Source: Lunularia cruciata
Lineage: Eukaryota; Streptophyta; Marchantiopsida; Lunulariales; Lunulariaceae
DNA: 64,000 nucleotides
Direction: 5' to 3'
NCBI GenBank assembly: GCA_948567375.1
Contig: OX419760.1
Coordinates: forward strand, 8,432,001-8,496,000
Part shown: positions 1 to 64,000 of the stretch, in pieces
Layout: the number at the start of each line of letters is the position of its first letter
Position numbering within the stretch: the stretch's first letter is position 1
Position numbers and translations under genes: made by a program
The notes under the pieces: model-generated
What the model was told of the DNA's origin: nothing
Database searches by the model: none
What the model saw: the letters and a program-made list of their open reading frames with translations, nothing else

Positions 1-375
1 TCCCTTGCACTTTCAAGCACTAACAGTCCCAGCAAAAATTGCTCTTCTGTCCCAGCACCTCCTCTCCTGCACATTGTTCATTCCTTCAAGAAGAAACCTT
101 TCTCTTGCCTTGCACTCTAAAGCCCTAATAGTCCCTGCGAAAATTGCCCTTCTGTCCAAGCACTTCCTCTCCTGCACATTGTTCATTCCTTCAAGAAGAA
201 AAATTTCTCTCCCTTGCACTCTCAAGCCCTTACAGTCCGTGCAAAAATTGCCCTTCTATCCAAGCACTTCCTCTCCTGCACATTGTTCATTCCATCAAGA
301 AGAAAACTTTTTCTCCCTTGCACTCTCAAGCCCTAACAGTCCCTACAAAAATTGTCCTTCTGTCCAAGCACTTCC
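1..375. repeat. ~105-bp tandem repeat, about 3.5 units
   Basis: The phrase CCTGCACATTGTTCATTCC recurs at 66, 171 and 275, giving a period of 104-105 bp. Units are pyrimidine-rich on the plus strand and about 90% alike by eye. The array starts before the window. It runs straight into the 44-bp array that follows, and the two share the words TCCAAGCACTTCCT and TTTCCACTC at the border. No coding role is supported. Confidence 0.85.
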
Positions 376-757
376 TTTCCACTCAAAAATCTCCTCTTGC
401 AGCCCTCTATCCAAAATCCTTTCCACTAAAAAATTTCCTCCTGCAGCCCTCTGTCCAAAACCCTCTCCATTCCAAAATCTCCTCCTGCAGCCCTCTGTCC
501 AGAATCCTTTCCGCTCAAAAATTTCCTCATGCAGCCCTCTGTCTAGAACCCTTTCCACTCAAAAATCTCCTCCTGCAGCCCTTTGTCCCAAATCCTTTCC
601 ACTCAAAAAATTCCTCCTGCAGCCCTCTATCCAGAACCCTTTCCACTTGAAAATCTCCTCCTGTAGCCCTCTGTCCAGAATCCTTTCCACTCAAAAATTT
701 CCTCCTGCAGCTCTCTGTCCAGAACCCTTACCACTCAAAAATCTCCTCCTGCCCAAG
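370..757. repeat. 44-bp minisatellite, 9 units
   Basis: The core GCAGCCCTCTGTCCAGAA (or a close variant) starts at 399, 443, 487, 531, 575, 619, 663 and 707, with a last degenerate start at 751: exactly 44 bp each time, without a single indel. Units differ by a few substitutions, and alternating units share variants (AATCC versus AACCC), which hints at an 88-bp higher-order unit. The plus strand is strongly C/T-biased. The array leaves one frame open from 5 to 781, but 44 is not a multiple of three, so successive units are read in different frames and a protein is unlikely. Confidence 0.92.
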
Positions 758-1171
758 CTGAGTTCCTTCATTGTCCTCTAACTTTTTCCTGCTATTTCCC
801 CCCCCAAACCTTTCATTGTCACAACTCCTCTAAAGCCTCCCAAGTATTTCCAACTCAAAAGCTCCTTTTTGCTGCTCCTTTAAGGCAAATACTCTTTCAT
901 TCCAATAAGGTAAAACAGAACTTGAGCTACTGTAACCTAACTTCACTTCTTGGCTCAAGCCATATTAAAAGACTCCTTGAGCTAATAATACCATAACCTT
1001 TTTCCGGGCTTCATAATAATATAGGAAATCTCTCCCGCGGCAAGGTAGCATAAAACCACACCCGAGACATATTGACATAGATCCATGTTCCTTACAACAA
1101 CTAAAAGAGAAAAAGAAAATCTATCACACCAAAAGCCTCAAGGGTACATGTGGGCTATTTTCTTGACAACA
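758..1171. other. No gene seen; unique-looking spacer
   Basis: About 400 bp between the minisatellite and the truncated end of the B-minus retrotransposon. I see no convincing ORF, LTR terminus or other motif. Homology to the B-plus copy stops near 1172, after the word corresponding to GGCAATGGACCAA, so B-minus is cut off here. Confidence 0.6.
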
Positions 1172-2067
1172 TTGGTCCATTGCCCTAGCATGTGCCTGAA
1201 TTGCGTCGATAGGCACAGGGCTCACAAGTGTCTGAGTGGTGATGCCTATCAAGCGCATCCTACGATGCTCTGCCAAGCCAAGACTCACAATCCAAGTCAA
1301 ATAGTTCAAGTCCATAGCCTGACCTAACACCTGACACTTGGATGCCTCTAACACTACTAGAACAGCGGTAATACCGGTGCAAAAACCCATCACCCGCTCT
1401 CTCTCATCAGCATTGGGATCCACCAACTGCTATAACTATGAGTCTCAAACAAGTCCAGGTCCTCCCTCTCGAAAAGCATGAGAGCTTGGGAAACTCATGA
1501 GTGTGGGAAATGTAGCTCTAGCCTGTCTAACTAGGTTCACCACTTCCATAGATGACCTATCAACCACTACCACTGTCTGAGATTGACGCCCAACATCCAA
1601 GATATCATCAACAAGGATGTGGTCAAGTCACTGAATCCCATCATAAGCACGCTGTAAAACCTCTCTGGGTAAGAGGTTCGTCCAACAAAGACGAAGATGA
1701 TGAACCCGTGACCCCACTCTGGCTGCATCTAACAATACAATAGGCCCCAAGTAAGGAAATGTCTCCTGGTAGGGCCTTCTGGTAACCTCTGACTGTTGAC
1801 ATTGGCAATAACTCTGGATACCAATAGGCCAAGTGTGCTACATGATGTAGAGAGACTCGCCTAATAGTCTCATCTCTCTCTACATACAAGTACCTCTGTA
1901 CTCGTGCTGATCCCACCAAACAACTCCAAAAGGCATATCCCCTCTACAAGATACTGCCAAGCAATGAGTGTGGTATCCAAAGGTGTCAAAGCAATTGCCT
2001 CTGGAGGCTCATCCTCACACTCATCTCCTGATGGTATGAAGGCTCCACTCCAAGCCTGCTGCACCAA
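1172..2067 (-). pseudogene. Cytosine-5 DNA methyltransferase domain of B-minus, internally deleted
   Basis: Seen on the minus strand: motif I as ICLLELFGGIST (about 1904-1946), a motif II-like YLYVERDE, then HHVAHLAYWYPELLP and ALPGDISLLG. The reading then jumps to sequence that matches the region just before motif VIII in B-plus, so the catalytic Pro-Cys motif IV and the ENxP motif VI are lost. Further on come the equivalent of PREVLQRAYDGIQ, the motif IX-like PNADERERVMGF and the motif X-like LGQAMDLNYLTWIVSLGL (about 1267-1329). The order and spacing match C5-MTases, which use motif I/X for S-adenosylmethionine and the motif IV Cys for catalysis. With motifs IV and VI gone and several stops, this copy cannot be active. 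Confidence 0.82.
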
Positions 2068-2148
2068 CTAATCTGCATGCTACAACAATGCTTCCTTTGA
2101 ACTCCACAATGGAACATCCAAGGTAGATGGAACAATCCTACTCATACT

Positions 2149-2909
2149 CTAAAGCCGAGTGATCTCCTCTGGTATTGGAGTATCCTCTGCATGGGTGTTC
2201 TCCTCCAACAAGTCACCAGGCCAAGTAATTGCACCACTGAAAGCTAAAATTGATGATGCCATGGTCCCAGATTGTAGTGAGCCAAGATTGCCACTTCTGA
2301 AGTGTACTGGTAGGCAACATACCCGTCCCTCACCAGACTGCCAACTAGGTCTATAAGAGGCTGTCTCCTCCCAATAGTCAATGCTGAAACCCATGGGGTA
2401 TAACAATGCTCCCCCAACTAGCACATCATATGACTTAGCTATTGTTGCAATAGCCTGAGCTCTCACCACCAAGCTATCAGTTGGATGACCAGGCTGAACC
2501 TGGACAACAAGCTCCCCACGTGTGATGTACTGTGTCAAACCACCACCTAGAGATGTCTAGATCTGAAATGGACACCTCTCCACATCGGTCTTCCGTACTC
2601 TAGACCGACAACTACAGCCTTCCTCAACATAAGAGGCTGCACACCACAGTCTAACAAGACTCTTTGTGGTGTATAGACCTTCCTTGAAACATATGTAAGA
2701 CCTTCCTTGACCTTCCTTGGGTCAACTCCCAATGTAAACATATCACTGGCCAAAAACAAAGGACGCCGTATAATCAGCTGAGCCGCCCCCAACATCATGC
2801 TAGACTCAATCTGTGTATAAGCTGGTGGTTGACTAGCAGGTAGTCCATCATGTACTCCATCACCACCTACCACACCTACACTAGGATGTCTAGGAACCAT
2901 GGATGTCAT
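2149..2909 (-). pseudogene. Retropepsin-like protease region of B-minus
   Basis: Two consecutive open stretches on the minus strand (2909-2547 and 2538-2149) form an aspartic-protease region. The active-site segment reads RVLLDCGVQPLML, where D-C-G replaces the usual D-S/T-G. The second half contains YDVLVGGALLYPMGF, the hydrophobic-hydrophobic-Gly region of gypsy retropepsins, followed by YWEETASYRPSWQSG. In the family this protein would cleave the gag-pol polyprotein. The link to the methyltransferase domain downstream is direct, with no room for another enzyme. One stop separates the two stretches and the Ser to Cys change suggests decay. Confidence 0.72.
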
Positions 2910-2996
2910 CTGTAATGCCTCAGATAGTGTGAAAGACTAGGGAAGTCTGACTTGTCTCCCAACCTCTCCTCTCTGTGGGTCCAACTCCACTGATGC

Positions 2997-3383
2997 TCAT
3001 CTAGGCTTTGGAGCACGTACTACACTCCTAGTCAGTGCTGCAGATGCATCCACCTGTGCTGCTCCGCACATGAAGTCCAAAGCATCTCTATCACCAACAT
3101 ATGAGGTGGAAGTCTCAGCACCCAAATCTGATCTCCTCTGAGCAAGAGCCATACTAGCTAATCTCTCCTCCAACTGCTCAATCCGAGTAGCCATAGCTGT
3201 GTCAAAAGTAAGGATAGGTACTGCACCCCTACTAGGTGTAGATCCTCTACCACCACCTCTACCACCTCTTCCTCCATGAACTAGAGCTCCTCTACTACCT
3301 ACCATAGCAGCCCTACCACTCCGTAACTCCAAGTGTAGGTCAAAACACTGGTCATTAGTGTGACCAAATCTGTGGCAATGCTC
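2997..3383 (-). pseudogene. Gag C-terminal part of B-minus (after the A1 insertion)
   Basis: The minus strand reads EHCHRFGHTNDQCFDLH, most of a CX2CX4HX4C zinc knuckle. It is followed by a Gly/Arg-rich tract (GGRGGRGGGRGSTPSRG) that would bind RNA, then an IRIEQLEERLASMALA-like heptad segment and a linker to the protease. The first Cys of the knuckle lies on the other side of A1 at 11193: A1 inserted within the CEHC codons and left the 4-bp duplication GCTC. The B-plus copy shows the uninterrupted order. Confidence 0.75.
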
Positions 3384-4075
3384 TGTAACACCCATTTGTG
3401 CATGTGTGTGGTATTGTGATATTTAGCTTGGTATTACAAGTACTTAAGAGATATTATTTATATAGAGATAAAGGATGGTTCTATATCAGTCATGGTTAGC
3501 TAAAGTTAGTCATAGCTAAGATAGATGGGACCTTACTTTAGAGGAAGTAGAAAAGATGAGCACCACTATTTTGGATTTAAGTGTGTTGACTTGGTATTAT
3601 TCCTAGGTGTTTGGCTTTGGGGAAAGAGTTGAGAACTCTTGGGCCCGCAAGCCTTTTTGTTTTGGATTCTTCTTTAGTCCAAGGATAGCCCATGTGAAGG
3701 AATCCTTGCTTTAGTGGTTGGGTCAAGATAGGACCACATGCTTAGGGGAATATGCCCATGTGAATGGATATTCCTTTCTACTTTTTGACTTTACTTGACT
3801 TTTAGTCTAGTAACTTGAGTTACAACGGTAATTAGTAACTTTGGTACGTAACTATTTCACAAGTATATAAACAAGGGGTGAGGAGGTACTCATCATCCTT
3901 TCATTTGCAACTATCTCTCTCTCATTGAGTTCTCTAGTGAGCAATGTCTTGAGTCTTGGAGTGTTAGCCTTGGAGGAGTATGATGGAGTTGGGGTTCCTT
4001 GCCTTCTTGGTCCATGGTGCACTATCATAATAGCCATCAGAGGTTTATCCTGAGTGAGAGACAGGCCGGCTCACA
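3384..4075 (+). repeat. 5' LTR of A1 (692 bp)
   Basis: Starts TGTAACACCCATTTGTGC and ends AGGCCGGCTCACA, repeated at 10514-11192. It keeps a 13-bp segment (around GGACCACATGCTT, near 3731-3743) that is missing from the 3' LTR of the same element and from both LTRs of A2. Confidence 0.95.
3864..3870 (+). promoter_or_regulatory. Putative TATA box in the A1 5' LTR
   Basis: TATATAA in the context CACAAGTATATAAACAAG, about 210 bp before the LTR end. It is present in nearly every family A LTR in the window and is the only TATA-like word in the LTR's 3' half, so U3/R transcription probably starts about 30 bp downstream. Confidence 0.55.
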
Positions 4076-4079
4076 TTTT

Positions 4080-4097
4080 TGGTTCCGTTGCCGGGAC
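4080..4097 (+). other. Primer-binding site of A1 (tRNA-Glu type)
   Basis: TGGTTCCGTTGCCGGGAC lies 4 nt after the LTR end. By recall it is the exact complement of the 3' end of plant cytosolic tRNA-Glu (...GTCCCGGCAACGGAA plus CCA), and it would prime minus-strand synthesis. A tRNA-Asp site (TGGCGCCGTTGCCGGG) would leave two mismatches. Confidence 0.8.
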
Positions 4098-4116
4098 CTC
4101 TCTAGAAGGCAAGATA

Positions 4117-4287
4117 ATGTTCCGCGTCCAATTCTACATTAGGCAGAAGGAGGCTATGAGAGCTCACTTGGAGAGAACATTAGGAGAGGAGAGGGCTGAA
4201 CTTATGTTAGAGAACCAAGATCCATTTGTATACCCTGTAGTTCATTATGATGTCTTTGAGGTGATTTTGTACATCTTGTACACATGA
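4117..4287 (+). CDS. Leader ORF-a of A1 (56 aa, unknown function)
   Basis: A 56-codon ORF begins 20 bp after the PBS at the first ATG of the element. It reads MFRVQFYIRQKEAMRAHLER and ends DVFEVILYILYT. It is present and open in A1, A2 and A3. Its middle and end (TLG...LE...PFVYP.V.Y...YILY) resemble leader ORF-b located 1.1 kb downstream, so the two look like a duplicated small protein or domain. I do not recognise the family. It could be a real small protein, or the remaining exon of an older gag-like gene. An upstream in-frame extension has no ATG. Confidence 0.5.
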   Translation: MFRVQFYIRQKEAMRAHLERTLGEERAELMLENQDPFVYPVVHYDVFEVILYILYT

Positions 4288-4935
4288 GAGGAATTGGAGA
4301 GATTGTGTGAGGTGGATTGCAGATTTTGGGGATTAAGGTGATTTTGGGCAAAATCTCAAGTTTGAGATCTGGACTTGAGATTTCTACACATGATAGCTTG
4401 GGTTATCTTTCAGTTAGCACACTTGAAACTATTGAGAGAGCTTCTATGCGCACTGGGCTAGAATTTTTGAAAGTTGATAGGGTAAAGTGCTCCCGCAACT
4501 GCATGTTCTCTGGAAAATTGTACAGAGTCTGCCATTTCTTCAATTTTTAGTGAATTGTCCTGAAAGTTTCCAAGAAAATTCAGTGCATTGTATCCTACTT
4601 GCTGCCACAAAAATTAGAGAGAGATCGTTTTTGCACAGGGCGGTATGAGTTTTTGAAGTGAGGGGGGTGGTTTTCAGACCAAATCTGAAATATGGGTGCT
4701 GAATAGAAAGGTGTCTAGGCCAAATGGCTCCATGAAAAGATCTGAAATTTTGCAGGGAGGGACGCCCTAGAGTTGTGATCAAGTGTGGAAAATTTCAGAG
4801 GACTGTGACATATTGGTTGGGAGATTTGAGTGACATTGTGAGGAAGGGTCAATTCTGCAGAGTGGAGATCTCGTGCATGAGAAGTTTGAGGTCAACAAAA
4901 AGCATGTTTGAGTGTTTAGATTCATCTTGGGGAAC

Positions 4936-5409
4936 ATGGAGGGTCATCAAGAGTGGAAATTGAGATTATGCAAGGTTCCCCAAGGGTTTGGGGTGATTGT
5001 AGGGGTGCATTTGAGGAAAAGAGAGTTTACAATAGAATTTGAAGAGAGTGTTGAGAGGATCCAAAGACCTACACCACTTGGAGGAAAGAGTGAGTCTAAG
5101 TGCTTTCTATGTGGAGAGAAGGGACATAAGGCAAGTTCATGTCCATTGACCTTTGAGAGCAAGAGATTGAGGGAAAGGAGAGGTTTACTTGACTTGGGTT
5201 TGCATGTTGGACCTTCTTCACCAAGATTGGGAGGGAGAAGATCTAAGACCAAGGAGTTGTGTGAGGTTTGTGGAGTTGAAGGACTTCCAAAAGGACATGA
5301 GTGTAGTGGAGTAAAAGCACTTTTGGAAACTTTGGTGAAGGATCTTGGAGAGAGTCTTAGTACAGCTACAGAAATACTACCACCTTCATCAGCTAGTTCT
5401 CAAGATTAG
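4936..5409 (+). CDS. Leader ORF-Z of A1: small double Cys/His protein (157 aa)
   Basis: Opens with MEGHQEWKLRLCKVPQGF and carries one classic CX2CX4HX4C zinc knuckle, CFLCGEKGHKASSC (about residues 54-67). A second cluster, CEVCGVEGLPKGHEC, follows near residue 105, then a Ser-rich tail. It lies between PBS and gag and is therefore separate from the knuckle inside gag. The knuckle predicts RNA or single-strand DNA binding. The layout before it (short beta-rich stretch, then knuckle) recalls the DUF4283-plus-knuckle proteins of plant retroelements, but I cannot prove that. It is near-identical in A2, decayed in the fragment at 47346-48889 and deleted from A3. The start is the first in-frame ATG. 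Confidence 0.6.
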   Translation: MEGHQEWKLRLCKVPQGFGVIVGVHLRKREFTIEFEESVERIQRPTPLGGKSESKCFLCGEKGHKASSCPLTFESKRLRERRGLLDLGLHVGPSSPRLGGRRSKTKELCEVCGVEGLPKGHECSGVKALLETLVKDLGESLSTATEILPPSSASSQD

Positions 5410-5411
5410 TG

Positions 5412-5576
5412 ATGGAGATAATCTTTCAACTTATGGATAAACTATCCATGAGAGTTAGATTAATATGCACTCTAGGATTTGATGTTGCTATAGAAATCTT
5501 GGAGCAACCTGAACCTTTTGTGTTCCCTAGAGTGGATTATTCTCAGATGGTGTTAGTCATATATATACTCTATTAG
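5412..5576 (+). CDS. Leader ORF-b of A1 (54 aa, unknown function)
   Basis: Begins two bases after the ORF-Z stop codon. Reads MEIIFQLMDKLSMRVRL then CTLGFDVAIEILEQPEPFVF and ends VLVIYILY. It is open at the same length in A1, A2, A3 and the plus fragment at 46851-47015, which are diverged enough that a chance ORF would often have been broken. It shares MR..L..TLG....A...LE...PFV.P.V.Y.....YILY with ORF-a. Function unknown. Confidence 0.5.
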   Translation: MEIIFQLMDKLSMRVRLICTLGFDVAIEILEQPEPFVFPRVDYSQMVLVIYILY

Positions 5577-5641
5577 TAATAGAGTGAGAAAAAGAAAAAG
5601 AAAAAAAAATTGAGAGAAAAGAAAGATAGTGAGGGGTTAAG

Positions 5642-7258
5642 ATGGGGAAACTTCCGGTTTTCTTTGGCAAGGATGGAGAAGATATGGAGGCCTTTGTGAG
5701 AGACTTCAAGAGAGCTTGCATAGGAAACAATGAGAAGAGGAAGAATGAGTGGGGCTCATTATTACCAGATTTCTTTGAGGATGCAACACTTACATGGTAT
5801 GAGTCAGAATACCAAAAGAGAGAGAGGAGAGAGGAGGAAGAGGAGTCTTGGGAGACTTTGACTTTAGCACTCATTGAGAACTTTCTTCCTGATGAGAGTT
5901 ATGAGAGATTGATGAGTGAGGTTACATTTCTCAAGCAAGGAGATGGAGAGAAAGTGAGGGTCTATGTGGAAAAAGTGGAAAAATTGGAGTCCAGATTTTG
6001 CATAGTGTTGAGGAAGGGTGGGGATGATGTGGAGACTACAATGATTGGCATAGGGGCCATGCTCACCAAGAATTTTGTGGGAGGATTAAGACCACAAATT
6101 AGAAGCAAGGTGAGATATGAGAAACCTTCTTCCAAGGTTGAAGCTATCAAGATCGCAATTCGTATGGAGGAGAGTTTGGAAGGGGATGAGAGTGATTTGG
6201 TGGTGAAGGAGGTTGTGCATCCTCCTCAAGGCTACAAGTATGGTGGAACTTCTGATACTTTGGTGACAAGGGTTGCACCACAAGTAGTAGTTGCTCTAGT
6301 TCTTGCACCTCCACCAAAAGATCCACTCCAAACCATCACAGAACAACTTGCGGATCTCAAGATCAATGTGGTGCAACTATTGGAGAAGAGAGAGGTGGAT
6401 CAGAATGTAGGGAGAGGGCCTAGGAGTTATGGAAACTATCCATATAGAGGAGGCCAACCAGCCAACAATTTCAATGATAGAAATTGTTTTGGTTGTGGAG
6501 GAAGAGGCCATATCCAAAGGAATTGCCCAAATTCCACTTACCATGGAGGAAGGGGTTATGAGGGAGCCAATAGAGGGAAAGAGGGAGGTAGTGAAACCCA
6601 AGTGGCTCCTAATCCCAACAAAGGTAAGGGGATAGCATCCATAGATGTGGTTGAGAGCAAGTATGAGAAGGGAGAGTGCTCAAACTCCAAGGGTCTTAAT
6701 TTGGAGCTTTTGGCACAAGAGAAGAAGAGAGCTCGTTTTGCAAAGGATGTTCACTCTTCTCAAGGATTTACTTCAAGCAAGGATACTCCTATGTCTACTA
6801 GGAGCACTCGCACCTCAACACCATCAACAACAAAGACTCCAAGGAAGAAGTTGGGGATGGAGGACTTCTTGATCTCAAAGCAACAATGGAACTACAATGT
6901 GTTGGAGGATGTTGGTAGTCACAAGGCTAACATCACAGTGGGCCAATTAATTGCTTTGAACCCTACCTTGAGAAAGGAGCTTAGAGGTGGTTTGAGTTCT
7001 ACAAGGAGCAAGAAGAAGAAGAAGGCAAAAGTTCTAGTATCAATGGGGGTGGTGGATGCCAAGCCAGCACCATGGGAAGCTTGTGAATATGCCTCCAAGA
7101 TTGATGTGAGAGTGAATGGTCACAACATCAAGGATGCATTGGTTGATGGAGGATCAGCAGTGAATGCCATGTCAGAAAGGTTGATGAAGAAGTTGGGTAT
7201 GATACCCTCAAGACTTTCAACATTTGTGGTGAGCATGGCAAACAAGCAACAAGTTTGA
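5642..7258 (+). CDS. gag: Gag and N-terminal protease of A1, ended by UGA
   Basis: 538 codons from MGKLPVFFGKDGEDMEAFVR. The N-terminal ~200 residues are a retrotransposon Gag domain (FFEDATLTWYESEYQKR, FLKQGDGEKVRVYVEKVEKL). A CX2CX4HX4C knuckle, CFGCGGRGHIQRNC, lies near residue 282. The C-terminal part enters a retropepsin with active site ALVDGGSAVN (D-G-G in place of D-S/T-G). The frame ends at TGA where A2 has CGA (Arg), in the middle of the protease fold. The product would form virus-like particles but lack the rest of protease and all of pol unless the stop is read through or reinitiation occurs at 7268. Confidence 0.88.
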   Translation: MGKLPVFFGKDGEDMEAFVRDFKRACIGNNEKRKNEWGSLLPDFFEDATLTWYESEYQKRERREEEEESWETLTLALIENFLPDESYERLMSEVTFLKQGDGEKVRVYVEKVEKLESRFCIVLRKGGDDVETTMIGIGAMLTKNFVGGLRPQIRSKVRYEKPSSKVEAIKIAIRMEESLEGDESDLVVKEVVHPPQGYKYGGTSDTLVTRVAPQVVVALVLAPPPKDPLQTITEQLADLKINVVQLLEKREVDQNVGRGPRSYGNYPYRGGQPANNFNDRNCFGCGGRGHIQRNCPNSTYHGGRGYEGANRGKEGGSETQVAPNPNKGKGIASIDVVESKYEKGECSNSKGLNLELLAQEKKRARFAKDVHSSQGFTSSKDTPMSTRSTRTSTPSTTKTPRKKLGMEDFLISKQQWNYNVLEDVGSHKANITVGQLIALNPTLRKELRGGLSSTRSKKKKKAKVLVSMGVVDAKPAPWEACEYASKIDVRVNGHNIKDALVDGGSAVNAMSERLMKKLGMIPSRLSTFVVSMANKQQV

Positions 7259-7267
7259 CCAGTAGGG

Positions 7268-10200
7268 ATGATGGATAAGGTGGTAGTTTCAGTTATGGGA
7301 GTTCAAAATCTCATGACTTTCCAAGTCTTGAAGGATTCAAGCTATGACTTACTTCTTGGGAGGCCATGGTTGAGAGCATCACACACAACTGATCGATGGC
7401 ACAAAGGGTACTTGAGGATTGGGCCATCAAACCATAGAGTCACTGTTCCTGTGACTAACACCACCAACACTTCACATTCAGATACACCACCTTCTGATTA
7501 TTGGGAATCAGATTCTGAAGAAGGAGCTTCAGGTGTGGACACAAGCATGGAAGAGGAGACTTCCACGGAGGAGGATGAATCTGAATCTGATTCAGATGTG
7601 TATCCTTTGTGTGCTATGGATTTTGCACCTAAGCCAGAGGTTTTGAAGGACCCAGATAAATCACCATTGACACTTGAGGAGGTAGAGAGAAGGTTATCTA
7701 CCCTCAAGTATGGCCCAAATGTTACCAAGGAGGAGAAGGTGAGATTTGAGGAGATTTTCCGCAAGTTCATCCATGTGTTTGCTTTTAGTTACAAGGATTT
7801 GAAGGAAGTCACCTTGGAGGAGCACAAGATAGAGGTGGAGTCACATGCAAGACCAATCCGCCAAAAGCAATGTCGCATTAGCCCACCAATATCTTTGGTT
7901 GTGAAGGAGGAGATTGATAAGCTCAAGGAGGCTGGATTTATCTTTGAGGTGGAGAATTCAGAATGGGTACCTCCAATTGTCATTGTGAAGAAAAAGAATG
8001 GCAAGCTTCAGGTATGTGTGGATTACAAGAAGCTCAATGCTGTTACCAAGAAGGACTACTACCCATTGCCATTCATTGATGAGATCTTGGAGGAGGTTGC
8101 AGGTCATGAGAGGTACAGTTTTGGAGATGGTTATAGTGGATATAACCAAATCAAGATTGCACCAGAGCATCAACAACTCACCACATTCACCACACCTTGG
8201 AGAACTTGCGCTTTCAAGGTCATGCCTTTTGGGCTTTGCAATGCTCCAGCCACATTCCAACGGTTCATGAACAAGGTATTTGAACCTTTCATTGGGAAAT
8301 TTGTGAGAGATTTCATTGATGACTTTTGTGTCTATGGGAGCAAGGAGGAGCACTTTGAGCACCTAATCAAAGTCTTGCAATGCTTGGATGAGGCAAATGC
8401 ATCACTCAACCGAGAGAAGTGCATTTTTGGATGTGAAGAAGGTCTACTTTTGGGGCATATCATCTCCAAGGATGGAATAGCAGTTGATCCTGAGAAGGTG
8501 GGGAAAATCTCAGACCTTCCATTCCCTTCAAGCTTGACAAAGTTACGCCAATTCTTGGGGATGGTTGGGTACTATAGGAGGTTCATCTTCTCATTTTCCA
8601 AAAAAGCTTATGCATTGACCATCTACATGAAGAAGGGTGTAGATTACATGGTTATTTTGGAAGACAAGGAGGCTCTCAAAGCTTTTGAGGAGCTCAAGCA
8701 ATCCCTTGTTGTAGCTCCAATTCTTGCTAAACCTGATTGGAGTAAACCTTTCATCCTCTACACTGATGCTTCTAATGTAGCTATAGGATGCACTCTTAGT
8801 CAATTAGACCAAGATGGGCATGATCCAATAGCTTATGCTAGTAGGCAGATGGTTTTAGCAGAGAAGAACTACTCTGTCACGAAGAGAGAAGGGTTGGCAG
8901 TGATCTTTGGTCTCAAGAAGTGTAGACACTACTTGATTGGAGGGAAAGCCACCATTGTCACGGATCACAAGGCTTTGAAGTACATCTTCAACAAGCCTAA
9001 TGTTGAAGGGAGACTAGCAAGGTGGATGATACTCTTGTCTGAGTATGACTACACCATTGAAGATAGGCCAGGAAAGAAACATGCAAATGCTGATTTATTA
9101 TCTAGAGCCTATGATCATGATGGAGATGAGCCAGTGGATGATTCCTTCCCGGATGAGGAGCTCATGACAATCTCAGTCACTCAAGAGGTTCCAATGGAGT
9201 ACAAGGAGATTGTGGATTTTGTGACAAAAGGTAACTATCCAGAAGGGATGCATGCTAAGGAGAGGAAGGCCCTTACAGCAAGATCTAGACCTTACACAAT
9301 GGTGGAGGATATTCTTTTTCACCAAGGAGCAGATGGTCTACTTCAAAGAGCAGTGGGTAAGGAAGAGTCTATCCTACTCATAAAGGAGTTTCATGAAGGT
9401 TTAGTATGTGGAGGAAACTTTGCAAGAAAGGTGACTGCTTTCAAGATTCTAGATGCAGGTTACCATTGGAGAGGGATTTTCAAGGATTGTCTTGATTATT
9501 GCAAAACTTGTCATGTTTGTCAAGCTTTTGCTAGATCGTCTACATCCACTCCACCACTTAGATCAATTCCATTGCTAGGACCTTTTGAGAAGTGGGGAAT
9601 TGATTTTGTAGGTCCTCTCAATAGAACCCCAAGGAACAATCGGTACATTGTGGTAGTTACTGATTACCTTACCAAGTGGGTTGAGGCTAGACCATTGAGG
9701 GACAAGAATGAAGATGAAGTGGGTAGATTTCTTTATGAACGCATTATCACTAGGTTTGGATGCCCTTTGGAGTTGGTTTCTGATAGAGGAGGAGAGTTTA
9801 CAGGAAGCATTACTACAGCCATGCTACGACATTTCTCTATCACACATAGAGTAACTACATCCTATAAGCCAAATTCCAATGGCTTGGCAGAGAGAACCAA
9901 TCAGACCTTGTGCATGATGTTGGCCAAAGATGCAGAAATGGAGGGGGCTAAACATCATTGGGACAAGAGGATTCATGCAGTTTTGTGGGAGTATAGGACA
10001 ACCATGAAAACTTCCACTGGATATTCTCCATTTCAATTGGTGTATGGTATTGAGTCTACCTTACCTATTCACTTTGATCTTCCTACCTTCCAAAGCATTC
10101 ATAGGAGATTGAAGAAAGCACAAGGAAGTGATGCAGAGAAGTCAAGGAAGGATCAACTCATGGAGTTGGAAGAGGCAAGAGCAGTTGCTATGGTTCGAGT

Positions 10201-10465
10201 GGAGCAAGCCCAAAGGAAACAAAAGGAGAGCTATGACAAGAGGCAAGGCAAGAAGAAGGTGGAGCCTTTCAAAGAAGGTGATTGGGTAATGTTGTTTGAT
10301 TCCATTCGATTCAAGAGAGTGCAAAAGAAGTTTTTGCCTAAGTACTTTGGACCTTTCATAGTAGAGAAGGTGTGGGGAAATTACACTTATGATCTCAAGG
10401 AGTTGGGAGGAAGACACTTTGATAGGATTAACCATGATAAGTTGAAGATGTACCATAGAAGGTAG
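7268..10465 (+). CDS. pol: Pol of A1: protease end, RT, RNase H, integrase
   Basis: 1065 codons in the same frame as gag after the UGA. Protease end: SSYDLLLGRPWLRA. RT: VCVDYKKLNAVTKKDYYPLP, FGDGYSGYNQIKIAP, MPFGLCNAPATFQ and the catalytic FIDD box. RNase H: FILYTDASNVAIGC and YKxADLLSRA-like end. Integrase: HHCC zinc domain ending CKTCHVCQ, then the D,D35E triad in WGIDFVGPL, LVSDRGGEF and NGLAERTNQ. The C-terminus LPKYFGPFIVEKVWGNYTYD resembles a GPY/F module; no chromodomain follows. Differences from A2 include Gly to Arg and Tyr to Cys in the TPWRTCAFK region and loss of one His codon near 8824. It may be translated by reinitiation at ATG 7268; otherwise it is silent. Confidence 0.88.
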   Translation: MMDKVVVSVMGVQNLMTFQVLKDSSYDLLLGRPWLRASHTTDRWHKGYLRIGPSNHRVTVPVTNTTNTSHSDTPPSDYWESDSEEGASGVDTSMEEETSTEEDESESDSDVYPLCAMDFAPKPEVLKDPDKSPLTLEEVERRLSTLKYGPNVTKEEKVRFEEIFRKFIHVFAFSYKDLKEVTLEEHKIEVESHARPIRQKQCRISPPISLVVKEEIDKLKEAGFIFEVENSEWVPPIVIVKKKNGKLQVCVDYKKLNAVTKKDYYPLPFIDEILEEVAGHERYSFGDGYSGYNQIKIAPEHQQLTTFTTPWRTCAFKVMPFGLCNAPATFQRFMNKVFEPFIGKFVRDFIDDFCVYGSKEEHFEHLIKVLQCLDEANASLNREKCIFGCEEGLLLGHIISKDGIAVDPEKVGKISDLPFPSSLTKLRQFLGMVGYYRRFIFSFSKKAYALTIYMKKGVDYMVILEDKEALKAFEELKQSLVVAPILAKPDWSKPFILYTDASNVAIGCTLSQLDQDGHDPIAYASRQMVLAEKNYSVTKREGLAVIFGLKKCRHYLIGGKATIVTDHKALKYIFNKPNVEGRLARWMILLSEYDYTIEDRPGKKHANADLLSRAYDHDGDEPVDDSFPDEELMTISVTQEVPMEYKEIVDFVTKGNYPEGMHAKERKALTARSRPYTMVEDILFHQGADGLLQRAVGKEESILLIKEFHEGLVCGGNFARKVTAFKILDAGYHWRGIFKDCLDYCKTCHVCQAFARSSTSTPPLRSIPLLGPFEKWGIDFVGPLNRTPRNNRYIVVVTDYLTKWVEARPLRDKNEDEVGRFLYERIITRFGCPLELVSDRGGEFTGSITTAMLRHFSITHRVTTSYKPNSNGLAERTNQTLCMMLAKDAEMEGAKHHWDKRIHAVLWEYRTTMKTSTGYSPFQLVYGIESTLPIHFDLPTFQSIHRRLKKAQGSDAEKSRKDQLMELEEARAVAMVRVEQAQRKQKESYDKRQGKKKVEPFKEGDWVMLFDSIRFKRVQKKFLPKYFGPFIVEKVWGNYTYDLKELGGRHFDRINHDKLKMYHRR

Positions 10466-10504
10466 AGAGACCTTCACTTTGAGGACAAAGTGAAAACTTA
10501 GTCC

Positions 10505-10513
10505 GGGGGTAAA
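10505..10513 (+). other. Polypurine tract of A1
   Basis: GGGGGTAAA directly before the 3' LTR, in the context AGTCCGGGGGTAAA|TGTAAC. Identical in A2 and, on the minus strand, in A3. Expected primer for plus-strand DNA synthesis. Confidence 0.65.
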
Positions 10514-11192
10514 TGTAACACCCATTTGTGCATGTGTGTGGTATTGTGATATTTAGCTTGGTATTACAAGTACTTAAGAGATATTATTTATATAGAGATA
10601 AAGGATGGTTCTATATTAGTCATGGTTAGCTAAAGTTAGTCATAGCTAAGATAGATGGGACCTTACTTTAGAGGAAGTAGAAAAGATGAGCACCACTATT
10701 TTGGATTTTAGTGTGTTGACTTGGTATTATTCCTAGGTGTTTGGCTTTGGGGAAAGAGTTGAGAACTCTTGGGCCCGCAAGCCTTTTTGTTTTGGATTCT
10801 TCTTTAGTCCAAGGATAGCCCATGTGAAGGAATCCTTGCTTTAGTGGTTGGGTCAAGATAAGGGGAATATGCCCATGTGAATGGATATTCCTTTCTACTT
10901 TTTGACTTTACTTGACTTTTAGTCTAGTAACTTGAGTTACTACGGTAAATAGTAACTTTGGTACGTAACTATTTCACAAGTATATAAACAAGGGGTGAGG
11001 AGGTACTCATCATCCTTTCATTTGTAACTATCTCTCTCTCATTGAGTTCTCTAGTGAGCAATGTCTTGAGTCTTGGAGTGTTAGCCTTGGAGGAGTATGA
11101 TGGAATTGGGGTTCCTTGCCTTCTTAGTCCATGGTGCGCTACCATAATAGCCATCAGAGGTTCATCCTGAGTGAGAGACAGGCCGGCTCACA
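10514..11192 (+). repeat. 3' LTR of A1 (679 bp)
   Basis: TGTAACACCC...CCGGCTCACA, same termini as the 5' LTR. About ten substitutions and a 13-bp deletion relative to the 5' LTR. Followed by GCTC, the second copy of the target duplication. Confidence 0.95.
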
Positions 11193-11733
11193 GCTCACAC
11201 TACCTCTGTGCTGGCTGTGATGCACCCGAGGTATCAAGTCCACTACCTTGAGTACACTCTCTCCGATGGTGAGGTCCACCACAAGTCCAACAAGCAACAT
11301 CACCACTCGTTGGTTGCTATTGATCCAAAAATGAGCATAAGGGTCTAACTCCACTAGGCCCTCCACTCGCTCTATAGCATCTAGGCTGTCCACCCTATCC
11401 TTGAAAACGAACTGGGCGTGGTGCACTCTATTGCACTCTTGAAGAAGTCACAATTGTAGATGAGGTTTTCCTACCAAATCCAGATGTCACCACTCTCTCC
11501 TCCACCATGTTGAGCTCAATACGCTCAGCCAAACCAAAGACCACTGCCAAAGTAGGCAAAGTAGCCTATAACAACATAACATCACGAGCTCTATGTCACA
11601 ACTCCTTGTTCAATATCCCATACCAAAATTGGACTGCTTGGGCCTCAATAACTCCCTGAGTGAAACTGATCAGCCGCCTCATGCAAGTGTATGCCTCACA
11701 TAGGCACTCTCCAGCCTTCCGCTGGAGCTCTTG
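11193..11733 (-). pseudogene. Gag middle part of B-minus
   Basis: Continues the B-minus gag on the other side of A1. The minus strand encodes a first Cys/His knuckle, CWTCGGPHHRREC, and the first Cys of the second knuckle. Upstream lie the capsid-like stretch and the equivalent of FWYGILNKEL and TQGVIEAQAVQ. The reading breaks at 11733 where the family D LTR sits. B-plus 31080-31630 gives the matching uninterrupted sequence. Confidence 0.75.
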
Positions 11734-13582
11734 TGTGACAACCCGGAAAATATCACTTTTGCGGTAATTGGGTAAGTAAAGTTTGTTCATGCAGAGATAC
11801 AATTCAGAATTGGTCAAATACAAAGTCAAAAGTCACAATGTAGTTCTTCTTGATTGCTTCTTTAATCTCTCAGGTAGAAACTACACCCAAAAGAGAGTAA
11901 CAAGCTCACAATCTTGACAACTTGTCACGAATACACACGCACACATAATCATAACATAGAAAATTCTGTCCAAACAACTCTTGATTGTGATGATTCAGAT
12001 TCTCCCAAAGACGGCACTTCACTGCAAAGGACGATTTTGCTTCAAAATTGTGTTCCACCCCTCCACTGAAGGCACAACTTCCTCGATCAAAATTGCTTCA
12101 CATCAACTTCGTGCTGCACTCACAAATGTAGAATACTACCAACAATACAATTCTTCTCAAACCTATCAAGACATTGCTCCGATGCACTTCACTCAAGATC
12201 AAACACATAGAATGAAGATCAAGGCTACAAAATCCAACATCCACAAACACATTGACTTGCACTTTGGAATTCTCCACACACTCACAAACACAAACATGGA
12301 ATTGACAATCGGAATTAAGCTCAAGCGACAAGCATTGAAAACAACAGTTCGCTTTATCTATCTTCAGAAATATGAATACTGAACAACATAGTACTACGAA
12401 TGCTTCCCTTAAATACTGAAGCAAATGGTGGTTCTTCCTACCTATGCACCGCTTCCTAAATCTCTTCCTAATTGCAGATCCAAACTAACAATCTATCTCT
12501 TCATATCTGCCTCTTCCTATCTCAAAATTGATACTCATCCCGATCTGATGTCTACCTCATCATCGGTTTCCAAATCCGATGATCTTCTTACTACTTCTCC
12601 TCCTTCAGGTATAGCTAATTCTACTAATTCCTTCACTAATTCTACTACTTCTACACTAGGAACTACAATTTCACTAAGGAGTGACTTATCTAACTCTTTA
12701 TCTCTTAACCCACTCTTCTCTAATGTGTCAAATTAAACAGATCCGATGACACATGTATTCCTACTTCTGCAACATCGGGTCTAATTACAATCAATTCCTT
12801 TGCTAATTCTACTATATCCTCATCACAAATTGTAATTGAAAACATGGGTACACTATCTACGCCTTCAATTTGTAACCCACTTTCCCCTAATCACTCATGT
12901 TACTGACTCGAAGACACTTACAATCTGATCTTGCACTCTAGGTTTATTCATTACTGCTACTTCTCCTTCAATTCCTGTTCCATTTTCAATCAAAACTGAA
13001 ATTGAAGTCATGTGTATCCTAACTATCTATTCTTTCTCTATCCTAACTCTCTCTAATGCCTCTGGCAAGATTATTGAAGTCATCTTCATTGCACTCCAAG
13101 GTCCAACTATCTCAAATACAATCATCTTCATCTTGAGGCAAAGAAGCTTCTAACTCGAAGTTGTTTAAACCTGAAGTCTGAAGTCCAAAGACCAAAGACA
13201 TCAACCCGAAGACACTAACTTACTGTATACATCTACTCCCAAAACTTCAAATACTTGTTACTTCTTCTACAAACCTTAAAACTTTGCGATTTTGGTGGCA
13301 ACGGAAAGCCATGAACAAGATGCTTCTAACGAAATGTAGCACGCTTGATTAGGACTTTTGAACATTGAGATATAGCCCCCGCAAGAATCTTGACTTGTAA
13401 CTTCCATTCCTCCTTCGGGTCTGCACTCTTTCAATCCTGGCTGAGTCCGTCTTCATATGACAGAAAGTCAACTTCCTTGGGCTTGATCAAAATACAAATT
13501 TCTTCTCATCTCTTCTCCATTTGGTTTCAGCAAGACATTTCTTCTTCAAAACTCATCCAAAATGAAAAATGTGGGTACCACA
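11734..13582 (-). repeat. Family D solo LTR, internally deleted (1.85 kb)
   Basis: Both termini match the other D LTRs: on the minus strand it starts TGTGGTACCCACATTTTT (13582) and ends GGTTGTCACA (11734). Only about half the ~3.8-kb length remains. The 3' half (11734-12750) aligns with 54199-55130, while most of the embedded reading frame is deleted. It interrupts the B-minus gag between CTCTTG and TGCTCCTC. I could not see a clean target duplication. Confidence 0.85.
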
Positions 13583-14180
13583 TGCATGCTCCTCAACTTT
13601 TTAGTCCGCATTCCTTGGTAGCTCTGCCTCAAACATAGGAAGAACTCCACCATGGGGTTAAACCCCGGTACCACACCACCTCATGCAACGGTACCTCCAC
13701 TCTTAGTAGCACTATCTCCAACTAGTGCGCCTCCACTAGCTCCACCCACACTACTCGAGCTAGAACTCGTAGGTACAGCCGATCTACTCCTGGCCATTGA
13801 GCTTGAAGTGATGGAGATATAGTGTGGAGACCAATACTGTCTCCATACCTCAATCTCCTCCAAACGAGCTCTCCTGAACTCATGGTAGTCATCCATTGGT
13901 GGACCCTCCAAGTGCTAAAACAACCCCTTCAATGCCATGAAGGGTGTGAACAAAGTTGGGTTCCGCATCTGCTACAGATCACACCAACTATTGAACTCCT
14001 GGATGAAGTCATCTAACTCAATGGTACCCATTCTACCAGAGTAACGCCTAGGGCCTTTGGAGGCCCCATAATTCTCATCCATGTCCCACAACAACGGTGC
14101 GCACACACCAAGTGCACTCTCAACTGAATCAGCTCCTGTGTCAAACTCCAACTCAAAGTCAATCTCTTCCCTCACTGGGA
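13583..14180 (-). pseudogene. Gag N-terminal part of B-minus
   Basis: Minus strand from about 14178: REEIDFELEFDTGADSVESA, then LWDMDENYGASKGPRRYSG, MGTIELDDFIQEF, and DDYHEFRRARLEEIEVWRQY (13911-13681). This matches B-plus 30508-31030 closely. The B-plus start codon ATG is GTG here. A Ser-rich segment (SSSSSVGGASGGALVG) precedes the point where the D LTR interrupts the frame. Presumed gag matrix/capsid region; decayed. Confidence 0.7.
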
Positions 14181-14732
14181 CATGAGATACAGGCTGATAT
14201 CAAGCACCACTTGGAGTAAACCCACTACGTACTACAGTGTTATCTCCTCAGGAATCCCCAAAGAACTCCGTTGTGATAAAGTAACCGCAACAGCAAACCA
14301 AAACCACCAATTGCAACCGCAAGTCACAACTGCAAGTACCCTACCAAGTGCAAACACCACCACGTGCCAACACCACCAAGTGCCAATACCAACTAAGCAC
14401 CACTCACTAATGTAACTCTAACCGAGATACCTACACTAGGGGAAAGTGCAACCTGTAACCTACCATCATAACACGCATTCTTCACTAGAGTGCGTGTTAT
14501 GATGGCAGGTTATAGGTTAGCTTTGAAACCCTAATGGTCCCACTAATGGCACACTCTATGGTGCGAATGGTGCAAAGTGATAGTGGGCCCCACCATGAAG
14601 TCAGTACCTTGAACACAAAATCTGACCGTCAGAAAGTAGTCATTGAGATACTGCTAAAATAACTCTAACTACTATCACTGGAACTCCAATGTCCGAGCAA
14701 TCTAGATGCAACACTACAAATGGCATGACAAT
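14181..14732 (-). repeat. LTR start and leader of B-minus, with internal deletion
   Basis: From 14732 (minus) the sequence follows the B-plus 5' end: TGTCATGCCATTTGTAGTG, GACTACTTTCTGACGGTC and CCATTAGTGGGACCATTAGG. It then skips about 1.3 kb that B-plus has (roughly 28900-30240) and resumes at GGTTGCACTTTCCCCTAGTG in front of gag. The join carries the inverted repeat annotated separately. The flank beyond 14732 is family C. Confidence 0.75.
14449..14519. repeat. Inverted repeat, 29-bp arms, 13-nt loop
   Basis: Arm 14449-14477 (ends CCATCATAACACGCA) and arm 14491-14519 (starts TGCGTGTTATGATGG) are complementary with only about two mismatches, separated by TTCTTCACTAGAG. B-plus has one arm only (near 30237-30270). 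So one arm here is an inverted copy made at the deletion join. Confidence 0.85.
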
Positions 14733-16330
14733 GGGTAGAATAACTCCAATTGTTTGACATCAAACTTGAATACAAACCAGGTCAGTTCCATGTCATCCCT
14801 AATGCTCTATCACAATGACCTGATTTAAAGTCTCTTCCTCTCATCATGGTAGCAATTACGACGGTGTCAATTGACTCCAAGGCCCAAAACAAGTTTCAAT
14901 CAACTCTACAAGAATATCCCTTCTTCCAAATAGTACATGGTTGTCTTACAACATGCAACAAGGAGTAGAACACCTTCTCCTTCAATGAAAGCCTTGTATT
15001 CCATGAAGACCGGATCTTTGTTCTACCCAAAGGTGATCTCCAACTTGTGCGCCTTCAAGAAGCCATGATTTACCAATAGATGGTCACATGGGTGTGGACA
15101 AGACCTTAGGTATCCTCCAACACCAATGGTGGTAGCCCAACATGACATAAGATGTTCGAGAGTTTGTCCAATTGTGTGAGAGTTGCTAACGTAACAAGGC
15201 CAACAACCAAAGTCAAGTGTACTCCTTCAACCACTCCCTATTCCATCTGCTTGATGGGAACACATGAGCTTTAGATCTCATCACATCCTTACCCAAGACA
15301 ATGCAAGGACACACAACATTGTGGTGTTTGTGGATAAGCTTAGTAAGCAAATCCACTTGGCAACAACCTTTGATATTGTAGATGCTCCAACCTTTGCATA
15401 AATCTACTTTGACAATGTCTTCAAGCATCATAGGATGCCATGTTCTCATCTTTGACCATGATCTTTGATTCACGTGGACGTTTTGGCAAGCACTATTCCA
15501 GATACTCAGTACCAAGCTTGCTTATCAATGACTTATCATCCTCAAACTAATGGACAGACCAAATGTGCAAATTGTACCTTGGAGGATATGCTATGTGCCT
15601 TTGTCAATTTCCACCATACCAATTGAGATGAATTTCTTGTAGTTGCAAAATTGACCAATAATAATTCTAAGTAGGCAAGCACCTAATTTTCTCCTTTCTT
15701 TCTCAATTTTGGCCAAGATCCACTTGTTCCAGATTCTCTTCTTGCTCCTCTTCCATCTCAGGTCCTTCATATTTCAACCTTCTTGACCACCATATCCAAT
15801 CTCTCCAATAAGCCAAATCTCACCACTTTGTTGCTTAGAATCATCAAAAACAATATCCGGACAACCATTGTTATGATCTCACCTTTGAATTTGGTGATAA
15901 AGTCATGCTATCCTCTAGTAACCTACTCCTCCCACTTGATACCCAAGTTTGTAAACTTGCTCCTAATTAGGTAGGACTCTTTGACATCAACCAACTCATC
16001 TCTCCTGTTGCATATCAACTTGTCTTGCCTTGTCATATGCGCATCCTCCTTGTCTTTTACATTTCCAAGTTGAAACCCTTTGTTCCTAACCCATCTTCTT
16101 TTTCCTCTTGTGTCCAACTTCCTGCTCCTTCCATCCCTATCAATGATCATGAGGAGTATGAAGTTGATCATATCCTTGCATTTTGCCACATTCAACATGC
16201 ACATTGACAACATATGGAGTACAAAGTTCTTTGGAAAGGGCATCCCTTTCATGATGCCACATGGGAACCTCTTTCTCACTTCCAAAATGCACAGATGGCC
16301 ATCTAGGAGTTTGAAGCTTCAATGGTGACG
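14733..16330 (+). pseudogene. RNase H end, integrase and chromodomain of family C
   Basis: Multi-stop pseudogene on the plus strand. RNase H end: LEYKPGQFHVIPNALSQ (about 14770-14817). Integrase zinc domain: DGHMGVDKTLGILQHQWW and VQLCESCxRNKANNQ (about 15076-15210). The catalytic core is only partly readable (LLDGNT, DLITSLPKTMQGH and LAYQ in shifted frames). Near 16210-16320 a chromodomain is clear: EYKVLWKGHPFHDATWEP then LSHFQNAQMAI and EFEASM. Chromodomains target integration to modified histones. Many stops and frameshifts. Confidence 0.75.
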
Positions 16331-16360
16331 AGGACATCACCAACTAGCGGTGGGAGAATA

Positions 16361-16758
16361 TGTAATAATATGGAGCTTAGGGACATATTTAGTAAGGTTA
16401 ACAAAGTAAAGAATAAGCCAAATTAGCCCAAAATATTCTAGAAGCATCTAGGAAGCTTCTTAAGAAGCTTCCCAACTAGCTTAACTTGCACCCCAAGCAG
16501 GTAGCTTCTAGAGACTTCCAACTAGCTTAGCTTGCATGCCAAGTAGGTGGCTTCTAGAAGGAAGCTTCTTGGTTAACTTGGCTTGCACTCTAATAAAGCG
16601 GCTCAAGGAATCTTCTTGAGAAGCTAATCAAGGGCCTTGTAGGCTACTATAAATACCAAAGCCAAAGCTCATGCTATGCCTTTGGAGTTTTCTCTCATTT
16701 AAGTGTCCCAATGTGAGTTTCCATTCTCCTATTCTCTCCTAAGTCTTGGTCTTTTACA
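16361..16758 (+). repeat. 3' LTR of family C (398 bp)
   Basis: Preceded by a purine-rich GGTGGGAGAATA. Starts TGTAATAATATGGAGC and ends CTTTTACA, so TG...CA ends. Contains imperfect direct repeats of an AGCTTCTAGA-like word and a TATA box TATAAATA at 16648-16655. The other LTR is not in the window. Confidence 0.65.
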
Positions 16759-16783
16759 AATTTGGTGATGAAGGAGGTTGTGC

Positions 16784-17462
16784 TGTAACACCCATTTGTG
16801 CATGTGTGTGGTATTGTGATATTTAGCTTGGTATTACAAGTACTTAAGAGATATTATTTATATAGAGATAAAGGATGGTTCTATATTAGTCATGGTTAGC
16901 TAAAGTTAGTCATAGCTAAGATAGATGGGACCTTACTTTAGAGGAAGTAGAAAAGATGAGCACCACTATTTTGGATTTTAGTGTGTTGACTTGGTATTAT
17001 TCCTAGGTGTTTGGCTTTGGGGAAAGAGTTGAGAACTCTTGGGCCCGCAAGCCTTTTTGTTTTGGATTCTTCTTTAGTCCAAAGATAGCCCATGTGAAGG
17101 AATCCTTGCTTTAGTGGTTGGGTCAAGATAAGGGGAATATGCCCATGTGAATGGATATTCCTTTCTACTTTTTGACTTTACTTGACTTTTAGTCTAGTAA
17201 CTTGAGTTACTACGGTAATTAGTAACTTTGGTACGTAACTATTTCACAAGTATATAAACAAGGAGTGAGGAGGTACTCATCATCCTTTCATTTGCAACTA
17301 TCTCTCTCTCATTGAGTTCTCTAGTGAGCAATGTCTTGAGTCTTGGAGTGTTAGCCTTGGAGGAGTATGATGGAGTTGGGGTTCCTTGCCTTCTTAGTCC
17401 ATGGTGCGCTACCATAATAGCCATCAGAGGTTCATCCTGAGTGAGAGACAGGCCGGCTCACA
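16784..17462 (+). repeat. 5' LTR of A2 (679 bp)
   Basis: TGTAACACCC...GGCTCACA. Compared base by base by eye with 23907-24585, the only difference found is A versus G in TAGTCCAA(A/G)GATAGCC. Lacks the 13-bp segment present in the A1 5' LTR. Confidence 0.96.
17251..17257 (+). promoter_or_regulatory. Putative TATA box in the A2 5' LTR
   Basis: TATATAA in CACAAGTATATAAACAAGG, same place as in the other family A LTRs. Likely core promoter of the element's genomic RNA. Confidence 0.55.
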
Positions 17463-17466
17463 TTTT

Positions 17467-17484
17467 TGGTTCCGTTGCCGGGAC
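17467..17484 (+). other. Primer-binding site of A2 (tRNA-Glu type)
   Basis: TGGTTCCGTTGCCGGGAC, 4 nt after the 5' LTR, identical to A1 and A3. Confidence 0.8.
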
Positions 17485-17503
17485 CTCTCTAGAAGGCAAG
17501 ATA

Positions 17504-17674
17504 ATGTTCCGCGTCCAATTCTACATTAGGCAGAAGGAGGCTATGAGAGCTCACTTGGAGAGAACATTAGGAGAGGAGAGGGCTGAACTTATGTTAGAGA
17601 ACCAAGATCCATTTGTATACCCTGTAGTTCATTATGATGTCTTTGAGGTGATTTTGTACATCTTGTACACATGA
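17504..17674 (+). CDS. Leader ORF-a of A2 (56 aa, unknown function)
   Basis: Same 56-residue product as in A1 (MFRVQFYIRQKEAMR...VILYILYT), starting at the first ATG after the PBS. It is open in this young, presumably functional copy. It resembles ORF-b downstream (shared TLG, LE, PFV and YILY positions). As the first ORF on the genomic RNA it would be translated ahead of gag, so it may be a real small protein or a regulatory upstream ORF. Confidence 0.5.
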   Translation: MFRVQFYIRQKEAMRAHLERTLGEERAELMLENQDPFVYPVVHYDVFEVILYILYT

Positions 17675-18322
17675 GAGGAATTGGAGAGATTGTGTGAGGT
17701 GGATTGCAGATTTTGGGGATTAAGGTGATTTTGGGCAAAATCTCAAGTTTGAGATCTGGACTTGAGATTTCTACACATGATAGCTTGGGTTATCTTTCAG
17801 TTAGCACACTTGAAATTATTGACAGAGCTTCTATGCGCACTGGGCTAGAATTTTTGAAAGTTGATAGGGTAAAGTGCTCCCGCAACTGCATGCTCTCTGG
17901 AAAATTGTACAGAGTCTGCCATTTCTTCAATTTTTATTGAATTGTCCTGAAAATTTCCAAGAAAATTCAGTGCATTGTATCCTACCTGGTGCCACAAAAA
18001 TTAGAGAGAGATCATTTTTGCGCAGTGCGTTATGAGTTTTTGAAGTGAGGGGGGTGGTTTTCAGACCAAATCTGAAATATGGGTGCTGAATAGAAAGGTG
18101 TCTAGGCCAAATGGCTTGATGAAAAGATCTAAAATTTTGCAGGGAGGGACGCCCTAGAGTTGTGATCAAGTGTGGAAAATTTCAGAGGATTGTGACATAT
18201 TCGTTTAGAGATTTGAGTGACATTGTGAGGAAGGGTCAATTCTGCAGAGTGGAGATCTCATGCATGAGAAGTTTGAGATCAACAAAAAGCATGTTTGAGT
18301 GTTTAGATTCATCTTTGGGAAC

Positions 18323-18796
18323 ATGGAGGGTCATCAAGAGTGGAAATTGAGATTATGCAAGGTTCCCCAAGGGTTTGAGGTGATTGTAGGGGTGGATTTG
18401 AGGAAAAGAGAGTTTACAATAGAATTTGAAGAGAGTGTTGAGAGGATCCAAAAACCTACACCACTTGGAGGAAAGAGTGAGTCTAAGTGCTTTCTATGTG
18501 GAGAGAAGGGACATAAGGCAAGTTCATGTCCATTAACCTTTGAGAGCAAGAGATTGAGGGAAAGGAGAGGCTTACTTGACTTGGGTTTGCATGTTGGACC
18601 TTCTTCACCAAGATTGGGAGGGAGAAGATCTAAGACCAAGGAGTTGTGTGAGGTTTGTGGAGTTGAAGGACTTCCAAAAGGACATGAGTGTAGTGGAGTA
18701 AAAGCACTTTTGGAAACTTTGGTGAAGGATCTTGGAGAGAGTCTTAGTACAGCTACAGAAATACTACCACCTTCATCAGCTAGTTCTCAAGATTAG
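18323..18796 (+). CDS. Leader ORF-Z of A2: small double Cys/His protein (157 aa)
   Basis: Starts at the first in-frame ATG (MEGHQEWKLRLCKVPQGF). Zinc knuckle CFLCGEKGHKASSC and second cluster CEVCGVEGLPKGHEC are intact, and the tail ends SSASSQD. It differs from the A1 product at only a few residues, mostly conservative. It lies 360 bp downstream of an unassigned leader stretch and 2 bp before ORF-b. Likely nucleic-acid binding from the knuckle; role unknown. Confidence 0.6.
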   Translation: MEGHQEWKLRLCKVPQGFEVIVGVDLRKREFTIEFEESVERIQKPTPLGGKSESKCFLCGEKGHKASSCPLTFESKRLRERRGLLDLGLHVGPSSPRLGGRRSKTKELCEVCGVEGLPKGHECSGVKALLETLVKDLGESLSTATEILPPSSASSQD

Positions 18797-18798
18797 TG

Positions 18799-18963
18799 AT
18801 GGAGATAATCTTTCAACTTATGGATAAACTATCCATGAGAGTTAGATTAATATGCACTCTAGGATTTGATGTTGCTATAGAAATCTTGGAGCAACCTGAA
18901 CCTTTTGTGTTCCCTAGAGTGGATTATTCTCAGATGGTGTTAGTCATGTATATACTCTATTAG
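18799..18963 (+). CDS. Leader ORF-b of A2 (54 aa, unknown function)
   Basis: MEIIFQLMDKLSMRVRL...LVMYILY, separated from the ORF-Z stop by two bases. Ends 68 bp before the gag ATG; the gap is an A/G-rich tract (GAGAGAAAAGAAAAGAG). Same length in four copies. Paralogue-like to ORF-a. Confidence 0.5.
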   Translation: MEIIFQLMDKLSMRVRLICTLGFDVAIEILEQPEPFVFPRVDYSQMVLVMYILY

Positions 18964-19031
18964 TAATAGAGTGAGAGAAAAGAAAAGAGAAAAAAAAAAT
19001 TAAGAGAAAAGAAAGATAGTGAGGGGTTAAG

Positions 19032-22000
19032 ATGGGGAAACTTCCGGTTTTCTTTGGCAAGGATGGAGAAGATGTGGAGGCCTTTGTGAGAGACTTCAAG
19101 AGAGCTTGCATAGGAAACAATGAGAGGAGGAAGAATGAGTGGGCCTCATTATTACCAGATTTCTTTGAGGATGCAGCACTTACATGGTATGAGTCAGAAT
19201 ACCAAAAGAGAGAGAGGAGAGAGGGGGAAGAGGAGTCTTGGGAGACTTTGACTTCAGCACTCATTGAGAACTTTCTTCCTGATGAGAGTTATGAGAGATT
19301 GATGAGTGAGGTTACATTTCTCAAGCAAGGAGATGGAGAGAAAGTGAGGGTCTATGTGGAAAGAGTGGAAAAGTTGGAGTCCAGATTTCGCATAGTGTTG
19401 AGGAAGGGTGGGGATGATGTGGAGACTACAATGATTGGCATAGGGGCTATGCTCACCAAGAATTTTGTGGGAGGATTGAGACCACAAATTAGAAGCAAGG
19501 TGAGATATGAGAAACCTTCTTCCAAGGTTGAAGCTATCAAGATCGCAATTCGTATGGAGGAGAGTTTGGAAGGGGATGAGAGTGATTTGGTGGTGAAGGA
19601 GGTTGTGCATCCTCCTCAAGGCTACAAGTATGGTGGAACTTCTGATACTTTGGTGACAAGGGTTGCACCACAAGTAGTAGTTGCTCCAGTTCTTGCACCT
19701 CCACCAAAAGATCCACTCCAAACCATCACAGAACAACTTGCGGATCTCAAGATCAATGTGGTGCAACTATGGGAGAAGAGAGAGGTGGATCAGAATGTAG
19801 GGAGAGGACCTAGGAGTTATGGAAACTATCCATATAGAGGAGGCCAACCAGCCAACAATTTCAATGATAGAAATTGTTTTGGTTGTGGAGGAAGAGGCCA
19901 TATCCAAAGGAATTGCCCAAATTCCACTTACCATGGAGGAAGGGGTTATGAGGGAGCCAATAGAGGGAAAGAGGGAGGTAGTGAAACCCAAGTGGCTCCT
20001 AATCCCAACAAAGGTAAGGGGATAGCATCCATATATGTGGTTGAGAGCAAGTATGAGAAGGGAGAGTGCTCAAACTCCAAGGGTCTTAATTTGGAGCTTT
20101 TGGCACAAGAGAAGAAGAGAGCTCGTTTTGCAGAGGATGTTCACTCTTCTCAAGGATTCACTTCAAGCAAGGATACTCCTATGTCTACTAGGAGCACTCA
20201 CACCTCAACACCATCAACAACAAAGACTCCAAGGAAGAAGTTGGGGATGGAGGACTTCTTGATCTCAAAGCAACAATGGAACTACAATGTGTTGGAGGAT
20301 GTTGGTAGTCACAAGGCTAACATCACAGTGGGCCAATTAATTGCTTTGAACCCTACCTTGAGAAAGGAGCTTAGAGGTGGTTTGAGTTCTACAAGGAGCA
20401 AAAAGAAGAAGAAGGCAAAAGTTCCAGTATCAATGGGGGTGGTGGATGCCAAGCCAGCACCATGGGAGGCTTGTGAATATGCCTCCAAGATTGATGTGAG
20501 AGTGAATGGTCACAACATCAAGGATGCATTGGTTGATGGAGGATCAGCAGTGAATGCCATGTCAGAAAGGTTGATGAAGAAGTTGGGTATGATACCCTCA
20601 AGACCTTCAACATTTGTGGTGAGCATGGCAAACAAGCAACAAGTTCGACCAGTAGGGGTGATGGATAAGGTGGTAGTTTCAGTTATGGGAGTTCAAAATC
20701 TCATGACTTTCCAAGTCTTGAAGGATTCAAGCTATGACTTACTTCTTGGGAGGCCATGGTTGAGAGCAGCACGCACAACTGATCGATGGCACAAAGGGTA
20801 CTTGAGGATTGGGCCATCAAACCATAGAGTCACTGTTCCTGTGACTAACACCACCAACACTTCACATTCAGATACCCCATCTTCTAATTATTGGGAATCA
20901 GATTCTGAAGAAGGAGCTTCAGGTGTGGACACAAGCATGGAAGAGGAGACTTCCACGGAGGAAGATGAATCTGAATCTGATTCAGATGTGTATCCCTTGT
21001 GTGCTATGGATTTTGCACCTAAGCCAGAGGTTTTGAAGGACCCAGATAAATCACCATTGACACTTGAGGAGGTAGAGAGAAGGTTATCTACCCTCAAGTA
21101 TGGCCCAAATGTTACCAAGGAGGAGAAGGTGAGATTTGAGGAGATTTTCCGCAAGTTCATCCATGTGTTTGCTTTTAGTTACAAGGATTTGAAGAAAGGC
21201 AACTTGGAGGAGCACAAGATAGAGGTGGAGTCACATGCAAGACCAATCCGCCAAAAGCAACGTCGCATTAGCCCACCAATATCTTTGGTTGTGAAGGAGG
21301 AGATTGATAAGCTCAAGGAGGCTGGATTTATCTTTGAGGTGGAGAATTCAGAATGGGTGTCTCCAATTGTCATTGTGAAGAAAAAGAATGGCAAGCTTCG
21401 GGTATGTGTGGATTACAAGAAGCTTAATGCTGTTACCAAGAAGGACTACTACCCATTGCCATTCATTGATGAGATCTTGGAGGAGGTTGCAGGTCATGAG
21501 AGGTACAGTTTTGGAGATGGTTATAGTGGATATAACCAAATCAAGATTGCACCAGAGCATCAACAACTCACCACATTCACCACACCTTGGGGAACTTACG
21601 CTTTCAAGGTCATGCCTTTTGGGCTTTGCAATGCTCCAGCCACATTCCAACGGTTCATGAACAAGGTATTTGAACCTTTCATTGGGAAATTTGTGAGAGA
21701 TTTCATTGATGACTTTTGTGTCTATGGGAGCAAGGAGGAGCACTTTGAGCACCTAATCAAAGTCTTGCAACGCTTGGATGAGGCAAATGCATCACTCAAC
21801 CGAGAGAAGTGCATTTTTGGATGTGAAGAAGGTCTACTTTTGGGGCACATCATCTCCAAGGATGGAATAGCAGTTGATCCTGAGAAGGTGAGGAAAATCT
21901 CAGACCTTCCATTCCCTTCAAGCTTGACAAAGTTACGCCAATTCTTGGGAATGGTTGGGTACTATAGGAGGTTCATCTTCTCATTTTCCAACAAGGCTTA

Positions 22001-23858
22001 TGCATTGACCATCTACATGAAGAAGGGTGTAGATTACATGGTGATTTTGGAAGACAAGGAGGCTCTCAAAGCTTTTGAGGAGCTCAAGCAATCCCTTGTT
22101 GTAGCTCCAATTCTTGCTAAACCTGATTGGAGTAAGCCTTTCATCCTCTACACTGATGCTTCTAATGTAGCTATAGGATGCACTCTTAGTCAATTAGACC
22201 AAGATGGGCATGATCATCCAATAGCTTATGCTAGTAGGCAGATGGTTTCAGCAGAGAAGAACTACTCTGTCACAGAGAGAGAAGGGTTGGCAGTGATCTT
22301 TGGTCTCAAGAAGTTTAGACACTACTTGATTGGAGGGAAAGCCACAATTGTCACGGATCACAAGGCTTTGAAGTACATCTTCAACAAGCCTAATGTTGAA
22401 GGGAGACTAGCAAGGTGGATGATACTCTTGTCTGAGTATGACTACACAATTGAGGATAGGCCAGGAAAGAAACATGCAAATGCTGATTTGTTATCTAGAG
22501 CCTATGATCATGATGGAGATGAGCCAGTAGATGATTCCTTCCCGGATGAGGAGCTCATGACAATCTCAGTCACTCAAGAGATTCCAATGGAGTACAAGGA
22601 GATTGTGGATTTTGTGACAAGAGGTAACTATCCAGAAGGGATGCATGCTAGGGAGAGGAAGGCCCTTGCAGCAAGATCTAGACCTTACACAATGGTGGAG
22701 GATATTCTTTTTCACCAAGGAGCAGATGGTCTACTTCGAAGAGCAGTGGGTAAGGAAGAGTCTATCCTACTCATAAAGGAGTTTCATGAAGGTTTAGTAT
22801 GTGGAGGACACTTTGCAGGAAAGGTGACTGCTTTCAAGATTCTAGATGCAGGTTACCATTGGAGAGGGATTTTCAAGGATTGTCTTGATTATTGCAAAAC
22901 TTGTCATGTTTGTCAAGCTTTTGCTAGATCGTCTACATCCACTCCACCACTTAGATCAATTCCATTGCTAGGACCTTTTGAGAAGTGGGGAATTGATTTT
23001 GTAGGACCTCTCAATAGAACCCCAAGGAACAATCGGTACATTGTGGTAGTTACTGATTACCTTACCAAGTGGGTTGAGGCTAGACCATTGAGGGACAAGA
23101 ATGAAGATGAAGTGGGTAGATTTCTTTATGAACGCATTATCACTAGGTTTGGATGCCCTTTGGAGTTGGTTTCTGATAGAGGAGGAGAGTTTACAGGAAG
23201 CATTACTACAGCCATGCTACGACATTTCTCTATCACACATAGAGTAACTACATCCTATAAGCCAAATTCCAATGGCTTGGCAGAGAGAACCAATCAGACC
23301 TTGTGCATGATGTTGGCCAAAGATGCAGAAATGGAGGGGGCTAAACATCATTGGGACAAGAGGATTCATGCAGTTTTGTGGGAGTATAGGACAACCATGA
23401 AAACTTCCACTGGATATTCTCCATTCCAATTGGTGTATGGTATTGAGTCTACCTTACCTATTCACTTTGATCTTCCTACCTTCCAAAGCATTCATAGGAG
23501 ATTGAAGAAAGCACAAGGAAGTGATGCAGGGAAGTCAAGGAAGGATCAACTCATGGAGTTGGAAGAGGCAAGAGCAGTTGCTATGGTTCGAGTGGAGCAA
23601 GCCCAAAGGAAACAAAAGGAGAGCTATGACAAGAGGCAAGGCAAGAAGAAGGTGGAGCCTTTCAAAGAAGGTGATTGGGTAATGTTGTTTGATTCCATTC
23701 GATTCAAGAGAGTGCAAAAGAAGTTTTTGCCTAAGTACTTTGGACCTTTCATAGTAGAGAAGGTGTGGGGCAATTACACCTATGATCTCAAGGAGTTGGG
23801 AGGAAGACACTTTGATAGGATTAACCATGATAAGTTGAAGATGTACCATAGAAGGTAG
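19032..23858 (+). CDS. gag-pol: Gag-pol polyprotein of A2, intact (1608 aa)
   Basis: Single frame from ATG to TAG. Domains: Gag 1-~200; zinc knuckle C282-C285-H290-C295 (CFGCGGRGHIQRNC); Ser/Lys-rich linker; retropepsin with Asp502 in VDGGSAVN and closing LLLGRPWL; acidic linker (SDSEEGASG, EEDESESDSD); RT with VCVDYKKLN, MPFGLCNAPATFQ and FIDD at 891-894; RNase H with Asp1042 (YTDAS) and ADLLSRAYD; integrase zinc domain ending at C1291/C1294 (CKTCHVCQ); catalytic D1322, D1382, E1418 (exact D35E spacing); GPF-containing C-terminus and no chromodomain. All enzymes needed for reverse transcription and integration appear present. It acts in virus-like particles and then the nucleus. Gag and pol are one frame, with CGA where three other copies have TGA. 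The retropepsin D-G-G variant is shared by the whole family. Confidence 0.95.
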   Translation: MGKLPVFFGKDGEDVEAFVRDFKRACIGNNERRKNEWASLLPDFFEDAALTWYESEYQKRERREGEEESWETLTSALIENFLPDESYERLMSEVTFLKQGDGEKVRVYVERVEKLESRFRIVLRKGGDDVETTMIGIGAMLTKNFVGGLRPQIRSKVRYEKPSSKVEAIKIAIRMEESLEGDESDLVVKEVVHPPQGYKYGGTSDTLVTRVAPQVVVAPVLAPPPKDPLQTITEQLADLKINVVQLWEKREVDQNVGRGPRSYGNYPYRGGQPANNFNDRNCFGCGGRGHIQRNCPNSTYHGGRGYEGANRGKEGGSETQVAPNPNKGKGIASIYVVESKYEKGECSNSKGLNLELLAQEKKRARFAEDVHSSQGFTSSKDTPMSTRSTHTSTPSTTKTPRKKLGMEDFLISKQQWNYNVLEDVGSHKANITVGQLIALNPTLRKELRGGLSSTRSKKKKKAKVPVSMGVVDAKPAPWEACEYASKIDVRVNGHNIKDALVDGGSAVNAMSERLMKKLGMIPSRPSTFVVSMANKQQVRPVGVMDKVVVSVMGVQNLMTFQVLKDSSYDLLLGRPWLRAARTTDRWHKGYLRIGPSNHRVTVPVTNTTNTSHSDTPSSNYWESDSEEGASGVDTSMEEETSTEEDESESDSDVYPLCAMDFAPKPEVLKDPDKSPLTLEEVERRLSTLKYGPNVTKEEKVRFEEIFRKFIHVFAFSYKDLKKGNLEEHKIEVESHARPIRQKQRRISPPISLVVKEEIDKLKEAGFIFEVENSEWVSPIVIVKKKNGKLRVCVDYKKLNAVTKKDYYPLPFIDEILEEVAGHERYSFGDGYSGYNQIKIAPEHQQLTTFTTPWGTYAFKVMPFGLCNAPATFQRFMNKVFEPFIGKFVRDFIDDFCVYGSKEEHFEHLIKVLQRLDEANASLNREKCIFGCEEGLLLGHIISKDGIAVDPEKVRKISDLPFPSSLTKLRQFLGMVGYYRRFIFSFSNKAYALTIYMKKGVDYMVILEDKEALKAFEELKQSLVVAPILAKPDWSKPFILYTDASNVAIGCTLSQLDQDGHDHPIAYASRQMVSAEKNYSVTEREGLAVIFGLKKFRHYLIGGKATIVTDHKALKYIFNKPNVEGRLARWMILLSEYDYTIEDRPGKKHANADLLSRAYDHDGDEPVDDSFPDEELMTISVTQEIPMEYKEIVDFVTRGNYPEGMHARERKALAARSRPYTMVEDILFHQGADGLLRRAVGKEESILLIKEFHEGLVCGGHFAGKVTAFKILDAGYHWRGIFKDCLDYCKTCHVCQAFARSSTSTPPLRSIPLLGPFEKWGIDFVGPLNRTPRNNRYIVVVTDYLTKWVEARPLRDKNEDEVGRFLYERIITRFGCPLELVSDRGGEFTGSITTAMLRHFSITHRVTTSYKPNSNGLAERTNQTLCMMLAKDAEMEGAKHHWDKRIHAVLWEYRTTMKTSTGYSPFQLVYGIESTLPIHFDLPTFQSIHRRLKKAQGSDAGKSRKDQLMELEEARAVAMVRVEQAQRKQKESYDKRQGKKKVEPFKEGDWVMLFDSIRFKRVQKKFLPKYFGPFIVEKVWGNYTYDLKELGGRHFDRINHDKLKMYHRR

Positions 23859-23897
23859 AGAGACCTTCACTTTGAGGACAAAGTGAAAACTTAGTCC

Positions 23898-23906
23898 GGG
23901 GGTAAA
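23898..23906 (+). other. Polypurine tract of A2
   Basis: GGGGGTAAA directly before the 3' LTR at 23907; identical to A1. Confidence 0.65.
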
Positions 23907-24585
23907 TGTAACACCCATTTGTGCATGTGTGTGGTATTGTGATATTTAGCTTGGTATTACAAGTACTTAAGAGATATTATTTATATAGAGATAAAGGATG
24001 GTTCTATATTAGTCATGGTTAGCTAAAGTTAGTCATAGCTAAGATAGATGGGACCTTACTTTAGAGGAAGTAGAAAAGATGAGCACCACTATTTTGGATT
24101 TTAGTGTGTTGACTTGGTATTATTCCTAGGTGTTTGGCTTTGGGGAAAGAGTTGAGAACTCTTGGGCCCGCAAGCCTTTTTGTTTTGGATTCTTCTTTAG
24201 TCCAAGGATAGCCCATGTGAAGGAATCCTTGCTTTAGTGGTTGGGTCAAGATAAGGGGAATATGCCCATGTGAATGGATATTCCTTTCTACTTTTTGACT
24301 TTACTTGACTTTTAGTCTAGTAACTTGAGTTACTACGGTAATTAGTAACTTTGGTACGTAACTATTTCACAAGTATATAAACAAGGAGTGAGGAGGTACT
24401 CATCATCCTTTCATTTGCAACTATCTCTCTCTCATTGAGTTCTCTAGTGAGCAATGTCTTGAGTCTTGGAGTGTTAGCCTTGGAGGAGTATGATGGAGTT
24501 GGGGTTCCTTGCCTTCTTAGTCCATGGTGCGCTACCATAATAGCCATCAGAGGTTCATCCTGAGTGAGAGACAGGCCGGCTCACA
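23907..24585 (+). repeat. 3' LTR of A2 (679 bp)
   Basis: Nearly identical to 16784-17462. Followed by GTGC and then the resumed A4 gag (GTGCATCCTCCACAAC). Confidence 0.96.
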
Positions 24586-24957
24586 GTGCATCCTCCACAA
24601 CTCTACAATTATGGTGGAACTTCTAATTCTTTGGCAGCAAGGGCGGCACTACAAGTAGTAGTTGTTTTAATTCTTCCACCTTTGCTAAAAATCTTCTTCA
24701 AATTATCATGGAGCAAGTTCTAGATATCAAGTCAATATAGTGCAACTATGAGAGAAGAGAAACATGGACCAAAATGTTGTGAGAGGGCCAAGGGGTTATA
24801 GAACTATCCATAAAGAGGAGGCAAAGCAACCAATAATAGAAATTCTTTTGGTTGTGGACGTAGAGTTCACATTAGAAGGAATTGCCCAAATTCCACTTAC
24901 CATGGAGGAAAGGGTTATGAGGTGGGCAATAGAGAGAAGGTGAGAGGTAGTGAAACA

Positions 24958-25647
24958 TGTAAAACCCATTTGTGCATGTGTGTGATATTGTGATATTTAG
25001 CTTAGGATAACGAGTACTTGAGAGACATTATTTATATAGATAAAGGATGGTCCTATATTAATCATGATTAGCTAAATTTAGTCATAGCTTAGATAGAGGG
25101 GACCTTACTTTAGAGGAAGTGGAAAAGATGAGCACCACTATTCTGGATTCTAGTGTGTTGACTTGGTATTATTCCTAGGTGTTTGGCTTTGAGGAAAGAG
25201 TTAAGAACTCTTGGGCCCGCAAGCATTTTTGTTTTGGATTCTTCTATAGTCTAAGGATAGCCCATGTGAAGGAATCTTTGATTTAGTCATTGGGTCAAGA
25301 TAAGATCATATGCTTAGTGGAATATGCGCATGTGGATGGATATTCCTTTATAAATTTTGACTTTACTTGACTTTTAGCCTAGTAACTTGAGTTACTTTTG
25401 TAAATAGTAACTTTAGTGCGTAACTATTTCACAAGTATATAAACAAGGGATGAGGAGGTACTCATCATACTTTCACTTGCAACTATCTCTCTCTCATTCA
25501 GTTCTCTAGTGAGCAATGTCTTGAGTCTTGGAGTGTTAGCCTTGGAGGAGTATGATGGAGTTGGGGTTCTTTGCCTTCTTAGTCCATGGTGCGCTACCAT
25601 AATAGCCATTAGGAGTTCATCTTAAGTGAGAGACAGGCCAGCTCACA
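24958..25647 (+). repeat. Family A solo LTR (690 bp)
   Basis: TGTAAAACCCATTTGTGC...GCCAGCTCACA inside the A4 gag. Flanks read GTGAAACA and AACCCAAG, so the target duplication is AACC (left copy mutated to AACA). Retains the 13-bp segment that A2 lacks. No internal region, so it arose by LTR-LTR recombination. Confidence 0.9.
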
Positions 25648-26552
25648 AACCCAAGTAACTCCTATTCCAAATAGAAGTAAGGAGATAGCATATATAGATA
25701 TGGTTGAGAGCAATTACAAGAAGGGAGGGTACTCAAATTCCAAAGGTCCTTGGAGCTTTTGGCACAAGAAAAGAAGAGTGCCAATTTTGCAGATGATGTG
25801 CATTCTTCTCAAGCATTCATTCCTAATAAGGATAGTCCTATGCCTACTAGGAGTACTCACATCAACATTTCAACACCATCAACAACAAAGACTCCAAGGA
25901 AGAAGTTGGGGATGGATGATTTCTTGATCTCTAAGCAACAATGGGACTAAAATTTGTTGGAAGATGTTGGTAGTTACAAGGTCAACATCATAGTGGGTCA
26001 ATTCACTGCTTTGAATCCTACGTTGAGGAAGGAGCTTAGGGGTGCTTTGAGTTCAACAAGGAGCAAGAGAAAGAAGAAGGCAAAGGAGAAGGATTTGGTA
26101 TCAATAGAAGTAGTAGGTGAAAAATAGGAGGCTTTGTGAATATACCTCCAAGGTTGATGTGAGGGTGAATGGTCAAAACATCAAATGTGCACTTGTTGAT
26201 GGAGGATCTATGGTGAAGAGAGGTTGATAAAGAAGTTGGGTATAATACCCTCTAAACCTTCAACATAATGGTGAGCATGGCAAAAAAGGAAAAAGTTTGA
26301 TCAGTAAGTGTGATGGACAAGGTGATAGTTTTGGTTATGGGAGTTTAAAATCTCATTACTTTCTTAGTCTTGAAAGATTTAATCTATGATTTTCTAATTA
26401 GGAAGCTATAGTTGAGAGCAACACATCCAACTGATTGATGGTGAAAAAGGTACTTGAAAATTAGGCCATCAAACCATCAATTTATAGTTTGTGTGACTCA
26501 CACCACCCACACTTTGCATTCAAATACAACATTTACTAACTAGTGAGAATCA

Positions 26553-26591
26553 AAGAAGAAGAAGAAGAAGAAGAAGAAGAAGAAGAAGAAG
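26553..26591 (+). repeat. (AAG)n microsatellite, about 13 units
   Basis: Perfect AAG/GAA run in the A4 region that encodes the acidic EEDE linker in A2. It arose by expansion of Glu/Lys codons. Confidence 0.9.
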
Positions 26592-28706
26592 GACCTTCAA
26601 GTCTGGACACAAGGATGGAGGAGAGACCTTATTAGAGGAGGATGACTTTGAATCTGATGTAGATGTGTATTCTTTGTGTGCGATGGATTTGTGCCTAAGG
26701 TGAAGGCTTTGAAAGACCTTAATGAATCACACTAGAGGAGATAGAGGAACGGATATACCGTCACGTGTGGTCCAAATGTTACAAAGGAGAAGAAGGTAAG
26801 ATTTGAAGATATTTTTTGCAAGTTTATCCATGTGTTTGCTTTTAGTTACAAAGATCTCAAGAAAGTCACCTTGGAGGAGCACCAAATAAAGATGGAGTCT
26901 CATGTAAGAGTAGGCCACCAAAAGCAATGTTGCATTAGCCCACCAATAGTTTTGATGTTCAAGAAGATTGATGAGTTGAAGGAAGCCGGGTTTATCTTTG
27001 AGGTGGAGAATTTAGAAGGGCTATATCTGATTTTGATTATGAAGAAAATGAATGGTAAACTTTGGATATATCTGGATTTCAAGAAGTTCAATATTGTTAC
27101 AAAGAAGGATTACCACCCTTTACCATTCATTGGTAAGATCCTTGTGGAGATTGTGTGTCATGAGAGGTATAGATTTGGAGATGGTTATAGTGGCTATAAC
27201 CAACACAAGATTGCTCTAGATCATCAACAACACACCACATTCATCACTTTGGGGGACTTATGCTTCCAAAGTGAGGCTTTTAGACTTTGCAATGCTCTAG
27301 TCACACTCCAACAATTCATAAACAAGGTGTTTGAACCTTTTGAAGCTTGTGAGAGATTTCATTGATAAATTTTGTATATATGGGAGTAAGGAGGAGCACT
27401 TGATCAAGGTCTTGCAATGCATCACTCAACCCAGAGAAGTGAATCTTTGGTTGTGAAGAGGGTCTACTTTTGGGGTATATCATTTCCAAGGATGGAATAG
27501 TATTGGATCTTGAAAATGTGGAGGAAATCCCAAACCTCCCATTCTCTTCAAGCTTGACAATAACATATGCTAGTAGATAAATGGTCTTAGTGGAGAGAAA
27601 ATATTCAGTCATAGAAAGGAATTGGCAATGATTTTTGGTCTCAAGAAGTTAGACATTACTTGATTGAAGGGAAGGCCACCATTTTCAAAGATCACAAGGC
27701 TTTGAAGTACATCTTCAACAAGCTTAATGTTGAAGGAAGGCAAGCAAGGTGGATGATACTCTTGTTTGAGTATGATTACACCATTGAGGACAGGCCAAGG
27801 AAGAAACATGATAAATGATAATTTGTTATTTAGGGCCTATGATCATGATGGAGACGAGCTAGTGGATTATTCCTTCCTAAATGAAGAGCTCATGACAATC
27901 TCAATCATTCAAGAGATTCCAATGGAATACAAGGAGGTTGTGGACTTTGTTACAAGAGATAACTATCCAAAGAAGATGCATGATAAGGAGAAGAAGGCTC
28001 TTGTAGCAAGATCTAGATCTTACACAATGTGAAGAATATACTTTTTCACCAAGGAGTAGATGGTCTACTTTGAAGAGTAATGGGTAAGGAAGAGTCTATC
28101 CTACTTATGAAGGAGTTTCATGATGGTTTGGTGTGTGGATATCACTTTGCAAGAAAGGTGATTTTTTTCAATATTCTAAGTGTAGGTTACTATTGGAGAT
28201 GGATTTTTAAGGATTGCCTTGATTATTGCAAAACTTGCAATGCTTGTCAAGCTTTCGTTAAATATTTTACTTCCACTCCACCTTTTAGATCAATTCTATT
28301 ACTAAGAATTAAAAAAATGGAGAATTGACTTTGTAGATTTCTCAATAGAATCCCAAAGAACAATTGATATATTTTGGTTCTTATTGATTACCTTACCAAG
28401 TGGGTTGAGGCTAGAGCATTGAGAGACAAGAATAAAAATGAAGTTGATAGAATTTTTTATGAATGCATAATCACTAGGTTTGGTTGCCCTTTGGAGTTGG
28501 TTTTAGATAGAGAAGGAGATTTTATACAAAGCATCACTAGAGCCATATTGTGATATTTCTCTATCACACATAGAGTGACCACATCATATAAGTCGAACTC
28601 CAATGGCTTGGCATAAGGACACCAATCAGACCTTTAGACACCAAAGATGTAGAAATGGATGGAGCTTAAAATCATTTGAAAAAGAGGATTCATGCAATCT
28701 TATTGG

Positions 28707-30507
28707 TGTCACGCCATTTGTAGTGTCGCATCTAGATGCTCGGACATTGGAGTTCCAATGATACTAGTTAGAGTTGTTCCAGCAATTTCTCAAAGACTAC
28801 TTTCCGACGGTTTGATTTTGTGTTTGGGGTACTGACTTCACGGTGAGGCCCACCGTCACTTTGCACCGTTTGCACCATCAGTGGGACTGTTAGGGTTCAG
28901 ACCTAGCTCGAGTCCAAGGAGTATACTTTTGAAGTGCAGCTCCAAAGAGCTCAATTCTCTGATGTTGAGCCTCCAAGTTCCTGGCTATGGTGGACAAAGG
29001 CCGGTGAGTGTCACCTGGATTCTCTTGGCTAGAGTGGGTGGGGCTTGACTATAATCAGTGCCCAATTGCTGGCAATTTATAGAGTGATAGATCAAGTAGT
29101 GATTTGAGTTGAGTTGAGTTGAGTTGAGAGTGGTAAACAATCTGATTATATCAAAGAAGTGAAATTAAAGGGAAATTGGGTATAGGAACTTTGAGTGTTG
29201 GTGGTATTTCCAAGCTCGGTGGATCGTTGGTAGGTCAATTGAAATTCAGTTTTTCCCTGGTGTGCAGAAGTTTGTTGCTTGATGGAGATTTGGTAGTAAG
29301 GCAGATGGTGTGCGAAAGCACTGGCTAATTTTTGAGCACAAAAGGAGCAAATTTTGAGCAGTGGTTATGATTTTGAGCTCTGGAGGTGAAGGCATGACCA
29401 ATTTGTTGCAAGTTGGGCTCAAAAAGTAAAATTGAAGGTAGATTTGAGAAGCTATTCTTGTGAATTTGTGATTTGGAGAAACTCATGTTTTTAATTTGGC
29501 TCAAGTGAAGAGTTAGCGGGGGATTTGGTGGTCAGCCAAATTTAGGGTTTATGTCAGATTTTGGCTGGATTTGGAGGAGTTTCACTATTTGGCCAAATTT
29601 GGAGGGGTTTTGCTAATTTGGAGGACTTTCGCCAAATTTTGGAGGAGGTTCAAAGTGGCAAGAAGAAAGGCTTCATTTAGGCATTAAGAGGCTTTGAGGC
29701 ATAGAGCTATGAGAGGCTACAAAGGCCTAGAAGCTAGCTAGTTTAGAGTAGATATTGTTCATTGGTTGGCAAAATCTGCCTTTATTGCTAGATTGTGCGC
29801 AACAGGGTTTGACCCCTAGATCTCTTGTTCCTAGATTGGTGCCCTAGCCAACTGGTCCACCCTCACTTGTTGTCCTGGTGACTGTACCACTGTTATCTAT
29901 ACACTTGTAGATTTCGCTAGGAGAGGTAGTTTGATCCCATTCTTGGTGATCATGGTAGCTTAGGACTTAGATACAACCTTTTCTTATGTCAAATGCCAAA
30001 TGGTGGTAGAGTCAATCTTGTGTTGTTTTATGAGATGGAGGTTTTTGTTTAGATTTCTAGTGATTGGACCCCCTCCATTCTCTGCTTCTTGTTTGTGCAC
30101 CACGTTTGTGTGAGATGCCATGAATTTTGAGCGTTGGTGCTCTGGTGTGCTCTTGGTAGTGAGGCTAGAGTGATGACCAGTCAGACTATCTTTGTTTCTC
30201 TCCGGTGAGGTAGGAAGTGATGACTTGCAGACCGTAAGGGTGCATGTTGTGATGGCAGGTTATAGGTTGCCCTTTCCCCTAGTGTAGTTATCTTGGTTAG
30301 AGTTACATTAGTGGGTGGTGCTTAGTTGGTGTTTGCACTTGGTGGTGTTGGCACTTGCGGTTGCAATTTGTGGTTCCGGTTTGTGGTTGCGGTTGTGGTT
30401 ACTTTGTCACAACGGAGTTCTTTGGGGATTCCAAAAGAGATAGCCTTGTAGCCCGCAATGGGTTTACTCGGAGTGGTACTTGGTATCAGCCTATATCTCA
30501 GGTCCCA
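28707..30507 (+). repeat. 5' LTR and leader of B-plus
   Basis: 28707-29153 (TGTCACGCCATTTGTAGTG...AATCTGATTAT) matches the 3' copy at 37603-38050. Beyond 29153 the two diverge, so the LTR end is uncertain: it may be about 450 bp, or up to about 1.7 kb with a truncated 3' partner. A TGGTATCAG word at 30481-30489 could be a weak initiator-Met primer site. No coding domain seen between 29154 and 30507. Confidence 0.65.
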
Positions 30508-31990
30508 ATGAGTGAGGAGATTGACTCTGAGTTGGAGTTTGACAGAGGAGTTGATTCAGTTGAGAGTGCACTTGGTGTGTATGCACCGTTGTTGTGGGAC
30601 ATGGATAAGATTTATGGGGCCTCCAAAGGCCCTAGGTGTAACTCTGGTACAATGGGTACCATTGAGTTGGATGACTTCATCTAAGGGTTTGATAGTTAGT
30701 GTGATCTGTAGCAGATGCGGAACCCGACTTTGTTTACACCCTTCATGGCATGGAAGAGGTTGTTTTAGCATTTGGAGGCTTTGCCAATGGATGACTACCA
30801 TGAGTTTAGGAGAGCTTATTTGGAGGAGATTGAGTTATGGAGATACTTTTGGTCTCCAAACTATGTCTTTATCACTTCAGGCTTGATGGCTAAGAGTAGA
30901 TTGGTAATACCTACAAGTTCTAGCTTGAGTAGTGTTGGTGGAGCTAGTGGAGGTGCACTAGCTGGAGATAGTGCTACTACGAGAGGAGGTACCGCTGCAA
31001 GAGGTGGTGTGGTACCGAGTTTAACTCCATGGTGGAGTTCTTCTTGTGTTTGAGGCCAAACTACCAAGGAGTGCGGATTAACAAGCTGAGGAGCTTGCAA
31101 GAGTTCCAGCGAAAGGCTGGAGAGGGCCTACACAAGGCATACACTCGCATGAGGTGGCTGATCAGTTTGACTCAAGGAGTTACTGAGGCCTAAGCAGTCC
31201 ATTTTTGGTATGGGATATTGGACATGGAGTTATGATGTAAAGTTTGTGATCCTATGTTGTTGCAGGCTACTTCGCCCACTTTGGCAGTAGTCTTTGGTTT
31301 GGCTGAGCATATTGAGCTCAACATGGTGGAGGAGAGAGTGGTGACATCTAGATTTGGTAGGGAGATCTCATCCACGGTTGTGACTTCTTCTAGAGTGTAG
31401 TAGAATGCACCACGCCCGGTTGGTTTTCAAGGACAAGGTGGATAGCCTAGATCCTATGGAGGGAGTAGAAGGCCTAGTGGAGTTAGACCCTTACCTTCAT
31501 TTTTGGGTTAGCAGTAGCCAATGAGTGGTGGCGTTGCTTGTTGGACTTGTGGTGGACCTCACCATTGTAGAAAGTGTACTCAAGGCAATGGACCTAATAC
31601 TTCTGGTGCATCATAACCAGCATAGAGGCAGAGTGAGCATTGCCACAGATTTGGTCACACTAGTGATTGATGTTTTGACCTACACCTGGAGTTACAAAGT
31701 GGAAAGGCTTCTATGGAAGGTAGTAGAGGAGCTCCAATTCATGGAAGACAAGGTGGTAGAGGTGGTGGTAGAGGATCTATACCTAGTAGGAGTGCAGTAC
31801 CTGCTCTTACTTTTGATATACCTATGGCTATTCGGATTGAGCAATTGGAGTAGAGATTGGCTAGTATGGCTATTGCTTAGAGGAGATCAAATTTGGGTGC
31901 TGAGGCTTCTACCTCATATGCTGGTGATAGAAATGCTTTGGACTTCATGTGCAGAGCAACACATCTATAGTAGTGACTAGGAGTATAGTA
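30508..31990 (+). pseudogene. Gag of B-plus, decayed
   Basis: Starts MSEEIDSELEFDRGVDS. Stops occur from 30682 on, but the frames can be followed: DDYHEFRRAYLEEIELWRYF, a Ser/Gly-rich segment, a capsid-like part (PNYQGVRINKLRSLQEFQRK, YTRMRWLISLTQGVTEA, FWYGILDMEL). Knuckle 1 is CWTCGGPHHCRKC (31539-31577). Knuckle 2 has lost its first Cys and gained a stop (SEHCHRFGHTSDxC, 31632-31673). The Gly/Arg tract GGRGGGRGSIPSR follows. The B-minus copy supplies the undamaged second knuckle pattern. Confidence 0.78.
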
Positions 31991-32519
31991 TGTGCTTCAA
32001 AGCCTAGAGAAGCATCAGTGGAGTTGGACCCATAGAGAAGAGAGGTTGGGAGACAGGTCAAACTTCCCTAGTCTTTCATGCTATTTGAGGCATTGCAGAC
32101 AACATTCATGGTTCCTAGATGTCCTAATGTAGGTGTGGTAGGTGGTGATGGAGTGCTTGATGGACTATCTACCAGTTAACCACCTATTACTACATAGACT
32201 AAGTCTAGCATGATGTTGAGGGCGGCTCAGCTGATTATGCGATGTCCTTTGTTTTAGGCCAATGACATGTCTACATTGGGAGTTGACCCAACCCCAGTGT
32301 TCCGGTTGGCTGACACACTTTGTGAGAGTAGAGATGATGTGGTTCTTACTACTAGAGTGGAGGTGGTTGGTAGTGGAGCTAACTTGGTTGAGAAGCATGG
32401 GATCCGTTCAGCGATCAGTGGTTTATGGTAGGCAACAACGGCTAGATTGGAGGAGTTGCTAGCTAGACTGGCCTTTGAGAGAGCACGGTTCACACTTGGT
32501 GTTGTCCTATAGGATAACT

Positions 32520-33620
32520 TGAGGGGGATTTTCCATTTGGTGGGACCTTCAAGGAAGGTTTATACACCACAGAGAGTCTTGTAAAACTCTGGTGCGCAAC
32601 CCCTTATGTTGGGGAAGGCTGTAGTTGTTGATCTAGAGTTACGGAAAGCCAATGTGGAGAGGTGTCCATTTCAGATCAAACATCTCTAGGTGGTGGTTTG
32701 ACACAATACATCACACGTGGAGAGCTTGTTGTCCAGGTCCAGCCTGGTCATCCAACTGATAGCTTGGTGATGAGAGCTCAGGCTATTGCAACAATAGCTG
32801 AGTCATATGATGTGCTAGTTGGGAGAGCTATGAGCCGGCCTGTCTCTCACTCAGGATGAACCTCTGATGGCTATTATGGTAGCGCACCATGGACCAAGAA
32901 GGCAAGAATCCCCAACTCCATCATACTCCTCCAAGGTTAACACTCCAAGACTCAAGACATTGCTCACTAGAGAACTCAATGAGAGAGAGATAGTTGCAAA
33001 TGAAAGGATGATGAGTACCTCCTCACCCCTTGTTTATATACTTGTGAGATAGTTACGTACAAAAGTTACTAATTACCGTAGTAACTCAAGTTACTAGACT
33101 AAAAGTCAAGTAAAGTCAAAAAGTAGAAAGGAATATCCATTCACATGGGCATATTCTCCTAAGCATGTGGTCTTATCTTGACCCAACCACTAAGTCAAGG
33201 ATTCCTTCCCATGGGCTATCCTTAGACTAAAGAAGAATCCAAAACAAAAAGGCTTGCGGGCCCAAGAGTTCTCGACTCTTTCTTCAAAGCCAAACACCTA
33301 GGAATAATACCAAGTCAACACACTAAAATCCAAAATAGTGGTGCTCATCTTTTCTACTTCCTCTAAAGTAAGGTCCCCTCTATCTTAGCTATGACTAACT
33401 TTAGCTAACCATGACTAATATAGAACCATCTTTTATCTCTATATAAATAATATCTCTCAAGTACTTGTAATACCAAGCTAAATATCACTATTCCACACAC
33501 ATGCACAAATGGGTGTTACAGAGCAGTGTTATACTCCATAGGTTTCAGTATTGACTATTGGGAGGAGACAACCTCTTATAGACCAGGTTGGCAGTCTGGT
33601 GAGGACGGGTATGTTGCCTA
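32520..33620 (+). pseudogene. Retropepsin-like protease region of B-plus
   Basis: Active-site stretch at 32566-32610 reads YTPQRVLxNSGAQPLML: the catalytic Asp is Asn (NSG at 32585-32593) and the codon before it is a stop. Then comes RGELVVQVQPGHPTDSLVMR and ESYDVLVGRA, cut by the minus-strand solo LTR at 32829-33520, and resuming YSIGFSIDYWEETTSYRPGW. Same layout as B-minus 2149-2909. Inactive. Confidence 0.7.
32829..33520 (-). repeat. Family A solo LTR, minus orientation (692 bp)
   Basis: Minus strand TGTAACACCC...GCCGGCTCATA. Flanked by GAGC on both sides (32825-32828 and 33521-33524), a 4-bp target duplication inside the B-plus protease. Keeps the 13-bp segment missing in A2. Confidence 0.92.
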
Positions 33621-33984
33621 CCAGTACGCTTGAGTAGTGGCAGTCTTAGCTCACTACAGTCCGGGACCATGGCAGCATCAGTTTTAGCTTTCAATGGTGC
33701 AGTTACATGGCTTGGTGACTTTTTGGAGGGGAATGCCCATGTAGAGGATACTCCAATACCAAAGGAGATCACTCGGATTTGGAGTACGAGTGGGATTGTT
33801 CCATCCACCTTGGATGTTCCATTGTGGAGTTCAGAGGAGGCATTGCATCAACATGTAGATTAGTTGGTGCAATAAGCTTGGAGTGGAGCCTTCATACCAT
33901 CAAGAGATAAGTGTGAGGATGAGCATCCAGAGTTGATTACTTTGACACCTCTGGATACCACACTCATTGCTTGGTAGTATCCAA

Positions 33985-35640
33985 TAGAGGGGATATGTCT
34001 ATTGGAGTTGTTCGGTGGGATAAGCACCGGACTAGCTGTGGTATTACAAGCGGGTATATGAGTATAGAGGTACTTGTATGTAGAGAGAGATGAGACTGCT
34101 AGGTGAGTCTCTCTGCATCATGTGGCACACTTGGCCTATCAATATCCGGAGTTATTACCGATGTCAGAAGTTAGAGGTTACCAAAAGGCCCTACCAGCAA
34201 ACATTTCCTTACTGGAGGCACATGATATGGAGAGACATGGGCCTATTCACTTGGTGATTTCTAGATAGCCATGTCAGGGACATACATGTGCTGGTAGAGG
34301 TTTGGGTCTTCAAGATCCTTGTTTTGGTGTGTTTTGGGAGATATTATGGATACGATGACATCTCTAGGTTCATCAGTCCATTTCTCCCGCTTACCTTTTG
34401 GAGAACATTCCTTTGATGGGTGATTCTCATACCAGAGTGAAGGCAAGTACACATCAAGTCCATTCTTGGATGGGACCTATTGTATTGTTACATGCAGCCA
34501 GAGTGGGATCTGTAACACCCATTGTGCATGTGTGTGGTATTGTGATATTTAGCTTGGTATTACAAGTACTTAAGAGATATTATTTATATAGAGATAAAGG
34601 ATGGTTCTATATTAGTCATGGTTAGCTAAAGTTAGTCATAGCTAAGATAGATGGGACCTTACTTTAGAGGAAGTAGAAAAGATGAGCACCACTATTTTGG
34701 ATTTTAGTGTGTTGACTTGGTATTATTCCTAGGTGTTTGGCTTTGGGGAAAGAGTTGAGAACTCTTGGGCCCGCAAGCCTTTTTGTTTTGGATTCTTCTT
34801 TAGTCCAAGGATAGCCCATGTGAAGGAATCCTTGCTTTAGTGGTTGGGTCAAGATAAGGGGAATATGCCCATGTGAATGGATATTCCTTTCTACTTTTTG
34901 ACTTTACTTGACTTTTAGTCTAGTAACTTGAGTTACTACGGTAAATAGTAACTTTGGTACGTAACTATTTCACAAGTATATAAACAAGGGGTGAGGAGGT
35001 ACTCATCATCCTTTCATTTGCAACTATCTCTCTCTCATTGAGTTCTCTAGTGAGCAATGTCTTGAGTCTTGGAGTGTTAGCCTTGGAGGAGTATGATGGA
35101 GTTGGGGTTCCTTGCCTTCTTAGTCCATGGTGCGCTACCATAATAGCCATCAGAGGTTCATCCTGAGTGAGAGACAGGCCGGCTCACAGATCATGGGCTC
35201 ATCATCTTTGTCTTTGGTGGACAAACCTCTTACCCAGAGAGGTTCTACAACGTGCTTATGATGGGATTCAATGACTTGGCCACATCCTTGTTGATGATAT
35301 CTTGGATGGTGGGCGTCAGTCTCAAACAGTGATAGTGGCTGATAGGTCACCTATGGCATTGGTGAACCTAGTTGGACAGCCAAGAGCCGCATTTCCCACA
35401 CTCATGAGTTTCCCAGGCTCTCATGCTTTTTGAGAGGGAGGACCAAGACTTGTTTTGGACTCACAATTATAGTAGTTGGTGGAGCCCAACGCTGATGAGA
35501 GAGAGCGGGCGATGGGTTTTTTCACCAATATTACCACTGTTCCAGCAATGTCAGAGGCATCCAAGCGTCAGGTGTTAGGTCAAGCTATGGACTTGAACTG
35601 TTTGACCTGGATTGTGAGCCTTGGCTTGGGGAGCAGCATA
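33985..35640 (+). pseudogene. Cytosine-5 DNA methyltransferase domain of B-plus
   Basis: Motifs in the canonical order, mostly one frame: I, ICLLELFGGISTGLA (33993-34034); II, RYLYVERDE; III-like, ALPANISLL; IV, a Pro-Cys box PCQGH (Pro 34269-34271, Cys 34272-34274) preceded by HGPIHLVIS; V-like, GLGLQDPCFGVFWEIL; VI, YLLENIPLMGD (Glu-Asn at 34401-34406); VIII, AARVGS, cut by a solo LTR, resuming WAHHLCLWWTNL; IX, PNADERERAMGF (35483-35518); X, LGQAMDLNCLTWIVSLGL (about 35574-35630). These are the SAM-binding (I, X) and catalytic (IV Cys, VI Glu) hallmarks of DNA C5-MTases. Stops include one just before the Pro-Cys box. The domain lies between protease and RT in the same direction, and the second copy (B-minus) has it in the same place, so it is part of the element. 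The nearest known precedent is C5-MTases reported in gypsy elements of charophyte algae and dinoflagellates. Confidence 0.88.
34511..35188 (+). repeat. Family A solo LTR (678 bp) inside the methyltransferase
   Basis: TGTAACACCC...GGCTCACA with the 4-bp duplication GATC (34507-34510 and 35189-35192). Carries the same 13-bp deletion as A2, so it belongs to the young subfamily. It splits motif VIII of the methyltransferase. Confidence 0.94.
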
Positions 35641-36233
35641 GGATGTGCTTGATAGGCATCACCACTTGGACACTTGTGAGCCCTGTGCCTATTGAGACAA
35701 TTTAGGCACATGCTGGAAGGCAATGGACCAAGTGGACATGGTATTCTTGGGACACAGCCAATAGCTACTAGGGGGAGTGGTCTACTTGGAGTCCATCCAG
35801 GTGAGCATGGGCTACTTGGATTACACCCTTGGTCCACTTGGGATGCAGCTAGAGGACGTGTGGAGCTTGCAGCCAGAGTGGAGGGAGTTTTTCACACAGA
35901 GGTTGGGACCTCTAGTGGGTAGGGGCATGACACTATTGCTCCTAAGGGCCCATTGTAGCAGCCAATCAGTACGTCTTCCACTCCTACTACAGTTATAGAG
36001 GATACTTGGGAGCCAGATCTTGGACCCACGCTTACTAGAGAAGAAAGACGGAGGGTCTGGAGGTTCTTGAGGAGCCATACAAGTTGTTTTGCCTTCAATA
36101 TGAAGGATTTGGGTGCTTTGACGGGACCTGGAATATGGATTGAGCTGACTAGCAATACACTAGTTTTCTGACGTCTTTATTGATATAGTGAGATAAAGAG
36201 GACGTTGATTCAGAGCCGGAGTAGTGACCTTTT

Positions 36234-37150
36234 TGAGGCTGGTTTGGTGGAGATTTCACATGGAGAGTATGCGTCAGCAACAGTGATGCCAACCAAGAAG
36301 GATATGCATGGCAACTACATAGATAGGCGGATGTGTAGAGATTACCGTCCTATCAACCAATAGACCAGGGCTGATCGGTATGCCATGCCTACACCGGAGG
36401 AGATTTGTGATGCAATTGGGCATACAAAGGTCTTCAGTACTTTGGATCCTCTTAGTCATTTGGGTGCACCAGCTGAGGTTTTGACTGATCAGGGTACAGA
36501 GTTCTTGGGGGAGTTTCAGGGCTTGTGTGACAAGGATTTGATTGATCACCGTACTACCTCCCGAGATAGCGGAGAGAGTGATTTTGACGGTGAAGAGAGG
36601 ATTGCAAAAGTATGGTTTGCATAGAGGCCACTTGGGAGATTGGGATCTCTACTTATCTTGGTTGGCCATGGGCTATCGGTTCAGCCGGCAAGCCTCCTTA
36701 GCATCCTTCTCTCCGTACTTTCTACTCTATGGACAAGATCCAGATTTACTAGTAGCCATTTGTCGAGATGCTATTGTAGTTTTGGACTTGGATGACCCCA
36801 ATGTATGGATGAGTGCATGTTCTCAATGGGTAGAGATCTTTTGGAGAGTGATGCCAATGGCCTTTGAGAACTTGGCGATTGCTCAGCATAGAGATAATTT
36901 ACGCTATGTTACCATTCAAGGAGGAGGTTATAGACCCTTGATCCGTCAATTTCATCAAAGAGACTGTATATCTACAGCAGACAACACCAATGATACTTGA
37001 TGTTTCGACAGGCCATACTATCTTGAAAGTGCGTGAGGTTTTGACATTTGGAGTCCTTGTGTAAGAAGGACATGATGGTGTTGTTTGGAAGGATCATATG
37101 TGCAATTGTGCACCATGCCACCTCCCAAACATTGATGGTACTATGGACCC
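36234..37150 (+). pseudogene. Partial RT fused to integrase core of B-plus
   Basis: RT start: EAGLVEISHGEYASATVMP, RRMCRDYRPIN, RYAMPTPEEICDAIGHTKVF then STLD. At about 36445 it jumps to integrase: LGAPAEVLTDQGTEFLGEF (second catalytic Asp at 36487-36489), then IAERVILTVKRGLQKYG (catalytic Glu at 36572-36574) and GDWDLYLSWLAMGYRFSRQA and SFSPYFLLYGQDP. A C-terminal module TILKVREVLTFGVL and EGHDGVVWKDH and CNCAPCHLPN follows. The RT catalytic YxDD box, RNase H, the integrase zinc domain and the first catalytic Asp are gone. The join is a large internal deletion rather than a designed fusion. Confidence 0.8.
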
Positions 37151-37181
37151 AAGCTTGGCACTTGTAAGTGTAGGCTTGAGG

Positions 37182-37326
37182 TGTATGTTATGTGGCTCTT
37201 CTGGTGGAGCTGCTACTATGTTATGTTGTGTGTGATAGTTGTTCGAGAGGATGGCATATGGCATGTATGACTCCTCCCTTCACGGTGGTTCCTCAAGGAC
37301 AGTGGTTATATCCTAGATGTACTTGA
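37182..37326 (+). pseudogene. PHD finger at the C-terminus of the family B integrase
   Basis: The frame first reads CMLCGSSGGAATML, then after a ~4-nt TGTG duplication that shifts the frame it reads CDSCSRGWHMACMTPPF, VVPQGQWLYPRCT and stop. This is the C4HC3 plan of a PHD finger: CX2C, CX2C, H, C, then W and the last pair, whose first Cys is Tyr here. PHD fingers bind histone H3 tails. Its place after integrase is where chromodomains sit in chromoviruses, so a chromatin-targeting role is a fair inference. Only one copy of this region is in the window. The stop at 37324-37326 ends the polyprotein. Confidence 0.78.
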
Positions 37327-37492
37327 CTTATAGCTAGTTCATTCTTTATATGGTATAGATTGCAGACAAGCAATTAATGATGGGGCTATATAGCACCCAA
37401 CTTCTTGATCTTTGCCCATTATAGGGTATACCATATACTTAGAGTAGATGGCTATATGGAGTTAGAGGAACCTAACTGCAAGCTAGGGAGGC

Positions 37493-38156
37493 GATTGTGG
37501 CACTTTAGAGTTTATGTATGACTTATGTGTGAGTTGTGCTTCTATAGTGTATGATGTTGACAATGATGTATGTTGTGTATAGATGTATATACGCATGACA
37601 ACTATCATGCCATTTGTAGTGTCACATCTAGATGCTCGAACATTGGAGTTCCAATGATAGTGGTTAGAGTTATTTCAGCAACTTCTCAGAGACTACTTTC
37701 CGACGGTCTGATTTTGTGTTTGGGATACTAACTTCACGGTGGGGCCCACCATCACTTTTCACCATTTGCACTGTTGAGTGTGCCATTAGTGGGACCATTA
37801 GGGTTTAGACCTAGCTCAAGTCCAGGGGGTATACTTTCAAAGTGCAACTCTAGAGAGCTCACTTCTTTGATGTTGAGCCTTCAAGTTCCTAGCTATGGTG
37901 GACAGAGGCCGGTGAGCATCACCTAGATTCTCTTAGCTAGAGTGGATGTGGCTTGATTGTAATCAGTGTCTAATTGTTAGCAGTTTATAGTGTTACAGAT
38001 CAAGTACTGATCTGAGTTGAGTTGAATTGAGAATGGTAAACAATCTAATTATTGTGGCACTTTAGAGTCTATGTATATTTTATGTGTGAGTTGTGCTTCT
38101 ATAGTGTATGATGTTGACAACGATGTATGTTGTGTAGCAATGTATATATGCACAAC
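37493..38156 (+). repeat. Aberrant 3' end of B-plus: repeat, LTR part, repeat
   Basis: 37603-38050 matches the 5' LTR start (28707-29153). It is bracketed by two copies of a ~106-110-bp sequence (37493-37602 and 38051-38156, each starting TGTGGCACTTTAGAG). The element ends at the second copy, directly before the target duplication ATTGG. 37327-37492 is 3' non-coding sequence. Confidence 0.75.
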
Positions 38157-38604
38157 ATTGGAGTATATGATATCTCTCCATTTCATTTGGTATATGGTAT
38201 TGAATCTACTTTACGGATTCAGTTTGATCTTCCTAATTTCCAGAGGATACATAGGAAATTGAAGAATGCACAAGGAGGTGATATAGAGAAGTTAAGGAAC
38301 AATCAACTCATGGAATTGGATGATGCAAGAGCAATTGCTACGGTTCAAGTAGAGAAAATTGAAAGGAAACAAAAGGAGAGCTATTACAAGAGGCAAGGCA
38401 AGAAGCCCTTCAAGTAAGGCTATTGGTAATGTTGTTTGATTCTATTGATTCAAGAGGATAGAAAAGAAATTATTTCTTAAGTACTTTGGACCTTTCATAG
38501 TGAAGAAGGTGTGGAGGCAATTACACCTATGATCTCAAGGAGTTGGGAGGAATACACTTTGATAGGTTTAATCATGATAAGTTAAATTTATATCATAGAA
38601 TGTA
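38157..38604 (+). pseudogene. Integrase C-terminus of A4
   Basis: Continues A4 after B-plus: SPFHLVYGIESTLRIQFDLP, FQRIHRKLKNAQGGD, then KKPFK and a shifted KYFGPFIVKKVW and YDLKELGG. Aligns with A2 codons about 1450-1608. Frameshifts near 38415 and 38515. Confidence 0.8.
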
Positions 38605-38653
38605 GAAAGATCTTAACTTTTAGGACAAAGAAAAATGTTAGATCGAGGATAAA

Positions 38654-39281
38654 TGTAACACCCATTGATGCATGTATACTCTATTATGGTATTTAGTTTG
38701 ATGTTGTAAATAGTTCAAAGATATTATTAACATAGAGTTAAAGCAAGCTTCTACATTAGCCATGATTAGCTAGAGCTAGTCATAGCCAAGATAGAGGTGA
38801 CTCTACTTTAGAGAAAGGTGAAAGACTGAGTACAATTATATTGGATTCTAATGTATTGATTTGTTTTAATTCTTAGGTTTGGCTTTGAGGAAAGGTTAAG
38901 AACCCTTGGACCCATAAACCTTTTGGTTTATGGGGATTCATATTCTTAGGGTATTATTCCTATGAGTTTGGATACACCTTTGAACTTTTGACTTTGTATG
39001 AATTTTTACCTAGTAATTTGAGTTACTATCATAATGAGTAACATTGATATATAACTATTTCACAAGTATATAAGGTAGAGGTAAAGAATTACTCATCATC
39101 TTTTCATTTGCAACTATCTTTCTCTCATTGAATTCTGTATCGTGGAATGTCTTGGAGTGCCTTGGAGTTCTAGCCTTGGAATAACATGATGGAATTGGAG
39201 TTCCTTGCTTTCTTAGTCCATGTTGTATTACCTTAATAGCCATTGGAGATTCATTTTGAGCAAGAGACACACCGGCTCATA
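38654..39281 (+). repeat. 3' LTR of A4 (628 bp, diverged)
   Basis: TGTAACACCCATTGATGC...CACCGGCTCATA, with many substitutions and small deletions relative to A1/A2. The most diverged family A LTR in the window. Confidence 0.85.
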
Positions 39282-40356
39282 GTTCTCTATATATTAAATG
39301 ACTTCTTTGTTGTATTGTTGATAAGTGTATTTTAAGATAGTAATTTCCTATTTAATAATTTTAACACTAATTTCTATTTATTAAGTTCACCCAAGATAAA
39401 ATTTTGAATAATTTTATTTTCCAACATCATGTTTGTGATTGATTTCCACACAAAAATTGGTTTATTGTGAGTAGCATTTTAAAAGTGATGACTTCTACTT
39501 TCTATAGCAGATTTTTTTGCATTTTTTACTATTTCTTAGGATTTTTTGCATTAAAGTAGAGTAATACTCAATTTTTTCCACTCCAATAATGCAATCAGTG
39601 TTAGGAGAAATTATAACTAGATTGGGAGAAAAATGGAATATGAATCTAACAATCTTATAAAGCAAAATTCCTTCATCAATCTGTTCAAGAAAAATATGCA
39701 TAGAAATAACATAAATATCATGAAGTTTTCACTACATCCACAATTGCATAGGGTTTTCATTCACTCAATATATGTCAAAGTTTCAATTGACAATCAATAC
39801 TACAATATATATACAATTATAGTTCTCATCACTCATCTAATTCTATAATGTGCAATGTTAATTGATCCCTATATAACCTTAGATTATTTGGTATCAATTG
39901 ATACATATCACTTCATGAAGTTTTGTAAGTAGGATTCAATCCCATAACTTACCATAAGGAACATTTTTGTAGGAGCCATTCTCTCATAAGAGTCCCACAG
40001 TAATATCCTATGGGAGCCATTCTTATAGGTCCCACAAGCAATCCCATAGGAGCCAATCCCGCAACCAATCCCACAAGTCCTAGAGTTGTCCCAAACTTTA
40101 GGTGGACATAATTTGCTTCCACTGAGATAAGACTTGCCTCACTTTCATGTTTATTCATAAAGAAATCAATCCTAATGTGAACTGCCTTTTTGTGCACTTC
40201 CATAAATAAAATCCCATAATTTGAAGATTTTTCCCATATTGACTCTTCAAAGATCACATAAGAGAATTTTCCCATAAAGCATTTACATAATTAATTAGAC
40301 TCCACACTTAACAATCTATCACTAAGAATTTGACATTAATTTTCACTCTAATGTAC
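39282..40356. other. AT-rich stretch, no gene seen
   Basis: About 1.1 kb with high A+T in the first 600 bp. Near 39955-40090 short direct repeats of AATCCCAYAGGAGCC / CCCACAAG type occur. No ORF above background, no LTR end or tRNA recognised. Confidence 0.6.
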
Positions 40357-40618
40357 GATAACACCCATTTGTGCATGTGTGTGGTATTGTGATATTTAGC
40401 TTGGTATTACAAGTACTTGAGAGATATTATTTATATAGAGATAAAGGATGGTTCTAAATTAGTCATTATTAGCTAAAGTTAGTCATAGCTAAGATAGAGG
40501 GGACCTTACTTTAGAGGAGGTGGAAAAGATGAGCACCACTATTTTGGATTCTAGTGTGTTGACTTGGTATTATTCCTAGGTGTTTGGCTTTGAGAAAAGG
40601 GTTGAGAACTCTTGGGCC
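40357..40618 (+). repeat. Family A LTR fragment (first ~262 bp)
   Basis: TAACACCCATTTGTGC...CTCTTGGGCC in plus orientation, meeting an inverted 28-bp LTR start at 40617. The two share the bases CC at the join. Confidence 0.88.
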
Positions 40619-40692
40619 ACACACATGCACAAATGGGTGTTACATTTACCCCCGGACTAAGTTTTCACTTTGTCCTCAAAGTGAAGGTCTCT

Positions 40693-43600
40693 CTACCTTC
40701 TATGGTACATCTTCAACTTATCATGGTTAATCCTATCAAAGTGTCTTCCTCCCAACTCCTTGAGATCATAGGTGTAATTGCCTCACACCTTCTCTACTAT
40801 GAAAGGTCCAAAGTACTTAGGCAAAAACTTCTTTTGCACTCTCTAGAATCAAATGGAATCAAACAACATTACCCAATCACCTTCTTTGAAAGGCTCCACC
40901 TTCTTCTTGCCTTGCCTCTTGTCATAGCTCTCCTTTTGTTTTCTTTGGGCTTGCTCCACTCAAACCATAGCAACTGCTCTTGCCTCTTCCAACTCCATGA
41001 GTTGATCCTTCCTTGACTTCTCTGCATTACATCCTTGTGCTTTCTTCAATCTCCTATGAATGCTTTGGAAGGTAGGAAGATCAAAGTGAATAGATAAGGT
41101 AGACTCAATACCATACACCAATTGAAATGGAGAATATCTGGTGGAAGTCTTCATGGTTGTCCTATACTCCCACAAAACTGCATTAATCCTCTTGTCCCAA
41201 TGATGTTTATCCCCCTCTATTTTTGCATCTTTGGCCAACATCATGCACAAGGTCTGATTGGTTCTCTCTGCCAAGCCATTGGAATTTGGCTTATAGGATG
41301 TAGTTACTCTATGTGTGATAGAGAAATGTCGTAGCATGGCTGTAGTAATGCTTCTTGTAAACTCTCCTCCTCTATCAGAAACCAACTCCAAAGGGCATCC
41401 AAACCTAGTGATAATGTGTTCATAAAGAAATCTATCCACTTCATCTTCATTCTTGTCCCTCAATGGTCTAGCCTCATACCCACTTGGTAAGGTAATTAGT
41501 AACTACCACAATGTACCAATTGTTCCTTGGGGTTCTGTTGAGAGGACCTACAAAATCAGTTCCCCACTTCTCAAAAGGTCCTAGCAATGGAATTGATCTA
41601 AGTGACTTTCTAGCAAAAGCTTGACAAACATGACAAGTTTTGCAATAATCAAGACAATCCTTGAAAATCCCTCTCCAATGGTAACCTGCATCTAGAATCT
41701 TGAAAGCAGTCACCTTTCTTGCAAAGTGTCCTCCACATACTAAACCTTCATGAAACTCCTTTATGAGTAGAATAGACTCTTCTTTACCCACTGCTCTTTG
41801 AAGTAGGCCATCTGCTCCTTGGTGAAAAAGAATATCCTCCACCATTGTGTAAGGTCTAGATCTTGCTGCTAGAGCCTTCTTCTCCCTAGCATGCATCCCT
41901 TCTGGATATTTACCTCTTGTCACAAAATCCACAATCTCCTTGTACTCCATTGGAACCTCTTGAGTGATTGAGATTGTCATGAGTTTCTCATCCGGGAAGG
42001 AATCATCCACTTGCTCATCTCCATCATGATCATAGGCTCTAGATAACAAATCAGCATTTGCATGTTTCTTTCCCGGCCTATCCTCAATGGTGTAGTCATA
42101 CTCAGACAAGAAAATCATCCACCTTGCTAGTCTCCCTTCAACATAAGGCTTGTTGAAGATGTACTTCAAAGCCTTGTGATCCGTGAAAATGGTGGCTTTC
42201 CCTCCAATCAAGTAGTGTCTAAACTTCTTGAGACCAAAGATCACTGCCAACCCTTCTCTCTCCATGACAGAGTAGTTCTTCTCTGCTGAAACCATCTGCC
42301 TACTAGCATAAGCTATTAGATGATCATGCCCATCTTGGTCTAATTGACTAAGAGTGCATCTTATAGCTACATTAGAAGCATCAGTGTAGAGGATGAAAGG
42401 CTTACTCCAATCAGGTTAGCAAGAATTGGAGCTACAACAAGGGATTGCTTGAGCACCTCAAAAGCTTTGAGAGCCTCCTTGTCCTCCAAAATCACCATGT
42501 AATCTACACCCTTCTTCATGAAGATGGTCAATGCATAAGCCTTGTTGGAAAATGAGAAGATGAACCTCCTATAGTATCCAACCATCCCCAAGAATTGGCA
42601 TAACTTTGTCAAGCTTGAAGGGAATGGAAGGTCTGAGATTTTCCTCACCTTCTCAAGATCAAATGCTATTCCATCCTTGGAGATGATGTGCCCCAAAAGT
42701 AGACCTTCTTCACATCCAAAAATGCACTTCTCTGGGTTGAGTGATGCATTTGCCTCATCTAAGCGTTGCAAGACTTTGATTAGGTCCTCAAAGTGCTCCT
42801 CCTTGCTCCCATAGACACAAAAGTCATCAATGAAGTCTCTCATAAATTTCCCAATGAAAGGTTCAAATACCTTGTTCATGAACCATTGGAATGTGGCTGG
42901 AGCATTGCAAACCCCAAAAGGCATGACCTTGAAAGCGTAAGTTCCCCAAGGTGTGGTGAATGTGGTGAGTTGTTGATGCTCTGGTGTAATCTTGATTTGG
43001 TTCTATCCACTATAACCATCTCCAAAACTGTACCTCTCATGACCTGCAACCTCCTCCAAGATCTCATCAATGAATGCCAATGGGTAGTAGTCCTTCTTGG
43101 TAACAGCATTGAGCTTCTTGTAATCCACACATACCAGAAGCTTGCCATTCTTTTTCTTCACAATGACATTTGGAGACACCCATTCTAAATTCTCCACCTC
43201 AAAGATAAATCCAGCCTCCTTGAGCTTATCAATCTCCTCCTTCACAACCAAAGATATTGGTGGGCTAATGCGATGTTGTTTTTGGCGAATTGGTCTTGCA
43301 TGTGACTCCACCTCTATCTTGTGCTCCTCCAAGGTGACTTCCTTCAAATCCTTGTAACTAAAAGCAAACACATGGATGAACTTGCGGAAAATCTCCTCAA
43401 ATCTCACCTTCTCCTCCTTGGTAACATTTGGGCCATACTTGAGGGTAGCTAACCTTCTCTCTACCTCCCCAAGTGTCAATGGTGATTTGTTTGGGTCCTT
43501 CAAAACCTCTAGCTTAGGTGCAAAATCCATAGCACACAAAGGATACACATCTAAATTAGATTCAAATTCATCCTCCTCTGTGGAAGTCTCCTCCTTCATA

Positions 43601-43878
43601 CTTGTGTCCACACCTGAAGCTCTTTCTTCAGAATCTGATTCCCAATAATCAGAAGATGGTGTATCTGAATGTGAAGTGTTGGTGGTGTTAGTCACAGGAA
43701 TAGTGACTCTATGGTTTGATGGCCCAATCCTCAAGTACCCTTTGTGCCATCGATTAGTTGTGCGTGCTGCTCTCAACCATGGCCTCCCAAGAAGTAAGTC
43801 ATAGCTTGAATCCTTCAAGACTTGGAAAGTCATGAGATTTTCAACTCCCATAACTAAAACTACTACTTTATCCATCAC
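40693..43878 (-). pseudogene. Pol of A3, broken
   Basis: Same domain order as A2, read on the minus strand: protease end, RT (MPFGVCNAPATFQ, FIDD), RNase H, integrase. Breaks seen: a nonsense Tyr to stop in FGDGYSGxNQ (about 43003), a 1-bp deletion near 42417 (ILANLIGVS instead of ILAKPDWS), a 1-bp insertion at about 41478 after TKWV, loss of a few codons near 41610 (ARKSLRSIP instead of ARSSTSTPPLRSIP), and CGA to TGA near 40958. Non-functional. Confidence 0.88.
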
Positions 43879-43913
43879 CCCTATTGGTCAAACTTGTTGC
43901 TTGTTTGCCATGC

Positions 43914-45491
43914 TCACCACAAATATTGAAGGTCTTTCAACTTCTTCATCAACCTTTTAGACATGGCATTTACTGCTGATCCTCCATCAACCAATGCATC
44001 CTTGATGTTGTGACCATTCACTCTCACATCAATCTTGGAGGCATATTCACAAGCCTCCCATGGTGCTGGCTTGGCATCCACCACCTCCATTGATACTGGA
44101 ACTTTTGCCTTCTTCTTCCTCTTTCTCCTTGTAGAACTCAAACCACCTCTAAGTTCCTTTCTCAAGGTAGGGTTCAAAGCAATTAATTGGCCAACTGTGA
44201 TGTTAGCCTTGTGACTACCAACATCCTCCAACACATTGTAGTTCCATTGTTGCTTTGAGATCAAGAAGTCCTCCATCCCCAACTTCTTCCTTGGAGTCTT
44301 TGTTGTTGATGGTGTTGAGGTGCAAGTGCTCTTAGTAGACATAGGAGTATCTTTGCTTGGAGTAAATCCTTGAGAAGAGTGAACATCCTCTGCAAAATGA
44401 GCTCTCTTCTTCTCTTGTGCCAAAAGCTCCAAATTAAGACTCTTGGAGTTTGAGTACTCTCCCTTCTCATACTTGCTCTCCACTACATCTATGGATGCTA
44501 TCCCCTTACCTTTGTTTGGATTAGGAGCCACTTGGGTTTCACTACCACCCTCTTTCCCTCTATTGGCTCCCTCATAACCCCTTCCTCCATGGTAAGTGGA
44601 ATTTGGGCAATTCCTTTGGATATGGCCTCTTCCTCCACAACCAAAACAATTTCTATCATTGAAATTGTTGGCTGGTTGAACTCCTCTATATGGATAGTTT
44701 CCATAACTCCTAGGCCCTCTCCTTAGATTCTGATCCACCTCTCTCTTCTCCAATAGTTGCACCACATTGATCTTGAGATCCGCAAGTTGTTCTGTGATGG
44801 TTTGAAGTGGATCTTTTGGTGGAGGTGCAAGAACTGGAGCAACCACTTCTTGTGGTGCAACCCTTGCCACCAAAGTATCAGAAGTTCCACCATACTTGTA
44901 GCTTTGAGGAGGATGCACAACCTCCTTCACCACCAAATCACTCTCATCCCCTTCCAAACTCTCCTCCATACGAATTGCAATCTTGATAGCTTCAACCTTG
45001 GAAGAAGGTTTCTCATATCTCACCTTGCTTCTAATTTGTGGTCTCAACCCTCCCACAAAATTCTTGGTGAGCATGGCCCCTATGCCAATCATTGTAGTCT
45101 CCACATCATCCCCACCCTTCCTCAACACTATGCAAAATCTGGACTCTAACTTTTCCACTCTTTCCACATAGACTCTCACTTCCTCTCCATCTCTTTGCTT
45201 GAGAAATGTAACCTCATTCATCAATCTCTCATAACTCTCATCAAGAGAAAAGTTCTCAATGAGTGTTGAAGTCAAAGTCTCCCAAGACTCTTCTTCCCAA
45301 TCTCTCATCTCTCTCTTTTGGTATTCTGTCTCATACCATGTAAGTGCTGCATCCTCAAAGAAATCTGGTAATAATGAGGCCCACTCATTCTTCATCCTCT
45401 CATTTTTTCCTATGCAAGCTCTCTTGAAGCCTCTCACAAAGGCCTCCACATCTTTTCCATCCTTGCCAAAGAAAACCAAAAGTTTCCCCAT
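43914..45491 (-). pseudogene. Gag and protease start of A3
   Basis: 525 codons from MGKLLVFFGKDGKDVEAFVR through the knuckle CFGCGGRGHIQRNC and protease active site LVDGGSAVNAM. An 11-bp deletion after RLMKKL shifts the frame to KDLQYLW and stop. Beyond it the UGA seen in A1 is also present (about 43891). Gag itself is open and could still make a capsid protein. Confidence 0.85.
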
Positions 45492-45558
45492 CTTAACCCC
45501 TCACTATCTTTCTTTTCTCTCAAATTTTTTTTTCTTTTTTTTTTCTCTCAATCTATTA

Positions 45559-45723
45559 CTAATAGAGTATATACATGACTAACACTATCTGAGAATAATC
45601 CACTCTAGGGAACACAAAAGGTTCAGGTTGCTCCAAGATTTCTATAGCAACATCAAATCCTAGAGTGCATATTAATCTAACTCTCATGGATAGTTTATCT
45701 ATAAGTTGAGAGATTATCTCCAT
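45559..45723 (-). CDS. Leader ORF-b of A3 (54 aa)
   Basis: MEIISQLIDKLSMRVRL...LVMYILY, open at full length in an otherwise broken element. Same position relative to gag as in A1 and A2. Confidence 0.45.
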   Translation of the reverse strand: MEIISQLIDKLSMRVRLICTLGFDVAIEILEQPEPFVFPRVDYSQIVLVMYILY

Positions 45724-46019
45724 CACTAATCTTGAGAACTAGCTGATGAAGGTGAGAGTCTTGATGAACTAGCTGATGACTCTATACAATTTTCCAGAGA
45801 GCATGCAGTTGGAGGAGCAATTTACCCTATCAACTTTCAAAAATTCTAGCCTAGTGCCCATAGTAGCTCTCACAATAATTTCAAGTGTGCTAACTGAAAG
45901 ATAACCCAAGCTATCATGTGTAGAAATTTCAAGTCTAGATCTCAAACTTGAGATTTTGCCCAAAATCACCTTAATCCCCAAAATTTGCAATCCACCTCAC
46001 ACAATCTCTCCAATTCCTC

Positions 46020-46190
46020 TCATGTGTACAAGATGTACAAAATCACTTCAAAGACATCATAATGAACTACAAGGTATACAAATGGATCTTGGTTCTCCAA
46101 CATAAGTTCAACCCTCTCCTCTCCTAATGTTCTCTCCAAGTGAGCTCTCATAGCCTCCTTCTGCCTAATGAAGAATTGAACGCGGAACAT
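46020..46190 (-). CDS. Leader ORF-a of A3 (56 aa)
   Basis: MFRVQFFIRQKEAMRAHLER...VILYILYT with a few substitutions (Tyr to Phe, Ala to Val, Pro to Leu). First ATG after the PBS, as in A1 and A2. Confidence 0.45.
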   Translation of the reverse strand: MFRVQFFIRQKEAMRAHLERTLGEERVELMLENQDPFVYLVVHYDVFEVILYILYT

Positions 46191-46209
46191 TATCTTGCCT
46201 TCTAGAGAG

Positions 46210-46227
46210 GTCCCGGCAACGGAACCA
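46210..46227 (-). other. Primer-binding site of A3 (tRNA-Glu type)
   Basis: Complement of TGGTTCCGTTGCCGGGAC, 4 nt from the 5' LTR end at 46232. Confidence 0.78.
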
Positions 46228-46231
46228 AAAA

Positions 46232-46831
46232 TGTGAGCCGGCCTGTCTCTCACTCAAGATGAACCTCTGATGGCTATTATGGTAGCGCACCATGGACCAA
46301 GAAGGCAAGGAACCCCAACTCCATCATACTCCTCCAAGGCTAACACTCCAAGACTCAAGACATTGCTCACTAGAGAACTCAATGAGAGAGAGATAGTTGC
46401 AAATGAAAGGATGATGAGTATCTCCTCACCCCTTGTTTATATACTTGTGAAATAGTTACGTACCAAAGTTAATAATTACCATAGTAACTCAAGTTACTAG
46501 ACTAAAAGTCAAGTAAAGTCAAAAAGTAGAAAGGAATATCCATTCACATGGGCATATTCCCCTAAGCATGTGGTCTTATCTTGACCCAACCACTAAGTCA
46601 ATGATTCCTTCACATGGGCTATCCTTGGACTAAAGAAGAATCCAAAACAAAAAGGCTTGCGGGCCGAAGAGTTCTCAACTCTTTCCTCAAAGCCAAACAC
46701 CTAGGAATAATACCAAGTCAACACACTAAAATCCAAAATAGTGGTGTTCATCTTTTCTACTTCCTCTAAAGTAAAGTCCCCTCTATCTTAGCTATGACTC
46801 TATTTAGCTAACTATGACTAACTTTAGCTAA
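46232..46831 (-). repeat. 5' LTR of A3, truncated (600 bp)
   Basis: Minus strand ends CCGGCTCACA at 46232. It lacks roughly the first 100 bp of the LTR: at 46831 it runs into plus-strand leader sequence. A short duplication of TTAGCTAACTATGACTAA lies near the break. Keeps the 13-bp segment missing in A2. Confidence 0.88.
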
Positions 46832-47345
46832 CCAGTTCTCAAGATTAGTGATGGAGATAATCATTCAACTTATGGATAAACTTTCCATGAGAGTTAGATT
46901 AATATGCACTCTAGGATTTGATGTTGCTATAGAAATCTTGGAGCAACCTGAACCTTTTGTGTTCCCTAGGGTGGATTATTCTCAAATGGTTTTAGTCATG
47001 TACATACTCTATTAGTTATAGAGTGAGAGAAAGAAAAGAGAAAAAAAAATTGAGAGAAAAGAAAGATAGCGAGGGGTCAAGATGGGGAAACTTCCACTTT
47101 TCTTTGGCAAGGATGGAGAAGATGTGGAGGCCTTTTTGAAAGACTTCAAGAGAGCTTGCATATTAAACAACGAGAGGAGGAAGAATGAGTGGGTCTCATT
47201 ATAAGCTGATTTCCTTGAAGATGCAGCACTTGATTTCTTTGAGGATGCAAGTATGAGTCGGAATACCAAAAGAGAGAGATGAGAGATGGGGAAGAAGAGT
47301 CTTGGAAGAGTTTGACGTCAACACTCATTGAGAACTTTCTCCCAT
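46832..47345 (+). repeat. Family A leader/gag fragment, plus orientation
   Basis: Matches A2 from the end of ORF-Z (AGTTCTCAAGATTAG) to about gag codon 85. Contains an open ORF-b copy at 46851-47015 and the gag start at 47082, then stops and a small tandem duplication of GATTTCTTTGAGGATGCA. It meets the next fragment head to head in an A/T-rich run near 47345. Confidence 0.85.
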
Positions 47346-49293
47346 ATGAGAGTTTTTTTCTTTTTTTCTTTTCTTTTCTCTCACTCTATTACTCATAGAG
47401 TATATACATGACTAACACTATCTGAGAATAATCCATTCTAGGGAACACAAAAGGTTCAAGTTGCTCCAAGATTTCTATAGCAACATCAAATCCTAGAGTG
47501 CATATTAATCTAACTCTCATGGATAGTTTATCCATAAGTTGAAAGATTATCTCCATCACTAATCTTGAGAACTAGCTGATGAAGGTGGTAGTATTTTTGT
47601 AGCTGTACTAAGACTCTCTCCAAGATCCTTCACCAAATTCTCCAAAAGTGCTTTTACTCCGCTACACTCATGTACTTTTGGAAGTCCTTCCACTCCACAA
47701 ACCTCACACAACTCCTTGGTCTTAGATCTTCTCCCTCCCAATCTTGGTGAAGAAGGTCCAACATGCAAACCCAAGTCAAGTAAGCCTCTCCTTTCCCTCA
47801 ATCTCTTGCTCTCAAAGGTCAATGGACACAAACTTGCCTTATGTCCACTCTCTCTACATAGAAAGCACTAAAACTCACTCTTTCCTCCAAGTGGCATAGG
47901 TTTTTGGATCCTCTCAACACTCTCTTCAAATTCTATTGTAAACTCTCTTTTCCTCAAATCCACCCCTACAATCACCTCAAACCCTTGGAGAACCTTTCAT
48001 AATCTCAATTCCCACTCTTGATGACCCTCCATATTCCCAAGATGAATCTAAACACTCAAACATGCTTTTTGTTGCTCTAAAACTCCTCATGCATGAGATC
48101 TCAACTCTACAAAATTGACCCTTCCTCACAATTTCTCTCAAATCTCTCAATTAGTATGTGACAATCCTCTGAAACTTTGCACACTTGATCTCAACTCTAG
48201 GCATCACTCCTTGCAAAATTTCAGATCTTTTCATTGAGCCATTTGGCCTAGAACCTTTCTATTCAACACACATATTTGAGATTTGGTCTGAAAACCACCC
48301 CACTCACTTCAAAAACTCATTTCTCCCTTCACAAGAATTATCTCTCTCTATTTTTTGTAGCAGCACATAAAATACAATGCACTGAAGTTTCTTGGAAATT
48401 TTCAGGACAATTCACATAAAATTGAAGAAATGGCAGACTATGTACAATTTTCCAAAAAGCATGTAGTTGCGGGAACAATTTACCCTATCAACTTTCAAAA
48501 TTTCTAGCCCAGTGTGCATAGTTTCTCTCACAATAATTTCAAGTGTGACAACTAAAAGATAACCCAAGCTATCATGTGTAGAAATTTCAAGTCCAGATCT
48601 TAAACTTGAGTTTTTACCCAAAATCACCTTAATCCCCAAAATCTGCAATCCACCTCACACAATCTCTCCAATTCCTCTCATGTGTACAAGATGTACAAAA
48701 TCACTTCAAAGACATCATAATGAACTACAGGGTATACAAATTGATCTTGGTTCTCTAACATAAGTTCAGCCCTCTCTTCTCTTAATGTTCTCTCCATGTG
48801 AGCTCTCATAGCCTCCTTCTACCTAATGTAGAATTGAACGCGGAACATTATCTTGCCTTCTAGAGAGGTCCCGGGAACAGAACCAAAAATATGAGCAAAA
48901 TACGGCCTGTCTCTCAATCAAGATGAACCTCTGATGCCTATTATGATAGCTCACCATGGACTAAGAAGGCAAGGAACCCCAACTCCATCATACTCCTCCA
49001 AGGGTAACACTCCAAGACTCAAGACATTGCTCACTAGAGAACTCAATGAGAGAGAGATAGTTGCAAACGAATGGATGATGAGTACCACCTCCACCACTTG
49101 TTTATATACTTGTGAAATAGTTACGTACCAAAGTTACTAATTACTATAGTAACTCAAGTTACTAGACTAAAAATCAAGTAAAGTCAAAAAGTAGAAAGGA
49201 ATATCTATTCATATGGGCATATTCCACTAGCATGTGATCTTATCTTGACCCAACCACTAAAGTCAAGGATTCCTTCACATGGGCTATCCTTGG
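47346..49293 (-). repeat. Family A leader plus 5' LTR fragment, minus orientation
   Basis: Minus strand from 49293: truncated LTR (49293-48890), PBS with two mismatches (48885-48868), decayed ORF-a, decayed ORF-Z (knuckle Lys to stop; tail still open at 47559-47831) and ORF-b, then cut at the purine-rich tract before gag. Together with 46832-47345 it forms an inverted repeat of the ORF-b region. At 49293 it meets family D pol. Confidence 0.85.
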
Positions 49294-51304
49294 TACTTCA
49301 TCTTGGCCCATCTTGAATAGAATGTTATGTTTGAGCTGATATGGCCCCATGTTCTTGAGAAAGATTGCCCTCTGCTCTGGGTCCAGCCCTTTAGGACAAT
49401 GGAGAGTATTCAGATAATGATATTCTGTACTTTGCATTGCTGTTAATTGATATAACTCTTCATCAGGGAACCAATCGTCCATTTCCTAGTCCTGGTCTTG
49501 AGTTTCTAAACTGGACATGAAGTCCACATTCAAATGTGAAGCTCCCATCCTTACTTGTGCAGTATATGTGAATTCTTGTAACAACAAGATCCATCTTGCA
49601 ATTTTCCCGGACAAATCTGCCTTCTTGACCAAATGTTGCAATGCATAATGGTCAACATAAAAGACAAACTCATATCCCAATAGGTAGTGGCAAAATTTCT
49701 TGCAGGCATACACCATTTTGAGTGCTTCTCTTTCAGTTGTTGAATAGTTCTTTTCAGAAATTGAAAGTTGTCGGTTGGCATAATACACCAGGTAGGCCTT
49801 CTTCTTCTCGTCCTTCTGACTTAAGACGATGCTAATGGCCATGGACAAAATTTCCACATATACATGAAAAGGGACATCACAATTCGGGGCCCTCATAATT
49901 GGTGCTTCAACTAGTTTCTTCTTCAACACCTGGAAAGCTTCTTCTTGATTTGCTTCCCATAGGTAGTCTTCGGATTTCTTCAGAAGCTTTGTAAGGGGTG
50001 CAGCAAGCACCGCATAGTTTGACACAAAAGTGTCTATAGTATCCGACATGTCCCAAGAAGGCTCTCAACTCCCAAATGTTCTTTGGGGATTCCCAAGCTG
50101 CAATTACTTTAACTTGCTCAACATCAACTTTAATACCTCGGCTTGACACCCAATGCCCCAAAAGAATTCCCTCCTTCATTACAAAGAAGCATTTCTGTGG
50201 GTGTAATGACAATCCGGCAAAATGACACCTTTCAAAAGTTTGGTGAAGGTAATCCAAATGTACATCTCTTTGCCCAAACACACAAAAATCATCAATGAAC
50301 ACTTCAACAAATTTGCATAGGAAATCCTTGAAGATTGAATTCATCATCCACTGAAAAGTAGCGGGAGCATTACACAACCTAAAGGGCATTTGATTGTAAG
50401 CAAAAGTGCCCCAATCGGTTGTGAATGTAGTTTTATCCTTGTCCTCTTTGTGGATGTATACTTGATTGTACCCTGAGAATCCATCGAGAAAACTATAACA
50501 AGGATGACTAGCTACTTGGTTTAGAATTGTATCGGTAAAAGGCAAGGGATGATGATCCTTCCTTGTGACTGCATTCAACTTACGGAAGTCTTGGCACACT
50601 CGGATCTTCCTTGTTTTCTTCTTTGGGACAATGACAATGGGGGAGACACATTCACTGCTTAAGACAGGGAAGATAATTCTGGCCCCTAAGTACTTGTCGA
50701 TTTCATCTTTCACCAAAAGGGAGTACTTTGGGTTCAGGCGGTATTGTCTCTACCAAACCGGAACTGCACCTTCAACTAGATCAATCCGGTGTTCTATAAA
50801 TTCTTGTGGAATACCCGACATTTTATCTATAGACCAGGCAAATACATCCTGGAATTCTATAAACAAGGCAATGTATCCTGCCAACTCCTCCAAAGTGACT
50901 GTCTTTAAAACTTTTAAATTTTTTCCTTTAGTCAAAACAACATCTTGACAGTCATAAGGGTTGATGATTCCTTCAACATTGCTTACTCGGCTTAACCGGA
51001 GGCGAGCTGCCATCAAACCCCCTTCCTCCAAGTCAGGTTCACCCAAGGTGAGGTCATATGGATCTTTGTCTTCGACATCCACCTTGTAGCGTTCCAAGTA
51101 ATTGACTTGGACTTTGTCTTCGGATTTGTTTGAGGACAAAGACGATGAGTCTTTGGATTTTTCCTCATCTTCTAACAAACTAGTTTCCCCGAGATGTGGA
51201 ACCTTTGTCCAACTCACAATCAACAGCTTCTGGTCTTCGGACAAAATGTCCTTAAACCGTAACTTCTGTTGGTGCCAATCAACCACAACTTGGGCACTGT
51301 ACAA
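49294..51304 (-). pseudogene. RT and RNase H of family D, broken
   Basis: On the minus strand: a linker with acidic patches (51304-50750), then RT: MVKDEIDKYLGARIIFPV, VCQDFRKLNAVTRKDHHPLP, FLDGFSGYNQVYIHKEDKD, MPFRLCNAPATFQ and FIDD (50299-50285), LGHWVSSRGIKVD. A 1-bp loss near 50027 shifts the frame inside GYYRHF. RNase H continues at 50049-49486 (FHVYVEI, YYANRQLSISEKNYSTTERE, ARWILLLQEF). It ends in the pre-integrase linker (LDPEQRAIFLKNMGPYQLK). Nonsense codons lie at the Trp of GRPWL (51303) and after VPVW (50747). Confidence 0.85.
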
Positions 51305-52138
51305 CTAGGGTCTTCCAATCAACAGAGGGTAACCAGTCTTGGTCACTAGTTGCAACACAATGTAGTTCAACTTCAAGGGCACCCCTCCAATGATCATGGT
51401 AATTTTGGACAGCATGCCCAAAGGCCGTCTCCTGGTTTGGTGTGCAAATTTTAAGACTCGGGGTGTTGGCTCAAACATATGATACCCCAATCGATTTGCA
51501 GTATCTTTGGTCATGACATTCACACAAGAACCCAAATCAATGCGTATTGACATGATCATGCACCTTGCAATCTCTACATCAACCTCGGGAGATCCCAGAT
51601 CTTCTTGCTCAATATGATAGATAGCGGGCAGGTCTTTCTTTGACATCGACCTTACTTTCTTGAGGGCCAAATTCAGATGCCTCTTGTACAGCTTGTTGTC
51701 TTCCCACAATTGCTTAAATGTGACGTTGGCATTTGTGGCTGCCAAATTTGTCTTTGCCTTTGGCTCTAGGTTTGAAGTCTCTCCATGTTTGATTTTGACT
51801 TTGGGATGTTTCAAAATGGTGACAAGATTGCTAGTGGTCTTGACCCAAGGTTCCTCGAGTTGACCCACCTCGGCTTGGATCAGACCCTTTACTTTGGATC
51901 GGATGTCCGCCGGAAAAATTGGAGGCTTCATCTTTGTCTCCTCCTCCAAACTCATTTCCTGAGTTTTGAGTATCGCTTCCTTGAGTTCTTTCTGCAAGGC
52001 TTTAGCGAGGATCTTTTCCTCCTTGGTAGATAGAATTACCTTTGGGTGCAATCTCTTTGCCTTTTTGTAAGACGATGAGGTCATACTCAGCTCTTTGGGG
52101 TCACGCTTCATCTTACTTGCGTGTGTCTTAACCTTCAA
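51305..52138 (-). pseudogene. Protease region of family D
   Basis: 277 codons. A basic, Lys-rich N-terminus is followed by an aspartic protease core: CMIMSIRIDLGSCVNVMTKD, with D-L-G at the active site as in many Athila-type elements, then GYPLLIGRP and a TAG in place of the Trp. The Lys-rich part probably belongs to the gag-protease linker. Confidence 0.75.
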
Positions 52139-52461
52139 AATTTCAAGGTCCGGCCATTCTCCTTCTGAGGCCAGACTCCCTTCCTGAGGTCTCTCCTCCT
52201 CAAGTGTTATACAATTTACATTAGTATCCCCCTTTGCTTGAAGCGTTGCACGCTAAGCAAGGTCTGTACATATTTTACAGGCGGCTTCGCGTTTGGTGGG
52301 TGAAGGCCTTGGTTGCTTGTATGGCCCGATCCTTTACAATTTCCGCATAGGGAAACATACCCAATTTGCCTTCTTGGCTCCAGACAATTTGGAAACCAAT
52401 GCTATCAAGCCACAATTGTAACATGTCCCGGGTGCAACATTTTGAGGTCAATTTTGTTTGC

Positions 52462-54006
52462 TCATTGGTGGTCTTCATGGAGGAGCATTGAGGTTATACT
52501 CCCTTGGTCCGTACCTCGGACCTTGATACAATGTGCTTGCCTGAGGTTGTACCTCTTGGGTTTGGTACACCGCCTCTTCTTCCTCTTCCTGGTTCTATCC
52601 CGAAACCCAATCAATCTACTACAGCGGGAATGCTTTAAGAGTATTGCATTCCGTGTTTGCATGGCTTGACATGCGGTGCACCATACATTGGATCTGCCAA
52701 ATGCTGGGGCCTTCCTTCTATCCTTAGCCCCAATCATCTGGATCTTGAAATCCAAAAACTCCTTTATGAGGCCGTCCAGCTTAGTATTCGCCTTATGTAC
52801 ACTCTTTGATGGGGAAGTCATTGGTTTCTTACCCCCACATCTTCACACTCGTCTTGGCTTTGATTCTTCTTTGGATTCCAAAGAAGAGCTTGAAGATATG
52901 GAGGATTCCTCCGAAGAAGGGGATGTACTACGAGAAGCTCTCCTTCTTCTCCTTTCTTCTCCCGGTTTCTTCAATTGCCGGCAGAGTGAGAGTGAGCCGC
53001 CTCGTAGCGGGTGATATGTTTGAGTACCTTATCAAGGGAAGTTACATTCCTCTCCCTTGCAAAGTTCCAAATCTCTGGTGAAAGTCCTCCCAAGAACCAA
53101 GTAATGGCTTGGGCATCGGAGTAATCCACCACACCCAATTGCTTTGGGACTCGGTTCAAAAGTGCCATGAACCGCTTAGAGTAGTCTCTCAACTTCTCCT
53201 TCTTGCCTTGGTCTAAATTGTTGAGTGCCGCAATGACACTCGTGTCATAATCAACTTCCCTAAATTGTTCCAAGAAATTTTTTTCGCAAGTCCACCCAGT
53301 CCGCCGGTACAAACCCCTTCTGGGTTACATGGGTGAACCAGCTCTGAGCTTTCTTTTGGAGCAGACTTGGGAAAATTTGCAGTCAATCTGCCAAGTCATG
53401 CTCCTTGTTAGCAAAGGAGATGACTTCAAATTCTTTGATGAATTCATCGGGGTCTTCATCTTCTTCTATCCCCTTGTACTTTTGATAGGCGTGTCGGATG
53501 ACAAGCAGCAAAGTTATTGTTTGATTTGATGGGATCGGCTGGGGTAAATTTGAACTTGATGGAATCGAGGAACTGGTTGAAATTGATGCCATGTTGACAG
53601 CCCAGGAGTTCCAATTTGTCAAATTCAAGGTAGGGTCTTCTTTGATAATTTCTTCTTCGAGGGTGTTGACTTCAACCCGTTTGGAAGAATCAAGCTCAAC
53701 ACCTTCGATATGTTCTTCAAAATTCCCAAGGGACAACCAAGGAATCGTTCGTAGAAGATGTTGACACTCTTCTTTTGTCAGTGTCCATGTTGTCTTTTCT
53801 CAAACAAAGTTCTTTAACAATGCGACTTCCTTTACAACTCTAGGGGAAGTTGGTGTATTGGGCCGTAATGCATATTTTTGGCCGTTGGAGTCTTTCTTCT
53901 TCTTGGAAGAGGGGGATGCAAAGTAGTCTTGCCACCCGCCTTTGCGTTTCTTTTGGTCAAGTTCTTGCAGGTTTCGTGAAGGAGTTGAAAGTCCAGCGCC
54001 TCTCAT
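52462..54006 (-). pseudogene. Gag of family D, broken
   Basis: Readable parts on the minus strand: 53736-53383 (MSLGNFEEHIEGVELDSS; DEFIKEFEVISFANKEHD) and 53312-52971 (KNFLEQFREVDYDTSVIAAL, LRDYSKRFMALLNRVPKQLG, ARERNVTSLDKVLKHI). The second has the typical retrotransposon Gag fold sequence, with a frame break near 53300 (poly-T run) between them. 52821-52462 continues to a Lys/Arg-rich tail. No zinc knuckle recognised. 54006-53800 is an open basic leader of unclear meaning. Confidence 0.72.
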
Positions 54007-54172
54007 TTAGTTTTGTCAAAAGTGGCTTGGATCTTCAGGCGTTCATCTTCTTCACGATGCAACGCTCATCTTCAAACTCTTTCTTCCCATTTTTCTCTCG
54101 ATGAAGACATTCATATTGCTTTGATACCCAATTTTGAATTTGGCTTCAAACTCTTCCACTTCCAAGATTTGT

Positions 54173-54191
54173 ATCCCCGGCAGCAGCGCCA
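54173..54191 (-). other. Primer-binding site of family D (tRNA-Asp-like)
   Basis: Minus strand TGGCGCTGCTGCCGGGGAT, 7 nt after the LTR end at 54199. Matches the common tRNA-Asp site TGGCGCCGTTGCCGGGGAT with two mismatches. Confidence 0.72.
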
Positions 54192-54198
54192 AAAATCA

Positions 54199-57100
54199 TG
54201 TGACAACCCAACAAATATCACTGTTGCAATAATCAGGTAAGTAAAGTTCATCCCTGCAAAGATACGAGTTAGAAATGTCCAAATACAAAACAAAAAATAA
54301 CAATGTAGTACTTCTTGGTTGCGTCTTTAATCTCTCTGGTACAAACTACACCCAGAAGAGAGTAACAAACATTGATTTGCAGTCTTGTCACGAATTAACA
54401 CTCTTTAATCACAACTCCATCAAATCTTTCCAAACAATCTTGATTGTAATGATTCATGCTCTCCCAAAAATGGCACTTCACTACAAAATGACTTCACCTC
54501 AAAATTGTGTTCTACCCCTCCATTGAAGGCACAACTTCCTCGATCAAAATTGCTTCACATCAACTTTGCATTGCACTCACAAATGCAAAATACTACCAAC
54601 ACTACAATTCCTCTCAGATCTGTCAAGGCATTGCTTCGATTGCACTTCACTTAGGATCAAACACATAGAATGAAGACCAAGGCTGCAGAATCCAACATCC
54701 AACAAGCACACTGACTTGCACTTTGAATTTCTCCACACACTCACAAATACAAACACAATGTTGATACTTGGAATCAAGCTCAAGCGACGAGCATTGCTTC
54801 ACAACACTTCGCTTTATCTATTCTTAGAATTATGAGCACTGAACAACATAAGACTGCAATGCCACTCTTAAATAGTGAAGCAATCAACAGTTATCTTCCT
54901 AATGTACCTCTTCCTAACAACTCTACAAACCTGCAGATCCGAAATGACAATGCACCTCTTCAAATCTCAAATTTGTTACTAATCCAATCCGATGTCTACT
55001 TCTTCCTTGGCTTTCAAACCCAAACCCAAAGTAACTTTACTTCCTACTACTCTGTCCTCAAGTTTCATAACTCCTACATCCTCTACCAAATCTAACAATT
55101 CTCTTTCTTGATCTGAAATCTCACTAGTGGGTACTCTATCTAACTCCTTATCTCCCATCCCACTCTTCTCTAATGTCTCCAATGGTAACTCTGAAGACAC
55201 TTGCACTCCTACTTCATCTACTTCAGGTTTTGCTCTAACATCTTTTCGAAGTTTATCTTTTTCCAATTTCACTAAGTCTAATCTAATTGTGACATTGTCT
55301 TCTACCCCCAATACCTCCCTATCTACACAAGTTCTGAGACTGAGACTAATCAACAACGCATTCAAATTGTTGTCCTTTGCATGTCTCCTCCTCGTCTCTT
55401 GCACCAACAACTTCAACTCGTGCAGCCTTGTCTCTTCAATACGCACACTGGCCTCTATACTCAGCATCACATTCATCCGGATTATGATCTCCTTCAATGG
55501 CTCCAATCTCATTTTCCTCTCCCGTACTTGATCTGCAAGCCAATCTTCTCGGTACATTGCTAATTCTGCTTCAAACTCGGCTTTCACAATCTCCTTCTCC
55601 TTCTCCTTCTCCTTTTGTACAATCTTCTCCTCCTGATTGTGAAGTAACTCTCTCAACCTCTCTTCTTCTCTATATTGCACTGTCAACTCTTGTTGCCACA
55701 ACCGCTTCTTCTCTTCTACACTCTCCATCACCCTATCGATCTCTTGTTTCTTCTTGGCTACTCTTGCCATAGCATGGATAATCCCTAACCTCGAATCAAC
55801 AAACTACTGCTTCAAGATTTCATACTGAGCTACTTGTCTTTCCCTTGCTATGTCACTCTGCACTATGAGTTCCTCTCAATTCCTTGCTTCTCTCTTCAAG
55901 TTCTCAATCACTTGATTTTGTACTACTGCATCTGCTTGTAGTACTTCCCTTTCCTCCTCTCCTTGGATTATACTCTTCTTCAAATCTGAGTTCTCTTCTT
56001 TTAAGCGGGCTAACACCTGTAACACAATCTTCACCTCCGGACACTTCAACTACATCTCCTTCTTCTTGTATTCTAACTTCACCAATAAGGGACACACAAT
56101 CTCTTGCAGGTACTCCACTCCTTCACTCGTGGCTACTTTGACTTCCGGAGTGATCTCCTTCTTCACCTCTTCTTCTCTCAATACCTGACTTCTTTGCTGT
56201 AGCCATTGTATTGGAATAGACGCTTCACTTCCCAAACTTACATTCTCCTCTTCTCTTACCTTGCTTGGACCCGCTTCACACTTCACCTTTCACCTGGAAC
56301 AAACTCCTCTTTGAATGGTAATTTTCTCTCTTCCTGCTCTGGCACTTCATCTTCTAACTTCACGTTACCTTCCTCCTCTATCTCCATCCTGGCTTCTTCT
56401 TCTTCTTCTGTGTCATCTCTCTTCCGTCGTCATTGTCACTACTCGTGTCTCCACTTTGCAGTGTGAGCTCGGGTTCTTCTTCCCTTTCCGAGTCTTTGGA
56501 CTTGCACTCGGCTTCGCCCTCTTATTCTTCCTCCAACGATTTGATTACCACCATACCTTTCCTCGGATTTACCCTTCTGGTCTTCCGAGGTCTTGTTTTC
56601 TTGATGTCTTCTCCTTCTCCTTGTCAACTCCTCTTCTTTGACTTTTGAGTACTCACGTCCACCTGCACACTCTTCCCCGTTTGCGCATAGTACTCATCAC
56701 TGCTCTTGATCTGAAGAATGTACTGTTGTTCCTCCGCATCGACCTCCTTTTTTAAGTCGGGATGGAAATGCGACACCATTCTGTTGCACTCCGTCACATT
56801 GAGCAAGTTCAGTCCAAGATAAAAATATGCTACAAATGGCATAATGTAATGCGGAGATGATTTATCCCGCAAACTCCACACCATCTGTCGTGTTTGCCCA
56901 TGAAAGCACTTTGCCCAGTTAAGCGGCTCTCTTGCAAACATCTTATGGAAGAACACAGCTTGGTGCTTCATCATATAAGTCATTCTCTCCAGCTTCAAGA
57001 TTGCCATTAGAGCATTCACAATCCCTCGCTTGACAAGATCCTTGTAACTCTCTACTTTGTACCCATTCTTTGTGCGCTTTGAAGAAAATCCATCTCTTAC

Positions 57101-57991
57101 TTCTTGAGTTTCTTTTGCTACCTCTCCCTTCCCCAAGAATGTGGCACCCTGCTCCATGCCTGCTTCTCTTCCGAGTACTAATCTCCAATCCCACTCCGTC
57201 CAGCAAGCCGGATTACCTCTCTTCCCCTCTTCCTTGGGGCCATCAAGACATCTACTCTCAATTATCTCAACCATGAACCCTGGAAAGCTCACATTCCAGT
57301 TCCATGCCAATAATGTGATCCAAAGTTGGCTCAAGACTTCAATTCTTGCAATCACATCTAATCTCCAAATCGAATGATTTCTCATTGCAAATTTGGAGTT
57401 CTTCTTCCCTCCTCCCATCTTTCTTTCTTCCTCACTGGGCTGGGAACTATTCTTCCTACTGACTCTCAGATTAGCTCTCTTGAATTCTCCTCTACACACC
57501 AATGTGTCTTTGACTCTACTTCCCTTCCCATGATCTCTTGTAGGATGACTTCTTAACGGCAAAGGAAAATTGCTTGTCATTGCTTTGTCTTTAGCCCAAT
57601 TTTTGTAGAGTCGCACCTTCTTTGTCTCTCTTCAATTCGAGTTTCTACCAAGAAATCACACCTCTTGCATGCTCCTATCACTGTCAAGTGTCCTTCACGT
57701 GTATGACCGCCAGTTTTTGAACGGTCCCTTCTTGAATTTCTTGTCCCGAAGGAAAGTTGTTACACTATCTTCACCTCGGGTTGAGCACTCCCAATACAAA
57801 GACTCCTTACTTTGGGTTATATGCTGACAGGGCAATTCCGAGTACTCTGCCTTATGACCCAAAGCCACGTTACCTTGGGTTTCATCCCAAAGACTCTTTT
57901 CTTTGCCTTCTTTGGCCATACAGGCGCAATCCAACTTCTCTATACACTTCTTCTTCTCCATTTCAAAAAAACAAAAAATGTGGGTACCACA
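54199..57991 (-). repeat. 5' LTR of family D (3793 bp)
   Basis: Minus strand starts TGTGGTACCCACATTTTTTG (57991) and ends GGGTTGTCACA (54199), directly followed by the PBS. The same two termini bound the copy at 60069-63825 and the shortened copy at 11734-13582, while the flanks differ. That is what defines it as an LTR despite its length and the reading frame inside it. Confidence 0.87.
54979..57580 (-). pseudogene. Long reading frame inside the family D LTR (~860 codons, decayed)
   Basis: Sense-oriented. N-terminal part (57580-56624) is open: MTSNFPLPLRSHPTRDHGKG, IARIEVLSQLWITLLAWNWN, YKVESYKDLVKRGIVNALMA, FFHKMFAREPLNWAKCFH, PHYIMPFVAYFYLGLNLLN. Stop after SKKRS. The middle is a basic then acidic low-complexity region in broken frames (56627-56050). 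The C-terminal part (55770-54979, 263 codons open) is a strongly predicted coiled coil rich in Glu/Arg/Lys (RVMESVEEKKRLWQQELTVQ; FEAELAMYREDWLADQ) with an acidic tail. Aligns residue for residue with 60473-63045. I do not recognise the family; it has the look of a plant retroelement extra ORF. A captured host gene is also possible. Confidence 0.7.
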
Positions 57992-60068
57992 CTACATATA
58001 AAATGGATTATGCCCAATATATTTTTGGCATATGAGTCTCATTTAGCATAGTGCACGTGGTATTTTCTACATGATGGTTCTTGCATTCTAGAATGCAAAT
58101 ATTTTGTGGACTATAATTGCAACTCTATTGACATTGGATGTCATAATGTTGCAAAAACATTGTGAAATCTGTTGAGAGGTATTTACTTCCTCCATTTGAT
58201 CTGAATTGAAGGATATGGTGTCTTGATTGCTTCTCTACAAGGGCCTTGAAGGTTTGGAAACCAAAGAACACTTCAAATTTTTGCTTCTAGAAATACATCC
58301 AAGTGAATCTTGAGAAATTATCAATGAAGGACACAAAATGCTAGGAAGCATTCAAGTTGGCTATTGAAGTTATCCATACATCATTGTGCATCAACTCAAG
58401 GAGTTTGGTTGCACTTTTTCCTTGGTGACTAAAGGGCTGCCTAGCCAATTTCCCAAATTGGCAAGTGGGTAAATCTCTACACTATAGCTACATGTAAACT
58501 ATGGAATATCTATAACTACAGTAGTGTTTTGCAGATTCTTAAGCTTCTAAACATTCATGCGGCCAAGGCACTTATGCCAAATCTGCATATCAGCCACCTA
58601 TGATCGACTATGTTCATACATTGCTACTTGAATCTGAGGTATTGTGATATCCAATTTAAACAACCTACCACATCTTGTCTTTGTAGCTATACTTTGTATC
58701 ACACAACCTGATATCTTGACTCTACCAATTGGCCAATTGAGACAAGATTTCTAGTGATGGTTGGTAAAAATAAAAAGCATCTCTTAATGCTAAGATCTTT
58801 GATGTTAAGGCAACAATAGGTACTTTATCCTTATGAGGGATTTGGTGTTGGGTATCATTTCCTGAACAATAACAGCGGTATGTTGAATCGGTTCTAGATG
58901 GATGAACCAATCTTGATGTGTTGTCATGTGGTTGCGAGCTCTAGATTCAATGTAACACTCCTGAATGGGCTTCACCATAGACTCCATGATATAGGTCATT
59001 GTAAGTAGGCTCTCTTCTTCAAGATCATTGTAATCATCAAAGTCATAAGCTACAAAATTTTGTTAAGCAATGTAGCCTTGATCAGCATTATGTTGTTGAG
59101 GTTCCCTCTTGTGACAATCATGAGCATAATGGCCTTTCACACCACAATGATTACATTGCCTAGGGAGGAGGTAGCCTTTGGTCTTGTTTTAATCTTAACT
59201 TTGTTGTAGTTGGGCAGGTCCTTGGTTTTGGTAACAACTTGGTTGTTGATATTGATATCCATGATGAGGTGCAACTCCTCCATTAGCATTGTGCAAGAAA
59301 CTTCCACAACCAAAAAAAATACATGGCCCCTACCTTTGCTTGTACTTGCATATAGAGCTTGATCTTGCTATTGCAAATTTAAAGAAGACCATTAGTTTCT
59401 TGTTCATTGCATCTCTTCACTTATCAACAACGGAGTCAGATCTTGAAGTGAAGGAAAGGCCTCACACACAATAATCAATGTTTACAAAAAATAGAACTAG
59501 GGACCCAAACCTTTTTAAGTGATCATGCACAAATCATCATCATCTATTATAAATCCAATGCTGCCAAGTTGGTCAACAATACTCCTTTTGGATAGAATGT
59601 ACTTGCTCATAGATTGCAATCCTTTCTTGATAGCTTCTATTTCAACTATAGCCTGCATGACTTGGGTAGATGTCTCAAAAGCCCTTCCAATCACCTTTTA
59701 TGCACCTTGTGGTGTCTTTGTATCTTGAACATAGCCATAAATAGAGGCAAAATGGAAACTACAAGGTAATGGAATAGTTGGTTTGCTCACTTCTTTTATT
59801 TTCTCACCTTTGGGTTCTTATCACCTTCTTTGGATTTCATCTCTTTCCTTGTGATAAGCATCTATATTTCTTGTCCCATAAGGAAATACTTCATGTATAG
59901 TTTCCATACATCAGAGTTACCATTGTCAAGTTCCTTGTGTGTGATGGAGCTTGCACTCAATTCAGCTATAGTTGATCTTTAATCAGAAAAATTAACAACC
60001 TAGCTATTTTCTCCAACTGAGCATAACCTCATCATGCACGTTATTAACTTTGCTCTCAACTCTATACC
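57992..60068 (-). mobile_element. Ty1/copia remnant (gag, protease, integrase start)
   Basis: Minus-strand decayed copia. Gag: KRSIVDQLGSIGF and a KGLG segment (about 59640-59510). Zinc knuckle CNHCGVKGHYAHDC (about 59160-59115). Protease/pre-integrase: IESRARNHMTTHQDWF (about 58950), a version of the DSGASNHM box with Asp-Ser-Gly-Ala-Ser mutated. Integrase start: ARQPFSHQGKSATKLLELMH and DVW, FVSFIDNFSRFTWMYF, FKALVEKQSRHHILQFRSNG (58450-58170). RT and RNase H are not present; the family D LTR begins at 57991. It is cut again at 60069 by a D solo LTR and may continue past 63826. Confidence 0.78.
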
Positions 60069-63000
60069 TGTGGTGCCCACATTTTTTTTTCAAAATAACA
60101 AAGAAGAACTGTATAGAGAAGTCGGATTGCGCCTGTATGGCCAAAGAAGGCAAAGAAAAGAGTCTTCGGGATGAAGCCCAAAGTAAAGTGACTTTGGGTC
60201 ATAAGGCAAAGTACTCGAAAATGCCTTGTCAGCATACAACCCAAAGTAAGGTGTCTTCGTATCGAGGGGAGCTCAACCCGAGGCGAAGACAGTCTAACAA
60301 CCTTTCTTTGGGGCAAAAAATTCAAGAAGGGACCTTTCAAAAACCGGTGGCCCATACGCGCGAAGGTTGATTGACAGTGACAGATGCATGTAGGAGGTGT
60401 GATTTCTCGAAACTCAAAGTGAAGAAAGACAAAGAAAGCGCAACTCTATAAAATTGAACTTGCAATGATGAAATGTCAAGTAATTTTCCTTTGCCATTGA
60501 GAAGTCGTCTTGCAAGTGATCGAGGGAAGGGAAATAGAGTTGGAAATGCGTTAATGTGTAAGGGTGAAGTTGCGAGAGTGAAATCAAGAGATAGTGAGAA
60601 GGCAGAAGAGATGGGAGGAGGAAAGAAGAACTATGAATTCACAGTGAGAAATCATGCAATTCGGAGGTTAGATGTGATTGCTAGGATCAAAGTCTTGAGC
60701 CAACTTTGGATCACTTTCTTGGCGTGGAACTAGAATGTGAGCTTTCCAGGTTTCATGACAGAAATCATGAAGAGCAAGTGTCTCGATGGACCCGAGGAAG
60801 AAGGGAAGAGAGGAAATCCGGCTCGCTAGACAGAGTCGGATTGGAGACTCGTACTCAAGAAGGAAGCAGGCTTGGAGCAAGGGGCCACGTTCTTAGGGAA
60901 GGGAGAGATAGCTGAAGAAACCCAAGAAGTGAGAGATGCATTCTCATCAAAGCGGACGAAGAATGGGTACAAAGTTGAGAGCTACAAAGACGTTGTGAAG
61001 AGAGGAATTGTGAGTGCGCTGATGGCCATCCTAAAGTCGGAGAGAACCACGTATGTGATGAAACTCCAAGCGGTGTTCTTTCACAAGTTATTTGCAAGGG
61101 AACCGATCAATTGGGCAAGGTGTTTCCATGGGAGAACAAGACAAATGGTGTGGAATCTGCGGGATAAATTGCCTCTACACTACATCGTGCCCTTTGCGTT
61201 TCATTTCTACCTCGGGTTGAATTTGCTGAACTTGGCGGAGTGAACTTGGATGGTGTTGCACTTCCATCCTGATTTGAGAAAGGAGGTTGATGTTGAGGAG
61301 CAGCAATACATTTTGCAAATCTGGAGCACCGATGACTACTATACAAAGACAAGGAAGAACATGGAGATCAAAGAGAGTACTCCAAACTCGAAGAAGAGAA
61401 GTCGGTAGGGCAAAGCCAAAGACATGAAGAAACCTCGGAAGACCAGGAGAGGCAACCCGAGGCAAGGTATGGTGGTGATCGAGTCGGAAGATGAAGACTC
61501 AGAAGGTGACGCCAAGCTCAAGACCAAAGAATTGGAACACGAGGAGGAACCCAAGCTAATGCTACAGAGTGGAGATACAAGTAGCGACAGCAATGAAGGA
61601 GGAGAAATGACATGGGCACCAACTACTGCTGCAGAAGAAGAAGTAGTGCAGGCAGAAATCGAACCCAAGGACAACACACCGTTGGAAGACGAAGTAATTG
61701 AGCCCAAAGAGAAGAAGATCACAGTGCAGAGAGGAGTTCGCTCGAGACGTAAGGCAAAGTACAAAGCAGGTCCAAGTACGGTGAAGGAAGAAGCACATGA
61801 AAGCTCAGGAAGCAAGGCGTCCATTCCAATATGAAGACTGCAGAGGAGAAGGCGAGTATCGGATGAACAAGAAGTACAAAGGGAAGTGGTCGTGCAAGAA
61901 GAAGTAACCCCGAGTGATGGAGTCAAGTACCTATGGGAGGTGGTGTGTCCTCTGTTGGTGAAGTTGGAGTATAGGAAGAAGGAGATGCAGTCGACTTGTC
62001 TAGAGGTAAAGACTGTAGGTGTTGGCAAGATTAGAAGAAGAAAACTCAGAGTTGAAGAAGAGTATAACCCGAGGTGAGGAGGAAAGAGAAGTACTGCGAG
62101 TGGAGGCAGTAGTGAGAAGTCAGGTATTTGAAGACCTGAAGAGGGAAGTGCATTATTGAGAGGATCTTGTGAAGAAGAGTGACATAGTAAGGGAGAGACA
62201 AGTAGCTAAGTACGAGATCTTGAAGCAGCAGTTTGCTGATTCAAGAGTAGAGGTTATCCATGCTATGGTGAGAGTAGCTGCAAAGGATCAGGAGCTTGAT
62301 AGGGTGATGGAGAGTGTCAAGGAGAAGAAGCAACTTTGGCAACAAGAGTTGGCAGCATGATATAGAGAAGAAGAAAGATTACGAGAGTTACTTTGTAATC
62401 AAGAGGAGAGAGTTGTACAGAAGGAGAAGGAGAAGGAGATGGTGAAAGCCGAGTTTGAAGCAGAATTGGCAATGTACAGGGAGGACTGGCTTGCGGATCA
62501 AGAACAAGAGCAGAAGATGAGATTGGAGCCTTTGAAGGAGATAGTCCTCCAGATGAATGCGATGTTAAGTACAGAGGCCAACATTCAGATTGTAGAGACG
62601 AGGCTGCACGAGTTGAAGTTGTTAGTGCAAGAGACGAGGCAAAGACAGGCAAAGGACACGGATTTGAATGCCTTGTTAATTAGTCTCAGAACTCGTGTAG
62701 ACAGGAAGATCTTAGAGGTAGAAGACAACATTTTCGATTAGATTAGACTTAGTGAAAATAGAGATAGAAAAACTTTAGAAAGATGTTAGAGCAAAACCTG
62801 AAGTAGATAACATAGGAGTACAAATGTCTTCAGATTTACCGGTGGAGACATTAGAGAAGAGTGGGTCGAGAGATGATGAGTTAGAAAGATTACCCACTAG
62901 TGCAATTTCAGATCAAGAAAGAGAATTTTTGGATCTGGTAGAAGAGGTAGAAGTTGTGAGATCCGAGGATAGAGTAGTAGGAAGTAAAGTTACTTCAAGT

Positions 63001-63825
63001 TCGGGTTTGAAAGCCAATGATGAAGTAGACAGCGGATCAGATTAGTAACAGTTTTTGAGATATGAAGAGGCAGATATGAAGACGTGCATTATCATTTTGG
63101 ATCTGCAGGTTAGAACAGTTGTTGTCGAACGGTATAGTTGTTAGAACTGTCAATTTGTTCACTACTTAAGAGTGGCATTTGCAGAGAAATTTTGTTCTAT
63201 GCTCATAATTTTTGAGAATAGATAAAGCGAAGTGCTGTGAAGCAGTGCTCGTTGCTTGAGCTTGATTCCGAGTATCAACTTTGTACTTGTGTTTGTGAGT
63301 GTTTGGAGAAATTTGAAGTGCAAGTCAGTGTGCTTGTTGGATGTTGGATTCCACAGCCTTGATCTTCATTCTGTGTGTTTGATCTTGAGTGAAGTGCAAT
63401 CAAAGCAATGCCTTGACAGATCTGAGAGGAATTGTAGTATTGGTAGTATTCTGCATTTGTGAATGCAAAATGCAAAGTTGATGTGAAGCAATTTCAATCA
63501 AGGAAGTTGTGCCTTCAGTGGAGGGGTGGAACATAATTCTGAGGTGAAGTGCCGTTTTTGGGAGAGCCTAAATCATCACAATCAAGATTGTTTGGAAAGA
63601 ATTGAAGGAGTTGTGATTAAGGAGTGTTAATTCGCGACAAGACTGCAAATCAGTGCTTGTTACTCTCTTCTGGGTGTGGTTTCTACTTGAGAGATTAAAG
63701 ACGCAACCAAGAAGAACTGAAATTGTTACTTTGCTTTGTATTTAGACATTTCTGACTCGTATCTCTGCGGGAACAAACTTTACTTACCTGATTACCGCAA
63801 AAGTGATATTTTCCGGGTTGTCACA
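60069..63825 (+). repeat. Family D solo LTR, full length (3757 bp)
   Basis: TGTGGTGCCCACATTTTTTT ... GGGTTGTCACA. Flanks ATACC (60064-60068) and ATGCC (63826-63830) are probably a 5-bp target duplication with one change. No PBS follows, so it is solo. Inserted in the copia remnant. Opposite orientation to the D element. Confidence 0.87.
60473..63045 (+). pseudogene. Long reading frame inside the D solo LTR (~857 codons, decayed)
   Basis: Same protein as 57580-54979. MSSNFPLPLRSRLASDRGKG at the conserved start; stops replace Trp codons after LLAWN (60731) and PAR (60829). 60872-61243 open (YKVESYKDVVKRGIVSALMA, FFHKLFAREPINWARCFH). TAG after SKKRSR, then 61424-61834 open: MKKPRKTRRGNPRQG followed by an acidic Glu/Asp-rich middle. 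61886-62077 (YLWEVVCPLLVKLEYRKKEM). Coiled coil at 62169-62741 with two breaks. Acidic C-terminus 62824-63045 ending DEVDSGSD. The protein-level similarity through the broken frames argues that both copies derive from a once-translated ORF. Confidence 0.7.
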
Positions 63826-64000
63826 ATGCCTCCCTAAATGTATACATCTATCAACCTCAAAAGAAGACAAGAAACTCAAGAATTTTTTGTGAAACAAAAG
63901 AAAAACACTTGATCAAAGTACAATTGCTAGATAACTACCTCCATGACAATGATCCAAGGCAAAACATGCCAAGAATGCCAAGAAAACATGTATTTCAAAG
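63826..64000. other. Flank of the D solo LTR, possibly copia leader
   Basis: 175 bp to the window end. By the nested layout it should be the copia sequence upstream of gag, but I see no diagnostic motif. No ORF. Confidence 0.4.

What the first reader, a model, noticed from the sequence alone, without database searches (positions are those of the whole stretch)
33985..35640. Cytosine-5 DNA methyltransferase built into a plant Ty3/gypsy retrotransposon
Seen: motifs I (LELFGGISTG), II (YLYVERDE), IV (PCQGH), VI (LLENIP), VIII (RVGS...WWTNL), IX (ADERERAMGF) and X (LGQAMDLN) occur in canonical order between protease and RT of family B. Both family B copies, in opposite orientation and at different sites, carry the domain in the same position, so it belongs to the element rather than to a chance insertion. 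Established: C5-MTases use SAM (I/X) and the motif IV Cys; such domains have been reported in gypsy elements of charophyte algae and dinoflagellates. Inference: an element that methylates DNA could silence or mark its own copies, or escape host control. I know of no well-described case in land plants.
Basis: partly seen in the sequence, partly recalled or inferred. Interest (0 to 1): 0.93.

Follow-up and report, generated by a model that had tools for sequence, protein, structure and literature searches.

The report
Jumping gene carrying a DNA methyltransferase
A many-copy family of jumping genes in a liverwort-like plant genome carries its own DNA-methylating enzyme and a probable histone-reading domain, with relatives in other mosses and liverworts; the two copies in this window are dead, but the family shows that an element normally silenced by DNA methylation can carry the silencing tool itself.

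Summary
Two copies of Ty3/gypsy family B, in opposite orientation, carry a cytosine-5 methyltransferase (MTase) domain after the protease. Both are dead: B1 has 10 in-frame stops and a solo LTR (duplication GATC) inside the MTase and lacks its RT core; B2 lacks the stretch with motifs IV to VI. The domain is DNMT3-type by profile and by fold. It is native to the family: of 14 genome copies chosen by Gag, 10 have it full length, 3 are uninformative and 1 is a larger deletion. Relatives occur in Marchantia, Calypogeia and Sphagnum. So the MTase is probably made at Gag level. DNMT3-bearing gypsy elements are published for a charophyte alga; I found no report for land plants. New variant of a known kind. 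What the enzyme does (methylating the element's own DNA) is inferred. Selection within this genome failed its control, CpG loss is not enriched, and host DNMT genes could not be searched.

The parts
28707..29149 (+). 5' LTR of element B1 (matched part; begins TGTCACGCC)
   Evidence: 84.5% identical over 453 columns to 37605-38052 in direct orientation; same start in B2 near 14730 on the minus strand
30601..31919 (+). Gag of B1
   Evidence: tblastn of Marchantia P0016, 50-65% identity
32677..33603 (+). Protease region of B1, interrupted by a solo LTR
   Evidence: tblastn of P0016 to 32677-32844 and 33523-33603
32829..33520 (-). Solo LTR of family A inside the protease region, 4-bp duplication GAGC
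   Evidence: 96.9% identical to an A LTR
33984..34510 (+). MTase part 1: motifs I, II, IV (Pro-Cys-Gln), VI; 6 in-frame stops
34511..35188 (+). Solo LTR of family A inside the MTase; target duplication GATC; absent from B2
   Evidence: 99.6% identical to the LTR at 16784
35191..35640 (+). MTase part 2: motifs VIII, IX, X; 4 in-frame stops
35956..35964 (+). TAG-CAG-CCA: UAG-CARYYA type readthrough stop between the Gag-protease-MTase frame and the RT frame
   Evidence: In frame with both neighbours; 22 of 24 genome copies and L004 have such a motif at this junction
35968..36447 (+). RT N-terminal part; RT core, RNase H and first part of integrase are missing after it
   Evidence: tblastn of L004 ORF2 residues 11-170; the next match begins at residue 740
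36451..36982 (+). Integrase, C-terminal part
   Evidence: tblastn of L004 ORF2, 54-63% identity
37176..37320 (+). PHD finger (frameshifted)
   Evidence: Matches the Pfam PHD (PF00628) stretch of L004 ORF2
37603..38052 (+). 3' LTR of B1 (matched part)
1187..1901 (-). MTase of copy B2; about 247 bp with motifs IV-VI missing
1903..3383 (-). B2: end of Gag region, protease and protease-MTase linker
   Evidence: tblastn of P0016
3384..11192 (+). Full-length family A element nested in B2 (duplication GCTC); no MTase found in it
11194..14082 (-). B2 Gag, further interrupted

Best explanation
What it is: a Ty3/gypsy LTR retrotransposon family with the order LTR - Gag - protease - DNMT3-type cytosine-5 MTase - (leaky UAG stop) - RT - RNase H - integrase - PHD finger - LTR. 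The window holds two dead copies. How it most likely works: (1) most ribosomes stop at the UAG and make Gag-protease-MTase; a few read through and make the fusion with RT, integrase and PHD (motif and frame shown, readthrough inferred); (2) the MTase is therefore made at Gag level, is packaged in the particle, and methylates cytosines of the element's own cDNA or new insertion de novo, with SAM and the motif IV cysteine (inferred); (3) the PHD finger behind the integrase steers integration to a histone state, most likely H3 tails unmethylated at K4 (inferred); (4) copies arrive marked in already silent chromatin, which limits harm to the host and lets the family persist (inferred). Identity as a DNMT3-bearing gypsy family: about 0.95. 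Readthrough expression: about 0.75. Self-methylation: about 0.4.
For: Homology. Class: a profile of 20 relatives scores DNMT3A 54 bits, tobacco DRM 25, HaeIII 25, DNMT2-type tRNA enzyme 21, HhaI 19 (60 of 62 matches shown). Model of the L004 MTase pLDDT 89.6, pTM 0.89; the 50 listed PDB matches (of 182 with E<=0.001) are all DNMT3 entries, best E 2.7e-18, target TM 0.81. Native to the element. Order: four copies read at 9.9 kb, found by their MTase, have integrase and PHD behind it in 4 of 4 and RT in 3 of 4. Leaky stop: L004 has two open stretches in one frame, Gag-protease-MTase (1162 aa, 5' end open) and RT-RNase H-integrase-PHD (1047 aa), parted by one TAG-CAA-TCA; TAG-CARYYA lies at the same junction in 22 of 24 copies, in frame with RT in all 22 and with the MTase match in 15; 22 such motifs at the junction against 6 elsewhere in the 30 loci, both strands, 211 kb; UAG-CARYYA is the type I readthrough motif of plant viruses (PMC5382211, passages). 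Conservation: against Marchantia P0016 the MTase has the highest identity of the compared ORF1 regions in 8 of 9 comparisons, e.g. Calypogeia 76% against 41-50% for linkers and tail. Motif IV Cys present in 16 of 17 aligned relatives; the 17th lacks the stretch. Precedent: two SymbioDIRS DNMT3 domains methylate CG de novo in yeast (PMC5890265). PHD: best PDB matches include CHD4, PHF12, KMT2D, UHRF1, KDM5B, PHF21A; that several of these read H3 unmethylated at K4 is recalled, not from a call.
Against: No activity, expression or methylation data. The charophyte gypsy DNMT3 gave no methylation in the same yeast assay, called inconclusive by its authors. CpG loss, expected if copies self-methylate, is not enriched: B pieces 0.22-0.30 observed/expected, window mean 0.23, family A without MTase 0.09-0.15, another gypsy region 0.45; ten further MTase stretches 0.37-0.47. 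dN/dS of 0.42 among 22 copies equals that of a shifted frame, so it shows no selection. In one relative (P0024) the protease (48%) is marginally more conserved than the MTase (47%). The genome copies with the leaky stop are close kin, so they are not 22 independent cases.
Confidence: 0.6

Rival explanations
1. The MTase acts mainly on host or competing DNA or on silencing signals (counter-defence): it changes where 5mC is laid, so that copies stay expressed.
For: The family is repeated: all 40 candidates that the tool scored matched, in each of two probes (5886 and 6306 first-look candidates are unverified). Family B is less CpG-depleted than family A.
Against: No targeting evidence; DNMT3 domains add rather than remove methylation; high copy number has many causes.
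Confidence: 0.2
2. The MTase methylates RNA (genomic RNA or primer tRNA) rather than DNA.
For: Proposed for SymbioLINE in PMC5890265. A Gag-linked place puts the enzyme next to packaged RNA.
Against: Profile and fold are DNMT3 rather than DNMT2 (54 against 21 bits).
Confidence: 0.1
3. The domain is a passenger or has a structural role, without enzymatic use.
For: Both window copies are dead; no stop in the domain in only 4 of 30 MTase-selected copies and 3 of 10 full-length Gag-selected copies; variable columns by codon position are nearly flat, 124/103/116 of 333 each. Three related rows have Glu in place of the motif IV Pro.
Against: Motif IV Cys and other motifs are kept across mosses, liverworts and environmental relatives, and the MTase is the most conserved compared region of ORF1 in 8 of 9 comparisons.
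Confidence: 0.15
4. A host DNMT gene fragment was captured or inserted by chance at this one place.
For: None beyond the deadness of the two copies.
Against: Same place in two copies here, in ten Gag-selected copies genome-wide, and in relatives of three other bryophyte genera.
Confidence: 0.01

Closest known systems
KnitGypsy-Dnmt3 of the charophyte alga Klebsormidium nitens (de Mendoza et al. 2018, PMC5890265)
   Same: Ty3/gypsy domain set with an unrearranged DNMT3-type MTase inside an element ORF.
   Different: Reported in the Pol ORF of an element with DIRS-like repeats. Here direct LTRs, MTase before the leaky stop on the Gag-protease side, and a PHD finger; the word PHD does not occur in that main text. 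Its sequence was not returned by my searches, so common descent is untested; P0023, P0024 and L004 (environmental) could be closer to it.
SymbioDIRS-Dnmt3 and SymbioLINE-Dnmt of dinoflagellates (PMC5890265)
   Same: Retrotransposon-borne C5-MTase; the DIRS versions are DNMT3-like and active on CG in yeast.
   Different: Other retrotransposon classes (DIRS, LINE) and other hosts.
RT-RNase H-MTase-integrase(-PHD) polyproteins P0027-P0029 (environmental; host unnamed, a green alga is my guess)
   Same: MTase 34-35% identical to the Marchantia one; RT in one clade with Marchantia and L004 RTs, support 100/100; PHD finger in P0027, P0028 and P0030.
   Different: MTase between RNase H and integrase; motif IV reads Glu-Cys-Gln.
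Plant and animal host DNMT3 genes
   Same: Catalytic domain fold and motif order.
   Different: No DUF3444, PWWP or ADD among Pfam families at E<=0.01 in 14 relatives (several partial) and two L004 ORFs; carried by a retrotransposon.

Membership tests
DNMT3-type C5-MTase domain | C5-MTase motifs in unrearranged order I to X | tested here: met
DNMT3-type C5-MTase domain | Closer to DNMT3 than to DRM, DNMT1/CMT, DNMT2 or bacterial enzymes | tested here: met
   Profile scores (no MET1/CMT chain among the 60 of 62 shown) and Foldseek
DNMT3-type C5-MTase domain | De novo methylation activity | not testable with these tools
   No bench data
Host DNMT3 gene | DUF3444 (plants, PMC6453930) or PWWP/ADD (animals) | tested here: not met
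   Not listed at E<=0.01 in 14 relatives and two L004 ORFs
DRM | Rearranged motif order | tested here: not met
Ty3/gypsy LTR retrotransposon | Direct LTRs; Gag, protease, RT, RNase H, integrase in this order | tested here: met
   L038 whole and B1 in part; L004 order (no repeats of 40 bases or more in its held stretch)
KnitGypsy-Dnmt3 | DNMT3 in the Pol ORF and DIRS-like repeat structure | tested here: not met
   MTase ends the Gag-protease frame at a TAG before RT in L004 and in the genome copies; direct LTRs in B1. Annotated Marchantia models P0007/P0008 join MTase and RT and may be gene-model artefacts
KnitGypsy-Dnmt3 | Same RT/MTase clade | not tested
   Its sequences were not returned by any search
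Type I stop-codon readthrough | UAG followed by CARYYA, in frame with both products | tested here: met
Type I stop-codon readthrough | Measured readthrough product | not testable with these tools
   No expression data

The most novel reading that the evidence does not exclude
An old land-plant retrotransposon lineage carries an epigenetic writer (a DNMT3-type MTase made at Gag level before a leaky UAG stop) and a histone reader (a PHD finger on the integrase side). It writes silencing marks on its own copies as they integrate into chromatin with unmethylated H3K4. It has been inherited since before mosses and liverworts parted, has multiplied in this liverwort-like genome, and might add to the host's own DNA methylation.
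Probability: 0.3. Interest if true: 0.85.

Novelty: new variant of a known kind. Interest (0 to 1): 0.65.

Why it matters
DNA methylation is a main brake on plant transposons, yet here a many-copy element carries a DNMT3-type enzyme and seems built to make much of it. Published reports of such elements that I found come from a charophyte alga and dinoflagellates; [quoted passage not shown] Finding them in several bryophytes, with relatives in the model liverwort Marchantia polymorpha, makes the question of why an element would methylate directly testable. It also warns that DNMT counts in bryophyte annotations may include transposon proteins.

Full report
Setting. The window is a nest of LTR retrotransposons. 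It lies at C10:8432001-8496000 of a 565.8-Mb genome in 74 contigs. The 40 listed MTase and 40 listed Gag matches fall on eight contigs, C1, C2, C6, C7, C8, C10, C11 and C12, whose lengths sum to about 558 Mb. Family A's polyprotein is nearest to Marchantia polymorpha, 82%. I infer a liverwort or another bryophyte as host; no tool names it.

The two copies. B1 (+ strand) runs from an LTR at 28707 to one at 37603-38052. B2 (- strand) has its LTR start near 14730 and runs down to about 1172, with a full family A element nested in it. In both, the MTase follows the protease. B1's MTase is split by a solo A LTR with GATC on both sides, and B2 shows the empty site. The three other A insertions that I checked also have 4-bp duplications: GCTC, GTGC, GAGC. 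B1 has 10 in-frame stops in the MTase and has lost its RT core; B2 has lost about 247 bp with motifs IV and VI. Neither copy can make the enzyme.

What the domain is. The first half alone finds 15 proteins among 158 candidates: Sphagnum troendelagicum at E 1.1e-49, and Marchantia polyproteins, two of which (P0007, P0008) are annotated with MTase, RT and RNase H together. A search with a Marchantia MTase region gave 27 proteins (only the 7988 candidates sharing most words were scored), including Calypogeia fissa, Sphagnum fallax and environmental contigs. Pfam DNA_methylase passes its cut-off in 7 of 7 relatives and in 5 of 7. A profile of 20 relatives places it with DNMT3. A confident model of the L004 domain has DNMT3 entries in all 50 listed PDB matches, of 182 with E<=0.001.

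It belongs to the element. A 516-base MTase probe matched all 40 candidates that the tool scored; 5886 passed the loose first look, which is not a count of copies. Of the 30 loci fetched (the window's own copy among them), 22 keep one full-length frame, 4 of those have no stop, and 19 of the 22 have Pro-Cys-Gln-Gly. To avoid choosing by the MTase itself, I took 14 copies by Gag (ranks 2-15 of 40) and read the expected place: 10 have the full-length MTase, 3 of them without stops, 8 with Pro-Cys-Gln-Gly. Of the other 4, two lie inside a nested family A element, one shows family B pol in the other orientation, and one joins Gag directly to integrase and PHD, losing protease, MTase and RT together. 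None of the 14 lacks the MTase alone. Of four 9.9-kb stretches around MTase hits, all four have integrase and PHD behind the MTase and three have RT; one shows the whole order between LTRs, though with its frames broken.

A PHD finger and a leaky stop. L004, a contig binned with a cyanobacterial MAG (CADCWO010000201.1) but most likely eukaryotic, has an open Gag-protease-MTase stretch and, in the same frame after one TAG, an open RT-RNase H-integrase-PHD stretch. The stop reads TAG-CAA-TCA. At the same junction of family B, 22 of 24 copies in which both sides were found have TAG-CARYYA (26 loci were read, two of them longer reads of copies already counted); it is in the RT frame in all 22 and in the MTase frame in 15. 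In B1 it is TAG-CAG-CCA at 35956, in frame with both sides. The motif occurs 22 times at the junction and 6 times elsewhere in the 30 loci, both strands. UAG-CARYYA is the type I readthrough signal of tobamoviruses and others (PMC5382211, passages). So the element most likely makes much Gag-protease-MTase and little of the fusion with RT and integrase. The PHD finger is also in B1, frameshifted; its closest solved relatives are PHD fingers of CHD4, PHF12, KMT2D and UHRF1.

Descent. RTs of MTase-bearing elements (two Marchantia rows, L004, P0027-P0029) form one clade (100/100) against 25 other gypsy RTs; these others were drawn by similarity to family A, so MTase-less members of this clade may be unsampled. 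MTase and protease trees both group Marchantia, Sphagnum and, more weakly (82-83 bootstrap), P0021 with P0022 (P0023 and P0024 were the chosen outgroup of the protease tree). This suggests long joint inheritance; horizontal transfer is not excluded. The window copy's own place is unresolved.

Selection. Across species the MTase has the highest identity of the compared ORF1 regions in 8 of 9 comparisons, which suggests purifying selection over long times. Within this genome I could not show it: the dN/dS of 0.42 is matched by a shifted frame, and third positions are hardly more variable.

Mechanism. Shown: domain order, conserved active site, leaky-stop motif in frame. Inferred: readthrough, packaging with Gag, methylation of cDNA or new copies, PHD-guided integration. 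Against a mutational footprint of self-methylation: family B is less CpG-depleted than MTase-less family A and close to the window mean.

Literature. De Mendoza et al. 2018 (PMC5890265; I read parts 1, 2 and 4 of 7 and passages) report DNMT3 in a Klebsormidium gypsy element and DNMTs in dinoflagellate DIRS and LINE elements; two DIRS versions methylate CG in yeast, the gypsy one gave no methylation, called inconclusive. PMC6338049 (passages) says such elements are absent from land plants 'such as tracheophytes'. PMC12344493 (passages) mentions DNMT3 in LTR and DIRS elements as reported in streptophytes and dinoflagellates. PMC5784723 (passages) lists five Marchantia MTases, none DNMT3. PMC6453930 (passages) describes plant host DNMT3 with DUF3444. 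Searches whose listings showed no report for land-plant elements; most papers of subscription journals are not held, and supplements could not be read.

Noticed in passing
window 16784-24585 (open frame 19023-23858): A family A gypsy element with one open 1611-codon polyprotein frame and LTRs 99.85% identical (676 of 677): a recent insertion, with a 4-bp target duplication (5 bp is usual for gypsy elements, recalled).
   Followed up: partly
P0027-P0030 (environmental proteins): Gypsy polyproteins with the MTase beside integrase, Glu-Cys-Gln in place of Pro-Cys-Gln in motif IV and, in three of the four, a PHD finger; host unnamed.
   Followed up: partly
L004 (CADCWO010000201.1): A retrotransposon contig, most likely eukaryotic, sits in a MAG labelled as a cyanobacterium; it could be mistaken for a bacterial methyltransferase.
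   Followed up: partly
window 330-813: Tandem array of a 44-bp unit beside the broken end of B2.
   Followed up: no
window 55590-57436 and 60593-62445: Large inverted repeat pair (arms of 840 nt at 78% and 429 nt at 79%) of unknown nature.
   Followed up: no
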